Assembly: GCA_903642275.1 (NCBI GenBank)
Contig: CAHJWK010000003.1
Span: forward strand, 1-64,000
DNA from: Chitinophagaceae bacterium
Lineage (GTDB): Bacteria > Bacteroidota > Bacteroidia > Chitinophagales > Chitinophagaceae
DNA: 64,000 bases
Direction of reading: 5' to 3'
Position numbers and translations under genes: made by a program. The notes under the pieces were generated by a model. That model worked only from the letters and a program-made list of their open reading frames with translations. It was not told where the DNA came from and ran no database searches. Positions within the stretch are counted from its first letter, which is position 1. Each line of letters starts with the position of its first letter. This document shows, piece by piece, positions 1-64,000 of this stretch.

Positions 1-826
1 TTGCTTTGTTTCTGAGGTTTTCATTTATAATGATGTCTTTCTTTTCACCAGCACTTACCATCAATTTGTTTTTAGAGAAATCAATTTGCTGTATTTCTTT
101 TTCTGCAACACCCAGCTGTCTTTTTAAATTGTTGTAAGAGAAATTGCGGTCCATGCTGCTGCCTTTAAAGATGTTATTGCCAAGTTTAAAGCTGATGCCC
201 TGCACTTCTTTAGTTCCGCTTTTGAACTTGTATTGCGTTTCAATCCAGTGCTTCTTTAATTTCCCTTGCAGTTCTTCCATTGTCCTGCATTGAGGTACCA
301 GTTCCGTTATTGCCATATAAATAGCATAGCGTTTTGCATCTTGTCCTCTTAATGCTTGCATGTTTGTCAGCGCAAGATTTTTCTTTAGTGAGGTCTTAAG
401 TTTATATTCTTCAGTAATTGCTTGCGCAATCTTCTTTCCCCTTAATCCTAAGTAACTGTCTGAAATAGCTCTTCCTTTGTTGTTAACCAGGTTTGCAATA
501 ACATGAATGTGAGTATGCCTTCTGTCGGTATGTTTTGTAATCGAGAACTGTGTATCCATAATGTTCAGCTTCTCTAAATATTCTTTTGCAATCTTTACCA
601 TTAATTCATCATTCACAACTTCTCCGGGATAAAAACTCAAGGAACAATGAAAGCATGCCTTTTCTTTTGCCGGTCTTAATTGTTGCTGCATGATAAAATC
701 ATCAGTCATCAGCTTAAAATCATATCCTCTTACGCCTTCTGAATACAGAACTTTTGCATTCTGCTTCGTTACAATATACCGGCAGGCATGATAAAAAGAG
801 TGTCCGTGATAAAACTTACTCAGCAT
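1..826 (-). CDS. Relaxase/mobilization nuclease (partial, C-terminus beyond window)
   Basis: N-terminal 275 codons of a relaxase, the enzyme that nicks oriT and pilots the single strand during conjugative mobilization. The HUH metal-binding signature is visible as HTHIHVIAN (His104, His106, His108), preceded by the family phrase QFSITKHTDRR. The ATG at 826 overlaps the mobC stop by 11 nt (ATGCTGAGTAA), which indicates translational coupling. The reading frame is open to the left edge, so the protein is cut by the window and not visibly broken. It differs clearly from the relaxase at 41957-43209, so two mobilization systems are present. The family call is from motif and context; the exact MOB class is not assigned. 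Confidence 0.85.
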   Translation of the reverse strand, partial: MLSKFYHGHSFYHACRYIVTKQNAKVLYSEGVRGYDFKLMTDDFIMQQQLRPAKEKACFHCSLSFYPGEVVNDELMVKIAKEYLEKLNIMDTQFSITKHTDRRHTHIHVIANLVNNKGRAISDSYLGLRGKKIAQAITEEYKLKTSLKKNLALTNMQALRGQDAKRYAIYMAITELVPQCRTMEELQGKLKKHWIETQYKFKSGTKEVQGISFKLGNNIFKGSSMDRNFSYNNLKRQLGVAEKEIQQIDFSKNKLMVSAGEKKDIIINENLRNKA

Positions 827-1193
827 GGCGAATCCTCTTTAACAGTTTATCAATCTCATCTCTGAACGCTTCAAAGTATTGGAGTGCGGAAAGCAAACCT
901 TCCTGGTGCGCTTTCTTTGCCAGCTGGTTTAAGTTGTTGGAGATGCCAATTAACTGTCGGACAAACTGTCTTTCCTCTTCATTTAATCTCGGTTTTATTG
1001 TTGCATTAACTGCAACTTCCCGGATATATGCTGATACTTTAATGCCTGCCTTAGCTGCTTTTGTCTGCACAATGAAGTATTCGGTTCTGCTAAACCTAAC
1101 CGCCGCTCGGATATCCTTCTTAATCGTCTTAAGCGGTCTTCCTGCTTTGATATGTCTTTCTTCCACAGTTTCCATTACACACTTCTTATTCAA
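816..1193 (-). CDS. mobC: MobC-like mobilization accessory protein
   Basis: 125-aa protein of the plasmid mobilization MobC type, which binds oriT and helps the relaxase open the nick region. An N-terminal ribbon-helix-helix-like part (AAVRFSRTEYFIVQTKAAKA, roughly residues 31-50) is followed by the typical MobC phrase RQLIGISNNLNQLAKKAHQEG near residues 79-99. It lies directly upstream of, and overlaps, the relaxase. A structured inverted-repeat region lies upstream (1243-1305). It is complete with no visible damage. The MobC call is strong; DNA target specificity is inferred from position only. Confidence 0.85.
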   Translation of the reverse strand: MNKKCVMETVEERHIKAGRPLKTIKKDIRAAVRFSRTEYFIVQTKAAKAGIKVSAYIREVAVNATIKPRLNEEERQFVRQLIGISNNLNQLAKKAHQEGLLSALQYFEAFRDEIDKLLKRIRHAE

Positions 1194-1242
1194 GCTTTAC
1201 TTGTGTTTCAATCAATTCTTTTGCGACCACCGGGATGCAAAA

Positions 1243-1305
1243 GCAAGCGTGGTTAGTCGAACCGGCAATTATTGTTCGACAACAACACCGCTTGCCTTAC
1301 TAACC
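1243..1305. other. Candidate oriT: interleaved inverted repeats upstream of mobC
   Basis: Three 7-bp perfect inverted repeats are packed in 63 bp: GCAAGCG (1243-1249) with CGCTTGC (1289-1295), GGTTAGT (1251-1257) with ACTAACC (1299-1305), and GTCGAAC (1256-1262) with GTTCGAC (1274-1280). The first two are interleaved. Position just upstream of mobC and relaxase, in a 412-bp stretch without a gene (1194-1605), fits an origin of transfer. The nic site is not identified. Nothing else was recognised in that stretch. Confidence 0.5.
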
Positions 1306-1605
1306 TTATAGACGTCTTCTTCATCTTAGAGGTAATTGCTTCAAGACGTTACCTGTAACTTCTGATAATTTGATTTCGTTATAAGTCAACCTGTTCACTT
1401 ATAGAATCATGCGCCGACTAATTATTTTAATAAAATCAACGTAGTGATTCGCGAATAGCTAAACTTTTTATTATACACGTTTGAAGTTTAATGATTTGAT
1501 CGGAACTGCAGCTAAATCAAAATATCTCAAATGAAGCGCAAGAGGCATTTTATATTACCGGCATCTTTGTCAGTTATTGCTTTTTTAATATACCTGTTAA
1601 TTGTT

Positions 1606-1905
1606 TTATTCACGGTTAAACACTTTAGCGTTTTGAACACCATGCCTTCTAATGTTGTCCTTCAAATCCATCCAGAGACGTATGTTATAATTTGCAAGCT
1701 CCATCAACTCATCCAGTGATAACTTGTGAGGATTAGATATTACACCGGTTGTTTGTGTAGTTTGTTGTTCATTGGAAAACGAAAAGATATTTGGCGCATG
1801 GCCTTCACCTATCTCAAGTGATTTACCGATAGCGAAGCTGCTCCCAAAAAGTTTTACCTGCTTGCCCGTGCTTAACACCAGCGTCCTTCTTTTAAACTCT
1901 GCCAT
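1606..1905 (-). CDS. Small protein of unknown function in mobilization module
   Basis: 99-aa soluble protein of unrecognised family. It starts MAEFKRRTLVLSTGKQVKLF and has a central stretch rich in Thr/Gln followed by a probable C-terminal helix (LSLDELMELANYNIRLWMDL). It lies between the HTH gene (2014-2346) and mobC on the same strand, so it probably belongs to the same mobile element. A plus-strand reading frame with a hydrophobic stretch (1531-1719) overlaps it; the minus frame is preferred because it matches the strand and spacing of the neighbours. No function can be given. Confidence 0.5.
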   Translation of the reverse strand: MAEFKRRTLVLSTGKQVKLFGSSFAIGKSLEIGEGHAPNIFSFSNEQQTTQTTGVISNPHKLSLDELMELANYNIRLWMDLKDNIRRHGVQNAKVFNRE

Positions 1906-2013
1906 AAAACTTGATTTACTATTTTTAAAAAGATTAATTAGTTAAAGCGATGATGCTTTAATTACATTTTGTTTTTACACTTACTTGTAACTACACATTA
2001 TTTAAACAGATTG

Positions 2014-2346
2014 CTACGACTGTTTTAGAGCCGGTAAAAGTTGCTGGATGTCCTGCCACAGAAAGTAAACCCTTGATTGAATTTTAAATGGTTTGAGCTT
2101 GCCATGCTTGACCCAATCGTAAATGGTCGGCTTTGTAACCTGGAACAGTTTGCATACTTCCGCAATCTTGTACAGCGGTTTATAGGTCATGCCGGGCGTT
2201 TCAAAAGAAACAAGAACCGGCTTTTTCGTTTCCTGATTTTTCACCTCCTCACGGATTAATTGCCGCATGCTTTCCCAGAATTTTGTTGGTTCAATGGGAA
2301 ATAAAATCGGTGTTGGCGTTGCCTCACTCCTCACTTGTTCTTGCAT
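2014..2346 (-). CDS. Helix-turn-helix (excisionase/MerR-type) DNA-binding protein
   Basis: About 110 aa from the ATG at 2346; a TTG 39 nt upstream could extend it by 13 residues, but that extension looks unlike a coding start. The C-terminal half carries a winged-helix domain of the HTH_17/excisionase type: LYKIAEVCKLFQVTKPTIYD followed by WVKHGKLKPFKI, the typical helix-turn-helix plus wing. Such genes are standard in Bacteroidota mobile elements, where they act as excisionase or regulators of transfer genes. Same strand as mobC and the relaxase. Role (recombination directionality or transcription) is inferred. Confidence 0.75.
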   Translation of the reverse strand: MQEQVRSEATPTPILFPIEPTKFWESMRQLIREEVKNQETKKPVLVSFETPGMTYKPLYKIAEVCKLFQVTKPTIYDWVKHGKLKPFKIQSRVYFLWQDIQQLLPALKQS

Positions 2347-2405
2347 ATTTAAATTTTTAGAGCTGCAACTTATCATCACGATCAAGAAAAAGGAAGCTAA
2401 GTATA

Positions 2406-2521
2406 CTTAAATGTTGAGATGTTTGCAGCCAGGTTGGATTTTAACTGCAATGTGGTAGGATCACTATTTAATATGTCTGTATCTTTTATAACATAGTTAC
2501 AAATTTTTAGTTAAACCATCA
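2406..2521 (+). repeat. 116-bp direct repeat, copy 1
   Basis: This segment closely matches 11857-11973 in the same orientation (roughly 85-90% identical by eye, one 1-nt indel). Both copies contain a small inverted repeat TTGCAG...CTGCAA. No reading frame is conserved. The two copies bracket the block that holds the decayed genes and the stress cluster. It could be an element end, a dispersed intergenic repeat or a structured RNA. Confidence 0.75.
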
Positions 2522-2615
2522 GCTTATAAAACAATCAGTTTTATGATGGCATATTGGTTGAGTCATTTGCAGGTTAATTTTTTCTGTTCTTATTAAAGCA
2601 CGAACGAAACTTGTA

Positions 2616-3236
2616 ATGTTTAAAAATTATTTAAAAACTGCGTTCAGAAATCTTTGGCGAAATAAATCGTTCTCCTTCATTAATATTTTTGGATTAGGGT
2701 TGGGCATCGGTTGTAGCTTACTGATTTTTTTATGGGTGCATGATGAGTTAAATGTTGATGCATTTCATGCAAACAGAACAACTATTTATAACGTGTATGA
2801 ACGAGTAATTTCTGAAGGAAAGTGGAAGCAAGCCGCTCAACACAAGGAATGCTCGCCACGGAGTTAAAACGTAACATACCAGAAATTAAATATGCTTCCG
2901 GTCTAGGGAAGATGAACTAGAAACTCTATTTAGTGTTGGCGATAAAATTTTAACAATACCGGCACTTACGCAGACTCGGATTTTTTTAAGATGTTTAGCT
3001 ATCCTTTAATTCAGGGCACTCCATCTTCAGCGCTTGCTACGCAGATGATATTGCCATATCCAAAAATATGGCCAACAACATTTATGGCAGTCCGCAGGCA
3101 GCAATAGGCAAAGCAATACTATTTAATAATGCACATTTATTTAAAGTAAGTGCCGTCTTAGAAAATCTGCCCGCTAATACATCACAACATTTCGACTTTG
3201 TTATTAACTGGCAATATTTATTTAAAGCAGTTGACT
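2616..3236 (+). pseudogene. MacB/FtsX-like ABC transporter permease, 5' remnant
   Basis: The first 76 or so codons are a typical Bacteroidota ABC-transporter permease N-terminus (MFKNYLKTAFRNLWRNKSFS, then a first membrane segment FGLGLGIGCSLLIFLWVHDE). After about 2830 the homology continues only in other frames, for example GMLATELKRNIPEIKYASG and later SQHFDFVINWQYLF of the periplasmic MacB_PCD domain. Several indels and loss of the remaining ~2 kb of the gene show it is dead. It ends abruptly against the radical-SAM remnant that follows. Confidence 0.8.
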
Positions 3237-3805
3237 AATGTAAAAGATTTAATGAACCTGTTTAAAGAAGTTCCAAACGCAAAGCTCACGTTTGCCACCA
3301 AGTTTGTAAACAGGCAAATGCTTACATATGACCCGCAGTTAAAAACAAGAATCCGCTTTAGCTTGATGCCGCATAAAAATGAGTAAACTGGTTGATGTCG
3401 CACACCACCCATCAGCGACCGTATTGATGTGATGAACGATTTTGTTGATGCCGGCTATGAGGTAAATGTAAATTCTCACCTGTTATATTTTATGAAGGAT
3501 GGGTTGATGACTGGATTGTTTTGTTTGACGAATTAAATGACAAGCTGAATGATAAAACCAAACAGCAACTTGCTTGTGAAATTATTTTTCTTACGCATAA
3601 TGACCGCCTGCACGGGGTAAACATTGGTTGGCATGCGAAAGCGGAAGAGGTGCTGTGGAAACCCGATTTACAGGAAGTAAAATCCAGCCAGACAGGCGGC
3701 AGGAACGTGCGCTACAAACGGGGCTTTAAAAGTGAACTGGTGGAAACGATGGTTGATATGGTGAAAGACCAACTGCCTTACTGCGCTATTCGCTATGCGT
3801 TTTAA
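3229..3805 (+). pseudogene. Spore-photoproduct-lyase-like radical SAM protein, 3' remnant
   Basis: The pieces match the C-terminal half of the SPL family: VPNAKLTFATKFVNRQML, then a stretch ending RIRFSLMPHK, then EIIFLTHNDRLHG and the ending GGRNVRYKRGF with a final CAIRYAF. The frame breaks near 3385 and again near 3480, and the N-terminal half with the radical SAM CxxxCxxC cluster is missing. SPL enzymes repair UV photoproducts in DNA; this copy cannot be functional. Its 5' end abuts the MacB remnant, which marks a deletion junction. Confidence 0.75.
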
Positions 3806-3906
3806 ATTATTCTTTTTGCGCACAGTTTTATAATAAGGTTATCTGGTATTAAAATTGATTAAGTAATCATACCCTAACGGAGCCATTTACATTCCCAATT
3901 TATTTT

Positions 3907-4047
3907 CATATTGCTATCATTGCCAATTTCAAAAAAGAAATATCCGGTGGCAACAATCGGCAGGATTTGAATTTTGTGCAAAAGAATTTGCCTGTAATTA
4001 AAATGCATCTGCAGGAAGCGCAAACCATACAACAGGCAATTGAGTAA
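3907..4047 (+). pseudogene. DUF4142 C-terminal fragment
   Basis: A 46-codon open stretch without a start ends in NLPVIKMHLQEAQTIQQAIE and a stop. It resembles the end of the DUF4142 protein at 5744-6430 (LLPKLQMHLQHAQNV). It is a leftover of a second DUF4142 gene whose 5' part is gone. Confidence 0.5.
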
Positions 4048-4090
4048 TGCGGGTAAATTGTTATATCAATCATCAAATTAATTAAGAAAG

Positions 4091-4267
4091 ATGAAAGAAA
4101 AATCAAATAATAGTAATGAGAAAACGCTAAATAATTCCGGCTCTAAAGCGGACAATTTTGATAAAGAGAAAGATGCAGCAAGCAAAGCATCTGTACAAAA
4201 CAGTAATAAAAACAAACAACAGCCGCACGGTGATGAAGTATTAAAAGAACAAAAAGAAACAGATTAA
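4091..4267 (+). CDS. Small hydrophilic protein, unknown
   Basis: 58-aa reading frame from ATG 4091, very rich in Asn, Lys, Ser, Asp and Glu, with no hydrophobic segment (it begins MKEKSNNSNEKTLNNSGSK). Composition suggests an intrinsically disordered, stress-type small protein, in keeping with the stress genes downstream. It ends 35 nt before the next gene and probably shares its transcript. No family recognised. Confidence 0.5.
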   Translation: MKEKSNNSNEKTLNNSGSKADNFDKEKDAASKASVQNSNKNKQQPHGDEVLKEQKETD

Positions 4268-4302
4268 ATAAAACCTTTAAAAATTTTACAACCCTAAACC
4301 TT

Positions 4303-5427
4303 ATGAAACAAATTTTAATTATTTGCTGTATGGCATGCAGCATTATTTCCTGCAAAAAAGATTTTTCAACAAACAGCGCCGTTGCAACCAGTGAATTTAA
4401 TACAACAACAGCAAAGCGTTCACTTGAGCTTGTTTATACTGACAGCATGTATGAACTTGTTGGTATAGCAGTTTCCAAAACGGGGCGAATGTTTACCAAT
4501 TATCCTTTATGGAATCAGCCGCATAAATATGATGTGGTTGAAATCTCGGGAATTAACAGCCGCAAGCCTTATCCAAACGAAGAAGCAAACAGTTGGAAAG
4601 ATGGCGAAGACGGCGTGCGTAAATGGGTATGTGTGCAGGCAGTGTATATAGATGATGACGATAAGCTATGGGTGCTCGACCCTGCTTCTCCGTATTTTAA
4701 AGGTGTGTATCAGCACAGTTATAAGCTTGTAAAATTTAATCTTGAAACCGACAAGCCTGAAAAAATTTATCGCTTTAATTATGTGGCTGATGTAAACAGC
4801 TATATTAATGATGTGCGTGTTGATACAAAATTGAATTATGCTTATCTCACCAATTCAAATGAAGGTGGCATTTTAATAATAGATTTAAACACAGGTAAAA
4901 TTCGCCAGGTGTTGCAGGGAAGTCCTTCGGTTATTTCAGACCCGTCTTATCATTTTATGATTGATGGAAAAGAATTAAAGCAAATGGGTGCCCCTGCAAA
5001 ATTTAATTCAGATGGTATTGCGCTTACACCTGATGGAAAATATTTGTATTATAAGCCAACTACAGATAACAAGCTGTATCGTATTCAAACAAAATATTTG
5101 CGTGATGAAAGTCTCTCAGCTGCAAAGCTCGCTTCAAAGGTTGAAAACCTTGGAGAATTCTCATCATCAGACGGAATGATTTTCGATAAAGATGGCAACC
5201 TGTATTTAAGCGATGCGGAAAATTACCGCATTATAAAAATTACACCCGATTTAAAAATGCATGTGTTTATTGCAAGCCCGTTATTAATCTGGCCCGACAG
5301 TTTTTCAATTCAGGATGGATTCTTATATGTTAGCTGCTCACAATTACAAAAGCAGCCAAAATACAACACAGCTTCGCCAACATGGCCGCCACAAACGCCA
5401 TTTACTATTTATAAAGTAAAACTTTAA
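4303..5427 (+). CDS. Major royal jelly/yellow-family lipoprotein
   Basis: 374 aa. The signal peptide has a lipobox with the lipidated Cys at residue 17 (CSIISCKKD), so it is predicted to be anchored in the periplasm or outer membrane. The rest fits the major royal jelly protein family, a six-bladed propeller: RKWVCVQAVYIDDDDKLWVL, DPASPYFKGVYQHSYKLVKF, YINDVRVD, YLTNSNEGGILIIDL, and near the end SSDGMIFDKDGNLYLSDAE. Bacterial members sit in envelope or stress gene clusters and their substrate is unknown. Codon structure is intact. It is followed by the broken YtxH-like gene. Confidence 0.85.
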   Translation: MKQILIICCMACSIISCKKDFSTNSAVATSEFNTTTAKRSLELVYTDSMYELVGIAVSKTGRMFTNYPLWNQPHKYDVVEISGINSRKPYPNEEANSWKDGEDGVRKWVCVQAVYIDDDDKLWVLDPASPYFKGVYQHSYKLVKFNLETDKPEKIYRFNYVADVNSYINDVRVDTKLNYAYLTNSNEGGILIIDLNTGKIRQVLQGSPSVISDPSYHFMIDGKELKQMGAPAKFNSDGIALTPDGKYLYYKPTTDNKLYRIQTKYLRDESLSAAKLASKVENLGEFSSSDGMIFDKDGNLYLSDAENYRIIKITPDLKMHVFIASPLLIWPDSFSIQDGFLYVSCSQLQKQPKYNTASPTWPPQTPFTIYKVKL

Positions 5428-5466
5428 TCATATCAAAAACATTCATCAACCATTAAAACTTAAATT

Positions 5467-5705
5467 ATGTTTAGTTCAATTAAATTTTTATTAATCGGCA
5501 TTGTATAGGTATTTTAATCGCTCCCGATAAAGGTTCTGTTACAAGGCAAAAGCTTCTCGATAGCTTGCAGGATTATAAAGATGATGCGCAGGATTTTGTA
5601 AACAAAGCTTCAGACAAAGCAAAAGATGTAGCGAATGAAGCAAAAGATAAAATAACAGGAATGCAGCAAAAGGATGGTGATAATAACCAGGAGGCAATGG
5701 GTTAA
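5467..5705 (+). pseudogene. YtxH-like small membrane protein, broken by 1-nt deletion
   Basis: Begins MFSSIKFLLIGIV and then meets a TAG at about 5503. Restoring one G near 5501 gives IGIGILIAPDKGSVTRQKLL, followed by an amphipathic tail rich in Lys/Asp/Ala. This matches the intact paralog at 37490-37684 (LLVGIGIGVLVAPDKGSNTL). The family has one N-terminal membrane helix and a helical cytoplasmic tail. The tail still reads open to 5705, so the lesion is recent or a sequencing error. Confidence 0.75.
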
Positions 5706-5743
5706 TCAATGAAATTTATTTCAATCAACACTTAATAACAAAT

Positions 5744-6430
5744 ATGAAAACATTAGTCTTATCAATTTTAATTATGGCAGCACTAAGTTCTTTTTATAAC
5801 CCGGTAAAAACGGACACCGATAAAGGCTTTATGGTGAAAGCTGCACAAAATAATATGGCTGAGATAGATGCCGCCAAACTTGCCCTGCAAAAGTCAACAT
5901 CAGGTTCAATAAAATCATTCGCACAAATGATGATTGAAGACCATACTGCAGCTCTGAATGAGCTTAAAACACTTGCCCAACAAAAAAGTGTTATGCTGCC
6001 TGACTCAACTGATGATACCCATAGGTTGTTTGCGCAGCGCTTAATGCTTGTGTCAGGAAGCAGTTTCGATTCTGCTTACATGCAGGCGCAGGTAAGAGAC
6101 CATGTAGCTACCATTGCTGTTTTCCAGGCTGAAGTAAGTAATGGCATTGATGCACAGGCGAAAGCTTATGCTAATAAATTATTGCCAAAACTGCAAATGC
6201 ATTTGCAGCATGCGCAAAACGTTGCAGGAAATACGGGCAGCATGATGAATGATATGCAACATCAGAATATGCAGCAAAATTCCAATTCGAATGGAAGTTC
6301 AAATAACAATTCTTCCAATTCATCAAATTCATCCGGAAATTCTTATATGCAAAACAATGCAGGTATGGATTCATCAGGCAGTGATTCTAATTCTATGTCA
6401 GCAACAAAAGATTCATCTCAACGCAGGTAA
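5744..6430 (+). CDS. DUF4142 protein with Asn/Ser-rich tail
   Basis: 228 aa. A signal peptide (about residues 1-18) is followed by a DUF4142 helical domain of ferritin-like fold: FMVKAAQNNMAEIDAAKLAL, the family signature VKSFAQMM-like IKSFAQMMIEDHTAALNELK, and LLPKLQMHLQHAQNV. From about residue 165 the protein is low complexity (Asn, Ser, Gln, Met), which is unusual in length for the family. Predicted exported and soluble. It stands in a run of plus-strand stress genes between the YtxH remnant and the DUF892 gene. Biochemical role of DUF4142 is not established. Confidence 0.85.
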   Translation: MKTLVLSILIMAALSSFYNPVKTDTDKGFMVKAAQNNMAEIDAAKLALQKSTSGSIKSFAQMMIEDHTAALNELKTLAQQKSVMLPDSTDDTHRLFAQRLMLVSGSSFDSAYMQAQVRDHVATIAVFQAEVSNGIDAQAKAYANKLLPKLQMHLQHAQNVAGNTGSMMNDMQHQNMQQNSNSNGSSNNNSSNSSNSSGNSYMQNNAGMDSSGSDSNSMSATKDSSQRR

Positions 6431-6550
6431 CATATTTATACAAGTGAATTAATTCGCTATAAAGTATTTTTTCTTCATGGCATACTTGTAAATAGCAAAG
6501 CATTTGTAATTACAGTTACACATTTATTAATAAACAATACAAAAACATTT

Positions 6551-7207
6551 ATGGCTAAACAATCTAAACCGAAAAAAGCAGCAACGAATTCTGCTGACAA
6601 AACACCGGCAGCTTATTCAACATCAGATGTTGATACATTAACTCCATCTGATGATAACGATTCAAAGTATCAGCCCACAGAAGATGCTGAAATGAATGAG
6701 CAACAGCTCGACCCTGAAGATGGCGTGCTGAAATTATTTACAGATTCGGTGAAGGATTTGTATTGGGCAGAAAATCATTTGGTAAAATCATTGCCCAAAC
6801 TGGCGAAGTCTGCATCTTCAAATGAATTGCAACAGGCAATTGAAAAACATCTCGAAGAAACAAAAACGCATGTTGAAAGATTGGAGCAGGTGTTTGAAGC
6901 GCTTGGCAAAAAACCGCAGGCAAAAAAATGTGATGCCATGGAAGGTCTTACAAAAGAAGCCGAAGGTATTATTGAAGACACAGATGCCGGTACACCTGCA
7001 AGAGACCTCGGAATTATTATGGCTGGTCAGAAAACGGAGCATTATGAAATTGCATCTTACACAGGTTTGAGCAAGCTTGCCAGCAGGCTTGGCTTAACAG
7101 ACGTTGCAAATATTTTATCTGAAACGCTTACTGAAGAACACAATGCTGATGATACACTTTCGGGTATTGCGGATAATATGCAGCTTAATGGCGATTCAAC
7201 TGAATAA
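6551..7207 (+). CDS. DUF892 (YciE/YciF-type) ferritin-like protein
   Basis: 218 aa. A charged, disordered N-terminus (about 60 residues, MAKQSKPKKAATNSADKTPA) precedes a DUF892 four-helix domain: LKLFTDSVKDLYWAENHLVK, LPKLAKSASSNELQQAIEKH, HVERLEQVFEALGKKPQAKK, MAGQKTEHYEIASYTGLSKL, and SETLTEEHNADDTLS. The Glu/His positions expected for a di-metal site are present (WAENH, EKHLEET, KTEHYEI, EEHNAD). Members are general-stress proteins often next to catalase, as here. A disordered Lys-rich head is common in this family in Bacteroidota. Confidence 0.9.
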   Translation: MAKQSKPKKAATNSADKTPAAYSTSDVDTLTPSDDNDSKYQPTEDAEMNEQQLDPEDGVLKLFTDSVKDLYWAENHLVKSLPKLAKSASSNELQQAIEKHLEETKTHVERLEQVFEALGKKPQAKKCDAMEGLTKEAEGIIEDTDAGTPARDLGIIMAGQKTEHYEIASYTGLSKLASRLGLTDVANILSETLTEEHNADDTLSGIADNMQLNGDSTE

Positions 7208-7292
7208 GTATCTATAATCATCAACTTCATTATTTTTTTATTACGTAGCTCTTTAAAATTTTAAGTTGAAAATATAAGTAAAGTTTTAAGAA

Positions 7293-7337
7293 CGTCATGT
7301 CGAGGCAGCGAGACACAATTCCAGAATCGAAATGACG
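7293..7337. repeat. REP-like inverted repeat upstream of catalase
   Basis: Outer arms CGTCAT (7293-7298) and ATGACG (7332-7337) pair and continue with TCG/CGA after a bulge. It lies in the 197-bp gap between the DUF892 and catalase genes. Just before the catalase start the motif ATTATTAATTATTCATT is repeated twice in tandem (about 7361-7399). The inverted repeat could be a dispersed palindrome or a transcript-end structure. Confidence 0.45.
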
Positions 7338-7404
7338 ATTCAAGAGTTTTACTCATCCAATATTATTAATTATTCATTTTTCATTATTAATTATTCATTG
7401 CCTT

Positions 7405-9585
7405 ATGCCAACCGATACAAATAACAACGACAATCAAACCAATAAAAAATTAGAAGACCTGCAGCAAAACATCGAAGATTCAACAGGTCAGGTTTTAACA
7501 ACCAATCAAGGCTTAAAAGTTAACGATGACCAGAATACTTTAAAGGCCGGTGAACGCGGACCAAGCCTGTTGGAAGATTTTATTTTTCGTGAAAAGATGA
7601 CGCACTTCGACCATGAGCGCATACCTGAACGCGTGGTGCATGCACGTGGTGCAGGCGCACATGGTGTGTTTAAACTGAATGAGGATTTAAGCGAATTCAC
7701 CAAAGCAGGTTTTCTTACAGATACATCAAGAGAAACGCCGGTGTTTGTGCGTTTTTCAACCGTTACCGGTTCACGTGGTTCAACTGATTTAGCAAGAGAT
7801 GCCCGTGGCTTTGCTGTAAAATTTTATACGGATGAAGGCAATTTTGATTTGGTTGGCAATAATATTCCGGTGTTCTTTATACAGGATTCAATAAAGTTTC
7901 CTGACCTGGTGCATGCAATAAAACCGGAACAGCATAATGAAATTCCGCAGGCTGCATCGGCGCATGATACATTCTGGGATTACATTTCAAATACACCTGA
8001 ATCTGCGCACATGATTATGTGGATTATGAGTGACCGCGCTATACCGCGTAGTTACCGCATGATGGAAGGTTTTGGCGTGCATAGTTTTCGTTTTGTAAAT
8101 GCTGAAGGCAAATCATGCTTTGTAAAGTTTCACTGGAAGCCTTTGCTTGGCGTGCATAGTGTGGCATGGGATGAAGCGCAGAATATTTCTGGTAAAGACC
8201 CTGATTATCACCGCCGCGATTTATGGGAAGCCATTGAAAGCGGCAATTTTCCGCAATGGGATTTTGGTGTGCAGATTGTGCCGGAAGAAGATGAATTTAA
8301 ATATGAATTTGATTTGCTTGATGCAACAAAGCTTATTCCTGAAGAATTGGTTCCTGTGCGCAGAATTGGAACGCTTACATTAAACCGTAATCCCGATAAT
8401 TATTTTGCAGAAACGGAGCAGGTTGCATTTCATACAGGTCATGTAGTGCCGGGCATTGATTTTTCAAATGACCCTTTATTGCATGGTCGTTTATTCTCTT
8501 ATACAGATACACAACTTAAACGTTTGGGCGGACCAAATTTTCATGAGATACCAATCAATCGCTCTGTAAATACAGTTCATAATAACCAGCGCGATGGTCA
8601 CATGCGCATGCAGATTAACCAGGGCAAATCAGCGCATGGTCCAAACGCAATGAAAGGCGGTTGCCCTTTTCAGGCTGGTATGATGGATGGTGGTTTTACG
8701 AGTTATGCAGCACCGGTTGAAGGGCATAAAATTCGTGGCAGAAGTAAAAGCTTTTTCGACCATTTCAGCCAGGCAAAACTGTTTTTCAACAGCCAGAGTG
8801 AGCCTGAAAAAAATCATTTAACGGATGCTTTATGTTTTGAATTATCAAAAGTTGAAACGATTGCTATAAGAGAACGCATGTTGTATTTTTTAAGCCAGGT
8901 TGATGAAGGGCTTGCGGGCGAAGTGGCTTATTGTGTTGGCTTGCATGTGCCAAAAGCATTAAAGACACCACTTAATCAAACAAAGCCTGCCGATGCAAGT
9001 GATGAAGAATATGCACCTGTTGTGAAAGAAGGTTCGCTGGCTAAATCAGCAGCGCTAAGCATGAAGAATTCACCAACAAGCGATATACGCACACGCAAGA
9101 TTGCTGTGCTTGCTGCCGATGGTGTAAATGAAGACAGCATTCAAGCAATAAAAAATGCATTGGAAGCTGAAGGCGCAATATGTGAAGTGATAGCACCGCG
9201 GCTTGGATTTATTGCAGGCATGAATGATGCAACAATTCCTGTTGCCAAAACATTTATGACCGCAGCCTCCGTTTTTTATGATGCAGTTTATGTGCCGGGA
9301 GGAACAAATAGTGTAGCAACGTTGGAAGCCGAACCTGATGCGATTCATTTTTTGAATGAAGCATTCAAACATTGTAAAGCCATTGCATTTGACGATGATG
9401 CATTACAGGCAATTAAAGCAACTTATTTCGGAAGAAAACTGCCTAATGATAACAGCAATGAAACTGTATTAATGGAAGGTATTATCATGAGCAGGGATGC
9501 ATCAACGCTTGCCACAAAATTTATAAAAGCAATTGGTCAGCACCGTTTTTGGGAAAGAGAAAAAGCAAGGAAGGTGCCGGCCTAA
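7405..9585 (+). CDS. katE: Large-subunit catalase, HPII type
   Basis: 726 aa, the size of E. coli HPII rather than small catalases. It degrades hydrogen peroxide with a heme. Visible active-site residues are the distal His79 (ERVVHARGAGAHGVF), Asn152 (DLVGNNIPVFFIQD) and the proximal heme-ligand Tyr366 (GRLFSYTDTQLKRLG). The C-terminal ~150 residues form the extra DJ-1/PfpI-like domain of large catalases, seen as RKIAVLAADGVNEDSIQA and YDAVYVPGGTNSVATLEAE. The first ~45 residues are hydrophilic and no signal peptide is seen, so it is cytoplasmic. It lies with DUF892, DUF4142 and ADH genes on the same strand, a peroxide/starvation stress set. Confidence 0.97.
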   Translation: MPTDTNNNDNQTNKKLEDLQQNIEDSTGQVLTTNQGLKVNDDQNTLKAGERGPSLLEDFIFREKMTHFDHERIPERVVHARGAGAHGVFKLNEDLSEFTKAGFLTDTSRETPVFVRFSTVTGSRGSTDLARDARGFAVKFYTDEGNFDLVGNNIPVFFIQDSIKFPDLVHAIKPEQHNEIPQAASAHDTFWDYISNTPESAHMIMWIMSDRAIPRSYRMMEGFGVHSFRFVNAEGKSCFVKFHWKPLLGVHSVAWDEAQNISGKDPDYHRRDLWEAIESGNFPQWDFGVQIVPEEDEFKYEFDLLDATKLIPEELVPVRRIGTLTLNRNPDNYFAETEQVAFHTGHVVPGIDFSNDPLLHGRLFSYTDTQLKRLGGPNFHEIPINRSVNTVHNNQRDGHMRMQINQGKSAHGPNAMKGGCPFQAGMMDGGFTSYAAPVEGHKIRGRSKSFFDHFSQAKLFFNSQSEPEKNHLTDALCFELSKVETIAIRERMLYFLSQVDEGLAGEVAYCVGLHVPKALKTPLNQTKPADASDEEYAPVVKEGSLAKSAALSMKNSPTSDIRTRKIAVLAADGVNEDSIQAIKNALEAEGAICEVIAPRLGFIAGMNDATIPVAKTFMTAASVFYDAVYVPGGTNSVATLEAEPDAIHFLNEAFKHCKAIAFDDDALQAIKATYFGRKLPNDNSNETVLMEGIIMSRDASTLATKFIKAIGQHRFWEREKARKVPA

Positions 9586-9618
9586 AATCGTTTAATAATG
9601 AATGCTTTAAAACAATAG

Positions 9619-9771
9619 CAAATAAATTCACTTCAAAATAAAACAGTTGTTATGACAGGTGCATCAAGTGGTGTGGGACGTGTGACTGCAATTGAGTTTG
9701 CAAAACATAAAGCCAATATTGTACTGACCGCGCGAAACATGCAGGCATTGCAACAAAGCGAAGTTGCCTGA
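9619..9771 (+). pseudogene. Short-chain dehydrogenase fragment
   Basis: About 50 codons with the SDR nucleotide-binding start: LQNKTVVMTGASSGVGRVTA then FAKHKANIVLTARN. The Gly-rich TGASSGVG motif is intact, but the frame ends at a TGA after ~50 residues of an expected ~250 and has no proper start codon upstream. Both ends are lost. It sits between catalase and the next stress gene. Confidence 0.75.
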
Positions 9772-9811
9772 TTAAATCATTCAAACAAATCACAAAAGTT
9801 AAATATTTATT

Positions 9812-10282
9812 ATGACAGAAATTAATGAAACACAAAGAAGCACTGTAGCACAAACTGCTGACCAGGTGCTTGTAAATGAGCTGATAGTTAGCATGTATGG
9901 AGGCATTGCATTAATGGGCCAGGCTCAGCATAAGCAAATGACAAAAGATGCCATTGACCTTGCGGAAAAACTTCAGAAATCGCATACAAAACTTACGGAA
10001 GAATTAAAGATGTATGAATCAGACCAAATGTGGCTTATACCAGCCGGAGAATGCGATGAAGATGTAGAAACACGCCAGAGTTTGGCAAAGAAAAATGGTG
10101 CTGCATACCAGCAGGAGTGGCTTGAATTATTAAGAAGCAGGCATGAAACAAACATTCAAAAACTGGAAGCTGCCAATCCTAACGATCCCAAACTTAAGAA
10201 GATGGGTGAAAAAGGAGTATCAACGTTAAAGGATTTATTGAGCGATATTATAGATATTCAACAAAGCTCTTACGCAGCTTAA
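9812..10282 (+). CDS. Helical protein, possibly DUF4142-like, unknown
   Basis: 156 aa, predicted almost entirely helical, with no signal peptide or membrane segment. The part GGIALMGQAQHKQMTKDAID, with a downstream KLQKSHTKLTEELKM, has the spacing of a DUF4142/ferritin-like helical bundle but the match is weak. The centre holds a Trp/acidic patch (QMWLIPAGECDEDVETR). Position between catalase and ADH suggests a stress role. The family assignment is uncertain. Confidence 0.6.
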   Translation: MTEINETQRSTVAQTADQVLVNELIVSMYGGIALMGQAQHKQMTKDAIDLAEKLQKSHTKLTEELKMYESDQMWLIPAGECDEDVETRQSLAKKNGAAYQQEWLELLRSRHETNIQKLEAANPNDPKLKKMGEKGVSTLKDLLSDIIDIQQSSYAA

Positions 10283-10330
10283 TTCAAATCTCAAATCAAT
10301 TTACATCATAAACAATTATAAAGAAACTAT

Positions 10331-11500
10331 ATGAAAGCAGCAGTTATACACGGTCCTGGAAAAATCAGTTGTGATAATGTTCAGGATCCAACAATTCAAA
10401 ACAGCAGGGATGCAATTATAAAGGTTACATCAACTGCCATTTGCGGTTCAGATTTACATATGTATTCCGGTGGCATCGCCCAGCCAAGACCGATGGTAAT
10501 GGGTCATGAATTTATGGGTATTGTTGAAGAAACAGGTTCAGGTGTAAGTAATTTAAAAAGAGGCGACCGTGTAGTAGTGCCGTTTCCTATTGCCTGCGGA
10601 CATTGCTTTTTTTGTGATAACCATTTGCCTGGTCATTGCGAAAACAGTAATCCAGAATATTACGGACCGGAAGGTGGCATCTTAACTGAAAAGGGTGGTG
10701 CATTATTTGGTTACTCTGATATTTATGGAGGTTATGATGGTGGCCAGGCGCAATACGTCCGTGTGCCATATGCCGATTATGGCCCACGCAAAGTGCCTGA
10801 TAATTTAAAAGATGAAGAAGTGTTATTTCTTACAGACATTTTTCCTACAGGCTATACAGGTATAGATTGGGCAAATGTGCAGGGCGGTGAAACTGTTGCC
10901 ATATTTGGTGCGGGCCCTGTCGGTTTGATGGCAGCAAAAAGTGCATGGCTGCGTGGCGCTGAAAAAGTGTTTGTTATTGATACTTTACAATACCGTCTTG
11001 ATAAAGCAAAAGTGGTATCAAAGTGTGAAACAATTTTATGGGATGATAAAGCAGAAGATGTAATAGAACAGGTACGGTATCAAACGCAAGGTCGCGGTGC
11101 GGATGTTTGCATAGATGCAGTTGGTTTTGAACCGGACAGAAATGCGCTTGAACGTACCAAAGCAATTATTAATGTAGAAAAAGGATCAGTGAAAGTGCTT
11201 GAAGCTTGTATGAGTGCTGTTAGAAGAGGCGGTACGGTTTCAGTGTTAGGTGTTTATCCTTATGCTTACGATAACTTTCCGATAGGTAAATTTTTTGATA
11301 AAGGAATTATTATGAAAGGTGGCCAGGCGCCTGCTCATAAATATATTGATGAATTGCTTGAATATGTTGAATCAGGTAAGGTAAAATTAAATGATATTAT
11401 TACACACAGATTATCTCTCACTGATGTATCACACGGATATGAAATCTTTAAAAAGAAAGAAGAAGATTGCGTGAAAGTGGTATTAGATCCTTGGAGTTAG
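10331..11500 (+). CDS. Zinc-dependent alcohol/formaldehyde dehydrogenase
   Basis: 389 aa medium-chain dehydrogenase. Catalytic zinc ligands are seen in AICGSDLHMYSGG (Cys) and MVMGHEFMG (His-Glu). The structural zinc loop is the four-Cys run CGHCFFCDNHLPGHCEN. The nucleotide-binding motif is AIFGAGPVGLMAAKSAWLRG, with a downstream acidic residue (VIDTLQYRL) favouring NAD. The extended zinc loop is typical of the glutathione-independent formaldehyde dehydrogenase branch, but substrate cannot be read from sequence. It is the last gene of the stress cluster and is followed by a terminator. Confidence 0.9.
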   Translation: MKAAVIHGPGKISCDNVQDPTIQNSRDAIIKVTSTAICGSDLHMYSGGIAQPRPMVMGHEFMGIVEETGSGVSNLKRGDRVVVPFPIACGHCFFCDNHLPGHCENSNPEYYGPEGGILTEKGGALFGYSDIYGGYDGGQAQYVRVPYADYGPRKVPDNLKDEEVLFLTDIFPTGYTGIDWANVQGGETVAIFGAGPVGLMAAKSAWLRGAEKVFVIDTLQYRLDKAKVVSKCETILWDDKAEDVIEQVRYQTQGRGADVCIDAVGFEPDRNALERTKAIINVEKGSVKVLEACMSAVRRGGTVSVLGVYPYAYDNFPIGKFFDKGIIMKGGQAPAHKYIDELLEYVESGKVKLNDIITHRLSLTDVSHGYEIFKKKEEDCVKVVLDPWS

Positions 11501-11518
11501 ATGCTTCCATATTAATTC

Positions 11519-11551
11519 AAAAAGGCTGTAACTATACAGCTTTTCGCTTTT
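11519..11551 (+). terminator. Rho-independent-type terminator after ADH
   Basis: The hairpin GGCTGTA-ACTA-TACAGC is followed by a T-rich run (TTTTCGCTTTT), 18 nt after the dehydrogenase stop. It closes the plus-strand stress cluster. Confidence 0.65.
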
Positions 11552-11856
11552 GATGGTATATGTTTAAGTCTTTCGGAAAACTTTTATATCTGAACTATTA
11601 ACTGTGAAAACAACTAACTTTTTGACGGATTGAATCCTTCAATCAAATATTTATTACTGCTGTTAAACAAAAACTGAAAGTGTTTAGCATCTAGACTCGT
11701 CCTGAAAAAACCTTACAATGGGTATCGTCCGGAAAAATGTTGTCAGTTTTTGGTTAGATAAATTATTAGCGTTTTTTCCATCTTGCAATTTGATAAGAAT
11801 AAAATTTATTTATCGCTTATGGTAGTAAAGAGTTGAGCTCAATATTAAAATAAATG

Positions 11857-11973
11857 CTCAAATGTTGAGATGTTTGCAGCCAGGTTAGATTTTAACTGCA
11901 ATGTGGTAAAGATTACTATTTAACATGTCTGTATATCTCAGAACATAGTTATCAATTTTTAGCTAAACCATCA
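11857..11973 (+). repeat. 117-bp direct repeat, copy 2
   Basis: Same sequence as 2406-2521, same orientation, with scattered substitutions and one extra base. It lies in non-coding DNA downstream of the stress cluster. The gap from the ADH terminator to this repeat (11552-11856) shows no gene. Confidence 0.75.
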
Positions 11974-12718
11974 AATAAAAAGCACACTTAAATAAACAGT
12001 CTTTCTTGTAAAGTGAATGCTTTACCGGCGCAGCAAGGTCTTTTTCAATTTATAAAAAGGAACGTGTATTCTTAGTTGTTATTTGCTAACTTTTAGAAAT
12101 AAAAAAATCAAGGAGCGGATACAAAATTTTTATTGAGTAGGCTTAGAAAAAAATTAGAAGAGTTAATACGCACCTGCAATGAGTCAAAAATGTTATCTGT
12201 GAAAAAACTTTCTATAACGGTAGATATAATATTTACACTGGTTGATGGTGCTTATTATTATTTAAACCTTATTAAAGATGAAGATGAATACAACTAAAAC
12301 TTCATCAATATAAAATACAGGCGTTCAAACTACTACAATAAAGTGATACATACGGCCCCGGCGATAACCAGAATATTTTCTGCCACTCCAGGGCAGAGTG
12401 GCACTTACACGATCGCAGCAATTCCAGTAACTGAAGTTATTTCTGCTACCAAAAAAGATGGGCGTATCCTGTTTCAGAACAAATTCAAAATGTAATAAAC
12501 TGGAAAGCTGCGTTATCAGACCAAAGTTTTAGTGAAGATGATCTTAACCAGGTTATTTGGCTGCTTAAATAATTGTTAGCATTCATTTATAAGCATTGCA
12601 ACTTAGCAATTCTTTTTAATTTTAATACTGATCATCCAACACAACAACCAATCACGCAAATCTTTAAATAATTTTTTATTAATGATGAACGAATGTAAAA
12701 GACAAGACAAATGAAATA
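11974..12718. other. Gene-free decayed stretch with one hairpin
   Basis: No intact gene. A perfect 8-bp inverted repeat TGCCACTC...GAGTGGCA lies at 12381-12403. Around 12508-12570 a short open stretch ends ALSDQSFSEDDLNQVIWLLK and a stop, which looks like the 3' end of a lost gene of unknown family. Confidence 0.4.
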
Positions 12719-12958
12719 ATGGATTTGTATGAAAAATTCGGCGATGAAGATTACGATGGCGAACCGGTTTCACAAACTTCCCATATGATTCAATGTGCTT
12801 TGGAAGCAATTGCTGAAGGTGACGACAATGAATTAATTCTCGGATCATTTTTACATGACATTGGCTACTTATTAAAACATGTTATACTTACAACAACGTT
12901 TTTCACTCTTTGTTTTTCAAAACATTCTTTACTTTCAATGAAAAATAACAATTCCTAA
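12719..12958 (+). pseudogene. HD-domain phosphohydrolase, truncated
   Basis: 79 codons. Residues 1-52 match the start of a small HD-domain hydrolase (EPVSQTSHMIQCALEAIAEG, then LILGSFLHDIGYLL) of the PhnZ/TmpB-like kind, including the HD metal-binding pair. Directly after the HD motif the sequence becomes unrelated hydrophobic/basic residues and stops, whereas the family is ~190 aa. The 5' flank remains open in frame (KTNEI before the Met), so the true start may be lost as well. Confidence 0.6.
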
Positions 12959-13294
12959 GGTATCGGCTTCAATGTAACTTTGCCGATTAGTTAACCCACT
13001 ATTAATGCCAGGGAACAAACTGAAATGATAACGCCGGATATCGTTTCTTCCGGTTTATATTTTATAATAATATTATCAAGTAGATAACTTTGTTTTAAAA
13101 AAAAGCAATGGATAACATATTAAGGTTTGATAATATTAAATAATGCAATGAACGTGAGTCAATAGACATACTCCCTCCTTGGCAAGAGTGCAAATTTAAT
13201 AAGACACCCAAGCTGCTTAAAGCTTATTGCAAAAGACTGCTTTAATTCCGAATGAATATAGAAATATGAATTGACAGAAGAGCGCGCAAAACAT
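12959..13294. other. Intergenic stretch, nothing recognised
   Basis: 336 bp with AT-rich sequence and no supported gene, repeat or clear terminator. Confidence 0.4.
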
Positions 13295-14008
13295 TTAGTT
13301 TCTATTAAAAAAATTAGTTTCGAGTTCTGTTATCTTTTTTGCCCCTTCCATACACTGACGCTTTTCAAAATAACCATAGGCTTCATCAAAGCAGTTTTTA
13401 TATACAGTTTTATTGCGTTCTGAAAAATATTTTCTTTTATTTTTTATGTAAAGCAATTCCAGGTTTTTTTTCATACTCCCTGAATCAACCCCATACAGTT
13501 CTGTGAGCATTAAAGCTGACTTGTCATCCCATAATAACGGAGTCATTCCGCTAATTTGAGTATTTACTTTATCAATTAAGACTAATGCCAAATTTGAATA
13601 CTGCGCTTTTCTACACTTTTTCATTTCTTCCCCGGCCTTTTGCTTACATTGTTCTTCAACTACGTTAATATTACGAAGTAGTATAGAGTTGAAAATAAAT
13701 CGGTAGTTAAACACATACAAAATTGAGTAAGAAAGTATGCCGGCTATAGCCACTGCAGGTAAACATAATTTGCTTATTGCAAAATGCGTGGTAATGATTG
13801 CAACAAATATCATAAAACAAAAATGCAAAACGTGATTGTACCAATATTCATAAATTATTTGATGCCTGGCTGTGATTATTCCAAGCGCATTGTTTTGCGG
13901 CTGATAAGCATTACCTAAGTGTTGATATCTTAATTCAATTTGATTCTTGGTTGACAGTTGTTCAAATGTTATAAAAACAAGTGCTCGTTTCATCATTTCT
14001 TTCATCAC
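13295..14008 (-). CDS. Two-TM protein of unknown function, element-end copy 1
   Basis: 237 aa. The N-terminal cytoplasmic part (MKRALVFITFEQLSTKNQIE, then HLGNAYQPQNNALGIITARH) leads to two membrane helices at about residues 62-82 and 84-106. A ~130-residue soluble C-terminus follows. Its end (LTELYGVDSGSMKKNLELLY, then ERNKTVYKNCFDEAYGYFEK) has the pattern of the RteC-like C-terminal region of Bacteroidota transposon regulators, a weak match. A close paralog lies inverted at 48091-48810, also next to an att-like site. Intact frame in both copies suggests selection. Function unknown. Confidence 0.7.
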   Translation of the reverse strand: MMKEMMKRALVFITFEQLSTKNQIELRYQHLGNAYQPQNNALGIITARHQIIYEYWYNHVLHFCFMIFVAIITTHFAISKLCLPAVAIAGILSYSILYVFNYRFIFNSILLRNINVVEEQCKQKAGEEMKKCRKAQYSNLALVLIDKVNTQISGMTPLLWDDKSALMLTELYGVDSGSMKKNLELLYIKNKRKYFSERNKTVYKNCFDEAYGYFEKRQCMEGAKKITELETNFFNRN

Positions 14009-14292
14009 TATACTTTTCTATAAATTTAATTGAAGTATCGATTAAGAATTGATAAAAGAAATATAAAATACGACTGCTTCTACTGTATATTATCTACTTA
14101 TACCTGTCTTGATAAATTTAGATGTAATAGAAAATGGAAGTAAGAAATTATAAAGTAAAATGTATCTTTATAACGATAAAGTCAACTGGTTGAAATTAGG
14201 TAAAGTTTATTAAATTTGCTCTTTGTAATCGACTAAAAAATCGACTAAATTTCTAAGTGATTAGTAATCAAATAACATACGTGGTAACGACG

Positions 14293-14306
14293 TATCCCGT
14301 CCGGTC
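14293..14306 (+). other. att-like core (tRNA 3'-end sequence), site 1
   Basis: TATCCCGTCCGGTC, identical to the core at 47.80 kb (opposite strand). Beyond GGTC the sequence leaves the tRNA end (TTGTGTT instead of CGC). It marks the end of inverted-repeat copy 1. The rest of the gap 14009-14503 holds no gene. Confidence 0.6.
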
Positions 14307-14503
14307 TTGTGTTAAAACGGAAAAAGTTGTTCTAACCTTACTTCTTCCTATTTTTTTAGGAGCAATAAATAGATTTCGTTACAAACATCTATTCTTATTT
14401 TTATTCATTTTAATAAATCTTTAATCGACCGGTTATCTATAAATCTTTGTGCTTATTTTATAAATATTAGTATTTATCTTTCTTTTAGCGGCTTAAATAA
14501 AGA

Positions 14504-17146
14504 TTATTCATCTTTCCAATATTGTAAAATATACTCAGCTGCTTTCTTGCCTTTTGTAGCAAATGGAACAAAACCTGAAGGCGTAAAACCTTTTATAGCT
14601 TCTTTTGCATACAAAATTGATTTATCCTTATTAACAATACCTTCTTTATATAACCACGCCATACCAACAGCGACCCTTGCATAATTGATTAAATATGTCT
14701 GTGGATTAGTCTCTGCCAATTGTTTATAGATGTCTAATGCTTTGTTATAGCTGATTTCCGTTTTGGCAAAATCTTTTTTATCTCTTTGTAAAAGAGCCAG
14801 GTTATTCAAAGTCATTGCAACATCGGAGAGATAGGTTTGCGGATTACCCTTTGCCAATTGTTCATAGATACTTAATGCTTCATTGTAATTTGTTTCGGCT
14901 TTACCAAACTCGTTTTTACGGCTTTGTAAAAGTGCTAAATTATTCAAAGCCATTGCAACATTCAAAAGATAGGTTTGTGGATTGATATCTGCCAATTGTT
15001 TATAGATACCTAATGTTTCATTGTAGTTTGTTTCAGCTTTATCCAACTCGTTTCTATTGTACTGCAAAAGGGCTAAGTTATTTAATGTCATTGCAACATC
15101 CGAAAGATTGGTTTGTGGTTTATCCTTTGCCAATTGTCGTCTCATGCCTAATGCTTCATTATAATTTGTTTCGGATTTGTCAAACTCGTTTTTGTCTTTT
15201 TGTAAACTAGCCAGATTATTTAAAGTTAATGCAACGCCGGAAAGATAGGTTTGTGGAATAGTCTCTGCTAATTGCTTATAGATGCCTAACGCTTCATTGT
15301 AATTTTTTTCGGCTTTATCAAACTCGTTTTTATTATATTGTAAAACAGCCAAATTGTTAAGAGTCATTGCAATTTCGGGAAAATAAATTAACAGTTTAGC
15401 GTTTGCAAATTGTTTAAAAATACCTAATGCTTCATTATAATTAGTTTCGGCTTTGTCAACTTCGTTTTTACGATTTTGTAAACCAGCCAGATTATTTAAA
15501 GTCATAGCAACATCAAAAAGATTAGTTTTTGGATTTTTCTCTGCCAATTGTTTTCTGATGTTTAATGCTTTATTAAAGTTGATTTCGGCTTTATCAAACT
15601 CGTTTTTTTCAAACTGTAAAGTACCTAAATTATTTAAAACTGTAGCTTTATGGTAATCATCAGTTATGTACATTAAACTCTTTTCATACCAATCAATAGC
15701 TTCTAAAATTTGCCTGTGTAATTGCAAAAAATAACCATAATTATAACAGGTAAAGCCATTCTCATCAATAATAGCAGCATCTTTATAAAATTTATTTGCT
15801 TGCTCAAACCAATTTTTTGATTTATTAATTAATGTTGTTTGCGCTTTAACCGTTAATTCATTAGCTAATTCTACAGCCTTTTCTTTATGCTTCTTAATAT
15901 CATCGTAAATATCCCTTTCATTTAATACTGCATCCGCTTCTTCATATCTACCATTATTAAATAATGCTCGTGCTTTTTCCAACCTAGGCGACAAAGTATC
16001 TGATTGTTGCGAGAATTGTTTAGCAAGATTTAAAACATTTGAAATAAAATTTTGCAGTTCATTTTCGGTTTTTTGCTTCTGCTGTGCTAAGTTTATAAAA
16101 TTAATTTCAGCACGATTAAGCAATCTTTGTTTACGCTCTTTGTTGTTTTCAGTTGCCTCTTCTACATCTGTTTTTAAATCCTCTATTTCAATTTTTATTT
16201 GTTCAACTTCAACATTCAGCTGTTCTATTTTGCTTAAAAGTTTTTGATGTCTGCCGGGTAAATTAAAATCAGGAAAGTTACTTGTTATCCCTTTTTTATC
16301 TAATTCTTCCCTAACAATTTGCCTCATTGTGTCAGGAAGTTTATCTGTAGATTCTTTTACTTCTACTACAATCTCTTTTGTTTCAGTAACAATATTTAAA
16401 ATTTCAATTTTTAATATCAACTCTTTGTATTGAACATAATATGGTTCAAGATGAGCTTGAATATTATCAACTGAGATACTTACATCAGTAATAGTTTCAT
16501 TTATATCCTTTAAATATTCGGTTTGTATAATGGTTGATAACCTGGTGTTCGTTTTTAATTCCTCAGTAAAAAATGCGCACGTAAGTTTATACCAATCAAC
16601 ATTTTTATCTTTGTCTCGCCATCCTTCCGAAATCGCGGTTTTGAAATTAGTTTCGATAAGACATCCATTATTCTCAAGCTCAACAAACAAGCTTTCTTTA
16701 AGCTTTACTATCATTTCAGCCAATAAATTCGATTGCTCTTTATTTTCTATAAATAATAAAGCTTGATACTCTTTATCAAAGTCTGTAACCGCGAAATGAA
16801 TATCGTTCTGGCTTATTAGCTTGAGTTCTTTCTTAATGTATTTTTCTATTTCATTAAGAAATAATGAATCATTACCGATAAATTTATCGTACCATTTGTC
16901 ATTAGACTTAATATGATTAACTGCTATCAGTGTTGCTTTTAAATATGCCTCTCTTACAGCTTTTTGGATGTCGTGGTTATGTGGCTCTCCTACGTCATTT
17001 CTCAGTTTTTTATATAGCCTGTTAGTACTGTTATTAAGAAAAGCGTAAGATGCATTGCCTATAGTTCCTGAAATAACACTTGTAATAAATGTTGAAGCCT
17101 GGAATTGAGCAAGTAATGCACCTGTAATTGTGGTAATCGGTTCCAT
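14504..17146 (-). CDS. TPR-repeat protein with glycine/alanine-rich hydrophobic N-terminus
   Basis: 880 aa, unrecognised family. The start MEPITTITGALLAQFQASTF leads into a weakly hydrophobic small-residue helix to about residue 40, reminiscent of HeLo/Bell-type membrane-active domains (inference). Residues ~45-280 are a helical region without known motifs. Residues ~290-400 are coiled coil (KLLSKIEQLNVEVEQIKIEI). From ~400 a TPR array begins; residues ~497-820 are seven 46-residue kinesin-light-chain-like repeats with the core LNNLALLQ, NEFDKAETNYNEALGIYKQL. No NTPase or nuclease motif is seen. It is the only gene between att-like sites at 14.30 and 17.53 kb. TPR plus a possible lytic N-terminus suggests a sensor-effector, possibly a defence protein. 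Confidence 0.8.
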   Translation of the reverse strand: MEPITTITGALLAQFQASTFITSVISGTIGNASYAFLNNSTNRLYKKLRNDVGEPHNHDIQKAVREAYLKATLIAVNHIKSNDKWYDKFIGNDSLFLNEIEKYIKKELKLISQNDIHFAVTDFDKEYQALLFIENKEQSNLLAEMIVKLKESLFVELENNGCLIETNFKTAISEGWRDKDKNVDWYKLTCAFFTEELKTNTRLSTIIQTEYLKDINETITDVSISVDNIQAHLEPYYVQYKELILKIEILNIVTETKEIVVEVKESTDKLPDTMRQIVREELDKKGITSNFPDFNLPGRHQKLLSKIEQLNVEVEQIKIEIEDLKTDVEEATENNKERKQRLLNRAEINFINLAQQKQKTENELQNFISNVLNLAKQFSQQSDTLSPRLEKARALFNNGRYEEADAVLNERDIYDDIKKHKEKAVELANELTVKAQTTLINKSKNWFEQANKFYKDAAIIDENGFTCYNYGYFLQLHRQILEAIDWYEKSLMYITDDYHKATVLNNLGTLQFEKNEFDKAEINFNKALNIRKQLAEKNPKTNLFDVAMTLNNLAGLQNRKNEVDKAETNYNEALGIFKQFANAKLLIYFPEIAMTLNNLAVLQYNKNEFDKAEKNYNEALGIYKQLAETIPQTYLSGVALTLNNLASLQKDKNEFDKSETNYNEALGMRRQLAKDKPQTNLSDVAMTLNNLALLQYNRNELDKAETNYNETLGIYKQLADINPQTYLLNVAMALNNLALLQSRKNEFGKAETNYNEALSIYEQLAKGNPQTYLSDVAMTLNNLALLQRDKKDFAKTEISYNKALDIYKQLAETNPQTYLINYARVAVGMAWLYKEGIVNKDKSILYAKEAIKGFTPSGFVPFATKGKKAAEYILQYWKDE
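14688..15653 (-). repeat. Seven tandem 138-bp coding repeats (TPR units)
   Basis: The TPR part of the 880-aa protein is encoded by seven successive ~138-nt units. Units share strings such as LNNLALLQ and ETNYNEALGIYKQLA, so they are similar at DNA level and can expand or contract by recombination. Confidence 0.8.
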
Positions 17147-17485
17147 AGTGTTTACTTAAGTATGTATCTGTAACCGACATGAAGGTAATTTAATCATTTC
17201 ACAGCTTAGATTTATTGATGTCGCTTCTTTAAGGCTCGTTAAAAAAATTTCTCCTATCTCTTTATAAAATGTTCTTGGCTCTTCTGCGGTTCGGCATAGT
17301 GTTATGATATCTCAGCAAAGTTTGCAGTTAAAAAGCTGGTCATAACAATCCATTTAACCGCTTTTATGAGTTATCATTAATATCAAAGACAATGATTGAA
17401 CACTTACCTTTACTTAAGTTATATCAGTCTAATAAAGAAAAAATAAATTTAAACTGAGATAGAGTTAGAAATAGAGTAAAAATAA

Positions 17486-17519
17486 AAAAGTCGTTGTTAA
17501 ACAACGACTTAGATTTTTT
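17486..17519. terminator. Bidirectional terminator next to att site 2
   Basis: A perfect 10-bp stem AAGTCGTTGT / ACAACGACTT with loop TAA is flanked by T-runs on both strands (minus strand TTTTTTATTTTT). On the minus strand it follows the tRNA-like tail at 17524-17537, as a tRNA gene's own terminator would. Confidence 0.75.
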
Positions 17520-17523
17520 GAAA

Positions 17524-17537
17524 GCGGACCGGACGGG
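17524..17537 (-). other. att-like core (tRNA 3' tail), site 2
   Basis: On the minus strand CCCGTCCGGTCCGC, matching the T-stem 3' strand, acceptor 3' strand and discriminator region of a tRNA-Asp-type 3' end, followed by a terminator. The rest of the tRNA is absent. Same orientation as the 47.80 kb site, so the two could be the ends of one ~30-kb island. Confidence 0.65.
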
Positions 17538-17765
17538 TCCGGTTTATAGTTCACAAACTATTGATGTTTAATACCTTAAAATCACAATATTTTTTGGATA
17601 ACCGAATTTTCACCCTATCAAAAAACTTCCATCAATTCCGTTTAAAGATATTAAATTATTGTATGAAAATCTAATAATAAATTCTGACGTTGATTAACCT
17701 TCACTTAAGTTGTTTAACCATGTTTCATAAGCAGCGTTTCTTCATTTGGCAGCAATAAAGCTGCT

Positions 17766-17911
17766 ATGCAAAAATTGTTTTTGTTTCTATTTTAGTTATT
17801 GTCAAGCAAATTTCGTTTGCACAAAAAACCATCGTTAAAAGAGAAGTATATGATTCTGTTGAGCACAAAGGACTTGCTTATACAATAGTGAGCCTGGTGA
17901 ATGCCTGTTGA
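17766..17911 (+). pseudogene. Secreted-protein N-terminal remnant
   Basis: ATG 17766 opens a hydrophobic signal-like stretch (MQKLFLFLF) that stops. In another frame from 17801 the sequence continues VKQISFAQKTIVKREVYDSV and ends at 17911. This looks like the start of an exported protein with a frameshift and a truncated body. The rest of 17538-18080 holds nothing recognisable. Confidence 0.4.
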
Positions 17912-18093
17912 ACCAAGTTTGGATAAGCTTGCGTTAGCCTGCTGAAAGTTTTAAAACTTATCAGGTCAGGCAATGCCAATAGTAAGTAGTACTTAAATTT
18001 CATAATCATAATTCTAATAAAATAATTAGATGTAAAGTTTCAGAAGGAAAGCTGAATAACTTTAGTAGGGCTTACAACTAATGTACCGGCATC

Positions 18094-19350
18094 AATTTAA
18101 AAGCAGAATTTTCTGATGTTTATTTGATAACAACATTTGTTTGATATCAACCGGTTTGCCATCTACAATTAAAGAATATTGATAAGCGCCTGCAGCAAGT
18201 GTGGATGTAGCCACATTTAAACTGCCATCGCCTTTTGTGTTTAAGCTGATTTGTTTCAATGCAACTCCTTTTTATCTGCAATAATTAATTTGGCTGATTT
18301 ATAAATTTGCGGTAGTGAATAGGTGATAGTTGTTGAATTAGCAAATGGATTAAGAACATTTTGCGCAAGCAAGCCAGACGTTAGTATAGTTGACTGCTGA
18401 CTGTTTACAGATGATAAATTAATCATCATTACATTGAGTTTATCAACCTGTCGCTGCAAAAAACTAACAATTGTTTTAAGGGAATCATTTTCTTTTGACA
18501 ATGCCTGTTCGCCTTTTACCAGCGTCACCACAAACTCTGCATATTTTAATGCATATAAACTGTTTTTATTAGCTGCGGCATCCACGCTGCTAAAATGGTA
18601 ATTAAGCGAGTTTGCTGCATGCTCCACATCTTGTGCAACAAGCCGGTATACACTATTTCCTGCTTGGCTTTTCTTGCTGCAACATCTGTGGCAGATACAG
18701 GCACAGCCTTGCCATCTGTTGTTGTAAGCGATGCGCGTTGTGTTATTTTTCAACTGCATCCAGGTTAAGGTTATAGGTAACAGGTTGCAGGTTGTTTATA
18801 AATACAAGGCCGGTACGTTGTCTTTAATATTTGTTTTAACCCTTCCGTCAGAAATATTTCTCCAGCCAACAAACCCCCCGATACTTGACACATCCTGGTC
18901 TCCTACTATCACCTGGTTGCTCTGGCAGGCAAAAGCATGATATCCAAGTGCTGTTGCATTTCTTGAACCTGAGGATACATTTGCAAAATATCGCAGGGCA
19001 GTGCTGTCGTTTAAAGTTTCCATTTCCGCTAAAGCGGCGCCACCAACGGCAGTGTTTTGACCACCGAATAACATATCAGTCATTGCTCCGCTACCAACAG
19101 CTACATTGGAAAAACCGACTTTCAAGCTTCCCATAGCTGCGGGGCCAATAGCTGTATTGCCGCCATTGTTAAACCCGTTCTGCATTGCGCCAATGCCAAC
19201 GGCTACATTAAAATCGTTTACCTGGATTGCCTTCTCATTATTAAAATATAATGCAGAATTTGCCGCAAGGTTAACGTTTCCGTTTACATCAAGCGCCTGC
19301 AATGGTGATTTCGTGCCGATACCTATCCTGCCAGTATAAGACACGCGCAA
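18094..19350 (-). pseudogene. Peptidase S74/endosialidase-chaperone surface protein, frameshifted
   Basis: The minus strand encodes, in pieces, a surface protein. It has a YadA/tail-fibre-like head (GRIGIGTKSPLQALDVNGNV; repeats NVAVGSGAM, NTAIGPAAMG), then an S74 chaperone start (WRNISDGRVKTNIKDNVPAL). A frame break follows near 18790, then QEIVYTGLVAQDVEHAANSL with a coiled coil (QRQVDKLNVMMINLSSVNSQ), and another break near 18257 before a C-terminal sorting-like segment (LAAGAYQYSLIVDGKPVDIK). The 5' end is missing and joins AraC sequence. At least two frameshifts make it inactive. Confidence 0.75.
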
Positions 19351-19364
19351 GGAAATATTCTCCC

Positions 19365-19507
19365 GTTATGAAAGTATAAGTTTTGATTGCGTCATAACAT
19401 CGCACGGCTCCTTTTGCTACATAAACAAAAACATAATTGGGAATAAATTGTTTCTGCGGAATGACAGTGCTACCGTTATGGAATTGATACCTAGGAAGCC
19501 ATTTCAC
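19365..19507 (-). pseudogene. AraC-family regulator, N-terminal remnant
   Basis: The stretch FIPNYVFVYVAKGAVRCYDA followed by TYTFITGEYFLAR is the cupin-like sensor start of Bacteroidota AraC regulators. It runs directly into the S74 pseudogene, so a deletion or insertion fused two unrelated genes at about 19350-19365. The DNA-binding half is gone. Confidence 0.6.
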
Positions 19508-19810
19508 CGGTAACTAAAACCGTTTCTAAGTTTTCTGTTGTACGAATGTTTATGCTGCAAAGTTCATGGCACGAATATCTTTGTTTTATGAATGAGTGCA
19601 GTCAACCTATTATATAAATTACGGCTTCACCTTGTGTGAGATTTAAATAATAAAATTTATTATTAAATCAAACTTCGTGGGTTGTCAGTTAGGCTGTAAA
19701 CAATTAAGATACAATATTTTTTTTATAAAAAAAGCTATAAAATATTTTTGTATCAACAAAGAAACCGTATACCTTGTGTAGTTCACATCTTAAAAACAAA
19801 ACAATTTGCC
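19508..19810. other. Upstream region of the T9SS protein gene
   Basis: About 300 AT-rich bp. TATTTTTG at 19743-19750 fits the Bacteroidota -7 element (TAnnTTTG), 60 bp before the start codon, but no good -33 TTG lies at the expected distance. Nothing else seen. Confidence 0.3.
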
Positions 19811-21064
19811 ATGAAAAAAATTTACTTTTCAATTACTCTGCTGTTGCTTTTTATTACTACTTTTTCTCAAACAAAAATTTATCAGGGAAACGGTAATTGG
19901 GGATTCAACGGAACCGTTGGCGAAGGCCCGATAGGTAGCGGTACACTAACCATCAATTACGATGGAACGCATCTAAATTTTACTTTAGTTACACCTAATT
20001 CAAATGGTGTAAATCTTGGTACTAATGTTTTTGCCATTTACATTGATAATGGCAAAGGTGGTGGTTTTAGCAGCACAACCGGTTTCACAGATCAAACACC
20101 AGGAGTAAAATCTGTTGCTGATGCTATTGCAAGTGTATCTGGCACCAATAGATCTGATCTTACTTTTCCTACCGGCTTTAAGCCACAATATGGCTTAGGT
20201 ATCAGTGCAAGTTCAAGTGGTGATAATCCAACTACTTTACTTACAAAATTGGCAAATGGTGGTGCTTTTACTACTATAGCTTCACCTACCCTTACAGATA
20301 CTGGCAGTGTGTATTATAATATTTCTATCACCCCTGCACAAATCGGACTTACCGGTACTTCTTTTAGTTTTCACTTTATTGGCACTTTAACCAGCAGCGA
20401 TGCTTATCGCTCAAATGAAGCAATTGGTATAAACATCGGAGGCACTCTTGCAGGTGGTGCTAATATTGGTTATAGTCCTTATACAGATACAACTACTTCG
20501 TTAGTTTTTACTGCAGGTAGTCTTGCTGTTGATTTTGGCAACTTCAATGGCGTTGTTAAAAACAATGCAGTTAACTTAGTATGGACTACTAAAACAGAAT
20601 CAAACCTTTCACAATTCCAGGTGCTTAAAAGTATTAACGGTACAAACTGGCACTCAATGGGAAGTGTTGCAGCAAAAAATATAGCAACAGGTACACAGTA
20701 TAGTTTTATAGACAATAATCCTGTTGCTAAAAATTATTACCGTTTAAAAATTTTAGATAAAGACGGCAAAATTAATTATTCTCAAGTTTTGATTCTTAAT
20801 AAGAATGAACAACATAGTATTACGCTTCTTGGTAATCCGGTGAATAATTCAATTAATTTAAATATCAGTGATGATAATACTGCTGTTTATCATTTAACTT
20901 TATATTCATCAGATGGTAAAGTTTTAGCATCACAACTTTACAATCATCCGGGTAGCGGAATAAACAAAGTAACAATTAATCTTCCCGCATCTGCAAAAGG
21001 CATTTGTATGCTTAAGGTTTCTTCCGGTACTACAACACAAACCCTTAGAGTATTAGTTCAATAA
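19811..21064 (+). CDS. Secreted T9SS-sorted protein, unknown passenger
   Basis: 417 aa from ATG 19811 (upstream in-frame codons have no signal-peptide character). The signal peptide is KKIYFSITLLLLFITTFSQ. Residues ~20-230 form a beta-rich Gly/Thr/Ser passenger (YQGNGNWGFNGTVGEGPIGS, then NVFAIYIDNGKGGGFSSTTG). Then comes a fibronectin-like linker (VNLVWTTKTESNLSQFQVLK) and a C-terminal type IX sorting domain (VTINLPASAKGICMLKVSSG ... LRVLVQ). It is expected on the cell surface or released. Substrate unknown; it lies next to, but convergent with, the starch-type locus. A terminator follows. Confidence 0.8.
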   Translation: MKKIYFSITLLLLFITTFSQTKIYQGNGNWGFNGTVGEGPIGSGTLTINYDGTHLNFTLVTPNSNGVNLGTNVFAIYIDNGKGGGFSSTTGFTDQTPGVKSVADAIASVSGTNRSDLTFPTGFKPQYGLGISASSSGDNPTTLLTKLANGGAFTTIASPTLTDTGSVYYNISITPAQIGLTGTSFSFHFIGTLTSSDAYRSNEAIGINIGGTLAGGANIGYSPYTDTTTSLVFTAGSLAVDFGNFNGVVKNNAVNLVWTTKTESNLSQFQVLKSINGTNWHSMGSVAAKNIATGTQYSFIDNNPVAKNYYRLKILDKDGKINYSQVLILNKNEQHSITLLGNPVNNSINLNISDDNTAVYHLTLYSSDGKVLASQLYNHPGSGINKVTINLPASAKGICMLKVSSGTTTQTLRVLVQ

Positions 21065-21081
21065 TACCATATTTCATAAAT

Positions 21082-21115
21082 AAAAAAGCGTTTCAAATTT
21101 TGAAGCGCTTTTTTA
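21082..21115. terminator. Bidirectional terminator after T9SS gene
   Basis: The stem AAAAAGCG-TTCAAA / TTTGAA-GCGCTTTTT ends in TTTTTT on the plus strand and has a matching A-run upstream, so it can serve both directions. It begins 18 nt after the T9SS gene stop. Confidence 0.85.
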
Positions 21116-21213
21116 TTGCTGTTATTTAAGCTAAGAAATCGCAAAAATTACAATATAGGTTTAAACTGCCTTTCTAGTTGTATCGTACCACCATTTTGAT
21201 TCTATCAACCCGG

Positions 21214-21330
21214 ATGTTGTGTTATCACAGATGGTTCCGTAAAGTACCCGATAAATCCTATATCGAGTACATGCTATGGCTATGTGCACCATCAACCAAA
21301 GTTCTTAAACCAATAAGCGTTCTATATTAA
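21214..21330 (-). pseudogene. Decayed fragment of a GH13-amylase-like gene
   Basis: 21268-21320 aligns with the intact amylase gene at about 22744-22795 (about 77% identical over ~52 nt by eye), the region encoding IDGAHSRNMSVML. The similarity appears to extend leftward. It is a small relic of a second amylase gene downstream of the intact one. The rest of 21116-21765 has no recognised gene. Confidence 0.4.
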
Positions 21331-21765
21331 GTTGCCACCGATTTAAAATCTTTAATGCAAAAAGGCGAGACAGAGCTTTGAATTAGTGACATGCGGATAA
21401 ACAAGCATAAGATATACTACATTTATCAAGCGCTTTATGCAGTCAAGGCGTGCAATGACCTGCAAAAATTTCCCCTTTTGCTTTAAGGCATATTAGGTAT
21501 CTATTACAAGTATATCCCCATGTATTGGGTACTCCTAAAACGGTTCTCCCTATTTTGCCGGACCTTAAGCATAGGTAAAAGATTTGATTTATAATCTTAA
21601 AAAGCTGTAAGCTTTTGGTAGCGATTTTAAAGTATGCTGTGATAAGGAGCATACTCAATTCTCATGTATAAGATTTAAATCATTAGACTTATACTACTTA
21701 TGTTTTTAACTGAAGTAGTTAAGAAAAAGTATTTGTTTATTACTATTTCGTAAGCATAATTAAAT

Positions 21766-23175
21766 TTATTCACTCACCAATATTTTGTATTGATATGGCT
21801 GCAATTGAATTGTATTAGCAACTGTGTAGGCACTTGCATCAAATGAATCTTTCCAGGTTGTGTTTTGCAACGCAGATGGCGTTGCATAATTAACAGCATT
21901 GTTTCGCACATTTACTATCACCAATACTTTTTCGCCGTTTAATTCTTTGGTAAATACACAGGCATCATTGCTATCATAAGAAGTTAAGCTGCCTTCCCGT
22001 ATTGCATCGCTGCTGTTTCTGAAAGCAATTACCTTTTTATATTCTGCCGTAACATCATAATTCTGGTTCCAGTTAACTTTTACTGTATTAAATGGAAATA
22101 TAATTGGCATTGTCATACCAACTTCCTGCCCGTCATAAATCATAGGAACGCTCTTCATGTATGCTACAACAATAAATGCAGCCATTGAGCCTGTTTTTCC
22201 ATTAAACAAACTTATCGGCGTACCATCTGAACCGTTTACATCATGATTGGTAATATAACGAACTACTTCCTGACCGTTAGATGCATTGGTATATTCAGAC
22301 GTGTTTAAATTATCAATAGATGTAACAGAAGCATTTGAATTATAAATTGATTTCAGGTTGCCGTAAAAAGCAAAACCAAAATTATAATCAAAGCCTGCTG
22401 TAAAGTTTGCACCGCGTGTACCTTCAGCAAGCATGAGTAATTTATGCGTTTGTATGTTGCGTAAAGTATCAATCGCCTGTTGCCAGAAATCCACCGGTAT
22501 ATTATCAGCAAAGTCGCAGCGGAAGCCATCAACGTTGGCTGTGTAAACCCAATACTTCATGTCTTTTATCATTTCAAGGCGCATAGCTGCATTGCTGAAA
22601 TTAAGCTGCGCCACGTCAGAGTAACCTGTGTTGGGCGGACTAACAATATTGCCTGTACTATCCTGCAGATACCAGTCTTTATGTTGTGTTATCCATGCGT
22701 TATCCCATGATGTATGATTGGCAACCCAATCAAGCATAACACTCATGTTGCGGCTATGCGCACCATCTATCAATGTTCGCAAATCTTTAAGCGTTCCAAA
22801 CTCTGTGTTTACTGATAAATAATCTTTAACACAGTAAGGAGAATTAACTGACTTCACTACCCCAACAGGATATATCGGCATTAAATAAATTACATTAACG
22901 CCTAAAGCTTTTATAGAATCCAACCTGCTTATAACGCCCTGAAAATTTCCTGCATTACTGAATGCACGCATATTTACCTGGTAAATAGTTGCATCATCAC
23001 GGTTTGGAACGCTGGTGAAAGGCGTTCCATATTGTTGTGGTGTTGAATCAATAACTGTTGTATCACCGCCATTTGGTGGCGGCGTAACAGGTGGTGTATT
23101 GTTTTTACTGCATGATACCAGCAATATCAACAGGAAAGAAAACAGGTTCATCTTAATAATTATTTGTTTACCCAT
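21766..23175 (-). CDS. GH13 alpha-amylase-family lipoprotein
   Basis: 469 aa. Signal peptide with lipobox Cys22 (ILLVSCSKN) and a Pro/Gly/Thr linker to ~45, so it is lipid-anchored. The catalytic barrel shows the four GH13 regions: DWVANHTSWD (149-158), GFRCDFADN with nucleophile Asp221, LMLAEGTRG with acid Glu251, and YITNHDVNG with Asp312. It hydrolyses alpha-glucans or maltodextrins. The last gene of the SusC-D-E-amylase operon; its ATG lies 2 nt after the SusE stop, so translation is coupled. An internal Met9 (MNLFSFLLIL) is an alternative start giving a cleaner signal peptide. Confidence 0.93.
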   Translation of the reverse strand: MGKQIIIKMNLFSFLLILLVSCSKNNTPPVTPPPNGGDTTVIDSTPQQYGTPFTSVPNRDDATIYQVNMRAFSNAGNFQGVISRLDSIKALGVNVIYLMPIYPVGVVKSVNSPYCVKDYLSVNTEFGTLKDLRTLIDGAHSRNMSVMLDWVANHTSWDNAWITQHKDWYLQDSTGNIVSPPNTGYSDVAQLNFSNAAMRLEMIKDMKYWVYTANVDGFRCDFADNIPVDFWQQAIDTLRNIQTHKLLMLAEGTRGANFTAGFDYNFGFAFYGNLKSIYNSNASVTSIDNLNTSEYTNASNGQEVVRYITNHDVNGSDGTPISLFNGKTGSMAAFIVVAYMKSVPMIYDGQEVGMTMPIIFPFNTVKVNWNQNYDVTAEYKKVIAFRNSSDAIREGSLTSYDSNDACVFTKELNGEKVLVIVNVRNNAVNYATPSALQNTTWKDSFDASAYTVANTIQLQPYQYKILVSE

Positions 23176-23177
23176 TA

Positions 23178-24293
23178 TTAGTTTTTATGCAGAGAATAAG
23201 TATAGTTGCCTGAAATATGCAGGTCAAGCGTGATAGTATAATTTCCATCTGCAGGCACTGTTAAAGCCTGTACGGATGCATCATAAGGCAGCAACGGATT
23301 ATCTGAATATTTTAAGTTGCCGTTTGCATCTATGCCAAAATCAATTTGCCACGCATTGTTTGCACGAAACTTAAATGCGCCGTTGTGAATCATGTTTGCT
23401 GTAACCGTCCAAACCTGGTTAGCTTCATCATAACTCATTTCAGTATCATTGCTCCAGCCGCCAAGTGTTGCATCACCAATAATCGCCCAGGTCATTTTAG
23501 TAGCCGTCCATGTATTATCATTCATGTTGGCTGTAATACGTATGTATCCGCCATCAGATGAATATAAACCACCGGCTGCACCATCCTGGCTAAATGTGCC
23601 ACTCACAACGTTACCATTTGTGCTGCTTCCGCCATCACCATAGTTTATATGGTTCCAATCCGGCTGTGTTGTAAACTTGTAATACTGCGGACCGGTTCCG
23701 GGCATGTATTCGTATGCTTCATAAATTCCGGGCTTTTGATACAACAGGTTTAATAAAGGTGCAGTAGGCGGGCTCCAGCCCTGGTATGCACCGGGAATGT
23801 ACAAGCTTAACCCATAAGGCGTAACTGTGAGAATAATTGTGTTTGTATAAACCGCCTTAATGGTTGATGCTGCGCCGTTGTACTGGTTTACATCAGCCTT
23901 AATTCTTATTGCAACTGCACTTGCTGTGCCTGGCGTTAAGCCTATGCCGTTTAACAGCGTGTTTAAATTTTTTCCGTTGAAATTATAGGTATATACATTG
24001 CTGCCCGCTAAAAATGTTTTTGCATTTGACCATGCAGTTGTATCTGATGGTTGCGTTAATTGCAATGTATAAGTAACAGCGGGGTGACTGCCGAAGTTTG
24101 CGGCCTGCCATTTAAAACTCACTACGGTATCATTATCGGTGCTTTGTGATAACACAATTGTATTTGTTGAGGCACTAAGCTGTTGCGAAATTTTACCATC
24201 GGTTATCGTAAATTGTTCACCATCTTTTTTGCATGATGCAAACATCACCACACACAAAAAAATAAATGCGCTGTATTTAAATATCTTGTTCAT
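23178..24293 (-). CDS. susE: SusE-type outer-membrane starch-binding lipoprotein
   Basis: 371 aa. Signal peptide with lipobox Cys21 (VVMFASCKKDGEQF). An N-terminal SusE domain (residues ~30-160, VSFKWQAANFGSHPAVTYTL) is followed by two carbohydrate-binding-like modules (YIPGAYQGWSPPTAPLLNLL near 170; WAIIGDATLGGWSNDTEMSY near 270). These are the GxxxGW-type starch-binding modules of SusE/SusF. It is expected on the cell surface holding glucan for SusC/SusD. 17 nt downstream of susD. Only one SusE/F gene is present here, whereas the Bacteroides locus has two. Confidence 0.88.
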   Translation of the reverse strand: MNKIFKYSAFIFLCVVMFASCKKDGEQFTITDGKISQQLSASTNTIVLSQSTDNDTVVSFKWQAANFGSHPAVTYTLQLTQPSDTTAWSNAKTFLAGSNVYTYNFNGKNLNTLLNGIGLTPGTASAVAIRIKADVNQYNGAASTIKAVYTNTIILTVTPYGLSLYIPGAYQGWSPPTAPLLNLLYQKPGIYEAYEYMPGTGPQYYKFTTQPDWNHINYGDGGSSTNGNVVSGTFSQDGAAGGLYSSDGGYIRITANMNDNTWTATKMTWAIIGDATLGGWSNDTEMSYDEANQVWTVTANMIHNGAFKFRANNAWQIDFGIDANGNLKYSDNPLLPYDASVQALTVPADGNYTITLDLHISGNYTYSLHKN

Positions 24294-24310
24294 AATAAAT
24301 TTTTATTGGA

Positions 24311-25903
24311 TTAATAACCCGGGTTTTGTTTAAGGTTAGGATTAGATATAATGTCTGAAGCCGGTAACGGGAACAGATTATAATGTGCATCAACGCCGGT
24401 GCCGTTTTGTACGCCACCTTTCCATGGCCATAAATAATTGCTGCTGGTAAATTCGCCAAAGCGTATTAAATCTGTGCGACGGCAGCATTCCCAATACAAT
24501 TCACGCTGACGTTCTTTCAACACATCATCCAATGTATAGCTTGTTACATTACCGGTTGAATTTTCGTAAGCACGCTGACGCAGCTTATTAAAATATTGTA
24601 ATGCAGTTGATGCATCGCCATTGCCGCCGCGTTTTGCAGCTTCAATATAAATTAAATATTGCTCTCCTAAACGAAACAACGGAAAATCTGTACTGCATAA
24701 AACACCATTGGGAGAATAAGGCGTTGTGCCGGTTGAAGTTTGATTGCTAAACTTATGCACTTCAATGCCATCAGTAAAAGTAATAACGCTGTTTATTTCA
24801 AGGCTGCCAACGCCAAACAATGCACGCTTATCGGTGTTGCCGGTGTAATCACCAAAATCCTGCGGCAGATTTTTAGTAGCACGATTACCAAGCCAGCCGC
24901 CTGCCGGTATGCCGAAATTTTTATTGTCTGTCGGGTCTGTGCCATGTGCAGAACAAATTAAAAAAGTGGTGCCACCATAATTTTGAGAGTTAACGGCATC
25001 GTAAGCAATAGACAAAATTTGTTCGGGATTATTTAGGTTGTTATCGCTTTTAAAAAGATTACTGTATTGCGGCATCAGTGAATAACCGGCAGCAATGACT
25101 TTTGATGCATAAGTAACCGCATCGTTATAACGTGCGGTGCCTGTATATACTTCAGCGTTCAAATATAAACGCGCAAGCAATGCCCAGGCTGATGCCTGGT
25201 CTGCACGGGCATATTCGTTTTGCTTTGGGGCAATTAACTCTGCATCAATTGCCATTAGCTCTGATTCAACATACTTAAACAAATCTGCGCGGCTTATTTG
25301 CTTTGGAATAAATTTCCCGATAGGGTCTGTTTCTGTAACAAAAGGCGGATTGCCAAACATATCCATCAATACCCAGTATTGATATGCTCTTAAAAACCTT
25401 GCTTCTGCGCGAAAATGTTTTATGTCATCAGCATCTTTACCGTTAAAGCCGCGGCTGCTTATTTCATCATCCGAAGATTGACGTATAAACTCGTTACAAA
25501 CGGTTATCTGGTAAAGACTTCTTTTATACAATGCCTCGATAAGAGGATCAGAAGATGTCCAGTTAAAATTATGCAGGGCTTGCAGGTTAGGATCATTCCA
25601 TGCGCAAACGTCTTCATCGGTAGTTAATTCCTGCAAATTAAAAGTACCACGTATATAATCAGTTGGCGCCTGGTCACCGCCCAAAGCTGAAATAACAACA
25701 TCAGAAGTGCCGACGCCGTAACTGCTTATGAGTGAGTAGCTGCCATACACTTTTGCAAGCACCTGTTTGTAACCATTTACTGTGCTGTATTGCGTTTCAG
25801 ATGTGTTGGTATTAAGCGGTTCGCGGTTTAAATTTTTTGTGCAGGCGGCAAATAACATCAAGCCGAAACTTAGCAGCGTTATTACTGAATGTTTATTGTT
25901 CAT
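24311..25903 (-). CDS. susD: SusD/RagB-family outer-membrane glycan-binding lipoprotein
   Basis: 530 aa. Lipobox Cys21 (GLMLFAACTKNLNREP). The typical SusD features are an N-terminal TPR-like fold with FRAEARFLRAYQYWVLMDMF, the phrase YARADQASAWALLARLYLNA, and C-terminal LRQRAYENSTG, LDDVLKERQRELYWECCRRT. It binds glycan as the lid of SusC. Follows susC by 17 nt. Paired with SusE and GH13, the likely substrate is starch, glycogen or maltodextrin (inference from context). Confidence 0.95.
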   Translation of the reverse strand: MNNKHSVITLLSFGLMLFAACTKNLNREPLNTNTSETQYSTVNGYKQVLAKVYGSYSLISSYGVGTSDVVISALGGDQAPTDYIRGTFNLQELTTDEDVCAWNDPNLQALHNFNWTSSDPLIEALYKRSLYQITVCNEFIRQSSDDEISSRGFNGKDADDIKHFRAEARFLRAYQYWVLMDMFGNPPFVTETDPIGKFIPKQISRADLFKYVESELMAIDAELIAPKQNEYARADQASAWALLARLYLNAEVYTGTARYNDAVTYASKVIAAGYSLMPQYSNLFKSDNNLNNPEQILSIAYDAVNSQNYGGTTFLICSAHGTDPTDNKNFGIPAGGWLGNRATKNLPQDFGDYTGNTDKRALFGVGSLEINSVITFTDGIEVHKFSNQTSTGTTPYSPNGVLCSTDFPLFRLGEQYLIYIEAAKRGGNGDASTALQYFNKLRQRAYENSTGNVTSYTLDDVLKERQRELYWECCRRTDLIRFGEFTSSNYLWPWKGGVQNGTGVDAHYNLFPLPASDIISNPNLKQNPGY

Positions 25904-25920
25904 TTTAATAATGTTTGAAT

Positions 25921-28881
25921 TTAAAATTGAATGTTTACGCCCAATGTATAAATGCGTGGCCGCGGATACAGCGCATAATCAAGACCACCATATATTTCAG
26001 GGTCAAGACCTGAATATTTTGTTACAGTAAACACATTCTGGCAAATGGCATTTACCTGAAGATGCAGTTTGTTATGCGCTACATAACCAGCATCATAAGA
26101 TAAGCCCAAATTATCCATCTTTAAAAAAGATGCATTCTCAACAAAATAATCACTTAAGCTTTGTCCGTAATAAAAATGATTATACAACACACTTGATAAA
26201 GTATTTGCCAGGTAACCAAGCGGATTTGTAATGTTTGATTCCGTTGCACCGGTTGATAAACCATTATACATATAGTTGCCGATGTTTGCACGCAACACTG
26301 TGCTTAATGTCCAGCGCTTATAGGTGAACTGTGTTGTAAACCCAAGCACGTATTTTGGAAATGGCGATTTATATCTGTACAAATCGTTTGAATTAATAAC
26401 ACCGTCTCCGTTAATATCTTCATACACACCTTCAATGGGTTTTCCATCTTTTCCATATTCCTGGTGATATACATAAAAAGCAGAAGCGTTATATCCAACG
26501 GAATTTATCTGAACGCCATTGGAAAGAGGCGTACCCGGATAAGAAGAATCTTTTGTTGCCGTAAGATTTGTTATTTTATTGGTATTGTATGATGCGTTGA
26601 AACTTACATTCCATTGAAAAGTTTTTGTTTGAATGGGAATAAAGTTCAATAACAATTCAACACCTTTATTTTCTACGTTGCCAACATTGGTAACGATACT
26701 GCTGCTAAAGTTTGAACCTGCGGGTATTGGAATCAGATTAAGTAAATCTTTTGTTTTTTTATAATAAAAATCAAGGCTTCCGTTTATGCGGTTGTTGAAG
26801 AAACCATAATCCAAACCTGTGTTATACGCTTGTGTTTGTTCCCATTTAATCCCTGCATCATAAGCTGCCGGCGTGCCCTGGTTATAGTAGCTGTTACCAA
26901 ATAAAACCTGCGATGCATTATCACCTAAACCATAAACCGGCAGGTAACTATAATTTGCAATACCTTCCTGGTTGCCGGTTACACCATAACTTAACCTTAA
27001 TTTTAAATCTGATAATGTTTGTGAGTTTTTAAGTGCACCTTCCTGGTTTATGCGCCACGTAAATGCCACCGATGGAAACGTACCCCAACGAACATCTTTT
27101 GCAAAGCGTGATGAACCATCTGTACGCAAAGAAGCCGCAAGAATATATTTCGTGTTGAAGGTGTAAATCAACCTTCCATAGTAAGAGATTAATGTATTTT
27201 CTGGCTTATCCAGCGGAAACTTTGGCCCGGTACCGGGAATAGTGTCGCCATTTGCACGGAAGCCATAATAGTTATAATTAGTAGAAAGATTATTATAATA
27301 TCCGTAGCCCGCTGTTGCATTAATATTGCTTTTAATAGCATTAATGGTTTTATTATAGTTTAAGTAAAACTCTGCTACGGTATTATCTATTTTGTTTTCA
27401 TAATGATTATGCTGTCCGCTATCCAAATAATTTTGAGCTGCCAGGGCAGGTACATCAACCTTGCCTTCACCTTTTGCAATATCATAACCAAGATTTAAAT
27501 TGGCATGTAACTCAGGCAAAACAGGCAGTGCATAATCGAAACGAATATTGCCATAACTTCTTTCAACGTTGCTATGATTGTTATATAAATTAAGCAAGGC
27601 AACCGGGTTTTTCGGCGCTAATTTATTCAGCGTTACTGCGCCTGTATTCGGGTCCGTTGAAGCCCACTCATAATAACCGCCATACTTTGAGTTTGCATCA
27701 TATACTGACTGTGTAGGATCGAAGTAAACCGCAGAACTGATGGCTGCTCCGTTTGCAAAACGTGTGTTGCTTACAGAGCCTTTTACGTTTAATTCAATTT
27801 GCAAACTGTTGTTGAATAAATGCGGCGAAAGGCTGATGCCTGCAGATGTGCGTTGCAGGTTATCTGTTTTTAAAATACCATCCTGGTTTAAGTAACCGAG
27901 CGATACCCGGTATGGAATAGTTTTCAAAGCGCCTGAAATGCTTATATTATTATCTGTAGTGATTGCTTTTTGATAAATTTCATCCTGCCAGTTAGTATTT
28001 GACTTGCCTAATAAGGATGTGTACGGATGCACACCGTCATACGTCCCTTTACCGATTGAATCAACCAGGTTTCTAAATTCACTTGGTGACATAACATTTG
28101 CTGTTTTAGTCACTTCTGATAAAGAAAGATTTGTTGAAAAACTGATAACGGGCTTGCCCGAAGTTCCTTTTTTTGTGGTGATGATAATTACGCCGTTAGA
28201 AGCACGTGAGCCGTAAATCGCTGTTGATGCAGCATCCTTTAATACAGTAAACGAGGCAATATCATTAGGATTAATTAAGCTTAAAGCATTAGCGGCTCCA
28301 TAAATATTACTTGGAGCTAAAGGAATTCCGTCAATTACAATCAGCGGGTCGTTGCTGGCATTTAATGAAGCACCGCCACGAATGCGAATGGTACTTCCTG
28401 CACCAGGCGAACCACCGTTAGATGTTATGGAAACTCCGGCCACTTTACCTGCTATCAATTGTTCCGGCGTAGTTATAACACCTTTTTGGAAATCTTTGGA
28501 GGTTACTGTTGCAATAGAACCAGTTAGTTCTTTTTTACGTTGTGTACCATAACCGATTACTACGACTTCATTAAGGTTGGCTGTACTTGGATGTAATACA
28601 ATTTGTTCGCTTGAAGCCGTCTGGATGGTTTGGGCATCATATCCAACAAAACTTACAATTAAAGAATCGGTTGTTGAGGCCTTTAAAGAAAATGTACCCT
28701 TTTTGTCAGTTAAAGTTCCCTTGCTGCTGCCCTTTAGCTGAACTGAAGCTGCTTCAATAGGTTCACCTTTTTCGTTTTTAATAATACCAGAAATTTTTGT
28801 TTGTGCCTTCAGGGCAGACTGAATGGAAATAATTCCTGCAAGCAGGCATAGCAGCCGAATGACTGTTCGTAATTTCATCAT
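25921..28881 (-). CDS. susC: SusC/RagA TonB-linked outer-membrane receptor
   Basis: 986 aa. Signal peptide (1-27, ends LKAQTKISG), carboxypeptidase-regulatory-like domain (~28-105, GIIKNEKGEPIEAASVQLKG), plug domain with NEVVVIGYGTQRKKELTGSI and the RIRGGASLNASNDPLIVIDG signature, then the large beta-barrel ending NLGYDIAKG ... YTLGVNIQF with a C-terminal Phe. It imports oligosaccharide with energy from TonB. First gene of the SusCDE-amylase operon. The 294-bp upstream gap (28882-29175) should hold the promoter. Confidence 0.95.
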   Translation of the reverse strand: MMKLRTVIRLLCLLAGIISIQSALKAQTKISGIIKNEKGEPIEAASVQLKGSSKGTLTDKKGTFSLKASTTDSLIVSFVGYDAQTIQTASSEQIVLHPSTANLNEVVVIGYGTQRKKELTGSIATVTSKDFQKGVITTPEQLIAGKVAGVSITSNGGSPGAGSTIRIRGGASLNASNDPLIVIDGIPLAPSNIYGAANALSLINPNDIASFTVLKDAASTAIYGSRASNGVIIITTKKGTSGKPVISFSTNLSLSEVTKTANVMSPSEFRNLVDSIGKGTYDGVHPYTSLLGKSNTNWQDEIYQKAITTDNNISISGALKTIPYRVSLGYLNQDGILKTDNLQRTSAGISLSPHLFNNSLQIELNVKGSVSNTRFANGAAISSAVYFDPTQSVYDANSKYGGYYEWASTDPNTGAVTLNKLAPKNPVALLNLYNNHSNVERSYGNIRFDYALPVLPELHANLNLGYDIAKGEGKVDVPALAAQNYLDSGQHNHYENKIDNTVAEFYLNYNKTINAIKSNINATAGYGYYNNLSTNYNYYGFRANGDTIPGTGPKFPLDKPENTLISYYGRLIYTFNTKYILAASLRTDGSSRFAKDVRWGTFPSVAFTWRINQEGALKNSQTLSDLKLRLSYGVTGNQEGIANYSYLPVYGLGDNASQVLFGNSYYNQGTPAAYDAGIKWEQTQAYNTGLDYGFFNNRINGSLDFYYKKTKDLLNLIPIPAGSNFSSSIVTNVGNVENKGVELLLNFIPIQTKTFQWNVSFNASYNTNKITNLTATKDSSYPGTPLSNGVQINSVGYNASAFYVYHQEYGKDGKPIEGVYEDINGDGVINSNDLYRYKSPFPKYVLGFTTQFTYKRWTLSTVLRANIGNYMYNGLSTGATESNITNPLGYLANTLSSVLYNHFYYGQSLSDYFVENASFLKMDNLGLSYDAGYVAHNKLHLQVNAICQNVFTVTKYSGLDPEIYGGLDYALYPRPRIYTLGVNIQF

Positions 28882-29175
28882 GACAAGACTTTTACTTTGA
28901 TTTAAATTATTAAAAATTTCCGCTATCGTTTTCTAAACTATGGCAGGATTAATGCAATCTTTATAACATTAAACCGCCAGAAAGAAATCTTTATAATTAA
29001 GACAACAAAAAAACAGTCAACTGCAAGACAAAGGCAGTTTTAAAGGATGCAGTATAGAAAATATAATTAATTAATAGGGAAGCACTAAATTTTTGGGTTG
29101 ATTATCAAAGGATTGAATTATATTATGTTTTAAATTAATATAGATGAAAGTTTTTGAACTTAACCTTTCAAGTTG
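28882..29175 (-). promoter_or_regulatory. Probable control region of the sus operon
   Basis: 294 bp without a gene between the SusR-like gene and susC. The expected -7/-33 elements are not clear: TAGTTTAG near 28937-28944 on the minus strand is one mismatch from TAnnTTTG. Binding sites cannot be named from sequence alone. Confidence 0.35.
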
Positions 29176-30798
29176 TTACACAGATTGAATTTCCATGATG
29201 TTTTTTTCAAACTCTTCCTTAGATACTATTGATTTATTTTTTATGCGGGTTTTATAGGCGTAAATAGTGTTGACTGAATATTCAAGAATTTCCGCAATTT
29301 TTTCATTTTCTGAAATACCAATTCTTATTAAAGCAAAAATGCGCATGTCAGTATTCAGGTATTTGTCTTTATTTAATTTAACTTTGTCTTCTTCTTTAAA
29401 AAGATTATTGTAAGCAGTTACAAAATTTGGAAAGATGCGTAGAAACACTTTATCGAAATTATTCAGCAGTTCTTCTTTTTCTTTTTTGATCTGAATATTA
29501 TTTAAAATAATGCGCACGTCATCGGGCTTTTTATCAGCCAGTTTTTTTTCAATATTTTTCTTGAGCTTATTAAGCCGTGAAAAGTATTCAGAATCAAGCT
29601 TAAAAAAATAACCTATATATTCTTCTTTAATTTTATTTGCTTCTTCCAGCTTTGCATTAATTTGTTTTTGAACGATGTTAGCATCTGTAATTGCCTGTTT
29701 CGCTTCTTCAAGGTTTTTGTTTTGCCTTTTTATTACTAAAATCAAAATAATTAGAACAATAAGAAAGATGGTCACTGCAACTCCATATAAAATCGCATAT
29801 TTTCTTTGCGCTTCTGCAATGCGTATTTTTTCATTATCAATCAAAGGCAGAATAGCGCTTAGCTGCACTTTTCGCTGTCGTGCTCCATAAAAATCTGCGT
29901 CAGTGATTGCTTTTTCGATAAACATAGAAGCATCCTGAACATCACCGTTTTGGTATATTAATTCTGCAAGGTTTAAAATAGCAAGCACCTCTTTTGTTGA
30001 GCTTTTTATATCTGCAATGGCAGCAGCAGCAAGCAGTTTTATTGATTCTTCTTTTAAACTTTTTTGTTGATAAATACCACTAAATGTTGATGCCGTTAAA
30101 GCAGCCTGGTGTTGTGTTAGCCTTTTATCTGTTAATAATTTCTCAAAAAAAATTGCTGCGCTGTCTGTTTTATGTTCTTTAAACAATTTTAAACCGCTGT
30201 AATAATTATTCTCGAAAGAATGGATACCGTAATATTTTAAAGCCGAATCTATATAAACAGAACCTTGCTTATCATAACCGCCGGAATGATAATTATCCAG
30301 GTCGTAGAAAGCCAAGTCTAAATAATAGCGTCCAAGCAATGTGTAGTATTGAGCTTTGAGTGAATCAGGCCTTTGGTTGATATGAATGGATTGAAGCGTG
30401 TCAAAGGTTTCGCGAAACAAACCTGCCGAAAGCATAATAAATGCAAAATCAAGCTTTGACAGGATGATAAGATTACTGTCATTAGAACTTATTGCAATTT
30501 TCAACATTTTACCTGCACAAACATATGCGGAATCATAATTAAAGATCTTATAGGCTTCGTATAACTGTTTAGTAAGCGAAAAGGCAATTTGCGAAGAAGG
30601 AGATTTGTTTGATGCAACAGCCTGTTTCAGCAAACTGATTTGATTCATTTTTAAAGCATCATATTTGGGAGCTTCATTTATTGTTCTTTTCAAAGCAGAT
30701 AATAAGGAATCAGACGACGCGTAACTGTGTGACGAAGTAGTAAATAAAAAAATAATCAAAAAAAATTTCAGGATTACAATAAGATGCAATTTTATCAT
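29176..30798 (-). CDS. SusR-like membrane sensor-regulator (DUF6377)
   Basis: 540 aa. Signal/anchor helix at 5-24, then periplasmic TPR-like helical repeats (about 30-335), a membrane helix at ~340-362 (YGVAVTIFLIVLIILILVIK), a cytoplasmic coiled coil (KLEEANKIKEEYIGYFFKL) and the DUF6377 domain. The domain includes FDKVFLRIFPNFVTAYNNLF and a LuxR-like helix-turn-helix (MRIFALIRIGISENEKIAEI, LEYSVNTIYAYKTRIKNKS). Size and architecture equal Bacteroides SusR, which senses maltose and activates the sus genes. It lies upstream of susC on the same strand. Regulation of the adjacent operon is inferred. Confidence 0.88.
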   Translation of the reverse strand: MIKLHLIVILKFFLIIFLFTTSSHSYASSDSLLSALKRTINEAPKYDALKMNQISLLKQAVASNKSPSSQIAFSLTKQLYEAYKIFNYDSAYVCAGKMLKIAISSNDSNLIILSKLDFAFIMLSAGLFRETFDTLQSIHINQRPDSLKAQYYTLLGRYYLDLAFYDLDNYHSGGYDKQGSVYIDSALKYYGIHSFENNYYSGLKLFKEHKTDSAAIFFEKLLTDKRLTQHQAALTASTFSGIYQQKSLKEESIKLLAAAAIADIKSSTKEVLAILNLAELIYQNGDVQDASMFIEKAITDADFYGARQRKVQLSAILPLIDNEKIRIAEAQRKYAILYGVAVTIFLIVLIILILVIKRQNKNLEEAKQAITDANIVQKQINAKLEEANKIKEEYIGYFFKLDSEYFSRLNKLKKNIEKKLADKKPDDVRIILNNIQIKKEKEELLNNFDKVFLRIFPNFVTAYNNLFKEEDKVKLNKDKYLNTDMRIFALIRIGISENEKIAEILEYSVNTIYAYKTRIKNKSIVSKEEFEKNIMEIQSV

Positions 30799-31104
30799 TG
30801 AATATATATATTAATTTTTCCGTAAACTGAACGATAATTTTTTTAATCAGGCCTTTAATTAATAAAACTACCGATTTCCTTTTAAAACCGTTCACCCTAT
30901 AAGGACTTAGAAACAAGCTGTAAAAACTAACACAATAATTATTAGCGTTAAAAAAAATTATAAAGTGTTCAAGATTTAAGTAAGTATAATTAAACTGTAA
31001 CTTATGGTTCGTTTGACAATTATTCAATATGCCGTAAGCTGTTTGGAACACACTTTAAATTATTAAAATGATTAAAAAGATAACACTTTAAAATAAACTT
31101 ATAG
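30799..31104. other. Intergenic stretch upstream of the SusR-like gene
   Basis: 306 AT-rich bp. It must contain the regulator's promoter. No gene or repeat recognised; the DnaE2 remnant begins just beyond. Confidence 0.35.
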
Positions 31105-32597
31105 AAACAAATTGAAAGCAGGGCGCAGCAGGCGATGCTGCCAAGGTTAAGACCAAGATGCTTTTATGATTTGGTGATTGAAGTTGCGATTGTAAGACCG
31201 GGTCCCATACAAGGTGATATGGTGCACCCCTACTTGCGCCGCCGCAATAAAGAAGAGCCGGTTGAATACCCATCAAAAGCCTTGGAAGAAATTTTAGGGC
31301 GCACATTAGGTGTTCCGTTATTCCAGGAACAGGCAATGAAAATCGCAATTGTTGCCGGAGGTTTTACACCTGCAGAAGCAGACCAGTTAAGAAGAAGCAT
31401 GGCAACATTTAAGGTGCATGGCATGGTTAAACAGTTTCAGGATAAGCTCATGAACGGGATGCTAAAGAATGGTTACACAAGAGAATACGCAGAAAGAATT
31501 TTTAAACAGCTGGAAGGTTTTGGAAGCTATGGTTTTCCTGAATCTCATGCAGCAAGCTTCGCTTTGCTTGTATATGTATCTGCATGGATAAAATGTTATT
31601 ATCCTGATGCCTTCGCCTGTGGTTTATTAAACAGTCAGCCAATGGGTTTTATGCGCCTGCTCAAATTGTGGGTGACGCAACAAAACACAATGTGGAAGTG
31701 AAGCCGATTGACATAAACCATTCTTATTGGGATAATATATTAGAAGAAAAAGTAAATAATTATTGTGCCTTGCGTCTTGGATTCAGGCAAATCAAAGGCA
31801 TACGTCAAGAAGACATTACTATACTTGTTGATGCAAGAACAAAACTATTTACCAGTATCAATGAATTATTGGGTGCCGGTGTGTCAATAGCCGCTTTAGA
31901 AAGATTAGCTGACGCTGATGCATTCAGGTCTGTTGGTTTTGACAGAAGGCAGGCACTTTGGGAAATCACAGCATTGCATGACAACCCTGTTGCTATATTC
32001 AAAGGTCAGCAGTCAGAAAGTAAATCAGAAAACAATGTGAAGCTGCCACAGTTATCATTATCAGAACATGTATTGCACGGTTATGCTGTAACATCACTTT
32101 CCGTTAAAGCGCATCCTGTAAGTTTTATACGCGAGCAGTTATCAATGTGTAATGTTATACCAACCGGAGATTTAATTAAAGGCAATGATAGTGATATAGT
32201 GCGTGTAGCGGGTTTGATATTGGTAAGGCAAAGACCCGGCACAGCTGGTGGCATTTGCTTTATCACCATCGAAGATGAAACAGGCAATGCAAACCTTGTT
32301 GTATTCAAAAATTTATTTGAAAATATTTATCGCAAAGAAATATTGCAATCAAAATTATTAATGGTAGAAGGTAAACTGCAGAAAGAAGGTGAAGTAATAC
32401 ATGTAATCGTACAGCACTGTGAAAACTGGTCTAAACTATTGAGAAAGTTAACTTCAAAGAACAAAGATGAAGTATCATTGAGTATTCTATCACCGAGAGA
32501 TGAAAACGATGGGACCCGCTTTAGCGATAAGCATAATACTTATGGTGGTTGGATAAAACAGGAAAAACTTTTCCCGGAGGCGAGGAATTTTAAATGA
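31105..32597 (+). pseudogene. dnaE2: Error-prone DNA polymerase DnaE2 (ImuC), C-terminal remnant
   Basis: It starts within the polymerase core ([20 protein letters not shown], then [20 protein letters not shown]). It runs through [20 protein letters not shown] and LLNSQPMGF, shifts frame near 31650, and continues [18 protein letters not shown] with the helix-hairpin-helix FRQIKGI and a C-terminal OB fold (AGLILVRQRPGTAGGICFIT). About 490 of ~1060 residues remain; the PHP and part of the catalytic domain are gone. Neither ImuA nor ImuB is nearby. Inactive relic of an SOS mutasome gene. Confidence 0.88.
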
Positions 32598-33062
32598 TAC
32601 CATTAAATACTTTGTGAGTAAGTAGGTATTCTAAAAATTATCTACATTAATCCGCAACGGCATCCTTTGGCTCATACTTCGCAACCCATGCCTTAATGCT
32701 GTAACTGGTATTTCACTTCATTCACTCACCTGCTTCATTTCATTCTTCCATTCATTGGTTCATTCGTGAAGACAAATACAGGAACTTAGAAGAAATATTA
32801 TACAGTATTTTTAGCTGTTCCGGCGTCTTTCGCTAATACTTCACAAAACTAGGCCTTACATATATTGTTGGGTATTTACCTAAACTTGTTTACAATGTAC
32901 TGTTTATTCATTTTGTATTGCGAATAAGTGAAATACATTATTAAGCCAGATGACTTGACACAAGTAATTAAAGACTTTCAAATTAAGCTGATTTAAACTT
33001 AGAACGCGGGTTTCACAATTGCGCATAGCTTTATAACAAAACCTCCGATGACAAATAGCCTG
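32598..33062. other. Gene-free stretch with a small reading-frame relic
   Basis: 465 bp. On the minus strand at about 32654-32716 an open stretch TSYSIKAWVAKYEPKDAVAD ends at a stop; it may be the end of a lost gene. Nothing else seen. Confidence 0.3.
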
Positions 33063-33428
33063 CTACTCTTCATAACCACTTTTAATAACTGTTGAAATCA
33101 TCTTGAATTGTTCTTTTGCATTAAAATGATGCGATGCATGCGCTGGTATAACTATACCTGTTCCTAAAGTAAGCAAATGTGTTTGTTTATTTATTGTTAC
33201 TTCTGCTGTGCCATCTATTACCTGTACAAAAGTATCAAACGGAGAAATTTTTTCTGCGAGTTGCTCACCGGTATCTAAAGACATCATTGTTACATTTCCA
33301 GTGGCTTTTTTTATTATTGTTTTGCTTAATACAGTTTTTGGTGCATACTCAATAATTTTTACAACAAAATGAGATTTTTCTTTTTCTATTTCTGTTAAGT
33401 CAAAGTTATCCTTCGATGTTTTTTTCAT
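33063..33428 (-). CDS. Cupin-domain protein
   Basis: 121 aa single-domain cupin without signal peptide. The barrel is seen in TGNVTMMSLDTGEQLAEKIS, FVQVIDGTAEVTINKQTHLL and GTGIVIPAHASHHFNAKEQF, where the second motif keeps two His residues (HASHHF) but the first lacks the usual HxH, so the metal site may be incomplete. It lies 21 nt downstream of the AraC gene and is probably its co-transcribed partner. Substrate unknown. Confidence 0.8.
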   Translation of the reverse strand: MKKTSKDNFDLTEIEKEKSHFVVKIIEYAPKTVLSKTIIKKATGNVTMMSLDTGEQLAEKISPFDTFVQVIDGTAEVTINKQTHLLTLGTGIVIPAHASHHFNAKEQFKMISTVIKSGYEE

Positions 33429-33449
33429 TTATATAATTGCTTTGTTATG

Positions 33450-34088
33450 TCAGATATCTTCAAGTGGCTGTTGCCTTTTCAATTTTAATTTTTTAAAAAA
33501 AGTAGGTGTCAGGCCGGTAATTTGTTTAAACTGGTTTGAAAGGTGTGCACTGCTGCTATAATTTAAATGATATGCAATATCAGCCAGAATCATTTTATCG
33601 TAAAGAATCATCTCCTTTACTTTTTCAACTTTATGAAGAATAATAAAATGTTCAAGCGTAATACCTTTTATCTCAGAAAATATATTAGCAAGATATGTAT
33701 AGTTATGTTTTAGTTTTTGACTAATATGCACTGAGTGCTTAACGTTTGGAAATTCATCTGCATAATGAACCATTTCTATAACAACTGCTTTTATCCTTTC
33801 AACAAGTATGGATTTATGGTCATCAACTAATGTAAGGCCTGCTTCCAGTAAACAGGTTTTTAACCGTTCAAGTTTGTCAGAAGAAATAGGTTTTGATAGT
33901 TCAATTTCTCCAAACTCTACTTTTACATAGTCAATATCCAAGCTTTCCAGCATTGATTTAACCACCAGTTTACAACGGATACTTACCATACTACTGATAT
34001 AAAGCCGGGTACTGTTACCATAAAATTTATTTGAAGTTGACAATTTGCTTTCAACAGAACCAGCTTCAATTGGTTGAGTTTGTTTCAA
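33450..34088 (-). CDS. AraC-family transcriptional regulator
   Basis: 212 aa. The N-terminal ~115 residues (LYISSMVSIRCKLVVKSMLE, VKVEFGEIELSKPISSDKLE) are the short ligand-type domain common in Bacteroidota AraC proteins. The C-terminal AraC DNA-binding domain has two helix-turn-helices, HNYTYLANIFSEIKGITLEH and LADIAYHLNYSSSAHLSNQF with the closing KQITGLTPTFFKK. Co-directional with the cupin gene. An operator-like palindrome lies 57-79 bp upstream of its start (34145-34167), compatible with autoregulation (inference). Confidence 0.9.
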   Translation of the reverse strand: MKQTQPIEAGSVESKLSTSNKFYGNSTRLYISSMVSIRCKLVVKSMLESLDIDYVKVEFGEIELSKPISSDKLERLKTCLLEAGLTLVDDHKSILVERIKAVVIEMVHYADEFPNVKHSVHISQKLKHNYTYLANIFSEIKGITLEHFIILHKVEKVKEMILYDKMILADIAYHLNYSSSAHLSNQFKQITGLTPTFFKKLKLKRQQPLEDI

Positions 34089-34144
34089 TTTTTAAATTAT
34101 AAAGTGAAGTAATGATTTGTAGTATATACTTGAGACATGAATCT

Positions 34145-34167
34145 GTATCACCGATACAAATTTGTAT
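34145..34167. promoter_or_regulatory. Palindromic operator candidate upstream of araC
   Basis: TGTATC-ACC-GATACA (34145-34159) overlaps the perfect 14-bp palindrome ATACAAATTTGTAT (34154-34167). Three TGTAT half-sites occur within 23 bp. The rest of the 34089-34495 gap has no gene. Confidence 0.4.
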
Positions 34168-34495
34168 AATATCAAATCATTAAAGCCGGAATATTATTCT
34201 GTATGTAAAGTATTTGTAGAGAAGCATTATTTATTGAGGATTAAGATAATTGAACATATTTAAAGGCAAGATTTTTATTTTCTCTTAATCATTTGCTACA
34301 CATAGTCGTCAATTCAAATGATGTGCCATAGACATTTAAAAGCAAAATGTCACATAAGTTTAATAGTCGATTTTCTTACCAAGCAAACAACCGTGAATTA
34401 TGTAACTTATCTGCAGGATTTTGTAAAATATCTTTTATCTAAAGTATCAATTTCGTTGTGAATTACAGTAATATAAAAATTACTGTTTGATAAAC

Positions 34496-34876
34496 ATGGC
34501 TGAGACAGATTTAAAAATTCCTGTTATAGAAGAACAAATAAAAATTGAAAAAAGTATTATAGAAACAGGGAAAATACAAATCTCAAAGCATATAACAGAA
34601 CACGATGAACTTATAAATATTCCGTTGTTACATGAAGAGCATGTGATAGAACACATAAATATAAATGTGTTTGTTGATGATTTACCCGTTACCCGTTATG
34701 AAGGAGATACAATGATTATTCCGGTTTTAAAAGAAGTGGTAGTAAAACGCATTCTTCTGGTTGAAGAAATAAGGATAACAAAAAAAACAGTGCAAACAAA
34801 TGAACAGCAATCGGTAACCTTAAAAGCACAGGAAGTAACCATAAGCCGTGTGCCTTTGAACAACAATAAAATTTAA
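34496..34876 (+). CDS. DUF2382 (YsnF-type) stress protein
   Basis: 126 aa from ATG 34496 (a TTG three codons upstream is less likely). Nearly the whole protein is one DUF2382 domain: IPVIEEQIKIEKSIIETGKI, HITEHDELINIPLLHEEHVI, DTMIIPVLKEVVVKRILLVE. The alternating hydrophobic/charged beta strands are typical. First of three DUF2382 genes in a row on the plus strand. DUF2382 proteins are stress-induced; their biochemistry is not known. Confidence 0.8.
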   Translation: MAETDLKIPVIEEQIKIEKSIIETGKIQISKHITEHDELINIPLLHEEHVIEHININVFVDDLPVTRYEGDTMIIPVLKEVVVKRILLVEEIRITKKTVQTNEQQSVTLKAQEVTISRVPLNNNKI

Positions 34877-34903
34877 TTTTTTTTAATTATAAACAATAAC
34901 AAA

Positions 34904-35686
34904 ATGTCACAAACAGTAATCGGAATTTTCAACAGCGCTGCCGATGCGCAAACAGCAGTAAACCAGTTGTTAAACAGGGGCTTTAGTAATGAAGATGTTG
35001 ATCTGAAATCAAACACATCAACTGATTCAGTAACAGGCACATCATCTGCTAATACAAATGAAGGTGGTGTCTCAAAATTTTTCAAAAATCTCTTTAGTAA
35101 TGATGATGAAAGCATGCGTTATACTACAGCAGCACAAAAAGGTTCTGTTGTTAGCGTACATGTACAGTCAGACGAAGAAGCACAACGTGCGTCTATGCTG
35201 CTTGACCAGTTTGGTGCAGTAGATGTGGATGGAGATGATACTGCAGGCAGCAGCTACAATACGCTAGCTAAAAACACAGAAAACGGAGGCAAAATATCTG
35301 TAATTGAAGAAACAATGCAGGTAGGAAAAAGAGAAGTAAAAACAGGCGGTGTGCGTTTAAAGAGCCGTATTGTTGAAAAGCCGGTAGAGCAAAGCCTGCG
35401 TTTAAGGGAAGAACGTGTAAGTGTACAGCGTAATAAAGTTGACAGGGTTGCTTCAGATGCAGATTTTAACAACTTCCAGGAAGGAACTATTGAAATGACT
35501 GAACATGCAGAAGTGCCTGTTGTAGCTAAAGAAGCAAGAGTTGTGGAAGAAATTTCTTTAGGTAAAGAAGTTAACGAACGCAAGGAAACTGTACGTGATA
35601 CTGTTCGCAAAACAGAAGTGGATGTGGAAAATATAGAAGGAACAAAGAAAACAACATCAAAGAATTTTAAACCCGGTAAAAGTTAA
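34904..35686 (+). CDS. General-stress protein with N-terminal GSP domain and C-terminal DUF2382
   Basis: 260 aa. The N-terminal ~95 residues resemble the general-stress/glycine-zipper-lacking heat-induced domain (TVIGIFNSAADAQTAVNQLL, NRGFSNEDVDLKS; later GSVVSVHVQSDEEAQRASML). Residues ~125-245 are the DUF2382 domain (VIEETMQVGKREVKTGGVRL, EEISLGKEVNERKETVRDTV). The DUF2382 part is strongly similar to that of 36470-37345, so a duplication is likely. No signal peptide. Followed by a terminator. Confidence 0.85.
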   Translation: MSQTVIGIFNSAADAQTAVNQLLNRGFSNEDVDLKSNTSTDSVTGTSSANTNEGGVSKFFKNLFSNDDESMRYTTAAQKGSVVSVHVQSDEEAQRASMLLDQFGAVDVDGDDTAGSSYNTLAKNTENGGKISVIEETMQVGKREVKTGGVRLKSRIVEKPVEQSLRLREERVSVQRNKVDRVASDADFNNFQEGTIEMTEHAEVPVVAKEARVVEEISLGKEVNERKETVRDTVRKTEVDVENIEGTKKTTSKNFKPGKS

Positions 35687-35701
35687 GCTTAAACCCAACA
35701 G

Positions 35702-35737
35702 GCAGGTTACTAAAATATAGTAGCCTGCTTTTTTTTA
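35702..35737 (+). terminator. Terminator after the DUF2382 gene
   Basis: The hairpin GCAGGTTACTA / TAGTAGCCTGC (one G-T pair) with a 5-nt loop is followed by eight T residues. Confidence 0.9.
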
Positions 35738-35778
35738 ATCATATAAAACTTATAATTCTACTAAAACAAATTATTACA

Positions 35779-36426
35779 ATGGCAAATCTTGACGTACAAC
35801 CAAAGAAAAAAACTTCCTGGTTACCGTGGCTTATCGCAGCAATTATTTTACTTCTGATATTGTTGTTGCTAAAACACGGGTGTAACAAAACACAAAACGC
35901 GGCAACTACAACAGATACAACAACTACAACTGTTGCACCGGCACCTGCTGCCGCAGTTGCAACAACAACGCCTGCAAACGGAGACTGGGATAACATAGAC
36001 AGGAATGCACCTATTGCTTCTTACGCAGAAATCAAAAATAAAGACATCAATGTAAGAGGTAATGACAATTATGGCATTTACAGCCTTGGTGAAAATGTAT
36101 TGTTTGAAACCGGTAACAGCAACATCAGGAAAGACGCTCATAAGAACCTGAAAGAAATTGTTACTTCAATTAATCAGCGTTACAAAGGTGGTGATATAAG
36201 AGTATATGGTTATACTGATTCTGTTGGCAGCAAAGACTATAATAAAGACCTCGCACAGCAACGCGCTGAAGCAGTACGCACATGGCTGGCAACAAGCGGT
36301 GGCGTAGATTCTTCAAAAATATCAATCAACGCAATCGGCGAAGGCAATCCGGTGGCAACAAATGCAACAGAAAAAGGCAGGCATCAAAACCGCCGCGTTG
36401 AGGTAATAGCAAGAAAAGCACAATAA
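35779..36426 (+). CDS. OmpA-family peptidoglycan-associated membrane protein
   Basis: 215 aa. One membrane helix at ~13-33 (WLPWLIAAIILLLILLLLKH), then a Thr/Ala-rich linker and a C-terminal OmpA domain (~105-215): LFETGNSNIRKDAHKNLKEI, YGYTDSVGSKDYNKDLAQQR, NRRVEVIARK. The peptidoglycan-binding Asp and Arg (GYTDSVGS; QRAEAV) are present. There is no beta-barrel; it is an inner-membrane-anchored OmpA-like protein linking envelope and wall. It sits between two DUF2382 genes. Confidence 0.9.
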   Translation: MANLDVQPKKKTSWLPWLIAAIILLLILLLLKHGCNKTQNAATTTDTTTTTVAPAPAAAVATTTPANGDWDNIDRNAPIASYAEIKNKDINVRGNDNYGIYSLGENVLFETGNSNIRKDAHKNLKEIVTSINQRYKGGDIRVYGYTDSVGSKDYNKDLAQQRAEAVRTWLATSGGVDSSKISINAIGEGNPVATNATEKGRHQNRRVEVIARKAQ

Positions 36427-36469
36427 AAATTAATTAATAACTGAAGTTTATTCTTCACAAAAAAAATAT

Positions 36470-37345
36470 ATGGCAACAGAAAATAAAGGCAAACGTCTGC
36501 AGGAATTGAAAGTAAGTGATTATGAAATAGTGGATGGTGAACCAGACATCCGCGGCTGGGATGTACAAGATTCAACAAGGACGAAAATAGGCAAAGTGAA
36601 TGAGTTGATTTTTGATACGCAGTTACGTAAAGTACGTTACATGATTGTTGACCTTAACAACAAAGATTTAGGGCTGATTAAAAGAACCGTATTGGTACCA
36701 ATCGGGTTAGGTGAACTGCATACCAAAGACGATGATGTGCTTTTAACAGGTGTAACAGCAGGCCAGTTAAACAGCTTGCCTGAATATGATGAGAATATAA
36801 CAGCTGAAAATGAAACAGCTATCAATGGTGTTTTTGCAGGTGTTGCCACCGCAGGTGTGGCAGGAACAGCATTAAATAATGATGATGCTGATTTGTATGA
36901 TCATGATAATTACAATGAGAACAACCTGTTCAAAAACCGTAAAGATGCAACAGCAGGCAATAATACTGTATCTGTTATAGAAGAAAATTTAAAAGTAGGT
37001 AAACAAACAGTTCAAACAGGTGGTGTTTATATAAAATCAAGAATTGTTGAACACCCGGCAGAAGAGACAGTTAATTTAAAAGAAGAGCATGTAATTGTAG
37101 AACGTACACCGGTTAACCGTGTTGTCAGCAATACAGATTTAAATACTTTCCAGGAAGGAACTGTTGAGCTGACTGAGCATGCCGAAGTTCCTGTTGTTTC
37201 AAAAGAAGCAAGGGTAGTGGAAGAAATATCATTAGGCAAAGAAGTGAATGAACGTGAGGAAACAATACGTGATACGGTGCGGCACACTGAAGTTGATATT
37301 GAAAATCTTGATAAAAACAATACGTCAACCGGAACTGATTATTAA
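36470..37345 (+). CDS. PRC-barrel plus DUF2382 stress protein
   Basis: 291 aa. The N-terminal PRC-barrel (~10-105) shows LKVSDYEIVDGEPDIRGWDV, GKVNELIFDTQLRKVRYMIV and LVPIGLGELHTKDDDVLLTG. A Gly/Ala/Asn/Asp linker precedes a C-terminal DUF2382 domain (~170-285: VIEENLKVGKQTVQTGGVYI, EEISLGKEVNEREETIRDTV). The C-terminal DNA is clearly similar to 35280-35640. No signal peptide. A terminator follows. PRC plus DUF2382 is a known pairing in stress proteins. Confidence 0.9.
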   Translation: MATENKGKRLQELKVSDYEIVDGEPDIRGWDVQDSTRTKIGKVNELIFDTQLRKVRYMIVDLNNKDLGLIKRTVLVPIGLGELHTKDDDVLLTGVTAGQLNSLPEYDENITAENETAINGVFAGVATAGVAGTALNNDDADLYDHDNYNENNLFKNRKDATAGNNTVSVIEENLKVGKQTVQTGGVYIKSRIVEHPAEETVNLKEEHVIVERTPVNRVVSNTDLNTFQEGTVELTEHAEVPVVSKEARVVEEISLGKEVNEREETIRDTVRHTEVDIENLDKNNTSTGTDY

Positions 37346-37371
37346 TATAATTTGTATGTTTTGTAATTTTA

Positions 37372-37401
37372 AAAAGGAAGCCAAATGGTTTCCTTTTATT
37401 T
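37372..37401 (+). terminator. Terminator after PRC-barrel gene
   Basis: The hairpin AAAGGAAGCC-AAAT-GGTTTCCTTT is followed by a short T-rich run. Confidence 0.8.
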
Positions 37402-37489
37402 AAGCAAATATCTGGCAGTGTTATAAATTAGCAACTATTATTACAGTAAGTAAAAACTATAAATATTCATTAATTTAAAAAAAGAATTC

Positions 37490-37684
37490 ATGGGAAAGTC
37501 ATTATTATTTTTATTAGTTGGTATAGGTATCGGTGTTTTAGTAGCGCCTGATAAAGGTTCAAATACCTTAAATAACCTTCTGGGAAAAGCAGAAGACTTA
37601 AAAGATGACGCAGAATATTACCTGCTAACTGCCGCTGATAAAATTATGTCTAAAGTAAAACAAGCAGGAAACACCGCTGAATAA
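37490..37684 (+). CDS. YtxH-like small membrane protein
   Basis: 64 aa. N-terminal membrane helix (LLFLLVGIGIGVLVAPDKGS) with the APDKG motif typical of YtxH-like proteins, then an amphipathic helical tail (LLGKAEDLKDDAEYYLLTAA). It is the intact counterpart of the broken gene at 5467-5705. It lies in the second stress cluster. Family function unknown beyond association with stress. Confidence 0.8.
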   Translation: MGKSLLFLLVGIGIGVLVAPDKGSNTLNNLLGKAEDLKDDAEYYLLTAADKIMSKVKQAGNTAE

Positions 37685-37702
37685 TAATCTTTAATTGTTT
37701 AA

Positions 37703-37742
37703 ACATACATAATGTTTAGCATTAGCTAAACGTTATGTATGT
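37703..37742. repeat. Long 18-bp-stem hairpin
   Basis: Two 18-nt arms, ACATACATAATGTTTAGC and GCTAAACGTTATGTATGT, pair with one G-T and a 4-nt loop (ATTA). There is no T-run on either side, so it is not a standard terminator. The following stretch 37743-38143 shows no gene. Confidence 0.7.
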
Positions 37743-38143
37743 ATGAAAACTTGTGATTTAAAAATAATATTAGCTGGTATACTTATACTGTCACACGAGG
37801 CATAAATATACAGGTTGGTGTCTCAACTTATTATACTCGCATTTTATATAACTCTTAATAACATTACTTCTTTGTGCCTAAAATAATGCTGAATTCTCCT
37901 TCAACGACAGCATGTCTTTATGTCTGTAAAAATTTAAAGTTTTAACGCAATACACCTAGCTGTACAGTTTTTCATACAATATAAGCTTAAATTGAATACG
38001 GTTTTGTATAGACATCTATATACCTCGTATATCCCATGTATATGTTGTATAATTTTGAGTTTTCATTTAAACAAAGATAAATACGTAAACAGTGCCTGCT
38101 GTTCTGGCATAATAATGGCAACGCTTGAAGAAAATTTATAATA

Positions 38144-38602
38144 ATGGATAATACAAAAACAGTAGAGGTTTTAAACGATCTTATAGAAATTAATAACGAC
38201 CGTGTTGCTGGATTTGAAAAAGCAATTGCAGATATCAAAGATCAGAACATTGACTTAAAAGCTGCATTTCTGGGCTATGTGGAGCAAAGCCGCAAAAACG
38301 GTCAGGAGCTTGCTGCATTGGTAGGTAATTATGGCAAACTTGAAACAGGAAAAAGTGTTGCCGGTAGTATACACCGCGCATGGATAGATGTAAAATCCTT
38401 GTTTGGTGGTAACGACCGTGCAGGTATTTTATCAGAAGCAGAACGTGGCGAAGATTCAATAAAAAAAGCTTACAGTGATGCTTTAAGTTCAGGAAATCTA
38501 CCCTCAGATGTTTCAACAGTAGTGTCAGAACAGGCAGCTAAAATTAAGAAATCACATGATGAGGTAAAAGCACTGCGGGATGTTGCAAAAGCTGGTTCAT
38601 AA
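38144..38602 (+). CDS. DUF2383/PA2169-family four-helix-bundle protein
   Basis: 152 aa, all helical, no signal peptide. Family phrases: VEVLNDLIEINNDRVAGFEK at the start, GNYGKLETGKSVAGSIHRAW (the conserved G-S-x-x-G-x-x-H-R-x-W turn), and AGILSEAERGEDSIKKAYSD. A ferritin-like bundle protein linked to envelope or starvation stress; function not established. Last intact gene of the second stress cluster, with its own terminator. Confidence 0.88.
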   Translation: MDNTKTVEVLNDLIEINNDRVAGFEKAIADIKDQNIDLKAAFLGYVEQSRKNGQELAALVGNYGKLETGKSVAGSIHRAWIDVKSLFGGNDRAGILSEAERGEDSIKKAYSDALSSGNLPSDVSTVVSEQAAKIKKSHDEVKALRDVAKAGS

Positions 38603-38621
38603 ACAATAATGCTCTTTAGAT

Positions 38622-38656
38622 AAAAAAGCCTCAATTTTCATTGGGGCTTTTATTTT
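38622..38656 (+). terminator. Terminator after DUF2383 gene
   Basis: The stem AAAAGCCTCAAT / ATTGGGGCTTTT with loop TTTC is followed by a T-rich end, 20 nt after the stop codon. Confidence 0.88.
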
Positions 38657-38966
38657 GAAAATAGCTCCATCTTTCTGTATTTCCTTCAGATGTTTATGTA
38701 ATAATTGCTGACAATGATTGAAAGCAGCCGTCAATTTACAGTTAGTTTATTTGCATTTTGTCAATAAATTTGCTACGTTATATATGATACCTGATTATCC
38801 TCACAAATTGTTTTTTTCAGATTGCCACTCTTATACTTCGTTAATGAAAGCACTTGCCGAAGTACCGCTTCCATGCGTTTAATATAAAGTTTTTTTATTA
38901 GATGAACGCTGTAGGTTTCATCATAAAATAAGTTAACAGCCATTTTATCAGTCTTAAAATCTATGT
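38657..38966. other. Intergenic stretch upstream of fbp
   Basis: 310 bp without a supported gene. A short open piece reading DCHSYTSLMKALAEVPLPCV (38819-38881) is too small to assign. Confidence 0.3.
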
Positions 38967-39973
38967 ATGCTTAAAAACAGGGGTGTATTAACACTTGAAG
39001 AATTTACTATTCAGTCTTTCAGGCAAATTCGCCATGCTACAGGTGAATTAAGTGCTTTATTAAGAGATATTGGCCTCGCTGCAAAACGTATTAACGCAGA
39101 AGTTAGAAAGCTTGGCCTAGTAGATATGCTGGGCGATCTGGGTGCCACAAATATTCAGGGTGAAGAAATAAAAAAATGGATGTATATGCCAACAACCAGT
39201 TGATTGCAGTATTAAAACATGGTGTTAGCTGCGCCGGTATCGCCAGCGAGGAGCTTGAAGACATTGTAGTGTTCAACGACCAGTTAAGTAATCAAAGCAA
39301 GTACATAGTGATGTTTGATCCATTGGATGGAAGCAGTAACATAGATACTAATATTTCTATAGGAACAATTTTCGGCATTTATAGACGAGTGAGTAAGGCC
39401 TCAGGTGCCTGCGACAGTAAAGATTTTTTACAGCCCGGTCTGGCGCAAATTTCTGCAGGGTATGTTATTTATGGCTCATCAACTATGTTTGTATATGCCA
39501 CCCGGAGAGGTGTGAACGGATTTACCTTAGATACTGAAATAGGAGAGTTCTGTTTAAGCCATCCTGAGATAACATGTCCTTGTAATGGAAATATATATTC
39601 AGTTAATCATGGAAATTTTTTTAATTACGAAAAGCATATTCAGGTGTATATAACAAGTTGCCAGCAAAAGACAAAATTAAACGGTGGCCCATATACTAAC
39701 CGCTATACGGGCAGCATGGTTGCAGACCTTCATCGTACTTTAATTAAAGGTGGAATTTTTTTGTATCCTGCCACTTCAGCAAAATCAGAAGGCAAACTTC
39801 GTTTATTGTACGAGTGCAACCCGTTCGCCTTTATCATAGAAGTTGCAGGCGGCAGGGCTACCAGTGGAAGTCAGCGTATTCTTGAAATTAAACCAACTCT
39901 CCTGCATCAACGCACCCCGTTAATCATTGGCAGCGTTAATATGGTTGAAGAGTGTCTCTCGTTTATAGATTAA
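38967..39973 (+). pseudogene. fbp: Fructose-1,6-bisphosphatase, split by a -1 frame change at A7
   Basis: Together the two frames encode a full-length class I FBPase (~335 aa, gluconeogenesis): TGELSALLRDIGLAAKRINA and DLGATNIQGEEIKK in frame one, then MDVYANNQLIAVLKHGVSCA, the metal-binding FDPLDGSSNID, TGSMVADLHRTLIKGGIFLY and LRLLYECNPFAFIIEVAGGR in the -1 frame. The switch falls on seven A residues at 39170-39176, read A AAA AAA, with AGGG 9 nt upstream. This could be a loss-of-function deletion of one A, a sequencing error, or a slippery site restoring full-length protein. The second frame has its own ATG at 39176. Confidence 0.8.
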
Positions 39974-40006
39974 TATACTGATAAACATTATTATGTTAGT
40001 AATTTT

Positions 40007-40306
40007 TTAAAACGATTTCAATTTTTCGTTCATTTCCGTAAGTCCGGCTTTCTTTAGAATATCATCTGAAACCGCTTTAAGTTCCAGCACAGTTTCCTTT
40101 GCTGCAATATCAAGAATGTTATTCTCTTCACTCTCTTCTTTAACCGTTAGTCCGCGTTCAATTACTTTACTTAAAAGCAATACATTTTTTCTTTGAATGG
40201 TAAGTTGAATTTTTACGTTGTCACTCATTCCCGGAATGCTTAAAACAGTATCAAAAACTTTTGCGATTGTGCTTGTTGTTTCCATATTATTCTTATTCAT
40301 TTTCAC
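40007..40306 (-). CDS. Small helical protein, unknown
   Basis: 99 aa, soluble, predicted helical (TIAKVFDTVLSIPGMSDNVK, then VLLLSKVIERGLTVKEESEE, LKAVSDDILKKAGLTEMNEK). There are internal Met starts at residues 3 and 8. No family recognised. It lies convergent with fbp and just outside the primase gene; it may belong to the mobile element or to the host side. Confidence 0.5.
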   Translation of the reverse strand: MKMNKNNMETTSTIAKVFDTVLSIPGMSDNVKIQLTIQRKNVLLLSKVIERGLTVKEESEENNILDIAAKETVLELKAVSDDILKKAGLTEMNEKLKSF

Positions 40307-40475
40307 GAATCTTGTTCACGCTTCAAAAATATAAAGTCACTTAATTATAATACTGTTTTAGGTTATTCAGAATTTAAACAACCTCTATAAAATAACACTT
40401 TAATTGCCTGCACGTTTAATGCTGTTTCTAATTTCGTATTCGATAACCTAATTGTGAAATTGATAAACGTGATGC

Positions 40476-41374
40476 ATGAAATTCGGAAACAATTTTCCAA
40501 CCGTTGAGGAAGTAAAAAACACGGATATAGTTGATTACCTGCAAAGCTTAGGATTTAAGCCGGCAAAAATAATTCGTTATAACCACTGGTATTTGTCGCC
40601 GTTCAGGGATGAAAAGACTCCTTCCTTTAAAGTAAACCAAAGCATGAATCGATGGTATGATTTCGGTGATGGCAAAGGCGGTAACATCATTGATTTTGGA
40701 ATACTATACCATCATTGCAGTGTTGGTGAGTTTTTAAAAAAGATGAATACTTCTTTTTCTTTTCGCCAGCAAAACATTGAACCTAATAATGAAGATGACG
40801 ACGCGAAAAAAATCAAAGTGATTACAGCAAAGGAAATCAGTTCTCTTGTGCTCATCAGGTATCTTCATAAAAGAAGAATATCGCTAGATTTAGCATCTAA
40901 CTTTTGTAAGGAAATTGACTATGAATTATACTGTAAGCGATACTACGCTTTAGGTTTTATAAATGATGCGGGCGGGTTTGAATTATGCAGTGAAAAATTT
41001 AAAGGCGGCAGTTCTCCAAAAGACATTACTGTTATAAAAATTGATGCCGAAACCCTTACTGTGTTTGAAGGCTTTTTTAACTTCCTTTCTTACTTAACTA
41101 TTCATCAAAAACAGGAACAACCTAAAACAGATTTTCTAATCTAAACTCTACTTCATTTTTTGACAAAAGTCTGCCTCTCATGCAATCATATAAACAAAAG
41201 CACCTTTATCTTGATTGTGATACAACAGGACAGAAATGCATACAAAAGGCACTGGCAATAGATAAAGAAAGTTTTATTGATGAAAGAGCTTTGTATAAAG
41301 ATTATAAAGATTTAAATGACTGGATAATGACTTTAGGTCAATCGCAAAAGCGAGCTCTGCAGATAAACGTGTAA
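40476..41374 (+). pseudogene. DNA primase-like protein (CHC2 zinc finger + Toprim), frameshifted
   Basis: Frame one (222 aa) begins with a primase-type start (VDYLQSLGFKPAKIIRYNHW, YLSPFRDEKTPSFKVNQSMN, GDGKGGNIIDFGILYH), whose zinc ligands are mostly replaced. It ends in the first Toprim strand (LTVFEGFFNFLSYL). It stops at 41144 after losing one base; the next frame continues LNSTSFFDKSLPLMQSYKQK and the second Toprim motif LYLDCDTTGQKC. Such primase-like genes are standard at the start of Bacteroidota mobilizable elements. Broken by a single indel. Confidence 0.8.
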
Positions 41375-41480
41375 TCCGGCTTTGACAAAAGACAATAAGT
41401 TACGTATTGAAGTAATTATTAAAATCAGGAAGTATGACAGTATTTAATAAAGCCGTTGAGATTGCCCGCTTTGCCGCAAT

Positions 41481-41519
41481 CGGCAAGATGTACGGTTGTA
41501 TCACAACCGGATCTTGCCG
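41481..41519. other. Candidate oriT of second module
   Basis: Nested inverted repeats: outer CGGCAAGAT / ATCTTGCCG (9 bp, perfect) and inner CGGTTGT / ACAACCG (7 bp) around the loop ATC, 62 nt upstream of the ancestral mobC start. It sits between the primase and mobC genes, where oriT is expected in this element type. There is no T-run, so a terminator is less likely. The rest of 41375-41580 has no gene. Confidence 0.6.
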
Positions 41520-41580
41520 CTCTTGCTCCGAAGTCGTGAGCGGTCAGTGAACAGATCTTAAAAGTGTAAAATGAAATGTG

Positions 41581-41969
41581 ATGAGTGAAGCGAAAGATAA
41601 CAGGTACAAGTGGCTCATATACGATTGAAGCAGGATGAACACGCGAAAATTAACAAGAAGTTTTCTAACTCCACCTGCAGAAAACTTAGCGAATATGCAA
41701 GACGCATTTTGCTTGATAAAGTAATTACAGTATACCAACGCAATCGCTCTCTGGATGACTTTATGGCGGAAATGATAAAGCTGCGAACCGAGCTGAATGC
41801 AATTGGAAATAACCTTAATCAAAGCGTAAAAAAGCTTTACACGTTAAGCCAGCTGCATGAGTTTGAAAGTTGGATTAATCAAAATAAAAATGACCATAAA
41901 ATTTTGCTTGAGAAAATTAACAAAATAAAAAGTAAAATCAATCAAATTTCGAACGAATGGTTGCGATAA
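41581..41969 (+). pseudogene. mobC: MobC-like mobilization protein, frameshifted near its start
   Basis: ATG 41581 starts MSEAKDNRYKWLIYD and stops at 41628, while the body reads in another frame (IRLKQDEHAKINKKFS, STCRKLSEYARRILLDKVIT, ELNAIGNNLNQSVKKLYTL). The SEAKDNRYKW head and the IRL-xx-xEH body belong together in intact homologs, so one indel near 41615 is inferred. Expression from a GTG at 41610 could still give a nearly full-length 119-aa protein. Its stop overlaps the relaxase start by 13 nt. Confidence 0.75.
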
Positions 41970-43209
41970 TTCACAGCAGCAAAAGTCTGCGAAATGCTTT
42001 GCTTTATAACGAGAATAAAGTGAAGCAAAAAGTTGCTGATTTTATTCATGCAGGCAATTACCCCAAAGACACTTACTTACTTGGTTTCAGCGATAAAATA
42101 AATCGTATGGAAAAGCTAATTGAACTCAATCAGCAAACGAAAATAAACAGCGTACACATATCGCTGAATTTTGACAGCAGAGATATTTTAAATGAAGATA
42201 TCTTGAAAAAAATTTCTGACAATTATCTTAGCGATATTGGTTTTGGGAATCAGCCATATCTTGTATATAAACATAATGATTCAGGTCATCCGCACATACA
42301 CATAGTAACTACAAATATCAGGAGCGACGGCAGCCGGATTTCTTTACACAATCTTGGTAAAAACGAGTCAGAAAAAGCAAGAAAATCAATCGAACAACAA
42401 TTCAGGTTAATCAGTGCTGAACGGCAGAAAAAACTACAATACAATTTAAAGCCGGTTGATGTAAAAAAAGTGCAATACGGTAAAACGGAACTAAACGTGC
42501 GATCATGAACGTGTTAGACTATGTGTTGCCAAACTACAGGTATGTATCAATCGCAGAATTAAATGCAGTGCTTAAACTGTATAATATAACAGCCGACAGA
42601 GGAAGCGAAACATCAAACATTTATAAGAATAACGGCTTGGTGTATCGCATACTTGATGGTGATGGGAGAAAAATTGGTACGCCCATAAAAGCCAGTTTGA
42701 TTTACAACAAGCCCACCCTTAAAAATATTGAAGGTCGCTTTGCTAAAAATGATATCGAGAAACAGATGTATAAACGCAGGGTAATGAATGCCATAGATTT
42801 TGCTCTTTTACAAAAATCAAATCAATCTTTTGTGGGTTTAACGCAGGCTCTCCAAAAAGAAAAAATTCACATGGTATTGCGGCAAAATGATAACAGGGTA
42901 ATCTATGGAGTGACTTATGTCGACCATCAGACAAGATGCGTTTTCAACGGAAGTCAATTAGGTAAACAATATAGTGCAAATGCTCTGCGCCAAAGATGTA
43001 CAGCAGAACAAATCAAACAGGATGAAAACCCGCACTTAACTCACCCATCCTTTGAAGAAGAGAAATCAGAATTCAAATCTTATTTACCTGGTATAGAAAA
43101 AGTGTTTGAAGATTTACTCGAGCCCGAAGAAAATAAATTTACCAACGAGCCATCGGAACTGCGCAAGTTTAAAAAAGGAAAGAGGAAACAAAAGCAATCG
43201 CACAATTAA
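41957..43209 (+). pseudogene. Relaxase/mobilization nuclease, split by a frameshift
   Basis: The first part (183 codons) holds the relaxase core: KINSVHISLNFD and the HUH motif GHPHIHIVTTN (His111, His113, His115). It stops at 42508. The second part (from 42505, ATGA overlap) carries on the same protein in another frame: the sequence KRAI before MNVLDYVLPNYRY restores the usual continuous reading if one base is added near 42489. Further on are LNAVLKLYNITADRGSETSN and IGTPIKASLIYNKPTL. The nuclease core could still be made; the C-terminal region would need reinitiation at the ATGA. Confidence 0.82.
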
Positions 43210-43220
43210 AATCAAATGTT

Positions 43221-45161
43221 ATGTCAATGAATACCGGTGAGAATGAACAGGGGTTAAGAAAGGTAATTGACCTTACAAGAATGATAAGTATTGTGATGCT
43301 GTTATTGCATTTTTGTTTCTATTGTTATGCAACATTTTATCACTGGAACCTGACAGCAAAAATTCCGGATATAATATTAAATAATATTGGCAAGACCGGG
43401 TTGTTCAGCAGCTTCCATAAAACAAAATTAATTTCACTTGGCGTGTTGTTATTATCACTTGTAGGAGCAAGAGGGAGAAAATCAGACAAGCTAAATTACA
43501 GAACCGCACTTGCCTATTTTATATCTGGACTATTTATATACTTTATAAGTGTGCTTTGCTTGTATATTCCCACGTCAGATCAATTCATAACGCTTGCCTA
43601 CATTTCATGCACATCGTGCGGATTTGTTCTTGTTTTAACCGGTGGTGGCTTAATATCAAGAATTATAAAAGACAAATTAGCCAATGATGTTTTCACTAAG
43701 CAAAATGAAACTTTTCCACAGGAAGAAAAATTAATTGAAAACGAATACTCAATCAACCTGCCTGCACAATACAATCTGAAAGGGAAAATTATAAACAGCT
43801 TTATAAATTTTATTAACCCGATGCGGGGATTATTGGTGATGGGGTCTCCTAAAGCCGGCAAATTTTATTTTATTATTCAGCACATCATTAAACAGCATAT
43901 TGAAAAAGGTTTTTCAATGTTTATTTACGACTTCAAATATGATGATCTTTCGCGAATTGCTTACAACCATTTTTTAAAATTTAAATCAAAAAAGTATCAG
44001 GTTGAACCACAATTTTATGTGATTAATTTTAATGATTTAAGCCGCTGCCACAGGTGTAATCCGCTTGACCCAAAAAATATGACCGACATAACTGACGCTG
44101 TTGAATCTGCAAGAACAATCATGCTTGGTCTAAATCGTTCGTGGATTAAAAGACAAGGCGAATTTTTTGTAGAATCACCTATAAATTTTATGACTTCCAT
44201 TATATGGTTTTTAAAGAAATTTCATGATGGAGACTATTGTACCCTACCGCATGCAATAGAAATGATGCAAATTGATTATGATAAATTGTTTACGGTATTA
44301 AGAACAGAAAGTGAAATTGAAGCTTACATGAATCCATTTTTATCAACTTATCTTAATGATTCAATGGAGCAACTGCAGGGTCAAATCGATGCTGCAAGAA
44401 TAGGTATCGCAAGGCTCTCATCACCGGCTTTATATTATGTTTTGTCCGGCAATGATTTTACATTAGATATTAATAATCCAGATGAACCTAAAATAGTATG
44501 TCTCGCAAATAACCCTCAAAAACAGCAGGTGTATGGTGCCGTTTTATCGCTGTACATAAGCAGGATGACCAAAATTGTAAACCAGAGAGGAAAATTAAGG
44601 AGCAGTTTGATATTTGATGAGTTCCTGACAATCTACTTCAACGGCATAGATAATCTTATTGCGACAGCACGCTCAAACAAAGTTGCCACAACAATAGCTG
44701 TGCAGGATTATAGCCAATTGAAGAATGAATACTCCAGAGAACAGGCCGAAGTCATTTTAAATATTATGGGCAATATAATTGCTGGACAAGTTAGCGGTGA
44801 GTCAGCAAAATTCTTATCTGAAAAGTTTGGTCGTATTATGCAGGACAGGGAAAGCATTTCAATCAACAGTAACGATACGTCAATCACCAAATCAAATCAA
44901 TTGGAACAGGCAATACCTGCATCAACAATTGCGAGTTTATCAAGCGGTGAATTTGTAGGCATGGTTGCGGATAACCCTGACCAAATTATAAATTTAAAAT
45001 CCTTTCATTGTAAGATTATCAATGACCATGATGCCTTAAAAACAGAAAGTGATTTGTATGAGCAGATACCTGAAATAAATAAGGTTGACAGTACTATTGT
45101 TCAAAGGAACTACCAGCAGATAAAACAAGAGGTGCAGGATATAATTGATACGGAGTTATAA
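43221..45161 (+). CDS. VirD4/TraG-type coupling ATPase with altered Walker A
   Basis: 646 aa. About four membrane helices in the first 145 residues, then a cytoplasmic ATPase that links the relaxosome to a secretion channel. Family phrases: KGFSMFIYDFKYDDLSRIAY, CNPLDPKNMTDITDAVESAR, GIDNLIATARSNKVATTIAV, QDYSQL. Walker A at 208-215 reads GSPKAGKF where GKS or GKT is expected, and the Walker B neighbourhood reads IFDEFLTIYF (residues ~464-473) where the family usually has Pro after DEF. The open frame is full length, but ATP binding is probably impaired. Confidence 0.85.
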   Translation: MSMNTGENEQGLRKVIDLTRMISIVMLLLHFCFYCYATFYHWNLTAKIPDIILNNIGKTGLFSSFHKTKLISLGVLLLSLVGARGRKSDKLNYRTALAYFISGLFIYFISVLCLYIPTSDQFITLAYISCTSCGFVLVLTGGGLISRIIKDKLANDVFTKQNETFPQEEKLIENEYSINLPAQYNLKGKIINSFINFINPMRGLLVMGSPKAGKFYFIIQHIIKQHIEKGFSMFIYDFKYDDLSRIAYNHFLKFKSKKYQVEPQFYVINFNDLSRCHRCNPLDPKNMTDITDAVESARTIMLGLNRSWIKRQGEFFVESPINFMTSIIWFLKKFHDGDYCTLPHAIEMMQIDYDKLFTVLRTESEIEAYMNPFLSTYLNDSMEQLQGQIDAARIGIARLSSPALYYVLSGNDFTLDINNPDEPKIVCLANNPQKQQVYGAVLSLYISRMTKIVNQRGKLRSSLIFDEFLTIYFNGIDNLIATARSNKVATTIAVQDYSQLKNEYSREQAEVILNIMGNIIAGQVSGESAKFLSEKFGRIMQDRESISINSNDTSITKSNQLEQAIPASTIASLSSGEFVGMVADNPDQIINLKSFHCKIINDHDALKTESDLYEQIPEINKVDSTIVQRNYQQIKQEVQDIIDTEL

Positions 45162-45228
45162 AGAATTATCAGTGACCCTACAAAGGATTTTTTGGTTGTA
45201 AAAAAGTAAGGTAATATTTAAGCATTGC

Positions 45229-46271
45229 TTATTGTTTTCTATCCCTTGCAAGTTGAATAGCCTTATGTAATTTTTTAACTAACAATTCTTTTGGTGGCAA
45301 CTGAGTTAGAATTCCGCAACCCGAATTCTGCCTTTATCTAACTCAAGTAATTCAATTTGTTCTTGCTGCTTTTGCGAACAAAGAATTAATCCAATTGGAT
45401 TTTCTTCGCCGAGCTTGCGTTCGTATTTGTCAAGCCAACTTAGATATAATTCCATTTGACCTTTATAACTTGCTTTAAACCGGTCGAGCTTTAAATCTAT
45501 AGCAATTAATCGCTTCAAACCACGATGATAAAATAGCAAATCAATTTTGTGGTCTTCATTGTCTATCACAGTTCTTTTTTGCCGCGCAATAAAAGCAAAG
45601 TCATTTCCTAACTCAATAAGAAATTGTTGCAATTGATTTAATATGGCCGTTTCCAAGTCGTTTTCACTAAACAAATTATTTAATCCTAAAAAATTCAAGA
45701 CCTAAGGGTCTTTGAATACTAAGTCTGGCGTTACAGCACCTTCAGATTTTAAAATAGCAAGCTCCTTTTCCATCAAGGCTTCAGGTTTTTTTGAAAAAGC
45801 AGTTCGTTAAAAAAGCATGCTTGCGATTCTTTGTCTTAGTATTCTTACGCTCCACACTTCCCGCTTGCTAAGCTCAACATAGAAATCTCTTTTTAAGTTG
45901 TCCTCAATAATCAAAAGTTCAACAAAATGGCTCCAGCTTAATTGTTGCGATAGTGTCGCAACTTTTTGCGCATCATTGAATTTCTTGTAAAAATTTATCA
46001 TGCGGTTTAAATTGGATTTGGTAAAACCTTTACTATAGTTCATTGACAATTGTTGCGACAATGTCGCAACAATTAATTCGCCGTAACCGGCACGCTTATT
46101 TTTCAGAAGAACCTCATTGATTGTTTTTCCAATATGCCAATATAATAACGTGATTTCCTGATTAACAGCTAAAGCGATTCGGTAACGGCTTTGCTCTATT
46201 AACTGCGATATATTCTTATATAAAGATTGAACAGCTTCAATTTCAGGTTTCGCATTTAAATTATTTTTCAT
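45229..46271 (-). pseudogene. DUF1016 (YhcG-like) PDDEXK nuclease, two stops and a frameshift
   Basis: The N-terminal DUF1016_N domain (HIGKTINEVLLKNKRAGYGE, LSWSHFVELLIIEDNLKRDF) reads to a TAA at 45807-45809. The same frame continues RTAFSKKPEALMEKELAI to a TAG at 45702-45704, then the nuclease domain (NDFAFIARQKRTVIDNEDHK, IDLLFYHRGLKRLIAIDLKL) to 45306. One more base restores LTQLPPKELLVKKLHKAIQL and the natural end at 45229. PDDEXK residues (E/D...IDLLF...AIDLK) are still present. Two nonsense changes plus an indel show long disuse. Confidence 0.88.
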
Positions 46272-46306
46272 TAACCGTAATTTATATGATAATAGATGTA
46301 TGTCTT

Positions 46307-47554
46307 TTAAAGCGCCTGGAGAAATTGGTCTTCACTTTTCTTCTTAAACTTATTTCGCACTACTTGCATGTCATTGCTCACTTTTCTGTCAAGTACTTTG
46401 GCATAAATCTGCGTAATTTTTAAACTTCTATGCCCAAGCATCTTGCTTACAGTTTCTATAGGAACACCATTATTTAAAGTAATTGTAGTTGCAAAAGTGT
46501 GACGTGCTATATGAAAGGTTAGGTGTTTATGGATGCCGCATATATCAGCTATTTCTTTAAGATATGCGTTAAGTTTGGTATTGCTTGGAACAGGTAATAA
46601 ACTACCTTCAAATTCACATTTAGGATGCGTTTTATAATGCTCCATTATATTAAGCACTGTTGGTAGTAAAGGAATTCTTGTTGGTGAACCTGTTTTTTTG
46701 CGGCGTGTAATTATCCATTTTTCATTATCAATACCTATACATACATCTGTCCTCTTCAACCGCTTCGCATCAATATAAGCGAGCCCGGTGAAGCAGCTAA
46801 AAAGAAAAATATCCCGTACCTGATTTAAACGTTCAATACCAAAATCTTTTGCGGCCATTGTTTGCACTTCATCTTCGTTTAAAAAGTCGCGAACCACTTC
46901 TTTCTTGCTCATCTTATAACCAAAAAATGGGTCTTTGATCAACCAGTTATTTTTGATGCATACGTTTATTACTTTCCTAAAATTAGAAAGGTACTTGATG
47001 GTCGTATTGTGATTGCACCGTTGTTGGCTTTTGAGATAGAATTCAAAATCTGTTATAAAATGGTATTGAAGATTGTTAATCTCAACATCATTGACCTGGT
47101 ATTTCCATTTAATAAATTTTGTTGTATGGTCATACGTGGTTCTATACTTTCCAAAGGTTGCTTTTGAACAATCCAAGCCAATGAGTTGTCTTAATTGCTC
47201 ATTATGTTGCTTAAAAATCTCAAGTAAACAATAGGGTCGCTCTTTTATGCCGAGCCATTTTTTTCGAAACGTATCAATAGTTAATCCTGAACTCTCATGG
47301 GCAATTTCCGATTGATGATTATAAACTTTTTGCTTTAAAGCATCCAAAAAATAGTTCAAAGTCTTTGCTTCTTCATTGTTACCTTTTGCTCTACCTGAAG
47401 CCGCACTCCATTTTGCAGGCAACACACAACGCTGCGTGCTTTGTTCAAATCGCCTACCGTCAATTGTAACACGCAAGTAAATCGGAACTAATCCATCCTT
47501 TCCTCTCTTGGATGTTTTGCTGTAAAAAAGAACGCTCAATTTTGTTTCCATCAC
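46307..47554 (-). CDS. Tyrosine recombinase/integrase (Bacteroidota element type)
   Basis: 415 aa. The N-terminal arm-type and SAM-like domains (LSVLFYSKTSKRGKDGLVPI; YHFITDFEFYLKSQQRCNHN) precede the catalytic domain: FTGLAYIDAKRL (box I, Ala where Arg is usual, as in IntDOT-like enzymes), the Lys strand RRKKTGSPTRIPLL, HIARHTFA (HxxR), MLGHRSLKITQIYAKV with the final His and nucleophile Tyr. It inserts and excises the element at the adjacent att site. It is complete, unlike almost all other genes of its module, and directly precedes the terminator and att-like site at 47.7-47.8 kb. Confidence 0.93.
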   Translation of the reverse strand: MMETKLSVLFYSKTSKRGKDGLVPIYLRVTIDGRRFEQSTQRCVLPAKWSAASGRAKGNNEEAKTLNYFLDALKQKVYNHQSEIAHESSGLTIDTFRKKWLGIKERPYCLLEIFKQHNEQLRQLIGLDCSKATFGKYRTTYDHTTKFIKWKYQVNDVEINNLQYHFITDFEFYLKSQQRCNHNTTIKYLSNFRKVINVCIKNNWLIKDPFFGYKMSKKEVVRDFLNEDEVQTMAAKDFGIERLNQVRDIFLFSCFTGLAYIDAKRLKRTDVCIGIDNEKWIITRRKKTGSPTRIPLLPTVLNIMEHYKTHPKCEFEGSLLPVPSNTKLNAYLKEIADICGIHKHLTFHIARHTFATTITLNNGVPIETVSKMLGHRSLKITQIYAKVLDRKVSNDMQVVRNKFKKKSEDQFLQAL

Positions 47555-47741
47555 TTCCTCCTTTTAATTGGTTAAAAATAAATTTTAGATGGTCGCAAGA
47601 CAAGATGTCCATTTCATGGACTGCTTATCCAGCAAGGATTCCAGCGATATTCGGTTACCCAAACTTTAAAAACTTTTGGGTAACCGAATGGAGCACCAGA
47701 GAATTGAGATTATTTGATACTTTTTGATAAGGTGAGAAAAC

Positions 47742-47777
47742 AAAAAAGCCCGAAAATCATTGATTTTGCGAGCTTTT
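47742..47777 (-). terminator. Terminator between att site 3 and the integrase
   Basis: On the minus strand AAAGCTCGCAAAATCA / TGATTTTCGGGCTTT forms a ~15-bp stem with one mismatch and ends in TTTTTTG. It follows the tRNA-like tail, as at site 2, but its sequence differs. The rest of the gap 47555-47741 shows no gene. Confidence 0.75.
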
Positions 47778-47800
47778 GATATTATTTGAAACTTGTGAGT

Positions 47801-47817
47801 GCGGACCGGACGGGATA
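47801..47817 (-). other. att-like core (tRNA 3' tail), site 3
   Basis: Minus strand TATCCCGTCCGGTCCGC: same core as site 1 plus the CGC end shared with site 2. It lies 247 bp from the integrase start, where the attachment site is expected. The remainder of a tRNA is missing upstream, so an element separates this site from the intact tRNA gene. Confidence 0.7.
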
Positions 47818-48090
47818 AGTCGTTGCCACCTATATTATTTGATTACCAATTACTTAAAATTTTAGTCGATTTTTTAGTCGATTACAAAGAGCAAATTCAA
47901 CAAAGCTTTACTTATTTTTTATCAGTTGACTTTATCTGTATAAAAATACATTTTTACTTATAAATATCTTATTTAAATTTTCAATTAAACCTAACTTTAT
48001 TAATGCAAGCATGAATGAGTAAAGCGTAGTAAACACCGCCGCATTTTATATTCTTTTATCAATTCTTTATTAGTACTTCAGTTACATTTA

Positions 48091-48810
48091 TTGAAAAGTA
48101 AAGAGATGAAAGAAATGATGAAAAGAGCACTTGCTTTTATAACCTTTGAACAACTGTCGACGAAGAGTCAAGTTGAATTGCGATACCAACACCTTGGTAA
48201 TGCTCATCCGGTGCAAAACAATGCTCTGGCATTAATCACAGCCAGACATAAAATAATTTATGAATACAGGTACAATCACGTTTTACATTTTTGTTTTATA
48301 TTATTTATTGCAACCATTACTACACATTTTGCTATAAGCAGAATAAGTTTACCAGCAGTAATTATTGCAGGCATACTTTCTTATTCAATTTTATATCTGT
48401 TTAATTACCAATTTACTTTCAACTTTATATTACTTCGAAATATTAATATAGTTGAAGAACAATGCAGGCAAAAAGCTGGGGAAGAAATAAAAAAGTGTCG
48501 AAAGTTGCAGTATTCAAATTTAGCGTTAGTATTAATTGATAAAGTGAATACTCAAATTAATGGAATGGCTCCCTTATCATGCGATGACAACTCAGCTTTA
48601 ATGCTCACAGAATTGTATGGGGTTGATACGGGAAGTATGAAAAAAAACCTTGAATTACTTTACATAAAAAATAAAAGAAAACATTTTACAGAACGAAACA
48701 AAACAGAATATAAAAATTGTTTTAATGAAGCTTATGATTATTTCGAAAAGCGTCAATGTTTAGAGGGTGCAAAAAAAGTTAAGGAACTTGAAATGAATTT
48801 CTTTACTTAA
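48091..48810 (+). CDS. Two-TM protein of unknown function, element-end copy 2
   Basis: 239 aa, roughly 80% identical to the 13295-14008 product by eye, with the same layout: short cytoplasmic start (MKRALAFITFEQLSTKSQVE), two membrane helices (~65-108), and a soluble C-terminus ending LTELYGVDTGSMKKNLELLY and ERNKTEYKNCFNEAYDYFEK. Most differences are conservative and no stops occur, so both copies seem maintained. It transcribes away from the att-like site at 47.80 kb. An RteC-like C-terminal resemblance is weak. Function unknown. Confidence 0.75.
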   Translation: MKSKEMKEMMKRALAFITFEQLSTKSQVELRYQHLGNAHPVQNNALALITARHKIIYEYRYNHVLHFCFILFIATITTHFAISRISLPAVIIAGILSYSILYLFNYQFTFNFILLRNINIVEEQCRQKAGEEIKKCRKLQYSNLALVLIDKVNTQINGMAPLSCDDNSALMLTELYGVDTGSMKKNLELLYIKNKRKHFTERNKTEYKNCFNEAYDYFEKRQCLEGAKKVKELEMNFFT

Positions 48811-49166
48811 TTTAAAAAATCATTCGGTCGCACTTAGATAATATTTGAGGTTATATTTAAAATTTAATGCACCGTTTTACATTTCGCTAAATACTATGTT
48901 TTTTACACAAAACAAGAGTAGATAAGTAAGCAATTTGATTGTTCAGCAATACAAAGCATTGTGGTCAGTGGCAGTTGGACCTGTTTAGCATTTCAATTCT
49001 TGTAAGAGCCAGTTTAAAACAAAATAAAATAAACTAACCTAAACCCGCCACTTACTCAACTAATGCCGCCACTTACTCGAATGCAGCATTATAAGTTACT
49101 ACCATTAATAGTTTAGCGATTCATCCTTCACTATAAAACAGTTTATTCTTAACTGAACTTTTTATC
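48811..49166. other. Intergenic stretch, nothing recognised
   Basis: 356 bp. The phrase GCCACTTACTC occurs twice near 49049 and 49069. No gene; the promoter of the T9SS protein should be here. Confidence 0.3.
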
Positions 49167-51308
49167 ATGAAACACAAATCATTATTCTTGTTTACATTCC
49201 TGTTTTGCGTTTGTATAACAGGTACGCTTCAACTGCAAGCACAGCTTCCTGTCATTAATTCTTTTAGTCCTGCAACCGGCTATATAGGAAGCCTTATAAC
49301 TATTAAGGGAAGTAATTTAAATAATTCAACATCTGTAACTATTGGTGGTGCAAATGCAATCATCATTTCTGCTGAAAATACACTACTTGTTGCAATGGTT
49401 ATGCCTAATTCTATAACGGGTGCAGTATCGGTAACAACTGCAAGTGGCAATGCAACAGCCAGTAATAAATTTACAATTAACGCATCAAAGCCACCCATTA
49501 AACAATTAGGCGATAAGTTATATGATAATCATAATCAAATTGCATTAAACCGTGCCGAGGAAGGTTATTCTGTAGCAATAAGTGCAGATGGAAATACAGC
49601 AGTAGCCGGCGGGGATTATGACAGTAGTGGCATTGGTGCTGTATGGGTTTATACGCGCATTAATAATATATGGGTACAACAAGGCAAAAAATTAATCGGT
49701 AACGGAGCATCGGGCTTAACTATAACTGCACAGGGCAGTTCAATTGCCATAAGTGCCGATGGTAATACTCTTATTGAAGGCGGTGATGGGGATAATGGAT
49801 TTACAGGCGCTGCATGGATATTCACCCGTGATAAAAATGGCGTATGGTCGCAACAGGGAAATAAATTGGTGGGTTCAAACTTTATAACCGTAGGAACCGC
49901 ATCGCCTGAACAAGGCTATGCCGTAAGTATAAGCGCTGATGGAAATACAGCTATCATTGGTGGCCGCCGTGATAGCAATTATGTAGGCGCTGCATGGATA
50001 TTTACACGCAGCAACAACGTATGGACTGACCAACAAAAATTAATCGGTACAGGTTATATCATCAATATAAACGATCAAGGTTTCATTGTACGTGGAAGTG
50101 TTCAAATGGGAAGTTCTGTTGCCCTTAGTGCTGATGGAAATACTGCGTTGATTGGCGGCCCAGATGATAATGATGGTATAGGGGCTGTATGGGTTTTTAC
50201 ACGCAGTGGCAACACATGGATACAACAGGGAGAAAAATTACTTGGTACTGGTGGAAACCGTTCGGTTTATGGTGGCATACAACAGGGTACTTCAGTAGCA
50301 GCAAGTGCAGATGGCAACACGATAATAATCGGCGCTCCATTTGATTTGGATACTGCCAGTACCGGTGAGGCAACTTATGATAATAATGGAGCTTTATGGA
50401 TATTTACAAGAAGCGGCAACACCTGGACACAGCAGGGTAATAAATTATTTGCGTCAGATGCATTTAACGCGGAGGAAGGCTGGTCTGTAAGTATAAGCGC
50501 TGATGGCAACACGACTATTGCAGGTGGCCCAACTGATAACGGTTATTTCGGAGGTGCATGGGTATATACACGCAATAATGGGATATGGAAACAAAGTTCA
50601 AATAAATTATTAGGAACTGGTTATGTTGGTGCATCAAGCCAAGGCTGGTCAGTTGGTATTAGTGAAGATGGCAATACAGCTATTGTTGGCGGCCCTGAAG
50701 ATTATTACCAGGAACAAGGTGCGGTTTGGGTTTATGCAGATACAAGCAATAGTGTTTTAGCCGTATCATCTCTGAACTTTAAAGCATATCTTTTTGGCAC
50801 AGGTGTACAAACATTATGGACTGACCTTAATGAATTAAATCTTACAAGTTATGATGTTGAAAGAAGTAATAATGGTTACAACTTTATTAAGATTGCAGAT
50901 ATTCCTGCCAAAACAAATACTGCATTACAAAATAATTATTCATGGTTTGATGCTTTACCATTTACGGGAAATAATTTTTATAGAATAAAAGCTATCAATA
51001 AAGATGGCAGCATACAATATAGTTCAACGGTAAAAGTAAACATCGCTAACAATCAAAGTAGCATACAGGTTTATCCGAATCCTGTTGATGATAAAAAGAT
51101 TCATCTCCGGTTAAATAATATCATCGAAGGCAATTATATCATTTCAGTTTATAACACAAGCGGTAAAACGCTGTACAGGCAAAGCTTTCAGCATTTTGGC
51201 GGCAGCGAATCTATTGCAATCAATCTAAAAAATGCAGCTGCAGGAATGTATCATGTTGAATTAAAAAACAATACTAACAATTATCATACAACAGTAATGC
51301 TTCAATAA
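49167..51308 (+). CDS. Secreted IPT/TIG and FG-GAP-like repeat protein with T9SS domain
   Basis: 713 aa. Signal peptide to ~25 (TGTLQLQAQ), an IPT/TIG domain (~28-108: LPVINSFSPATGYIGSLITI, VTIGGANA), then six or seven ~60-residue propeller-type repeats with the core GYSVAISADGNTAVAGG and GAVWVYTR, QQGNKLIG. A linker (WTDLNELNLTSYDVERSNNG) and a C-terminal type IX sorting domain (IQVYPNPVDDKKIHLRLNNI ... YHTTVMLQ) follow. It is a surface-exposed or released adhesin-like protein. The repeats are well conserved, so recombination between units is possible. Confidence 0.88.
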   Translation: MKHKSLFLFTFLFCVCITGTLQLQAQLPVINSFSPATGYIGSLITIKGSNLNNSTSVTIGGANAIIISAENTLLVAMVMPNSITGAVSVTTASGNATASNKFTINASKPPIKQLGDKLYDNHNQIALNRAEEGYSVAISADGNTAVAGGDYDSSGIGAVWVYTRINNIWVQQGKKLIGNGASGLTITAQGSSIAISADGNTLIEGGDGDNGFTGAAWIFTRDKNGVWSQQGNKLVGSNFITVGTASPEQGYAVSISADGNTAIIGGRRDSNYVGAAWIFTRSNNVWTDQQKLIGTGYIININDQGFIVRGSVQMGSSVALSADGNTALIGGPDDNDGIGAVWVFTRSGNTWIQQGEKLLGTGGNRSVYGGIQQGTSVAASADGNTIIIGAPFDLDTASTGEATYDNNGALWIFTRSGNTWTQQGNKLFASDAFNAEEGWSVSISADGNTTIAGGPTDNGYFGGAWVYTRNNGIWKQSSNKLLGTGYVGASSQGWSVGISEDGNTAIVGGPEDYYQEQGAVWVYADTSNSVLAVSSLNFKAYLFGTGVQTLWTDLNELNLTSYDVERSNNGYNFIKIADIPAKTNTALQNNYSWFDALPFTGNNFYRIKAINKDGSIQYSSTVKVNIANNQSSIQVYPNPVDDKKIHLRLNNIIEGNYIISVYNTSGKTLYRQSFQHFGGSESIAINLKNAAAGMYHVELKNNTNNYHTTVMLQ

Positions 51309-51416
51309 GTAATTAAAATTTTATGATGCCAGCAGCGGTTTTTACATAATCGTTGCGTCACACACTTGCACAGTGAATAAATAGCGACATAAAATATTCA
51401 TATCAATTAAAAACTT

Positions 51417-52199
51417 ATGACTTACACCATTGAAGAAACAGACCTCGAACGCCAGCATTTGCTTGCGCAATTTTTAGAACCTGTTTCATTACATGCATTA
51501 AAAAATATTTCATTACCAAAACAGGCAACAATTTTAGACATCGGTTGCGGGCTTGGCGATACAACATTGTTATTGAATGAACGCTTTCCTGATTCAACAA
51601 TTACAGGTCTTGATGGTGATGCATCACTGATTACAACAGCAACTAAAGAGACAACATTAACGCATCCAAACTTAAATTTTGTTTGTGGAGATGCAATGCA
51701 ACTGCCTTTCGATAACAATAGTTTTGACTTTGTATTCTGCCGGTATCTGCTTCATCACCTTAGAGATCCATTGCATGGAATTAAAGAAATGCATCGTGTT
51801 TGTAAAACTGTTGGAACCGTTTTCGCGCTTGAGTATGATGCAACTTCTATTATATCTTACCCTGAAAGCTGGGCTTATCCAAAACTAAAAGATTTTGTAA
51901 CCATACTTTTTGCAGATGCTTTACTTGGAAGAAAGATGGTTAGTTATTTCAGATCATTTAAACTTGTAAACATCTGTTATGATGCACAAGTGATTTTAGC
52001 CGATCAAAATTCTGCTTTGAAAAGATTTTATGCATTAACGGCTCCAGCGTTAGGCAAAGCATTGTTACAAAAAAATTTAATTGATGAGAAAGGTCTTGAT
52101 GAATGGATAAAAGAATTGCAAAGATGCGAACGTGACCCGGAAACAATTGTATTGATGCATCCAACTATTGCCGTGTGGGGAACAAAGGCTGAATTATAA
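51417..52199 (+). CDS. Class I SAM-dependent methyltransferase
   Basis: 260 aa. The SAM-binding motif is ATILDIGCGLGDTTLLL (~38-54), with the acidic motif II in ITGLDGDASLI, NFVCGDAMQLPFDNNSFDFV, and LLHHLRDPLHGIKEMHRVCK. The C-terminal part (FYALTAPALGKALLQKNLID) is helical. This is the UbiE/Methyltransf_11 fold; substrate is unknown. It ends 21 nt before a truncated duplicate of a transporter start (52221), so the original gene order here was disturbed. Confidence 0.85.
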   Translation: MTYTIEETDLERQHLLAQFLEPVSLHALKNISLPKQATILDIGCGLGDTTLLLNERFPDSTITGLDGDASLITTATKETTLTHPNLNFVCGDAMQLPFDNNSFDFVFCRYLLHHLRDPLHGIKEMHRVCKTVGTVFALEYDATSIISYPESWAYPKLKDFVTILFADALLGRKMVSYFRSFKLVNICYDAQVILADQNSALKRFYALTAPALGKALLQKNLIDEKGLDEWIKELQRCERDPETIVLMHPTIAVWGTKAEL

Positions 52200-52220
52200 A
52201 CTCAAATTATTACTATCAGT

Positions 52221-52358
52221 ATGAAAAATAAATTTCCCTATCGTTATAGCGCAATGATTATGTTATTCTTTTTAATTCTGATTACTTATTTCGACAGGGT
52301 TTGTATTGCACTGGTTGGTGTTAGAATAAAAATTCAATCGATAAATGTAAATGCTTAA
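52221..52358 (+). pseudogene. 5' fragment of an MFS transporter, duplicate of 55464
   Basis: 45 codons: MKNKFPYRYSAMIMLFFLIL, then ITYFDRVCIALVGVRIK, after which the sequence diverges and stops. The DNA is more than 90% identical by eye to the first ~112 nt of the intact transporter gene at 55464. It marks one end of a duplicated or inserted block of ~3.2 kb. Confidence 0.85.
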
Positions 52359-52443
52359 AAAAATCCATTCCTACTTCAACAGGCATTGGTTGTTGTAAAA
52401 ACAATTTCGCATCAAAGAAATATAAAGTAAAAATTGATTTAAC

Positions 52444-53700
52444 ATGCTTACAGCAAAATCATTAACTACTGACATTACTTTATCAGCAAAAAAATATGAC
52501 TGGCTTATTACAGTTGCCATTATCGTTTCTGCATTGGGATACTTTGTTGACATGTATGACGTGTATCTTTTTAATGTGGTGCGCACACAAAGCCTTACCA
52601 GTTTGGGCGTGGCTGAAAAAGATTTGCTTTCTACAGGTATTAGTATAATAGATTGGACGTTTACGGGAATGTTTATTGGTGGTATTGTTTGGGGAATTCT
52701 CGGCGATAAAAAAGGCAGATTAAAAGTTTTATTTGGCTCTATAATCATTTATTCGCTTGCCACTTTTGCAACAAGCTTTGTTGAAAGCGTAACGCAATAT
52801 AAAATCCTAAGATTAATCAGCGGCTTTGGATTGGCAGGTGAATTAGGTGCAGGTGTTACACTGATTTGTGAGCTTATGAAACCTGAAAGAAGGGGTTATG
52901 GAACCTTGCTAATTGCCGCTACAGGATTGTATGGAATAGTATTCGCTTCATTCATTGCACACCACTTTAACTGGCGTACTACATATATTATCGGAAGCTG
53001 CATGGGCGTGATTTTACTGATTTTAAGAATCAGCGTTTCAGAAAGCGGCATCTTCAAAAAATCATTTGAAAATTCAAGCCTTCAAAAAGGAAATTTTTTA
53101 AAGTTGATTTCAAAAAAGAATTTAGTTTTTAAATACCTGAAATTAATATTAATCGGCTCGCCCATAACTATAATAGCGGGCATATTGGTTTCAGCAGCGC
53201 CGGAATTTGGTAAGCAATTCGGCATGAAAGAAATACCCGATACAGGTACTGCGCTTGCTGTGTATTATATCGGCGTTTCTACCTGTGAAATTTTTATAAC
53301 GTTATTAAGTCAGCGGCTTAAGAGCAGGAAAAAAACAATATTCACCGGGCTTTTTATTCAGCTTGCCGCCGTGCTTTGGTTTCTTTTTATTCCGCCAAAA
53401 ACTCTGTTTGCATTTTATGCAGGATGCGCTCTGCTTGGTTCAACATACCTGCCTGTATTAATGACGACTGTTTCCGAACAGTTTGGAACAAACCTGCGTG
53501 CCACCGCAACTGTATCTGCTCCAAATTTTATGAGGGCGATGTTCATTGTTCTCTCCTTTATTTTTCAACTAATAAGACCTTCAGCAGGATTAATAAACAG
53601 CGCTGCCATAGTAATTGTATCAGCCATTTTTATTTCAGCAACAGCTGTGTTTTTCACAAAAGAAACATTTGGTAAGCACCTTGATTTTTATGAAGTGTAA
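52444..53700 (+). CDS. MFS transporter (sugar/organic-acid type)
   Basis: 418 aa with 12 predicted membrane helices. Motif A is GDKKGRLKVLFGS between helices 2 and 3, and the matching loop in the second half is QRLKSRKKT. The SP/AAHS-type phrases LISGFGLAGELGAGVTLICE and LGSTYLPVLMTTVSEQFGTN are seen. Helix 1 holds the acidic pair YFVDMYDVYLF. Substrate cannot be assigned. It sits inside the block bounded by the duplicated transporter start and is followed by an amino-acid permease in the same direction. Confidence 0.88.
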   Translation: MLTAKSLTTDITLSAKKYDWLITVAIIVSALGYFVDMYDVYLFNVVRTQSLTSLGVAEKDLLSTGISIIDWTFTGMFIGGIVWGILGDKKGRLKVLFGSIIIYSLATFATSFVESVTQYKILRLISGFGLAGELGAGVTLICELMKPERRGYGTLLIAATGLYGIVFASFIAHHFNWRTTYIIGSCMGVILLILRISVSESGIFKKSFENSSLQKGNFLKLISKKNLVFKYLKLILIGSPITIIAGILVSAAPEFGKQFGMKEIPDTGTALAVYYIGVSTCEIFITLLSQRLKSRKKTIFTGLFIQLAAVLWFLFIPPKTLFAFYAGCALLGSTYLPVLMTTVSEQFGTNLRATATVSAPNFMRAMFIVLSFIFQLIRPSAGLINSAAIVIVSAIFISATAVFFTKETFGKHLDFYEV

Positions 53701-53735
53701 TTGCAATCTGAAAGTAAAATAATTACTCAAAGCTT

Positions 53736-55067
53736 ATGCTAAACAGAAGTATTGGAAAATGGGATGTAGTGCTTATGATGATAAATTCAATCATCGGTGC
53801 AGGCATCTTCGGCTTGCCTTCGAAAATATTTAAGTTATCAGGCGTATATAGTATTGCCGCTTTTTTTGTGTGCGCCATCATTGTATTTGTTTTCATTTTG
53901 ATTTTTGCTGAAGTCAGTAGCCGCTTTAATAAAACGGGTGGTTCATATTTATATGCGCTCACTGCGTTCGGACGTTTTCCTGCTTTTATGATGGGTTGGC
54001 TATCTCAACTGAATCGTATCATCATGTTTGCTGCATTAATAAATCTGCTGATAACTTACCTTTCTTTTTTTTCTTCATCATTTGATAACTCTTTTGTAAG
54101 AATAGCTGCTATTATTTCTATTGTACTGCTGCTTGTATGCATTAATTATATTGGCGTTAAGAGTTCTGTACGTGTAACAAACGCACTTACAATCGGAAAG
54201 CTTTTGCCATTACTTGCTTTTATTGTGATAGGTTTATTTCATATAAACAATCATTTTTTTAAAGCTGAAAGCAAACCGCATTTTTCTTCATTTTCAAATT
54301 CAGTGCTCTTATTAATATTCGCCTTCGGCGGCTTTGAAGGAGTGCTGATAAGTTCGGGTGAAGTTAAAAATCCCGCTAAATCATTGCCATTTGCTTTACT
54401 TACATCTGCAATAATTGTTGCTGTTTTTTATTGCCTGATACAGGTTGTATGTATCGGAACAATGCCTGGTCTTGCTTCTTCAGAAAAACCATTGGCAGAT
54501 GCCGCTACAGTATTTGTTGGGCATAGTGGGGGCGAAATTATCAGCATAGGTGCAATCATTTCAATTATAGGAACGCTGAATACAAATATGTTTGTCAGCG
54601 CACGTCTGCCGTTTGCCATGAGTGCCGAAAGCCAGCTTCCAAAATTCTTTTTACGCACGCATCCAAAACATAAAACACCTGCATTGTCTTTAATTATATA
54701 TGCAGCGGCAGCAATAATTATATCAGTAACCGGTTCTTTTATTTATGCAGTATCTATCAGTGTTATAACACGAATTTTAATTTATTTAATAGTAAGTGCA
54801 TCATTAATAAAGCTTCGCAAAAAGATGCCTGAAGAAAGAAATTTTTTCAGGTTAAGATTCGGATATGCTTTTGCTGTTGCAGGTGTTTTATTTGCTATCT
54901 GGCTTCTGTTTGCATCCAAACTAAGCGACATAACCGATGTTGCAGTTTGCGTATCGGCCGGAATTATATTCTATCTTTTATTTAATGCGTTTCAAAAGAA
55001 AAGCAGAAAAAATGTAACACATAATGAAAATGCATTGCATTATCAAAATGCTGAAATAAATTATTAA
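53736..55067 (+). CDS. APC-family amino-acid permease
   Basis: 443 aa, 12 predicted membrane helices. The APC signature starts in helix 1 (MINSIIGAGIFGLPSKIF) and helix 6 (FAFGGFEGVLISSGEVKNPA). Conserved loop FFLRTHPKHKTPALSLIIYA follows. It imports an amino acid or amine by cation symport or exchange. The downstream gene starts one base after its stop (TAACATGAAA), so they are co-transcribed. Confidence 0.9.
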   Translation: MLNRSIGKWDVVLMMINSIIGAGIFGLPSKIFKLSGVYSIAAFFVCAIIVFVFILIFAEVSSRFNKTGGSYLYALTAFGRFPAFMMGWLSQLNRIIMFAALINLLITYLSFFSSSFDNSFVRIAAIISIVLLLVCINYIGVKSSVRVTNALTIGKLLPLLAFIVIGLFHINNHFFKAESKPHFSSFSNSVLLLIFAFGGFEGVLISSGEVKNPAKSLPFALLTSAIIVAVFYCLIQVVCIGTMPGLASSEKPLADAATVFVGHSGGEIISIGAIISIIGTLNTNMFVSARLPFAMSAESQLPKFFLRTHPKHKTPALSLIIYAAAAIIISVTGSFIYAVSISVITRILIYLIVSASLIKLRKKMPEERNFFRLRFGYAFAVAGVLFAIWLLFASKLSDITDVAVCVSAGIIFYLLFNAFQKKSRKNVTHNENALHYQNAEINY

Positions 55068-55068
55068 C

Positions 55069-55398
55069 ATGAAATATAATTTTGCCTTTGCATTGATGCT
55101 TACACTCGTAACAGCAACATCTTCTAAAGCACAAGCAGATAAATCAGCATCAACAATATTTCCCGATAGCAGTTGGAGTTCATTTGTTCATCCGGGACAA
55201 GCTGGCTGGGATACATTAAAACTTGATTCGCTTAAAAAATATCTTATTGACAGTACTTATATAACAGGTTTCATGATTGTTGAAAAAGGAAAAATTGTTT
55301 TTGAATATGGAGATATACAGGAAGTAAGTTATATCGCATCCTGCCGTAAAAGTGTACTGGCAATGTTGTATGGTGAGCATGTAAAATCTAAGGTGTAA
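55069..55398 (+). pseudogene. Serine beta-lactamase-like hydrolase, truncated
   Basis: 109 aa: a signal peptide (to ~22, SSKAQ), then WSSFVHPGQAGWDTLKLDSL and the catalytic SxxK box SCRKSVLAMLYG with Ser91/Lys94. The protein ends a few residues later, while the related full-length protein at 57892-59010 has 372 aa. Everything after the SxxK helix, including the second catalytic YxN motif, is missing. It is a cut-off duplicate. Confidence 0.8.
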
Positions 55399-55463
55399 AA
55401 TATTGGCGCTTGCTATTCAGGCGTATCAATAACTATTGTTAATCATCTTATTTGTTTTATAAC

Positions 55464-56783
55464 ATGAAAAATAAATTTCCATATCGTTACCGTGTAATGA
55501 TTATGTTATTCTTTTTAATTCTGATTACTTATTTCGACAGGGTTTGTATTTCACTGGTTGGTGTTAGAATTAAAGCTGAATTCAATTTAAGCAATCAGCA
55601 ATTCGGTTGGGTAGTGGGCGCATTTGCGTTAGCGTATGCATTGTTCGAAATACCAGGTGGCATTTGGGGCGATAAATTCGGGCAGCGTAAAGTGCTTATC
55701 CGTATCGTAATATGGTGGTCTCTTTTTACTGCACTTACAGGATTAACAATGGGATTGTTATCTCTTGTCATCATAAGATTTTTATTTGGCGCAGGAGAAG
55801 CCGGAGCATTTCCAAACGGAACAGGAGTTATATCAAGATGGTTTCCTGCTGCTGAAACTTCAAAGGGAATTTCAGCATTATTAGTTGGGCAAAGCAGTGG
55901 TGCCGCAATCGCACCATTAATCATCATTCCTCTTGCCGCTGCTTATGGATGGCGCATTCCATTTTTTGCAAGCGGTGCTATTGGCCTGGTGTGGGTTGCG
56001 GTATGTTACACATGGTATAAAAATCATCCGGCAGAAATGAAAGGCATCAGCCAAGCAGAAAAAAATCTTATCGAAAATAACAGGTGTTTTTCTAATCATA
56101 ATAATAGTGGAGAATGGAAACTTTTTCTTAAGCAAAAAAATGTATGGCTGCTTATGTTATCATTTTTTTGTTCGCAATGGGCACTGTATTTCTTTGTTGC
56201 ATGGATGCCTGTTTACCTGCAGCAAGGCAGGCATTTTTCTGAAGATGAAATGAAAGCAACAACATCATTTTTATTTCTCTGCGGCATTAGTGGCGGTCTT
56301 TCAGCAGGTATTATTAACGATTGGCTGGTTAAGAAAAAAGGTGTAAAGTTTGGTCGCAGGTTGATGGGTTTTATTTCAATGGGTATAATGAGTTTGTTGT
56401 TTTTAATTGCTGCAACAACAAGCAACAATAACATTACATCTGCTGCATTTATTTTCTGTTATCCATTCCTTCCTGTTTATTGTATAACGGCGCTTTCAAC
56501 CTGTGTGGATATTGGCGGTAATAAAGCCTGTACTATCGCCGGTTTTATGAATTGTGCCGGGCAGATAGGTGCTTTCTTTCTTGCTATTTTTTTTGGAAAT
56601 ATCGTTGACCTCACCAATAATTATAACGCTCCATTATTTGTAATTGCTGGTGTTTTAATCAGTGGTTCTGTATTATGGCTGAATGTAAATCCTGAAAAGA
56701 AAATTGTAGCAAATACAACAATTGAAAACAAAAGCTTTATAATTAAGCCTGTTTTAATTGCAGATGAAGTAAAAGTTCTTTAG
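55464..56783 (+). CDS. MFS transporter, anion:cation symporter type
   Basis: 439 aa from ATG 55464 (a TTG four codons upstream is less likely). 12 predicted membrane helices. Family signatures of the ACS group: MIMLFFLILITYFDRVCISL, GWVVGAFALAYALFEIPGGI, GDKFGQRKVLIRIV, FLFGAGEAGAFPNGTGVISR and WFPAAETSKGISALLVGQSS. The family imports sugar acids such as galactonate or hexuronates by proton symport; exact substrate not readable. Its first ~112 nt are duplicated at 52221. Confidence 0.9.
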   Translation: MKNKFPYRYRVMIMLFFLILITYFDRVCISLVGVRIKAEFNLSNQQFGWVVGAFALAYALFEIPGGIWGDKFGQRKVLIRIVIWWSLFTALTGLTMGLLSLVIIRFLFGAGEAGAFPNGTGVISRWFPAAETSKGISALLVGQSSGAAIAPLIIIPLAAAYGWRIPFFASGAIGLVWVAVCYTWYKNHPAEMKGISQAEKNLIENNRCFSNHNNSGEWKLFLKQKNVWLLMLSFFCSQWALYFFVAWMPVYLQQGRHFSEDEMKATTSFLFLCGISGGLSAGIINDWLVKKKGVKFGRRLMGFISMGIMSLLFLIAATTSNNNITSAAFIFCYPFLPVYCITALSTCVDIGGNKACTIAGFMNCAGQIGAFFLAIFFGNIVDLTNNYNAPLFVIAGVLISGSVLWLNVNPEKKIVANTTIENKSFIIKPVLIADEVKVL

Positions 56784-56885
56784 ATATTTTTTTTAACGGG
56801 CTGATGTATTTCATGGCTTCGGCAGATTTCATTATTCACAATACATAATTATGCAAACGGCTTTTAAAAAAGTATATAAATAAAG

Positions 56886-57797
56886 ATGACACAGCAAGAC
56901 AAACATTTTCACATGAGTGATGATTATGAATATCATTCGTCATCACAAAAAAGAACCGGTCGTTTCGTAATTCAGCAGACAGTTGAAATGGCTACATCAC
57001 AATTTAAAAATCCACAAAAACTCAAAGTGCTTGATATAGCTTGTGGACCAGGCAATCTTACCATTGAGTTTTTTCATGCTTTGCAACAAAGCTTTCCTGA
57101 TACTAAGATTGATATGGCAGGATTAGATTATAGTGAGCATAATGTAAAACGTCTTATTGAAAGCTCAGGAAAAACGGTGCAGGGAATAGTGGGTTCATTT
57201 TATAAATTCCCACCTGAAATTAAAAATGAAGATATTATCTTTTCCAACCATGGTCTTCACTGGCAACCGCCTTATAAGATGAGCGATATAATGTACATGT
57301 ATTTGGGTTATGAAGAGCGGGCACAGTTTGAATTACAGGCCTTACAAAATTTTAAAATTACTATGAGAAATATCCATGAAGCTATGAATGATGGCGGCAT
57401 TGCTGTTCTTCAGTTTGGACAAGAAAGACAAATTGAAAAACTATGGGACTTGGTTCATGAAATTTTTAATCACTCTCCGTTTAAAGAATTTAAAAGCAAA
57501 GTCAATTTTCCGGTATATCATCCTTCTGTTGAAAATATTTATTCATCTCTTAAAGAAGCTGGATTTGCTGAAGAAAATATAAATCTCAAAACCTTTGCTG
57601 AAGATTTAGAAGAAGATACAGCACTGGATGTTACGAATTTTTTTAGGGGGTTTACCGAACCGGGCATTCGCCAGTTCTTCACTCAAAATAATGTTGATGT
57701 GTTTTATAAAAAAATAGAATATGAGTTAAACAATACTAACATTAATGAATTTAGAAAAGGTCTGTTGCGCAGCACTTTAATCAAATTAAAAAAATAA
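56886..57797 (+). CDS. SAM-dependent methyltransferase
   Basis: 303 aa. SAM-binding motif LKVLDIACGPGNLTIEFF (~46-63), acidic DMAGLDYSEHNVKRLIESSG, then GIVGSFYKFPPEIKNEDIIF and NHGLHWQP, the latter resembling the trans-aconitate/salicylate-type carboxyl methyltransferases. The C-terminal half (VYHPSVENIYSSLKEAGFAE) ends in helices. Not closely similar to the 51417 gene. Flanked by the transporter and the serine hydrolase on the same strand. Confidence 0.82.
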   Translation: MTQQDKHFHMSDDYEYHSSSQKRTGRFVIQQTVEMATSQFKNPQKLKVLDIACGPGNLTIEFFHALQQSFPDTKIDMAGLDYSEHNVKRLIESSGKTVQGIVGSFYKFPPEIKNEDIIFSNHGLHWQPPYKMSDIMYMYLGYEERAQFELQALQNFKITMRNIHEAMNDGGIAVLQFGQERQIEKLWDLVHEIFNHSPFKEFKSKVNFPVYHPSVENIYSSLKEAGFAEENINLKTFAEDLEEDTALDVTNFFRGFTEPGIRQFFTQNNVDVFYKKIEYELNNTNINEFRKGLLRSTLIKLKK

Positions 57798-57891
57798 AAT
57801 AATTTTTAAAACTGTTTAAGTTAATAAAATGATGCTTTCATAAATATAAATAATACTTTAAACCTAGTCTTATACGTAATTAAATATTACA

Positions 57892-59010
57892 ATGAAAAAA
57901 TTAATGATGAAATATTATGTTACCATTTTTTTATTATTGATGTTTTTTATTTCTGAAAAAATTTTTTCTCAAGAAAATCATAATGTGTTTCCAGGTTTAG
58001 CATGGGAAACATCAAATCCTGAACAAAGCGGATGGTCAGAAAATAAATTGACTGAAGCAAAATCGTTCTTTGATAGCTTGCCACCAGCCAGTTTGATAGT
58101 AATTGACAAAGGTAAAGTAGTGGTTGATTGGGGCAGCGATACCATGCGTATAAAAATCAGCTCAATGAGAAAAAGCCTTTTAAGTTGCTTGTATGGCATT
58201 CACATCAATAACAAAGAAATAGACATCAATAAAACTCTTAAAGTATCAGGCATTGATGATGTGCCGCCGTTAACAGCAGAAGAAAAACAAGCTACCATAA
58301 AGATGCTGTTAGAGGCACGTTCAGGTGTTTATCATTCTTATGTAGCAGGCACACCGGCAATGCGGATAAAAATGCCTGCGCGAGGTTCTCACTTGCCCGG
58401 AACGTTCTGGTATTATAACAACTGGGACTTTAATGCACTCGGAGGTATTTTTGAAAAGCAAACGCACACAAAAATTTCTGAAGCTTTTAATAAAGATATC
58501 GCCTCACCACTTCACATGCAGGATTTCAAGGAGCAGGATATGTATTATTTATATGCCAATACGGATGCACCGGATTATGAAAAATCTGTTTATCCGGCTT
58601 ACCATTTTAGAATGAGTACACGCGACCTTGCCCGGTTTGGCTATCTTTATTTGTGCAAAGGAAACTGGAATGGAAAGCAAAAAGTGCCTGCTGAATGGAT
58701 TGCTGAAAGCACGCAATCTTATTCTGTTACAAACGATGGAAATGGTTATGGTTATTTATGGTGGGTGAATGATTTTGGACCTGATATTAAATGTTTCAGT
58801 GCTGAAGGTGCTTTGGGAAAATATATTATTGTTATTCCTGGAAGTGACTTGGTTGTTGTTTATCTGAATCATACAGAGTATCCTGATAACATAAAGAATA
58901 TGTCGCCTGAAGATTTAAAGAAATTACCAACTGAAACAGATGCACAAATGAATCAACTGTTGAAAATGCTGATGGCTGCGCAGCCTTTTAAAAATAAACC
59001 TGGCAAGTAA
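57892..59010 (+). CDS. Exported serine hydrolase, beta-lactamase/esterase family
   Basis: 372 aa with a signal peptide to ~27 (ISEKIFSQ). Catalytic SxxK at SMRK (Ser91, Lys94) and Tyr-x-Asn at FWYYNNWDFN (Tyr174, Asn176), with a later FSAEGALGKYIIVIPG in place of the KTG motif, as in family members of the esterase/penicillin-binding type. Predicted periplasmic. Substrates of this group range from peptides to esters. A truncated paralog lies at 55069-55398. Confidence 0.88.
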   Translation: MKKLMMKYYVTIFLLLMFFISEKIFSQENHNVFPGLAWETSNPEQSGWSENKLTEAKSFFDSLPPASLIVIDKGKVVVDWGSDTMRIKISSMRKSLLSCLYGIHINNKEIDINKTLKVSGIDDVPPLTAEEKQATIKMLLEARSGVYHSYVAGTPAMRIKMPARGSHLPGTFWYYNNWDFNALGGIFEKQTHTKISEAFNKDIASPLHMQDFKEQDMYYLYANTDAPDYEKSVYPAYHFRMSTRDLARFGYLYLCKGNWNGKQKVPAEWIAESTQSYSVTNDGNGYGYLWWVNDFGPDIKCFSAEGALGKYIIVIPGSDLVVVYLNHTEYPDNIKNMSPEDLKKLPTETDAQMNQLLKMLMAAQPFKNKPGK

Positions 59011-59046
59011 AATCTTATCATCTTATGTAAATTCATTTATACAAAG

Positions 59047-62000
59047 TTGGCTCGTCTTTTAAAAATATTGTTTGCTCTTGCTTTATTTATCAACTGCGAA
59101 ATAATTGTTGCGCAACAGAACAATTATGTGTTTCGCCACATTGACCAACACGATGGATTGGCGCATAATAATGTTTTTGATATTACGCAGGATAAGCGCG
59201 GATTTATCTGGCTGATAACCACGAATGGTTTGCAGCGTTATGATGGTTCAAGGTTTGTAAATTATAATGAATGGAAAAATATTTCCTGTGAGTTAAATCA
59301 AAATGCTAATGTATATGCTGGTAATGACTATTCAATATGGATTACTAAAACCGGCGAGATGCAAAAACTGGAAATTTTAAAAAATAACTTTACTGTTTAT
59401 CAGCCAAAACAGTTATTAAAAAATATTGAGTTTAAAGTTGACACTTTCACAGATGAATATGATAAAAGATTTTTTCTCACCACACAGGGAATTTTTTTTT
59501 ATGACAGTTTAAGCAATCAATGCCAATGTAAATTTTTTAATCTTCATCCTTATACTAATCATTCAAGTAATTACATTTTAACGGATAAAAAAACAAGAAA
59601 TATTTGGTCGCTTTCAGATAATGGTTTAGTGCTCTTCGATATAAAAACAAAAAGAGTTTATGATGGCAACTTTAATCCACAACATAATTTGATATTAGAT
59701 GCATTTTCAAAAAAATTAGAAGCAAAGCAAGGCCGGCGCATCATTATAGACCACAGCAATAATATATGGGTAATTACATGGGGAAGTAAATTTTACAAGT
59801 ATGATGAAAGCACAAAAAAAATATATACGTATTCAGTAGGAGATATTGAAAAAGCTGAATCTGGTAAAAGCATTAAATCACCGCCAAGTGTTAATGGTTT
59901 GTTTGAAGATGACCATGATGTTTTGTGGGCAACTACAAGTTATGGCGGATTGCTGAAGTATATTGCTGATAAAAATAGATTTGAATATGTTTCACTCAAT
60001 GAAAAAAATAAACAAACTGAATTGTTTAATTACGACATCTTTTGCATGTTTCAGGATAAAGACGAAAACATCTGGCTGGGAACCGATAATGGAATTACTA
60101 TATTCAATCCATACAGACAGTATTTTAAATCCATACATCATGAAGCAGAAAATGCATCGCTGCCCAAAAGCGAAATACAGAGTTTTATTCAAACTTCAAC
60201 AGGCGATATATTAGTAGGGACGTGGGGTGGTGGAATTACCGTATATGATAGTGCATGGAATTTTAAAAAAACAATCAGGTCAAAGGCTCCAGACTACGAA
60301 GGAAATTTAATCTGGAGTTTTACACAAAACGATGATGGCAATGTTTGGGTTGGCTGTCAGCATGGATATATTCATGTTTATAATCCACTGAGTGAAACAA
60401 TAAAAACAATTCATCCGCCACAGTTAGATAACAGCACCGTTTGGTGCATGACAAAAGATGCCGCAGGAAACATTTGGTTTGGATTGAATAACGGAAAAAT
60501 TTCCAAATGGGATAAGCAGCAAAATAAATTTTATCAAACGCCGGCAATGGAAGAAGATGAACATGACGTGTCATCTCCGGTAACTTATATTTTTTTTGAT
60601 AAGAAAAAAAATTGCTGGGTTTGCACTGCAAACGGGCTTAAAAAATTTGATACTGCTGCAATGCGTTTCACTGAAATTTATTTGCCTGATATAAATAATC
60701 CGAACGCCATATCTTCCAAAAAAGTTGAAGCGATTGAACAATATGATGATACCACTTTAATGGTCGGAACTTCTTTTGGGGGAATGAATTTTTTCAACAC
60801 AAAAACAAGAGTATTCACACATTATACGACGCAAAACGGATTTCCTTCCAATACAATTCACAGCATTAAAAAAGATGTGGATGGTTGTGTTTGGTTTACT
60901 TCAGATTACAGTTTGTATAAATTTAAACCGGCAGAAAAAAAATTTATTTTATATAACGTTGAGCCAAGTGTTATTAATGCTGCTTTTAATAATCCGCAGT
61001 TATATAAATTAAATAATGGTGACTGGTGTACAACCACATCAACAGAGCTTATTTATTTCAATCCGCAGATTTTAAATTTAACAAAAAATAGTTTAGCGTC
61101 GGTTGAAATTGCAGGATTGAAAATATTTGATAAGCCTTTTTTTATAGATTCATTTTTAGAAACCAACAACCCTGTTATTCTTAACTACAAACAAAACTTT
61201 TTAACAATAGAATTTTCGGAGCTTGATTTTTCAAACGTTCTTCAAACAAAATATTTTTATAGGTTAAGCGATGTAAATAATGAATGGGTAAATGCAGGAA
61301 CAAGAAAATCTGCAACTTATACAAACCTTGAGGCAGGCAAGTATATATTCACTGTAAAAGCGGAAAACGGCAATAGCATATCGAAAGAAACTTCATTTAA
61401 AATTATTATTGAACCACCCGTTTGGAAAACCACATGGTTTATTGTTTGCAGTTTGCTATTGATTGCTGCTTTAATATATTTTTTAATTCAGCGAAGAATT
61501 GAAACAATAAAGAGCAAAGCAGAACTGAAACAAAAAATAGCAGAAACCGAAATGATTGCGTTGCGTGCACAAATGAACCCACATTTTATTTTCAATTGTC
61601 TTAATTCGATAGATAATCTTATTCAAACTAATGAAAAGGAAAAAGCAACAACATACTTATCAAGGTTTGCAAAACTGATTCGCGCCATACTTGAAAATTC
61701 AAAAAGCAATGCAATACCATGCTGGAAAGATTTAGAGACATTAAAGCTTTATCTCGAATTGGAAGAATTAAGATGGGGCAAAAAAATTTCTTATCAGCTT
61801 ACTATAGCGCCGGAAATTTTACAAGGTGATTATAAAGTGCCACCAATGATTATTCAGCCTTATGTAGAGAATGCAATTCATCATGGTTTGCTGAATAAAG
61901 AAAAAGATGTTGGCGAGTTATTGATAAAAGTAAGTGCTGTAAGAAATCATATTATTTATATTATAGAAGATAATGGAATCGGTAGAAAGAAAGCAATGGA

Positions 62001-62169
62001 ATATAAATTATTGAACAAGCCAACGCATCAGTCAATGGGTTTGGCTATTACAAAAGACCGTGTCGATTTATTTAATCATAATAATAATGGCAGTGTTACA
62101 ATTACCGATTTATATGATGAAAATAAAGAACCTGCAGGAACAAGAGTAACAGTAAGTTTAATAAACTGA
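59047..62169 (+). CDS. LytS-type sensor histidine kinase with propeller sensor
   Basis: 1040 aa from TTG 59047; no ATG lies near, and this start gives a good signal peptide (LLKILFALALFINCEIIVAQ). Periplasmic two-component-propeller repeats (~25-700, e.g. LAHNNVFDITQDKRGFIWLI, IWLGTDNGITIFNPY, VWFTSDYSLYKF) and a Y_Y_Y domain (YRLSDVNNEWVNAGTRKSAT). One membrane helix at ~797-815. Then His_kinase LytS domain with phospho-acceptor His846 (AQMNPHFIFNCLNSIDNLIQ) and ATPase motifs QPYVENAIHHG (~937-947) and EDNGIGRKKA. Its response regulator follows 5 nt later. Confidence 0.92.
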   Translation: MARLLKILFALALFINCEIIVAQQNNYVFRHIDQHDGLAHNNVFDITQDKRGFIWLITTNGLQRYDGSRFVNYNEWKNISCELNQNANVYAGNDYSIWITKTGEMQKLEILKNNFTVYQPKQLLKNIEFKVDTFTDEYDKRFFLTTQGIFFYDSLSNQCQCKFFNLHPYTNHSSNYILTDKKTRNIWSLSDNGLVLFDIKTKRVYDGNFNPQHNLILDAFSKKLEAKQGRRIIIDHSNNIWVITWGSKFYKYDESTKKIYTYSVGDIEKAESGKSIKSPPSVNGLFEDDHDVLWATTSYGGLLKYIADKNRFEYVSLNEKNKQTELFNYDIFCMFQDKDENIWLGTDNGITIFNPYRQYFKSIHHEAENASLPKSEIQSFIQTSTGDILVGTWGGGITVYDSAWNFKKTIRSKAPDYEGNLIWSFTQNDDGNVWVGCQHGYIHVYNPLSETIKTIHPPQLDNSTVWCMTKDAAGNIWFGLNNGKISKWDKQQNKFYQTPAMEEDEHDVSSPVTYIFFDKKKNCWVCTANGLKKFDTAAMRFTEIYLPDINNPNAISSKKVEAIEQYDDTTLMVGTSFGGMNFFNTKTRVFTHYTTQNGFPSNTIHSIKKDVDGCVWFTSDYSLYKFKPAEKKFILYNVEPSVINAAFNNPQLYKLNNGDWCTTTSTELIYFNPQILNLTKNSLASVEIAGLKIFDKPFFIDSFLETNNPVILNYKQNFLTIEFSELDFSNVLQTKYFYRLSDVNNEWVNAGTRKSATYTNLEAGKYIFTVKAENGNSISKETSFKIIIEPPVWKTTWFIVCSLLLIAALIYFLIQRRIETIKSKAELKQKIAETEMIALRAQMNPHFIFNCLNSIDNLIQTNEKEKATTYLSRFAKLIRAILENSKSNAIPCWKDLETLKLYLELEELRWGKKISYQLTIAPEILQGDYKVPPMIIQPYVENAIHHGLLNKEKDVGELLIKVSAVRNHIIYIIEDNGIGRKKAMEYKLLNKPTHQSMGLAITKDRVDLFNHNNNGSVTITDLYDENKEPAGTRVTVSLIN

Positions 62170-62174
62170 TTGAC

Positions 62175-62924
62175 ATGAAACTTAAAGCAATAATTATTGA
62201 TGATGAAGTGCGGAGCCGTGAATCTCTGAAACAAAAAATTATATGGAATTGTGCAGATGTTCAAATTATTGCAGAATGTGAAAACGGCGAACAAGGTATA
62301 AAAGCCATAGAAGAACAAAAACCAGATATTGTTTTTCTTGATGTAGAGATGCCACGTATGAACGGGTTTACTATGTTACAACAATTAAACAACAGGAATT
62401 TTGAACTCATTTTTACTACTGCTTACGACCACTATGCAATTCGCGCTATAAAATTTTCTGCACTTGATTATTTGGTAAAACCTGTTGAAGTTGAAGAGCT
62501 AAAGCAAGCAATAAATATCGTAAAAGAAAAAAGAAAACATAACACTTCTAACGAAAGGCTTGAAACACTTTTACATAATTTAATGATTGAAAAAAATCAA
62601 TCAAACCGCATTGCTATTCCATCATTAGAGGGCTTGCAGTTTGTTGAAATGAATGATATTATTTATCTCGAAGCGGAAAGTAACTATACCTTCATTTACA
62701 TAAAACCTTCCCAAAAAATAACTGTCTCGAAAACACTTAAAGATTTTGAAGAGTTGTTGCCGCATTCAATTTTCATCCGCATCCATCATTCATTCATCAT
62801 TAATAAAAATCATGTACAAAAATATTTAAAAGGTGAAGGCGGGCAAGTGATAATGAGCAACAGTAAAACATTGGATGTTGCAAGAAGAAAAAAAGAAGAG
62901 TTTATGAAGGCAATCGGGTATTGA
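62175..62924 (+). CDS. LytTR-family response regulator
   Basis: 249 aa. Receiver domain (1-120) with acidic pocket Asp9-Asp10, phosphorylation site Asp56 (IVFLDVEMPRMNG), and the conserved Lys in DYLVKPVEVEEL. The C-terminal LytTR DNA-binding domain (~145-247) shows VEMNDIIYLEAESNYTFIYI, TLKDFEELLPHSIFIRIHHS, FIINKNHVQKYLKGEGG. It forms a two-component pair with the sensor kinase just upstream. Target genes unknown; nearby exported hydrolase and peptidase genes are candidates. Confidence 0.95.
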   Translation: MKLKAIIIDDEVRSRESLKQKIIWNCADVQIIAECENGEQGIKAIEEQKPDIVFLDVEMPRMNGFTMLQQLNNRNFELIFTTAYDHYAIRAIKFSALDYLVKPVEVEELKQAINIVKEKRKHNTSNERLETLLHNLMIEKNQSNRIAIPSLEGLQFVEMNDIIYLEAESNYTFIYIKPSQKITVSKTLKDFEELLPHSIFIRIHHSFIINKNHVQKYLKGEGGQVIMSNSKTLDVARRKKEEFMKAIGY

Positions 62925-62983
62925 TAAAGAAAAAAAACGGTGCTTACTAACTGGAGTATGAGTTAAGAATAAACACGGTGTAT

Positions 62984-64000
62984 ATGAAATATAATAGTCT
63001 TTTACTTAAATCAATTTTCATAGTTTTTTTATTAACAGCCTGCATCAATTTTGTAAATGCCCAAAATGTTATTTCAAAAAAAGGGCAGGCAACTTTAAAA
63101 TCCTGCGAAAAATATTTTGCAGAAAATAATGATGCACACTTAAAAGAATTTATTGAGTTTACGTCTATACCTAGTATATCATCTATACCTGCACATAAAC
63201 CTGATATAGAAAAAGCTGCTGCGTGGATTATAAAAAAACTACAAGCAATCGGATTAACAACCGTACAACTAATACCAACAGAAGGCAACCCGGTTGTGTA
63301 TGGCTGTTGGGTGGGTGCAAAAGATAAGCCCACGGTTTTAATCTATGCTCATTACGATGTGCAGCCGGTAAAGGAAGCGGAATGGAACCATCCTCCTTTT
63401 GCAGGTGAAATAGAAAATGGAAGAATATATGCACGCGGCGCAAGCGATGACAAAAGCGGTGTAATGATTCCGATTTGGGCCGTAGAAGCGATGTTGAAAA
63501 CTAACAAATCATTACCTGTAAATGTGAAGTTTATATTTGAAGGAGAAGAAGAAATCTCAAGCCCGCATTTTCAGAAATTTCTTATTGATAATAAGGAATT
63601 ACTAAAGGCAGATTTTGCTTTAAATGGCGATGGAAGCCAGATTAATGACAGTACCGCTGCCATTTTAATGAGCTTAAGAGGAAGTGTGAAACTAGAGTTT
63701 ACTATAAAGACCGCTAATATAGATGCGCATTCAGGTTGGTATGGTGGTAAAACTCCAAACGCTGCAATAGACCTTGCTGAAATTATTTCTTCATTCTATA
63801 ATAAAGACGGGAGTATTGCAGTAGAAGGTTTTTACAACAATGTATTACCTATGACAAACTCTGAAAAAGAAATGGAAAATAAATTTCCTTATGATTCACT
63901 CACAGACCGGAAAATTTTGGGGACAACAGCCGAAACCGGCGATACAAATTTTACTCCTATGGAAAGAGTATGGTATAGACCAACATTAGAAGTAACGGGT
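62984..64000 (+). CDS. Exported M20-family dipeptidase (partial, 3' end beyond window)
   Basis: First 339 codons; signal peptide to ~27 (LLTACINFVNAQ; the Cys is not in a good lipobox). M20 zinc-peptidase motifs are YAHYDVQPVKEAEW (first metal ligands), IYARGASDDKSGVMIPIWAV and FEGEEEISSPHF (catalytic Glu pair), then the lid/dimerisation part HSGWYGGKTPNAAIDLAEI. This fits the dipeptidase branch that hydrolyses dipeptides in the periplasm. Possibly controlled by the upstream two-component pair (inference from position). Confidence 0.9.
   Translation, partial: MKYNSLLLKSIFIVFLLTACINFVNAQNVISKKGQATLKSCEKYFAENNDAHLKEFIEFTSIPSISSIPAHKPDIEKAAAWIIKKLQAIGLTTVQLIPTEGNPVVYGCWVGAKDKPTVLIYAHYDVQPVKEAEWNHPPFAGEIENGRIYARGASDDKSGVMIPIWAVEAMLKTNKSLPVNVKFIFEGEEEISSPHFQKFLIDNKELLKADFALNGDGSQINDSTAAILMSLRGSVKLEFTIKTANIDAHSGWYGGKTPNAAIDLAEIISSFYNKDGSIAVEGFYNNVLPMTNSEKEMENKFPYDSLTDRKILGTTAETGDTNFTPMERVWYRPTLEVTG

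Follow-up and report, generated by a model that had tools for sequence, protein, structure and literature searches.

A probable 30.3-kb integrative mobilisable element, recent in its partial inactivation, with damaged transfer genes beside an intact integrase in a Chitinophagaceae genome

The analysed window, a stretch of 64 kb (G000:C3:1-64000) from a Chitinophagaceae genome of 4.29 Mb in 213 contigs, probably contains a 30.3-kb Bacteroidota integrative mobilisable element (IME) of the MobA/MobB/MobC type that has been recently and partly inactivated, and whose intact integrase requires no special selection. The decayed mobilisation module recognised in the initial annotation (40476-46271) is only the right part of this element, which as a whole spans 17524-47814. 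Damaged transfer genes beside an intact integrase and intact ends look like a usual step in the decay of an element and not like a new system. The features concerned are the following:

17405-17523, + strand: left flank V, a non-tRNA sequence with a terminator-like hairpin and one half of the split insertion locus (87% identity to G000:C22)
17524-17537, + strand: left attachment core GCGGACCGGACGGG, direct repeat of the core at 47801-47814
17594-17606, + strand: arm-type site TTGGATAACCGAA inside the left end (three matches in 64 kb, 0.14 expected)
21766-28881, - strand: starch-use locus with open frames for an alpha-amylase, SusE, SusD and a SusC-like TonB receptor (Pfam)
38967-39973, + strand: fructose-1,6-bisphosphatase (FBPase) gene, frameshifted by a net one-base loss at about 39169-39178 (7/7 genus relatives)
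40007-40306, - strand: conserved unnamed 99-aa gene of the mobilisation module, undamaged (9/9 relatives)
40476-41374, + strand: primase, comprising a CHC2 zinc finger and a Toprim piece, shifted at about 41140 (Pfam, Toprim piece below the cut-off)
41578-41969, + strand: MobA-type relaxosome accessory gene (Pfam MobC_2/NikA-like), shifted (Pfam, NCBIfam)
41957-43209, + strand: MobB relaxase, shifted (Pfam Relaxase, NCBIfam Bacteroid_MobB)
43221-45161, + strand: MobC coupling ATPase (YWFCY/VirD4-like), its Walker A motif changed at two residues and its frame ended early by a stop at 45159 (NCBIfam NF041326)
45230-46271, - strand: DUF1016/YhcG nuclease cargo gene (PADLOC candidate PDC-S02) with two stops and one shift, the 45230 end being approximate (Pfam, PADLOC)
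46307-47554, - strand: tyrosine integrase, intact (Pfam; no lesion against the G064 relative)
47650-47688, no strand assigned: inverted pair of arm-type sites TTGGGTAACCGAA at the integrase end, with a matching inverted pair in G064 and L049
47801-47814, + strand: right attachment core GCGGACCGGACGGG, the same core as the tRNA-Asp 3' end on contig C23
47815-48810, + strand: right flank U, a leader with TTTAGTCGA repeats and a 239-aa unnamed gene, the other half of the split locus (three copies in the own genome)

The ends of the element are delimited by comparison with an unoccupied paralogue of the insertion locus in the same genome. On contig C22, V, core and U follow each other without interruption; V and its C22 counterpart are 87% identical across 133 bp, core included, and V is contiguous there with the right flank. 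The hairpin motif of V occurs twice in the genome, while the three own-genome copies of U are 78-83% identical. Joining the two window flanks at the core yields one 1116-bp alignment to C22, with 78.9% identity and no break at the core, whereas each junction taken alone aligns only up to the core end (left) or only from the core start (right). Searched as a 16-mer with up to three mismatches, the core has two matches in the window, against 0.02 expected. The three matches of the arm-type site TTGGRTAACCGAA are the inverted pair beside the integrase and a single copy 57 bp inside the left core. An inverted pair upstream of the integrase is common to the window, to the closest intact relative (G064, contig C7, same family) and to locus L049, and by their position and conservation these sites are putative arm-binding sites of the integrase. 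Based on the joined-flank alignment, the core repeat and the arm-type sites, attL is placed at 17524 and attR at 47801. The left boundary is drawn from the own genome, since the left end of the G064 element was not found in the 20 kb further left.

The 14-bp core is a copy of the tRNA-Asp 3' end, which is the target used in G064, where some 250 bp separate the integrase from the 3' end of the tRNA gene; here, the occupied locus is non-tRNA. The 64-kb window contains no tRNA gene and no Rfam match, and the genome's own tRNA-Asp gene is intact on contig C23, beside an accA-like gene. The gene adjoining tRNA-Asp in G064 is likewise accA-like. Judging by this arrangement, an integrase that targets tRNA-Asp may also accept a tRNA-like core when this lies in a dispersed unit outside tRNA genes.

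Lesions were called by frame-aware alignment of the proteins of intact relatives to the window DNA. They are confirmed as real at the level of the sequence and are slightly worse than the initial annotation had described. The primase shows a net one-base loss at 41140 with 8/8 references, close to the position near 41138 given before, and the relaxase shows one at 42486-42489 with 9/9 references, in agreement with the shift previously set near 42489. The shift near 41615 was likewise recovered, as a net one-base loss at 41606-41621 with 10/10 references, although the gene that carries it had been called MobC and is of the MobA type according to NCBIfam. This nomenclature assigns the names MobA, MobB (relaxase) and MobC (coupling protein); MobA and MobB score below the cut-off as broken pieces, and MobC above it. 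One MobA reference, L036, shows two further stops upstream because its reading frame extends past the start of the other references. In the DUF1016 gene, the TAA at 45807, the TAG at 45702 and the shift near 45308 all reappeared (stops 45807-45809 and 45702-45704, shift 45307-45310; 7/7 references, also against L041). The DUF1016_N and YhcG_C domains are both present in this gene but separated by stops, so that it is not one open gene. The 99-aa gene, which has no Pfam match, occupies the same place in relatives and bears no lesion against any of the nine.

The coupling ATPase is more severely affected than its open frame implies. It matches NF041326 (Bacteroid MobC coupling protein) with 1073.7 bits against a curated cut-off of 900, and the previously noted GKF in place of GKS/T in Walker A was reproduced. 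Specifically, the motif reads GSPKAGKF in the window against G[ST]PG[SA]GKS in the matched relatives and departs from the canonical form by a second replacement, G211K, in addition to S215F. Neither column varies among 28 outgroups, and the sister locus L033 retains both residues. Furthermore, a premature TAA at 45159-45161, overlooked before, removes about 16 residues (5/5 references). The early end and the two Walker A replacements at invariant positions strongly point to a loss of ATPase activity. A search of 294 genomes of the family matched the coupling protein in 110, and these copies are mostly open, with an internal stop in seven of the 150 matches listed (counted by eye).

Could the lesions be sequencing or assembly errors in a functional element? 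Every frameshift seen, that of FBPase included, is a net one-base loss, and the FBPase break adjoins a run of A, so this particular shift could be an error. Nevertheless, the explanation is very improbable for the element, because substitutions account for the three in-frame stops and the two Walker A replacements, and the shifts in primase, mobA and relaxase lie at sites with no base run longer than four. Another reading confines the mobile element to about 40.0-47.8 kb: its left part would have been deleted, leaving a remnant next to FBPase, and the V-core at 17.5 kb would be an att-like site unrelated to it. It draws on the absence from the window locus of the RadC, DUF932 and SSB genes, which lie left of the 99-aa gene in some relatives, and on the affinity of FBPase to the own genus. 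FBPase is the sole PF00316 gene in the assembly by own-genome search, and its four best genus matches reach 75-77%, against up to 73% outside the genus. Such nearest matches in the same genus are unusual for cargo and count against a foreign origin, while its higher divergence compared with accA points the other way: FBPase differs from G178, of the same genus, at 23% of amino acids, against 6% for accA. For five of six other genus copies of FBPase the difference from G178 is 11-15%, and for that of G007 it is 24%. The gene would be either a relaxed native gene or a copy from an unsampled relative. In the FBPase regions of the genus relatives no empty site was found, and the two FBPase pieces were the only ones among 18 window proteins or pieces to match there. 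Against a shorter element, the split paralogue, the core repeat and the arm-type site all indicate 17524, and a chance placement of V-core within that distance and on that strand has a probability of roughly 0.004 for one copy. An element of only this length is thus judged unlikely. The interval between the cores also holds stress-type genes and a DnaE piece.

The remaining question is whether the integrase has been spared for a reason. The initial annotation described it as reading through without damage, and this holds: it aligns with the G064 relative over 403 residues without a lesion and retains the HxxR, LGH and Tyr boxes. It had also been suggested that the integrase stays useful for other elements sharing the attachment site. 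Of this proposal, the decaying module stands and the core does equal the tRNA-Asp 3' end and recurs in the C22 paralogue, but the own-genome stretches examined yielded no partner element that shares the arm-type sites. Stated more broadly, selection would keep the integrase because the element, or others with the same core, still move site-specifically, with transfer supplied in trans by a helper. The integrase, both cores and the arm-type sites are indeed intact, and relaxase-less elements mobilised in trans are known according to the sections of a review drawn on here (PMC5704250). Chance, however, is sufficient: under uniform random decay with seven lesions, the integrase escapes with a probability of 0.22-0.26. 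With seven lesions in the roughly 5.8 kb of other genes, 1.5 would be expected in the integrase and none in 22% of cases, or in 26% if the seven are spread over everything. No other YWFCY coupling gene is present in the assembly, which also speaks against a helper-dependent system.

The rate comparison proposed earlier between the integrase and the other genes does not favour selection either, as the integrase has changed no less than the dead genes. Polarised amino-acid changes on the window branch against L033 number 19 vs 8 for the integrase (p 0.05), 29 vs 15 for the relaxase (p 0.05), 40 vs 47 for the coupling gene, 20 vs 16 for the primase and 8 vs 6 for mobA. Outgroup-invariant columns changed in the window vs L033 amount to 13 vs 11 of 82 (primase), 1 vs 1 of 21 (mobA), 7 vs 8 of 111 (relaxase), 22 vs 14 of 227 (coupling) and 1 vs 0 of 104 (integrase, a figure that favours selection), and terminal branches for window/L033 to 0.563/0.771 (primase), 0.639/0.327 (relaxase), 0.258/0.276 (coupling), 0.269/0.159 (integrase) and 0.324/0.248 (mobA); neither set is strictly comparable between genes, as the panels differ. 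L036 was dropped from the invariant-column panel of mobA and L003, a copy of the locus of L033, from that of the coupling gene, and two of the 19 loci in the integrase panel lack an open reading frame of at least 380 aa. A dN/dS comparison was unusable, with four-fold sites largely saturated (0.39-0.75 different). A stronger constraint on the integrase than on the broken genes was rejected, given that its change count is no lower and the dead genes show no consistent acceleration. Selective retention of the integrase is therefore considered improbable. A more elaborate version is held to be quite improbable: a non-conjugative island whose own integrase still moves it from one tRNA-Asp-like core of the genome to another, the non-tRNA core in the dispersed 1-kb unit U among them, and which carries the starch-use locus and the assembly's only FBPase gene, with integrase and ends kept by selection while the transfer genes rot. 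Because the dead genes have not clearly outpaced their intact sisters, the decay looks recent; the order of gene loss is not datable from single lesions.

For the preferred reading, a recently and partly inactivated IME, the following course is proposed. Insertion occurred by site-specific recombination at the 14-bp core matching the tRNA-Asp 3' end, though into a non-tRNA locus; the event itself is shown by the split locus, the core repeats and the arm-type sites, with the element's own integrase as its putative agent. Damage to the primase, the relaxosome accessory gene, the relaxase, the coupling ATPase and the DUF1016 cargo gene followed. Judging from these lesions, self-mobilisation has very probably been lost. 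Excision and re-insertion may still be possible, to judge by the intact sequences of integrase, cores and arm-type sites. No excisionase was identified for the element, and no type IV secretion (mating-pore) genes were found among the annotated open reading frames of 17.5-47.8 kb. The element possesses its own integrase and flanking attachment sites, but its relaxase is frameshifted against all references, making it a decayed relative of IMEs and not a functional one. It offers a fairly well delimited case of an element part-way through the loss of mobility, and the same genome provides an uninterrupted paralogous site for comparison. Proof of excision would make it informative on whether recombination persists longer than conjugation as elements decay.

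From the 99-aa gene through the coupling gene, the G064 element is collinear with the window element; its coupling protein is 72% and its integrase 74% identical, and it shares the arm-type pair and the tRNA-Asp core. It differs in that all these genes are open and that it sits in tRNA-Asp beside the accA-like gene. In the slot between coupling gene and integrase, it carries CBASS-like cargo, whereas the window has DUF1016, a defence candidate. A scan of the named genomes returned 11 integrase relatives of at most 54% identity and no closer element. G178 contains a fragment with an 84% identical coupling gene, cut short and beside a different integrase (39%). As its internal stop lies elsewhere, modules of this kind have probably decayed on more than one occasion within the genus.

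NBU1, NBU2, Tn4555 and Tn4399 are Bacteroidota IMEs with MobP relaxases, as described in the parts of the review used here (PMC5704250). They share relaxase-based mobilisation with the window element; NBU1, NBU2 and Tn4555 likewise have their own tyrosine integrase, and NBU1 and NBU2 target tRNA 3' ends (PMC5704250). In contrast to these four, the window element has broken transfer genes, its own coupling-type gene and an insertion outside a tRNA gene. Resemblance also exists to CIMEs and tandem accretions, in that a decaying element keeps attL and attR and lies beside a core-bearing unit, here U (PMC5704250). A CIME, however, has lost its integration genes, and this identity was rejected because the integrase is intact. 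Within what those parts of the review cover, the window element matches decaying IMEs and accretion beside att-bearing remnants (PMC5704250).

The dispersed unit U, ~1 kb in length, contains TTTAGTCGA repeats and a gene encoding a protein of 239 aa. Copies of the unit are located as follows (G000 being the genome that contains the window):

Window 47815-48810, copy 1 of unit U
Window 13306-14306 (-), copy 2 of unit U
G000:C22:32417-33409, copy 3 of unit U

The 239-aa gene has no match in Pfam or NCBIfam. The unit was not detected in full in the seven other genomes of the genus that were searched, which gave a single match of 40 bases, in G107. Relatives of the 239-aa protein are found in 18 other genomes of the family, and some of the contigs bearing them also carry related integrases.

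An integrase related to that of the element (~50% identical) is encoded on contig C22 of G000 (locus L070, 8638-10213), directly past a tRNA-Ser; the uninterrupted V-core-U locus lies 4.2 kb away. On contig C23 (locus L068, region 5000-17959), the genome's own tRNA-Asp is followed by TTTAGTCGA repeats and defence-type genes, assigned by PADLOC as IetA/IetS, DndH-like and a methyltransferase. These repeats and genes perhaps represent another element at that site.

Within the window, the only FBPase gene of the assembly (38967-39973) carries a frameshift located at a run of A; the gene is open in all seven other genomes of the genus searched. Pieces of DNA polymerase III alpha in two overlapping frames (31135-32597) lack the N-terminal part and are probably a pseudogene remnant. 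Just within the element's left end, two minus-strand ORFs lie side by side (18256-19350); neither has a Pfam match, and they possibly constitute a single broken gene.

In the intact sister element of G064, a genome of the same family, a CBASS-like set is situated between the coupling gene and the integrase (locus L033, 10767-16998), comprising an HNH-SAVED effector, JAB, E1-E2 and a cyclase according to PADLOC. G178, which belongs to the same genus as G000, has a relative of the coupling gene (L032, G178:C281) that is truncated, bears a stop and lies beside a different integrase.
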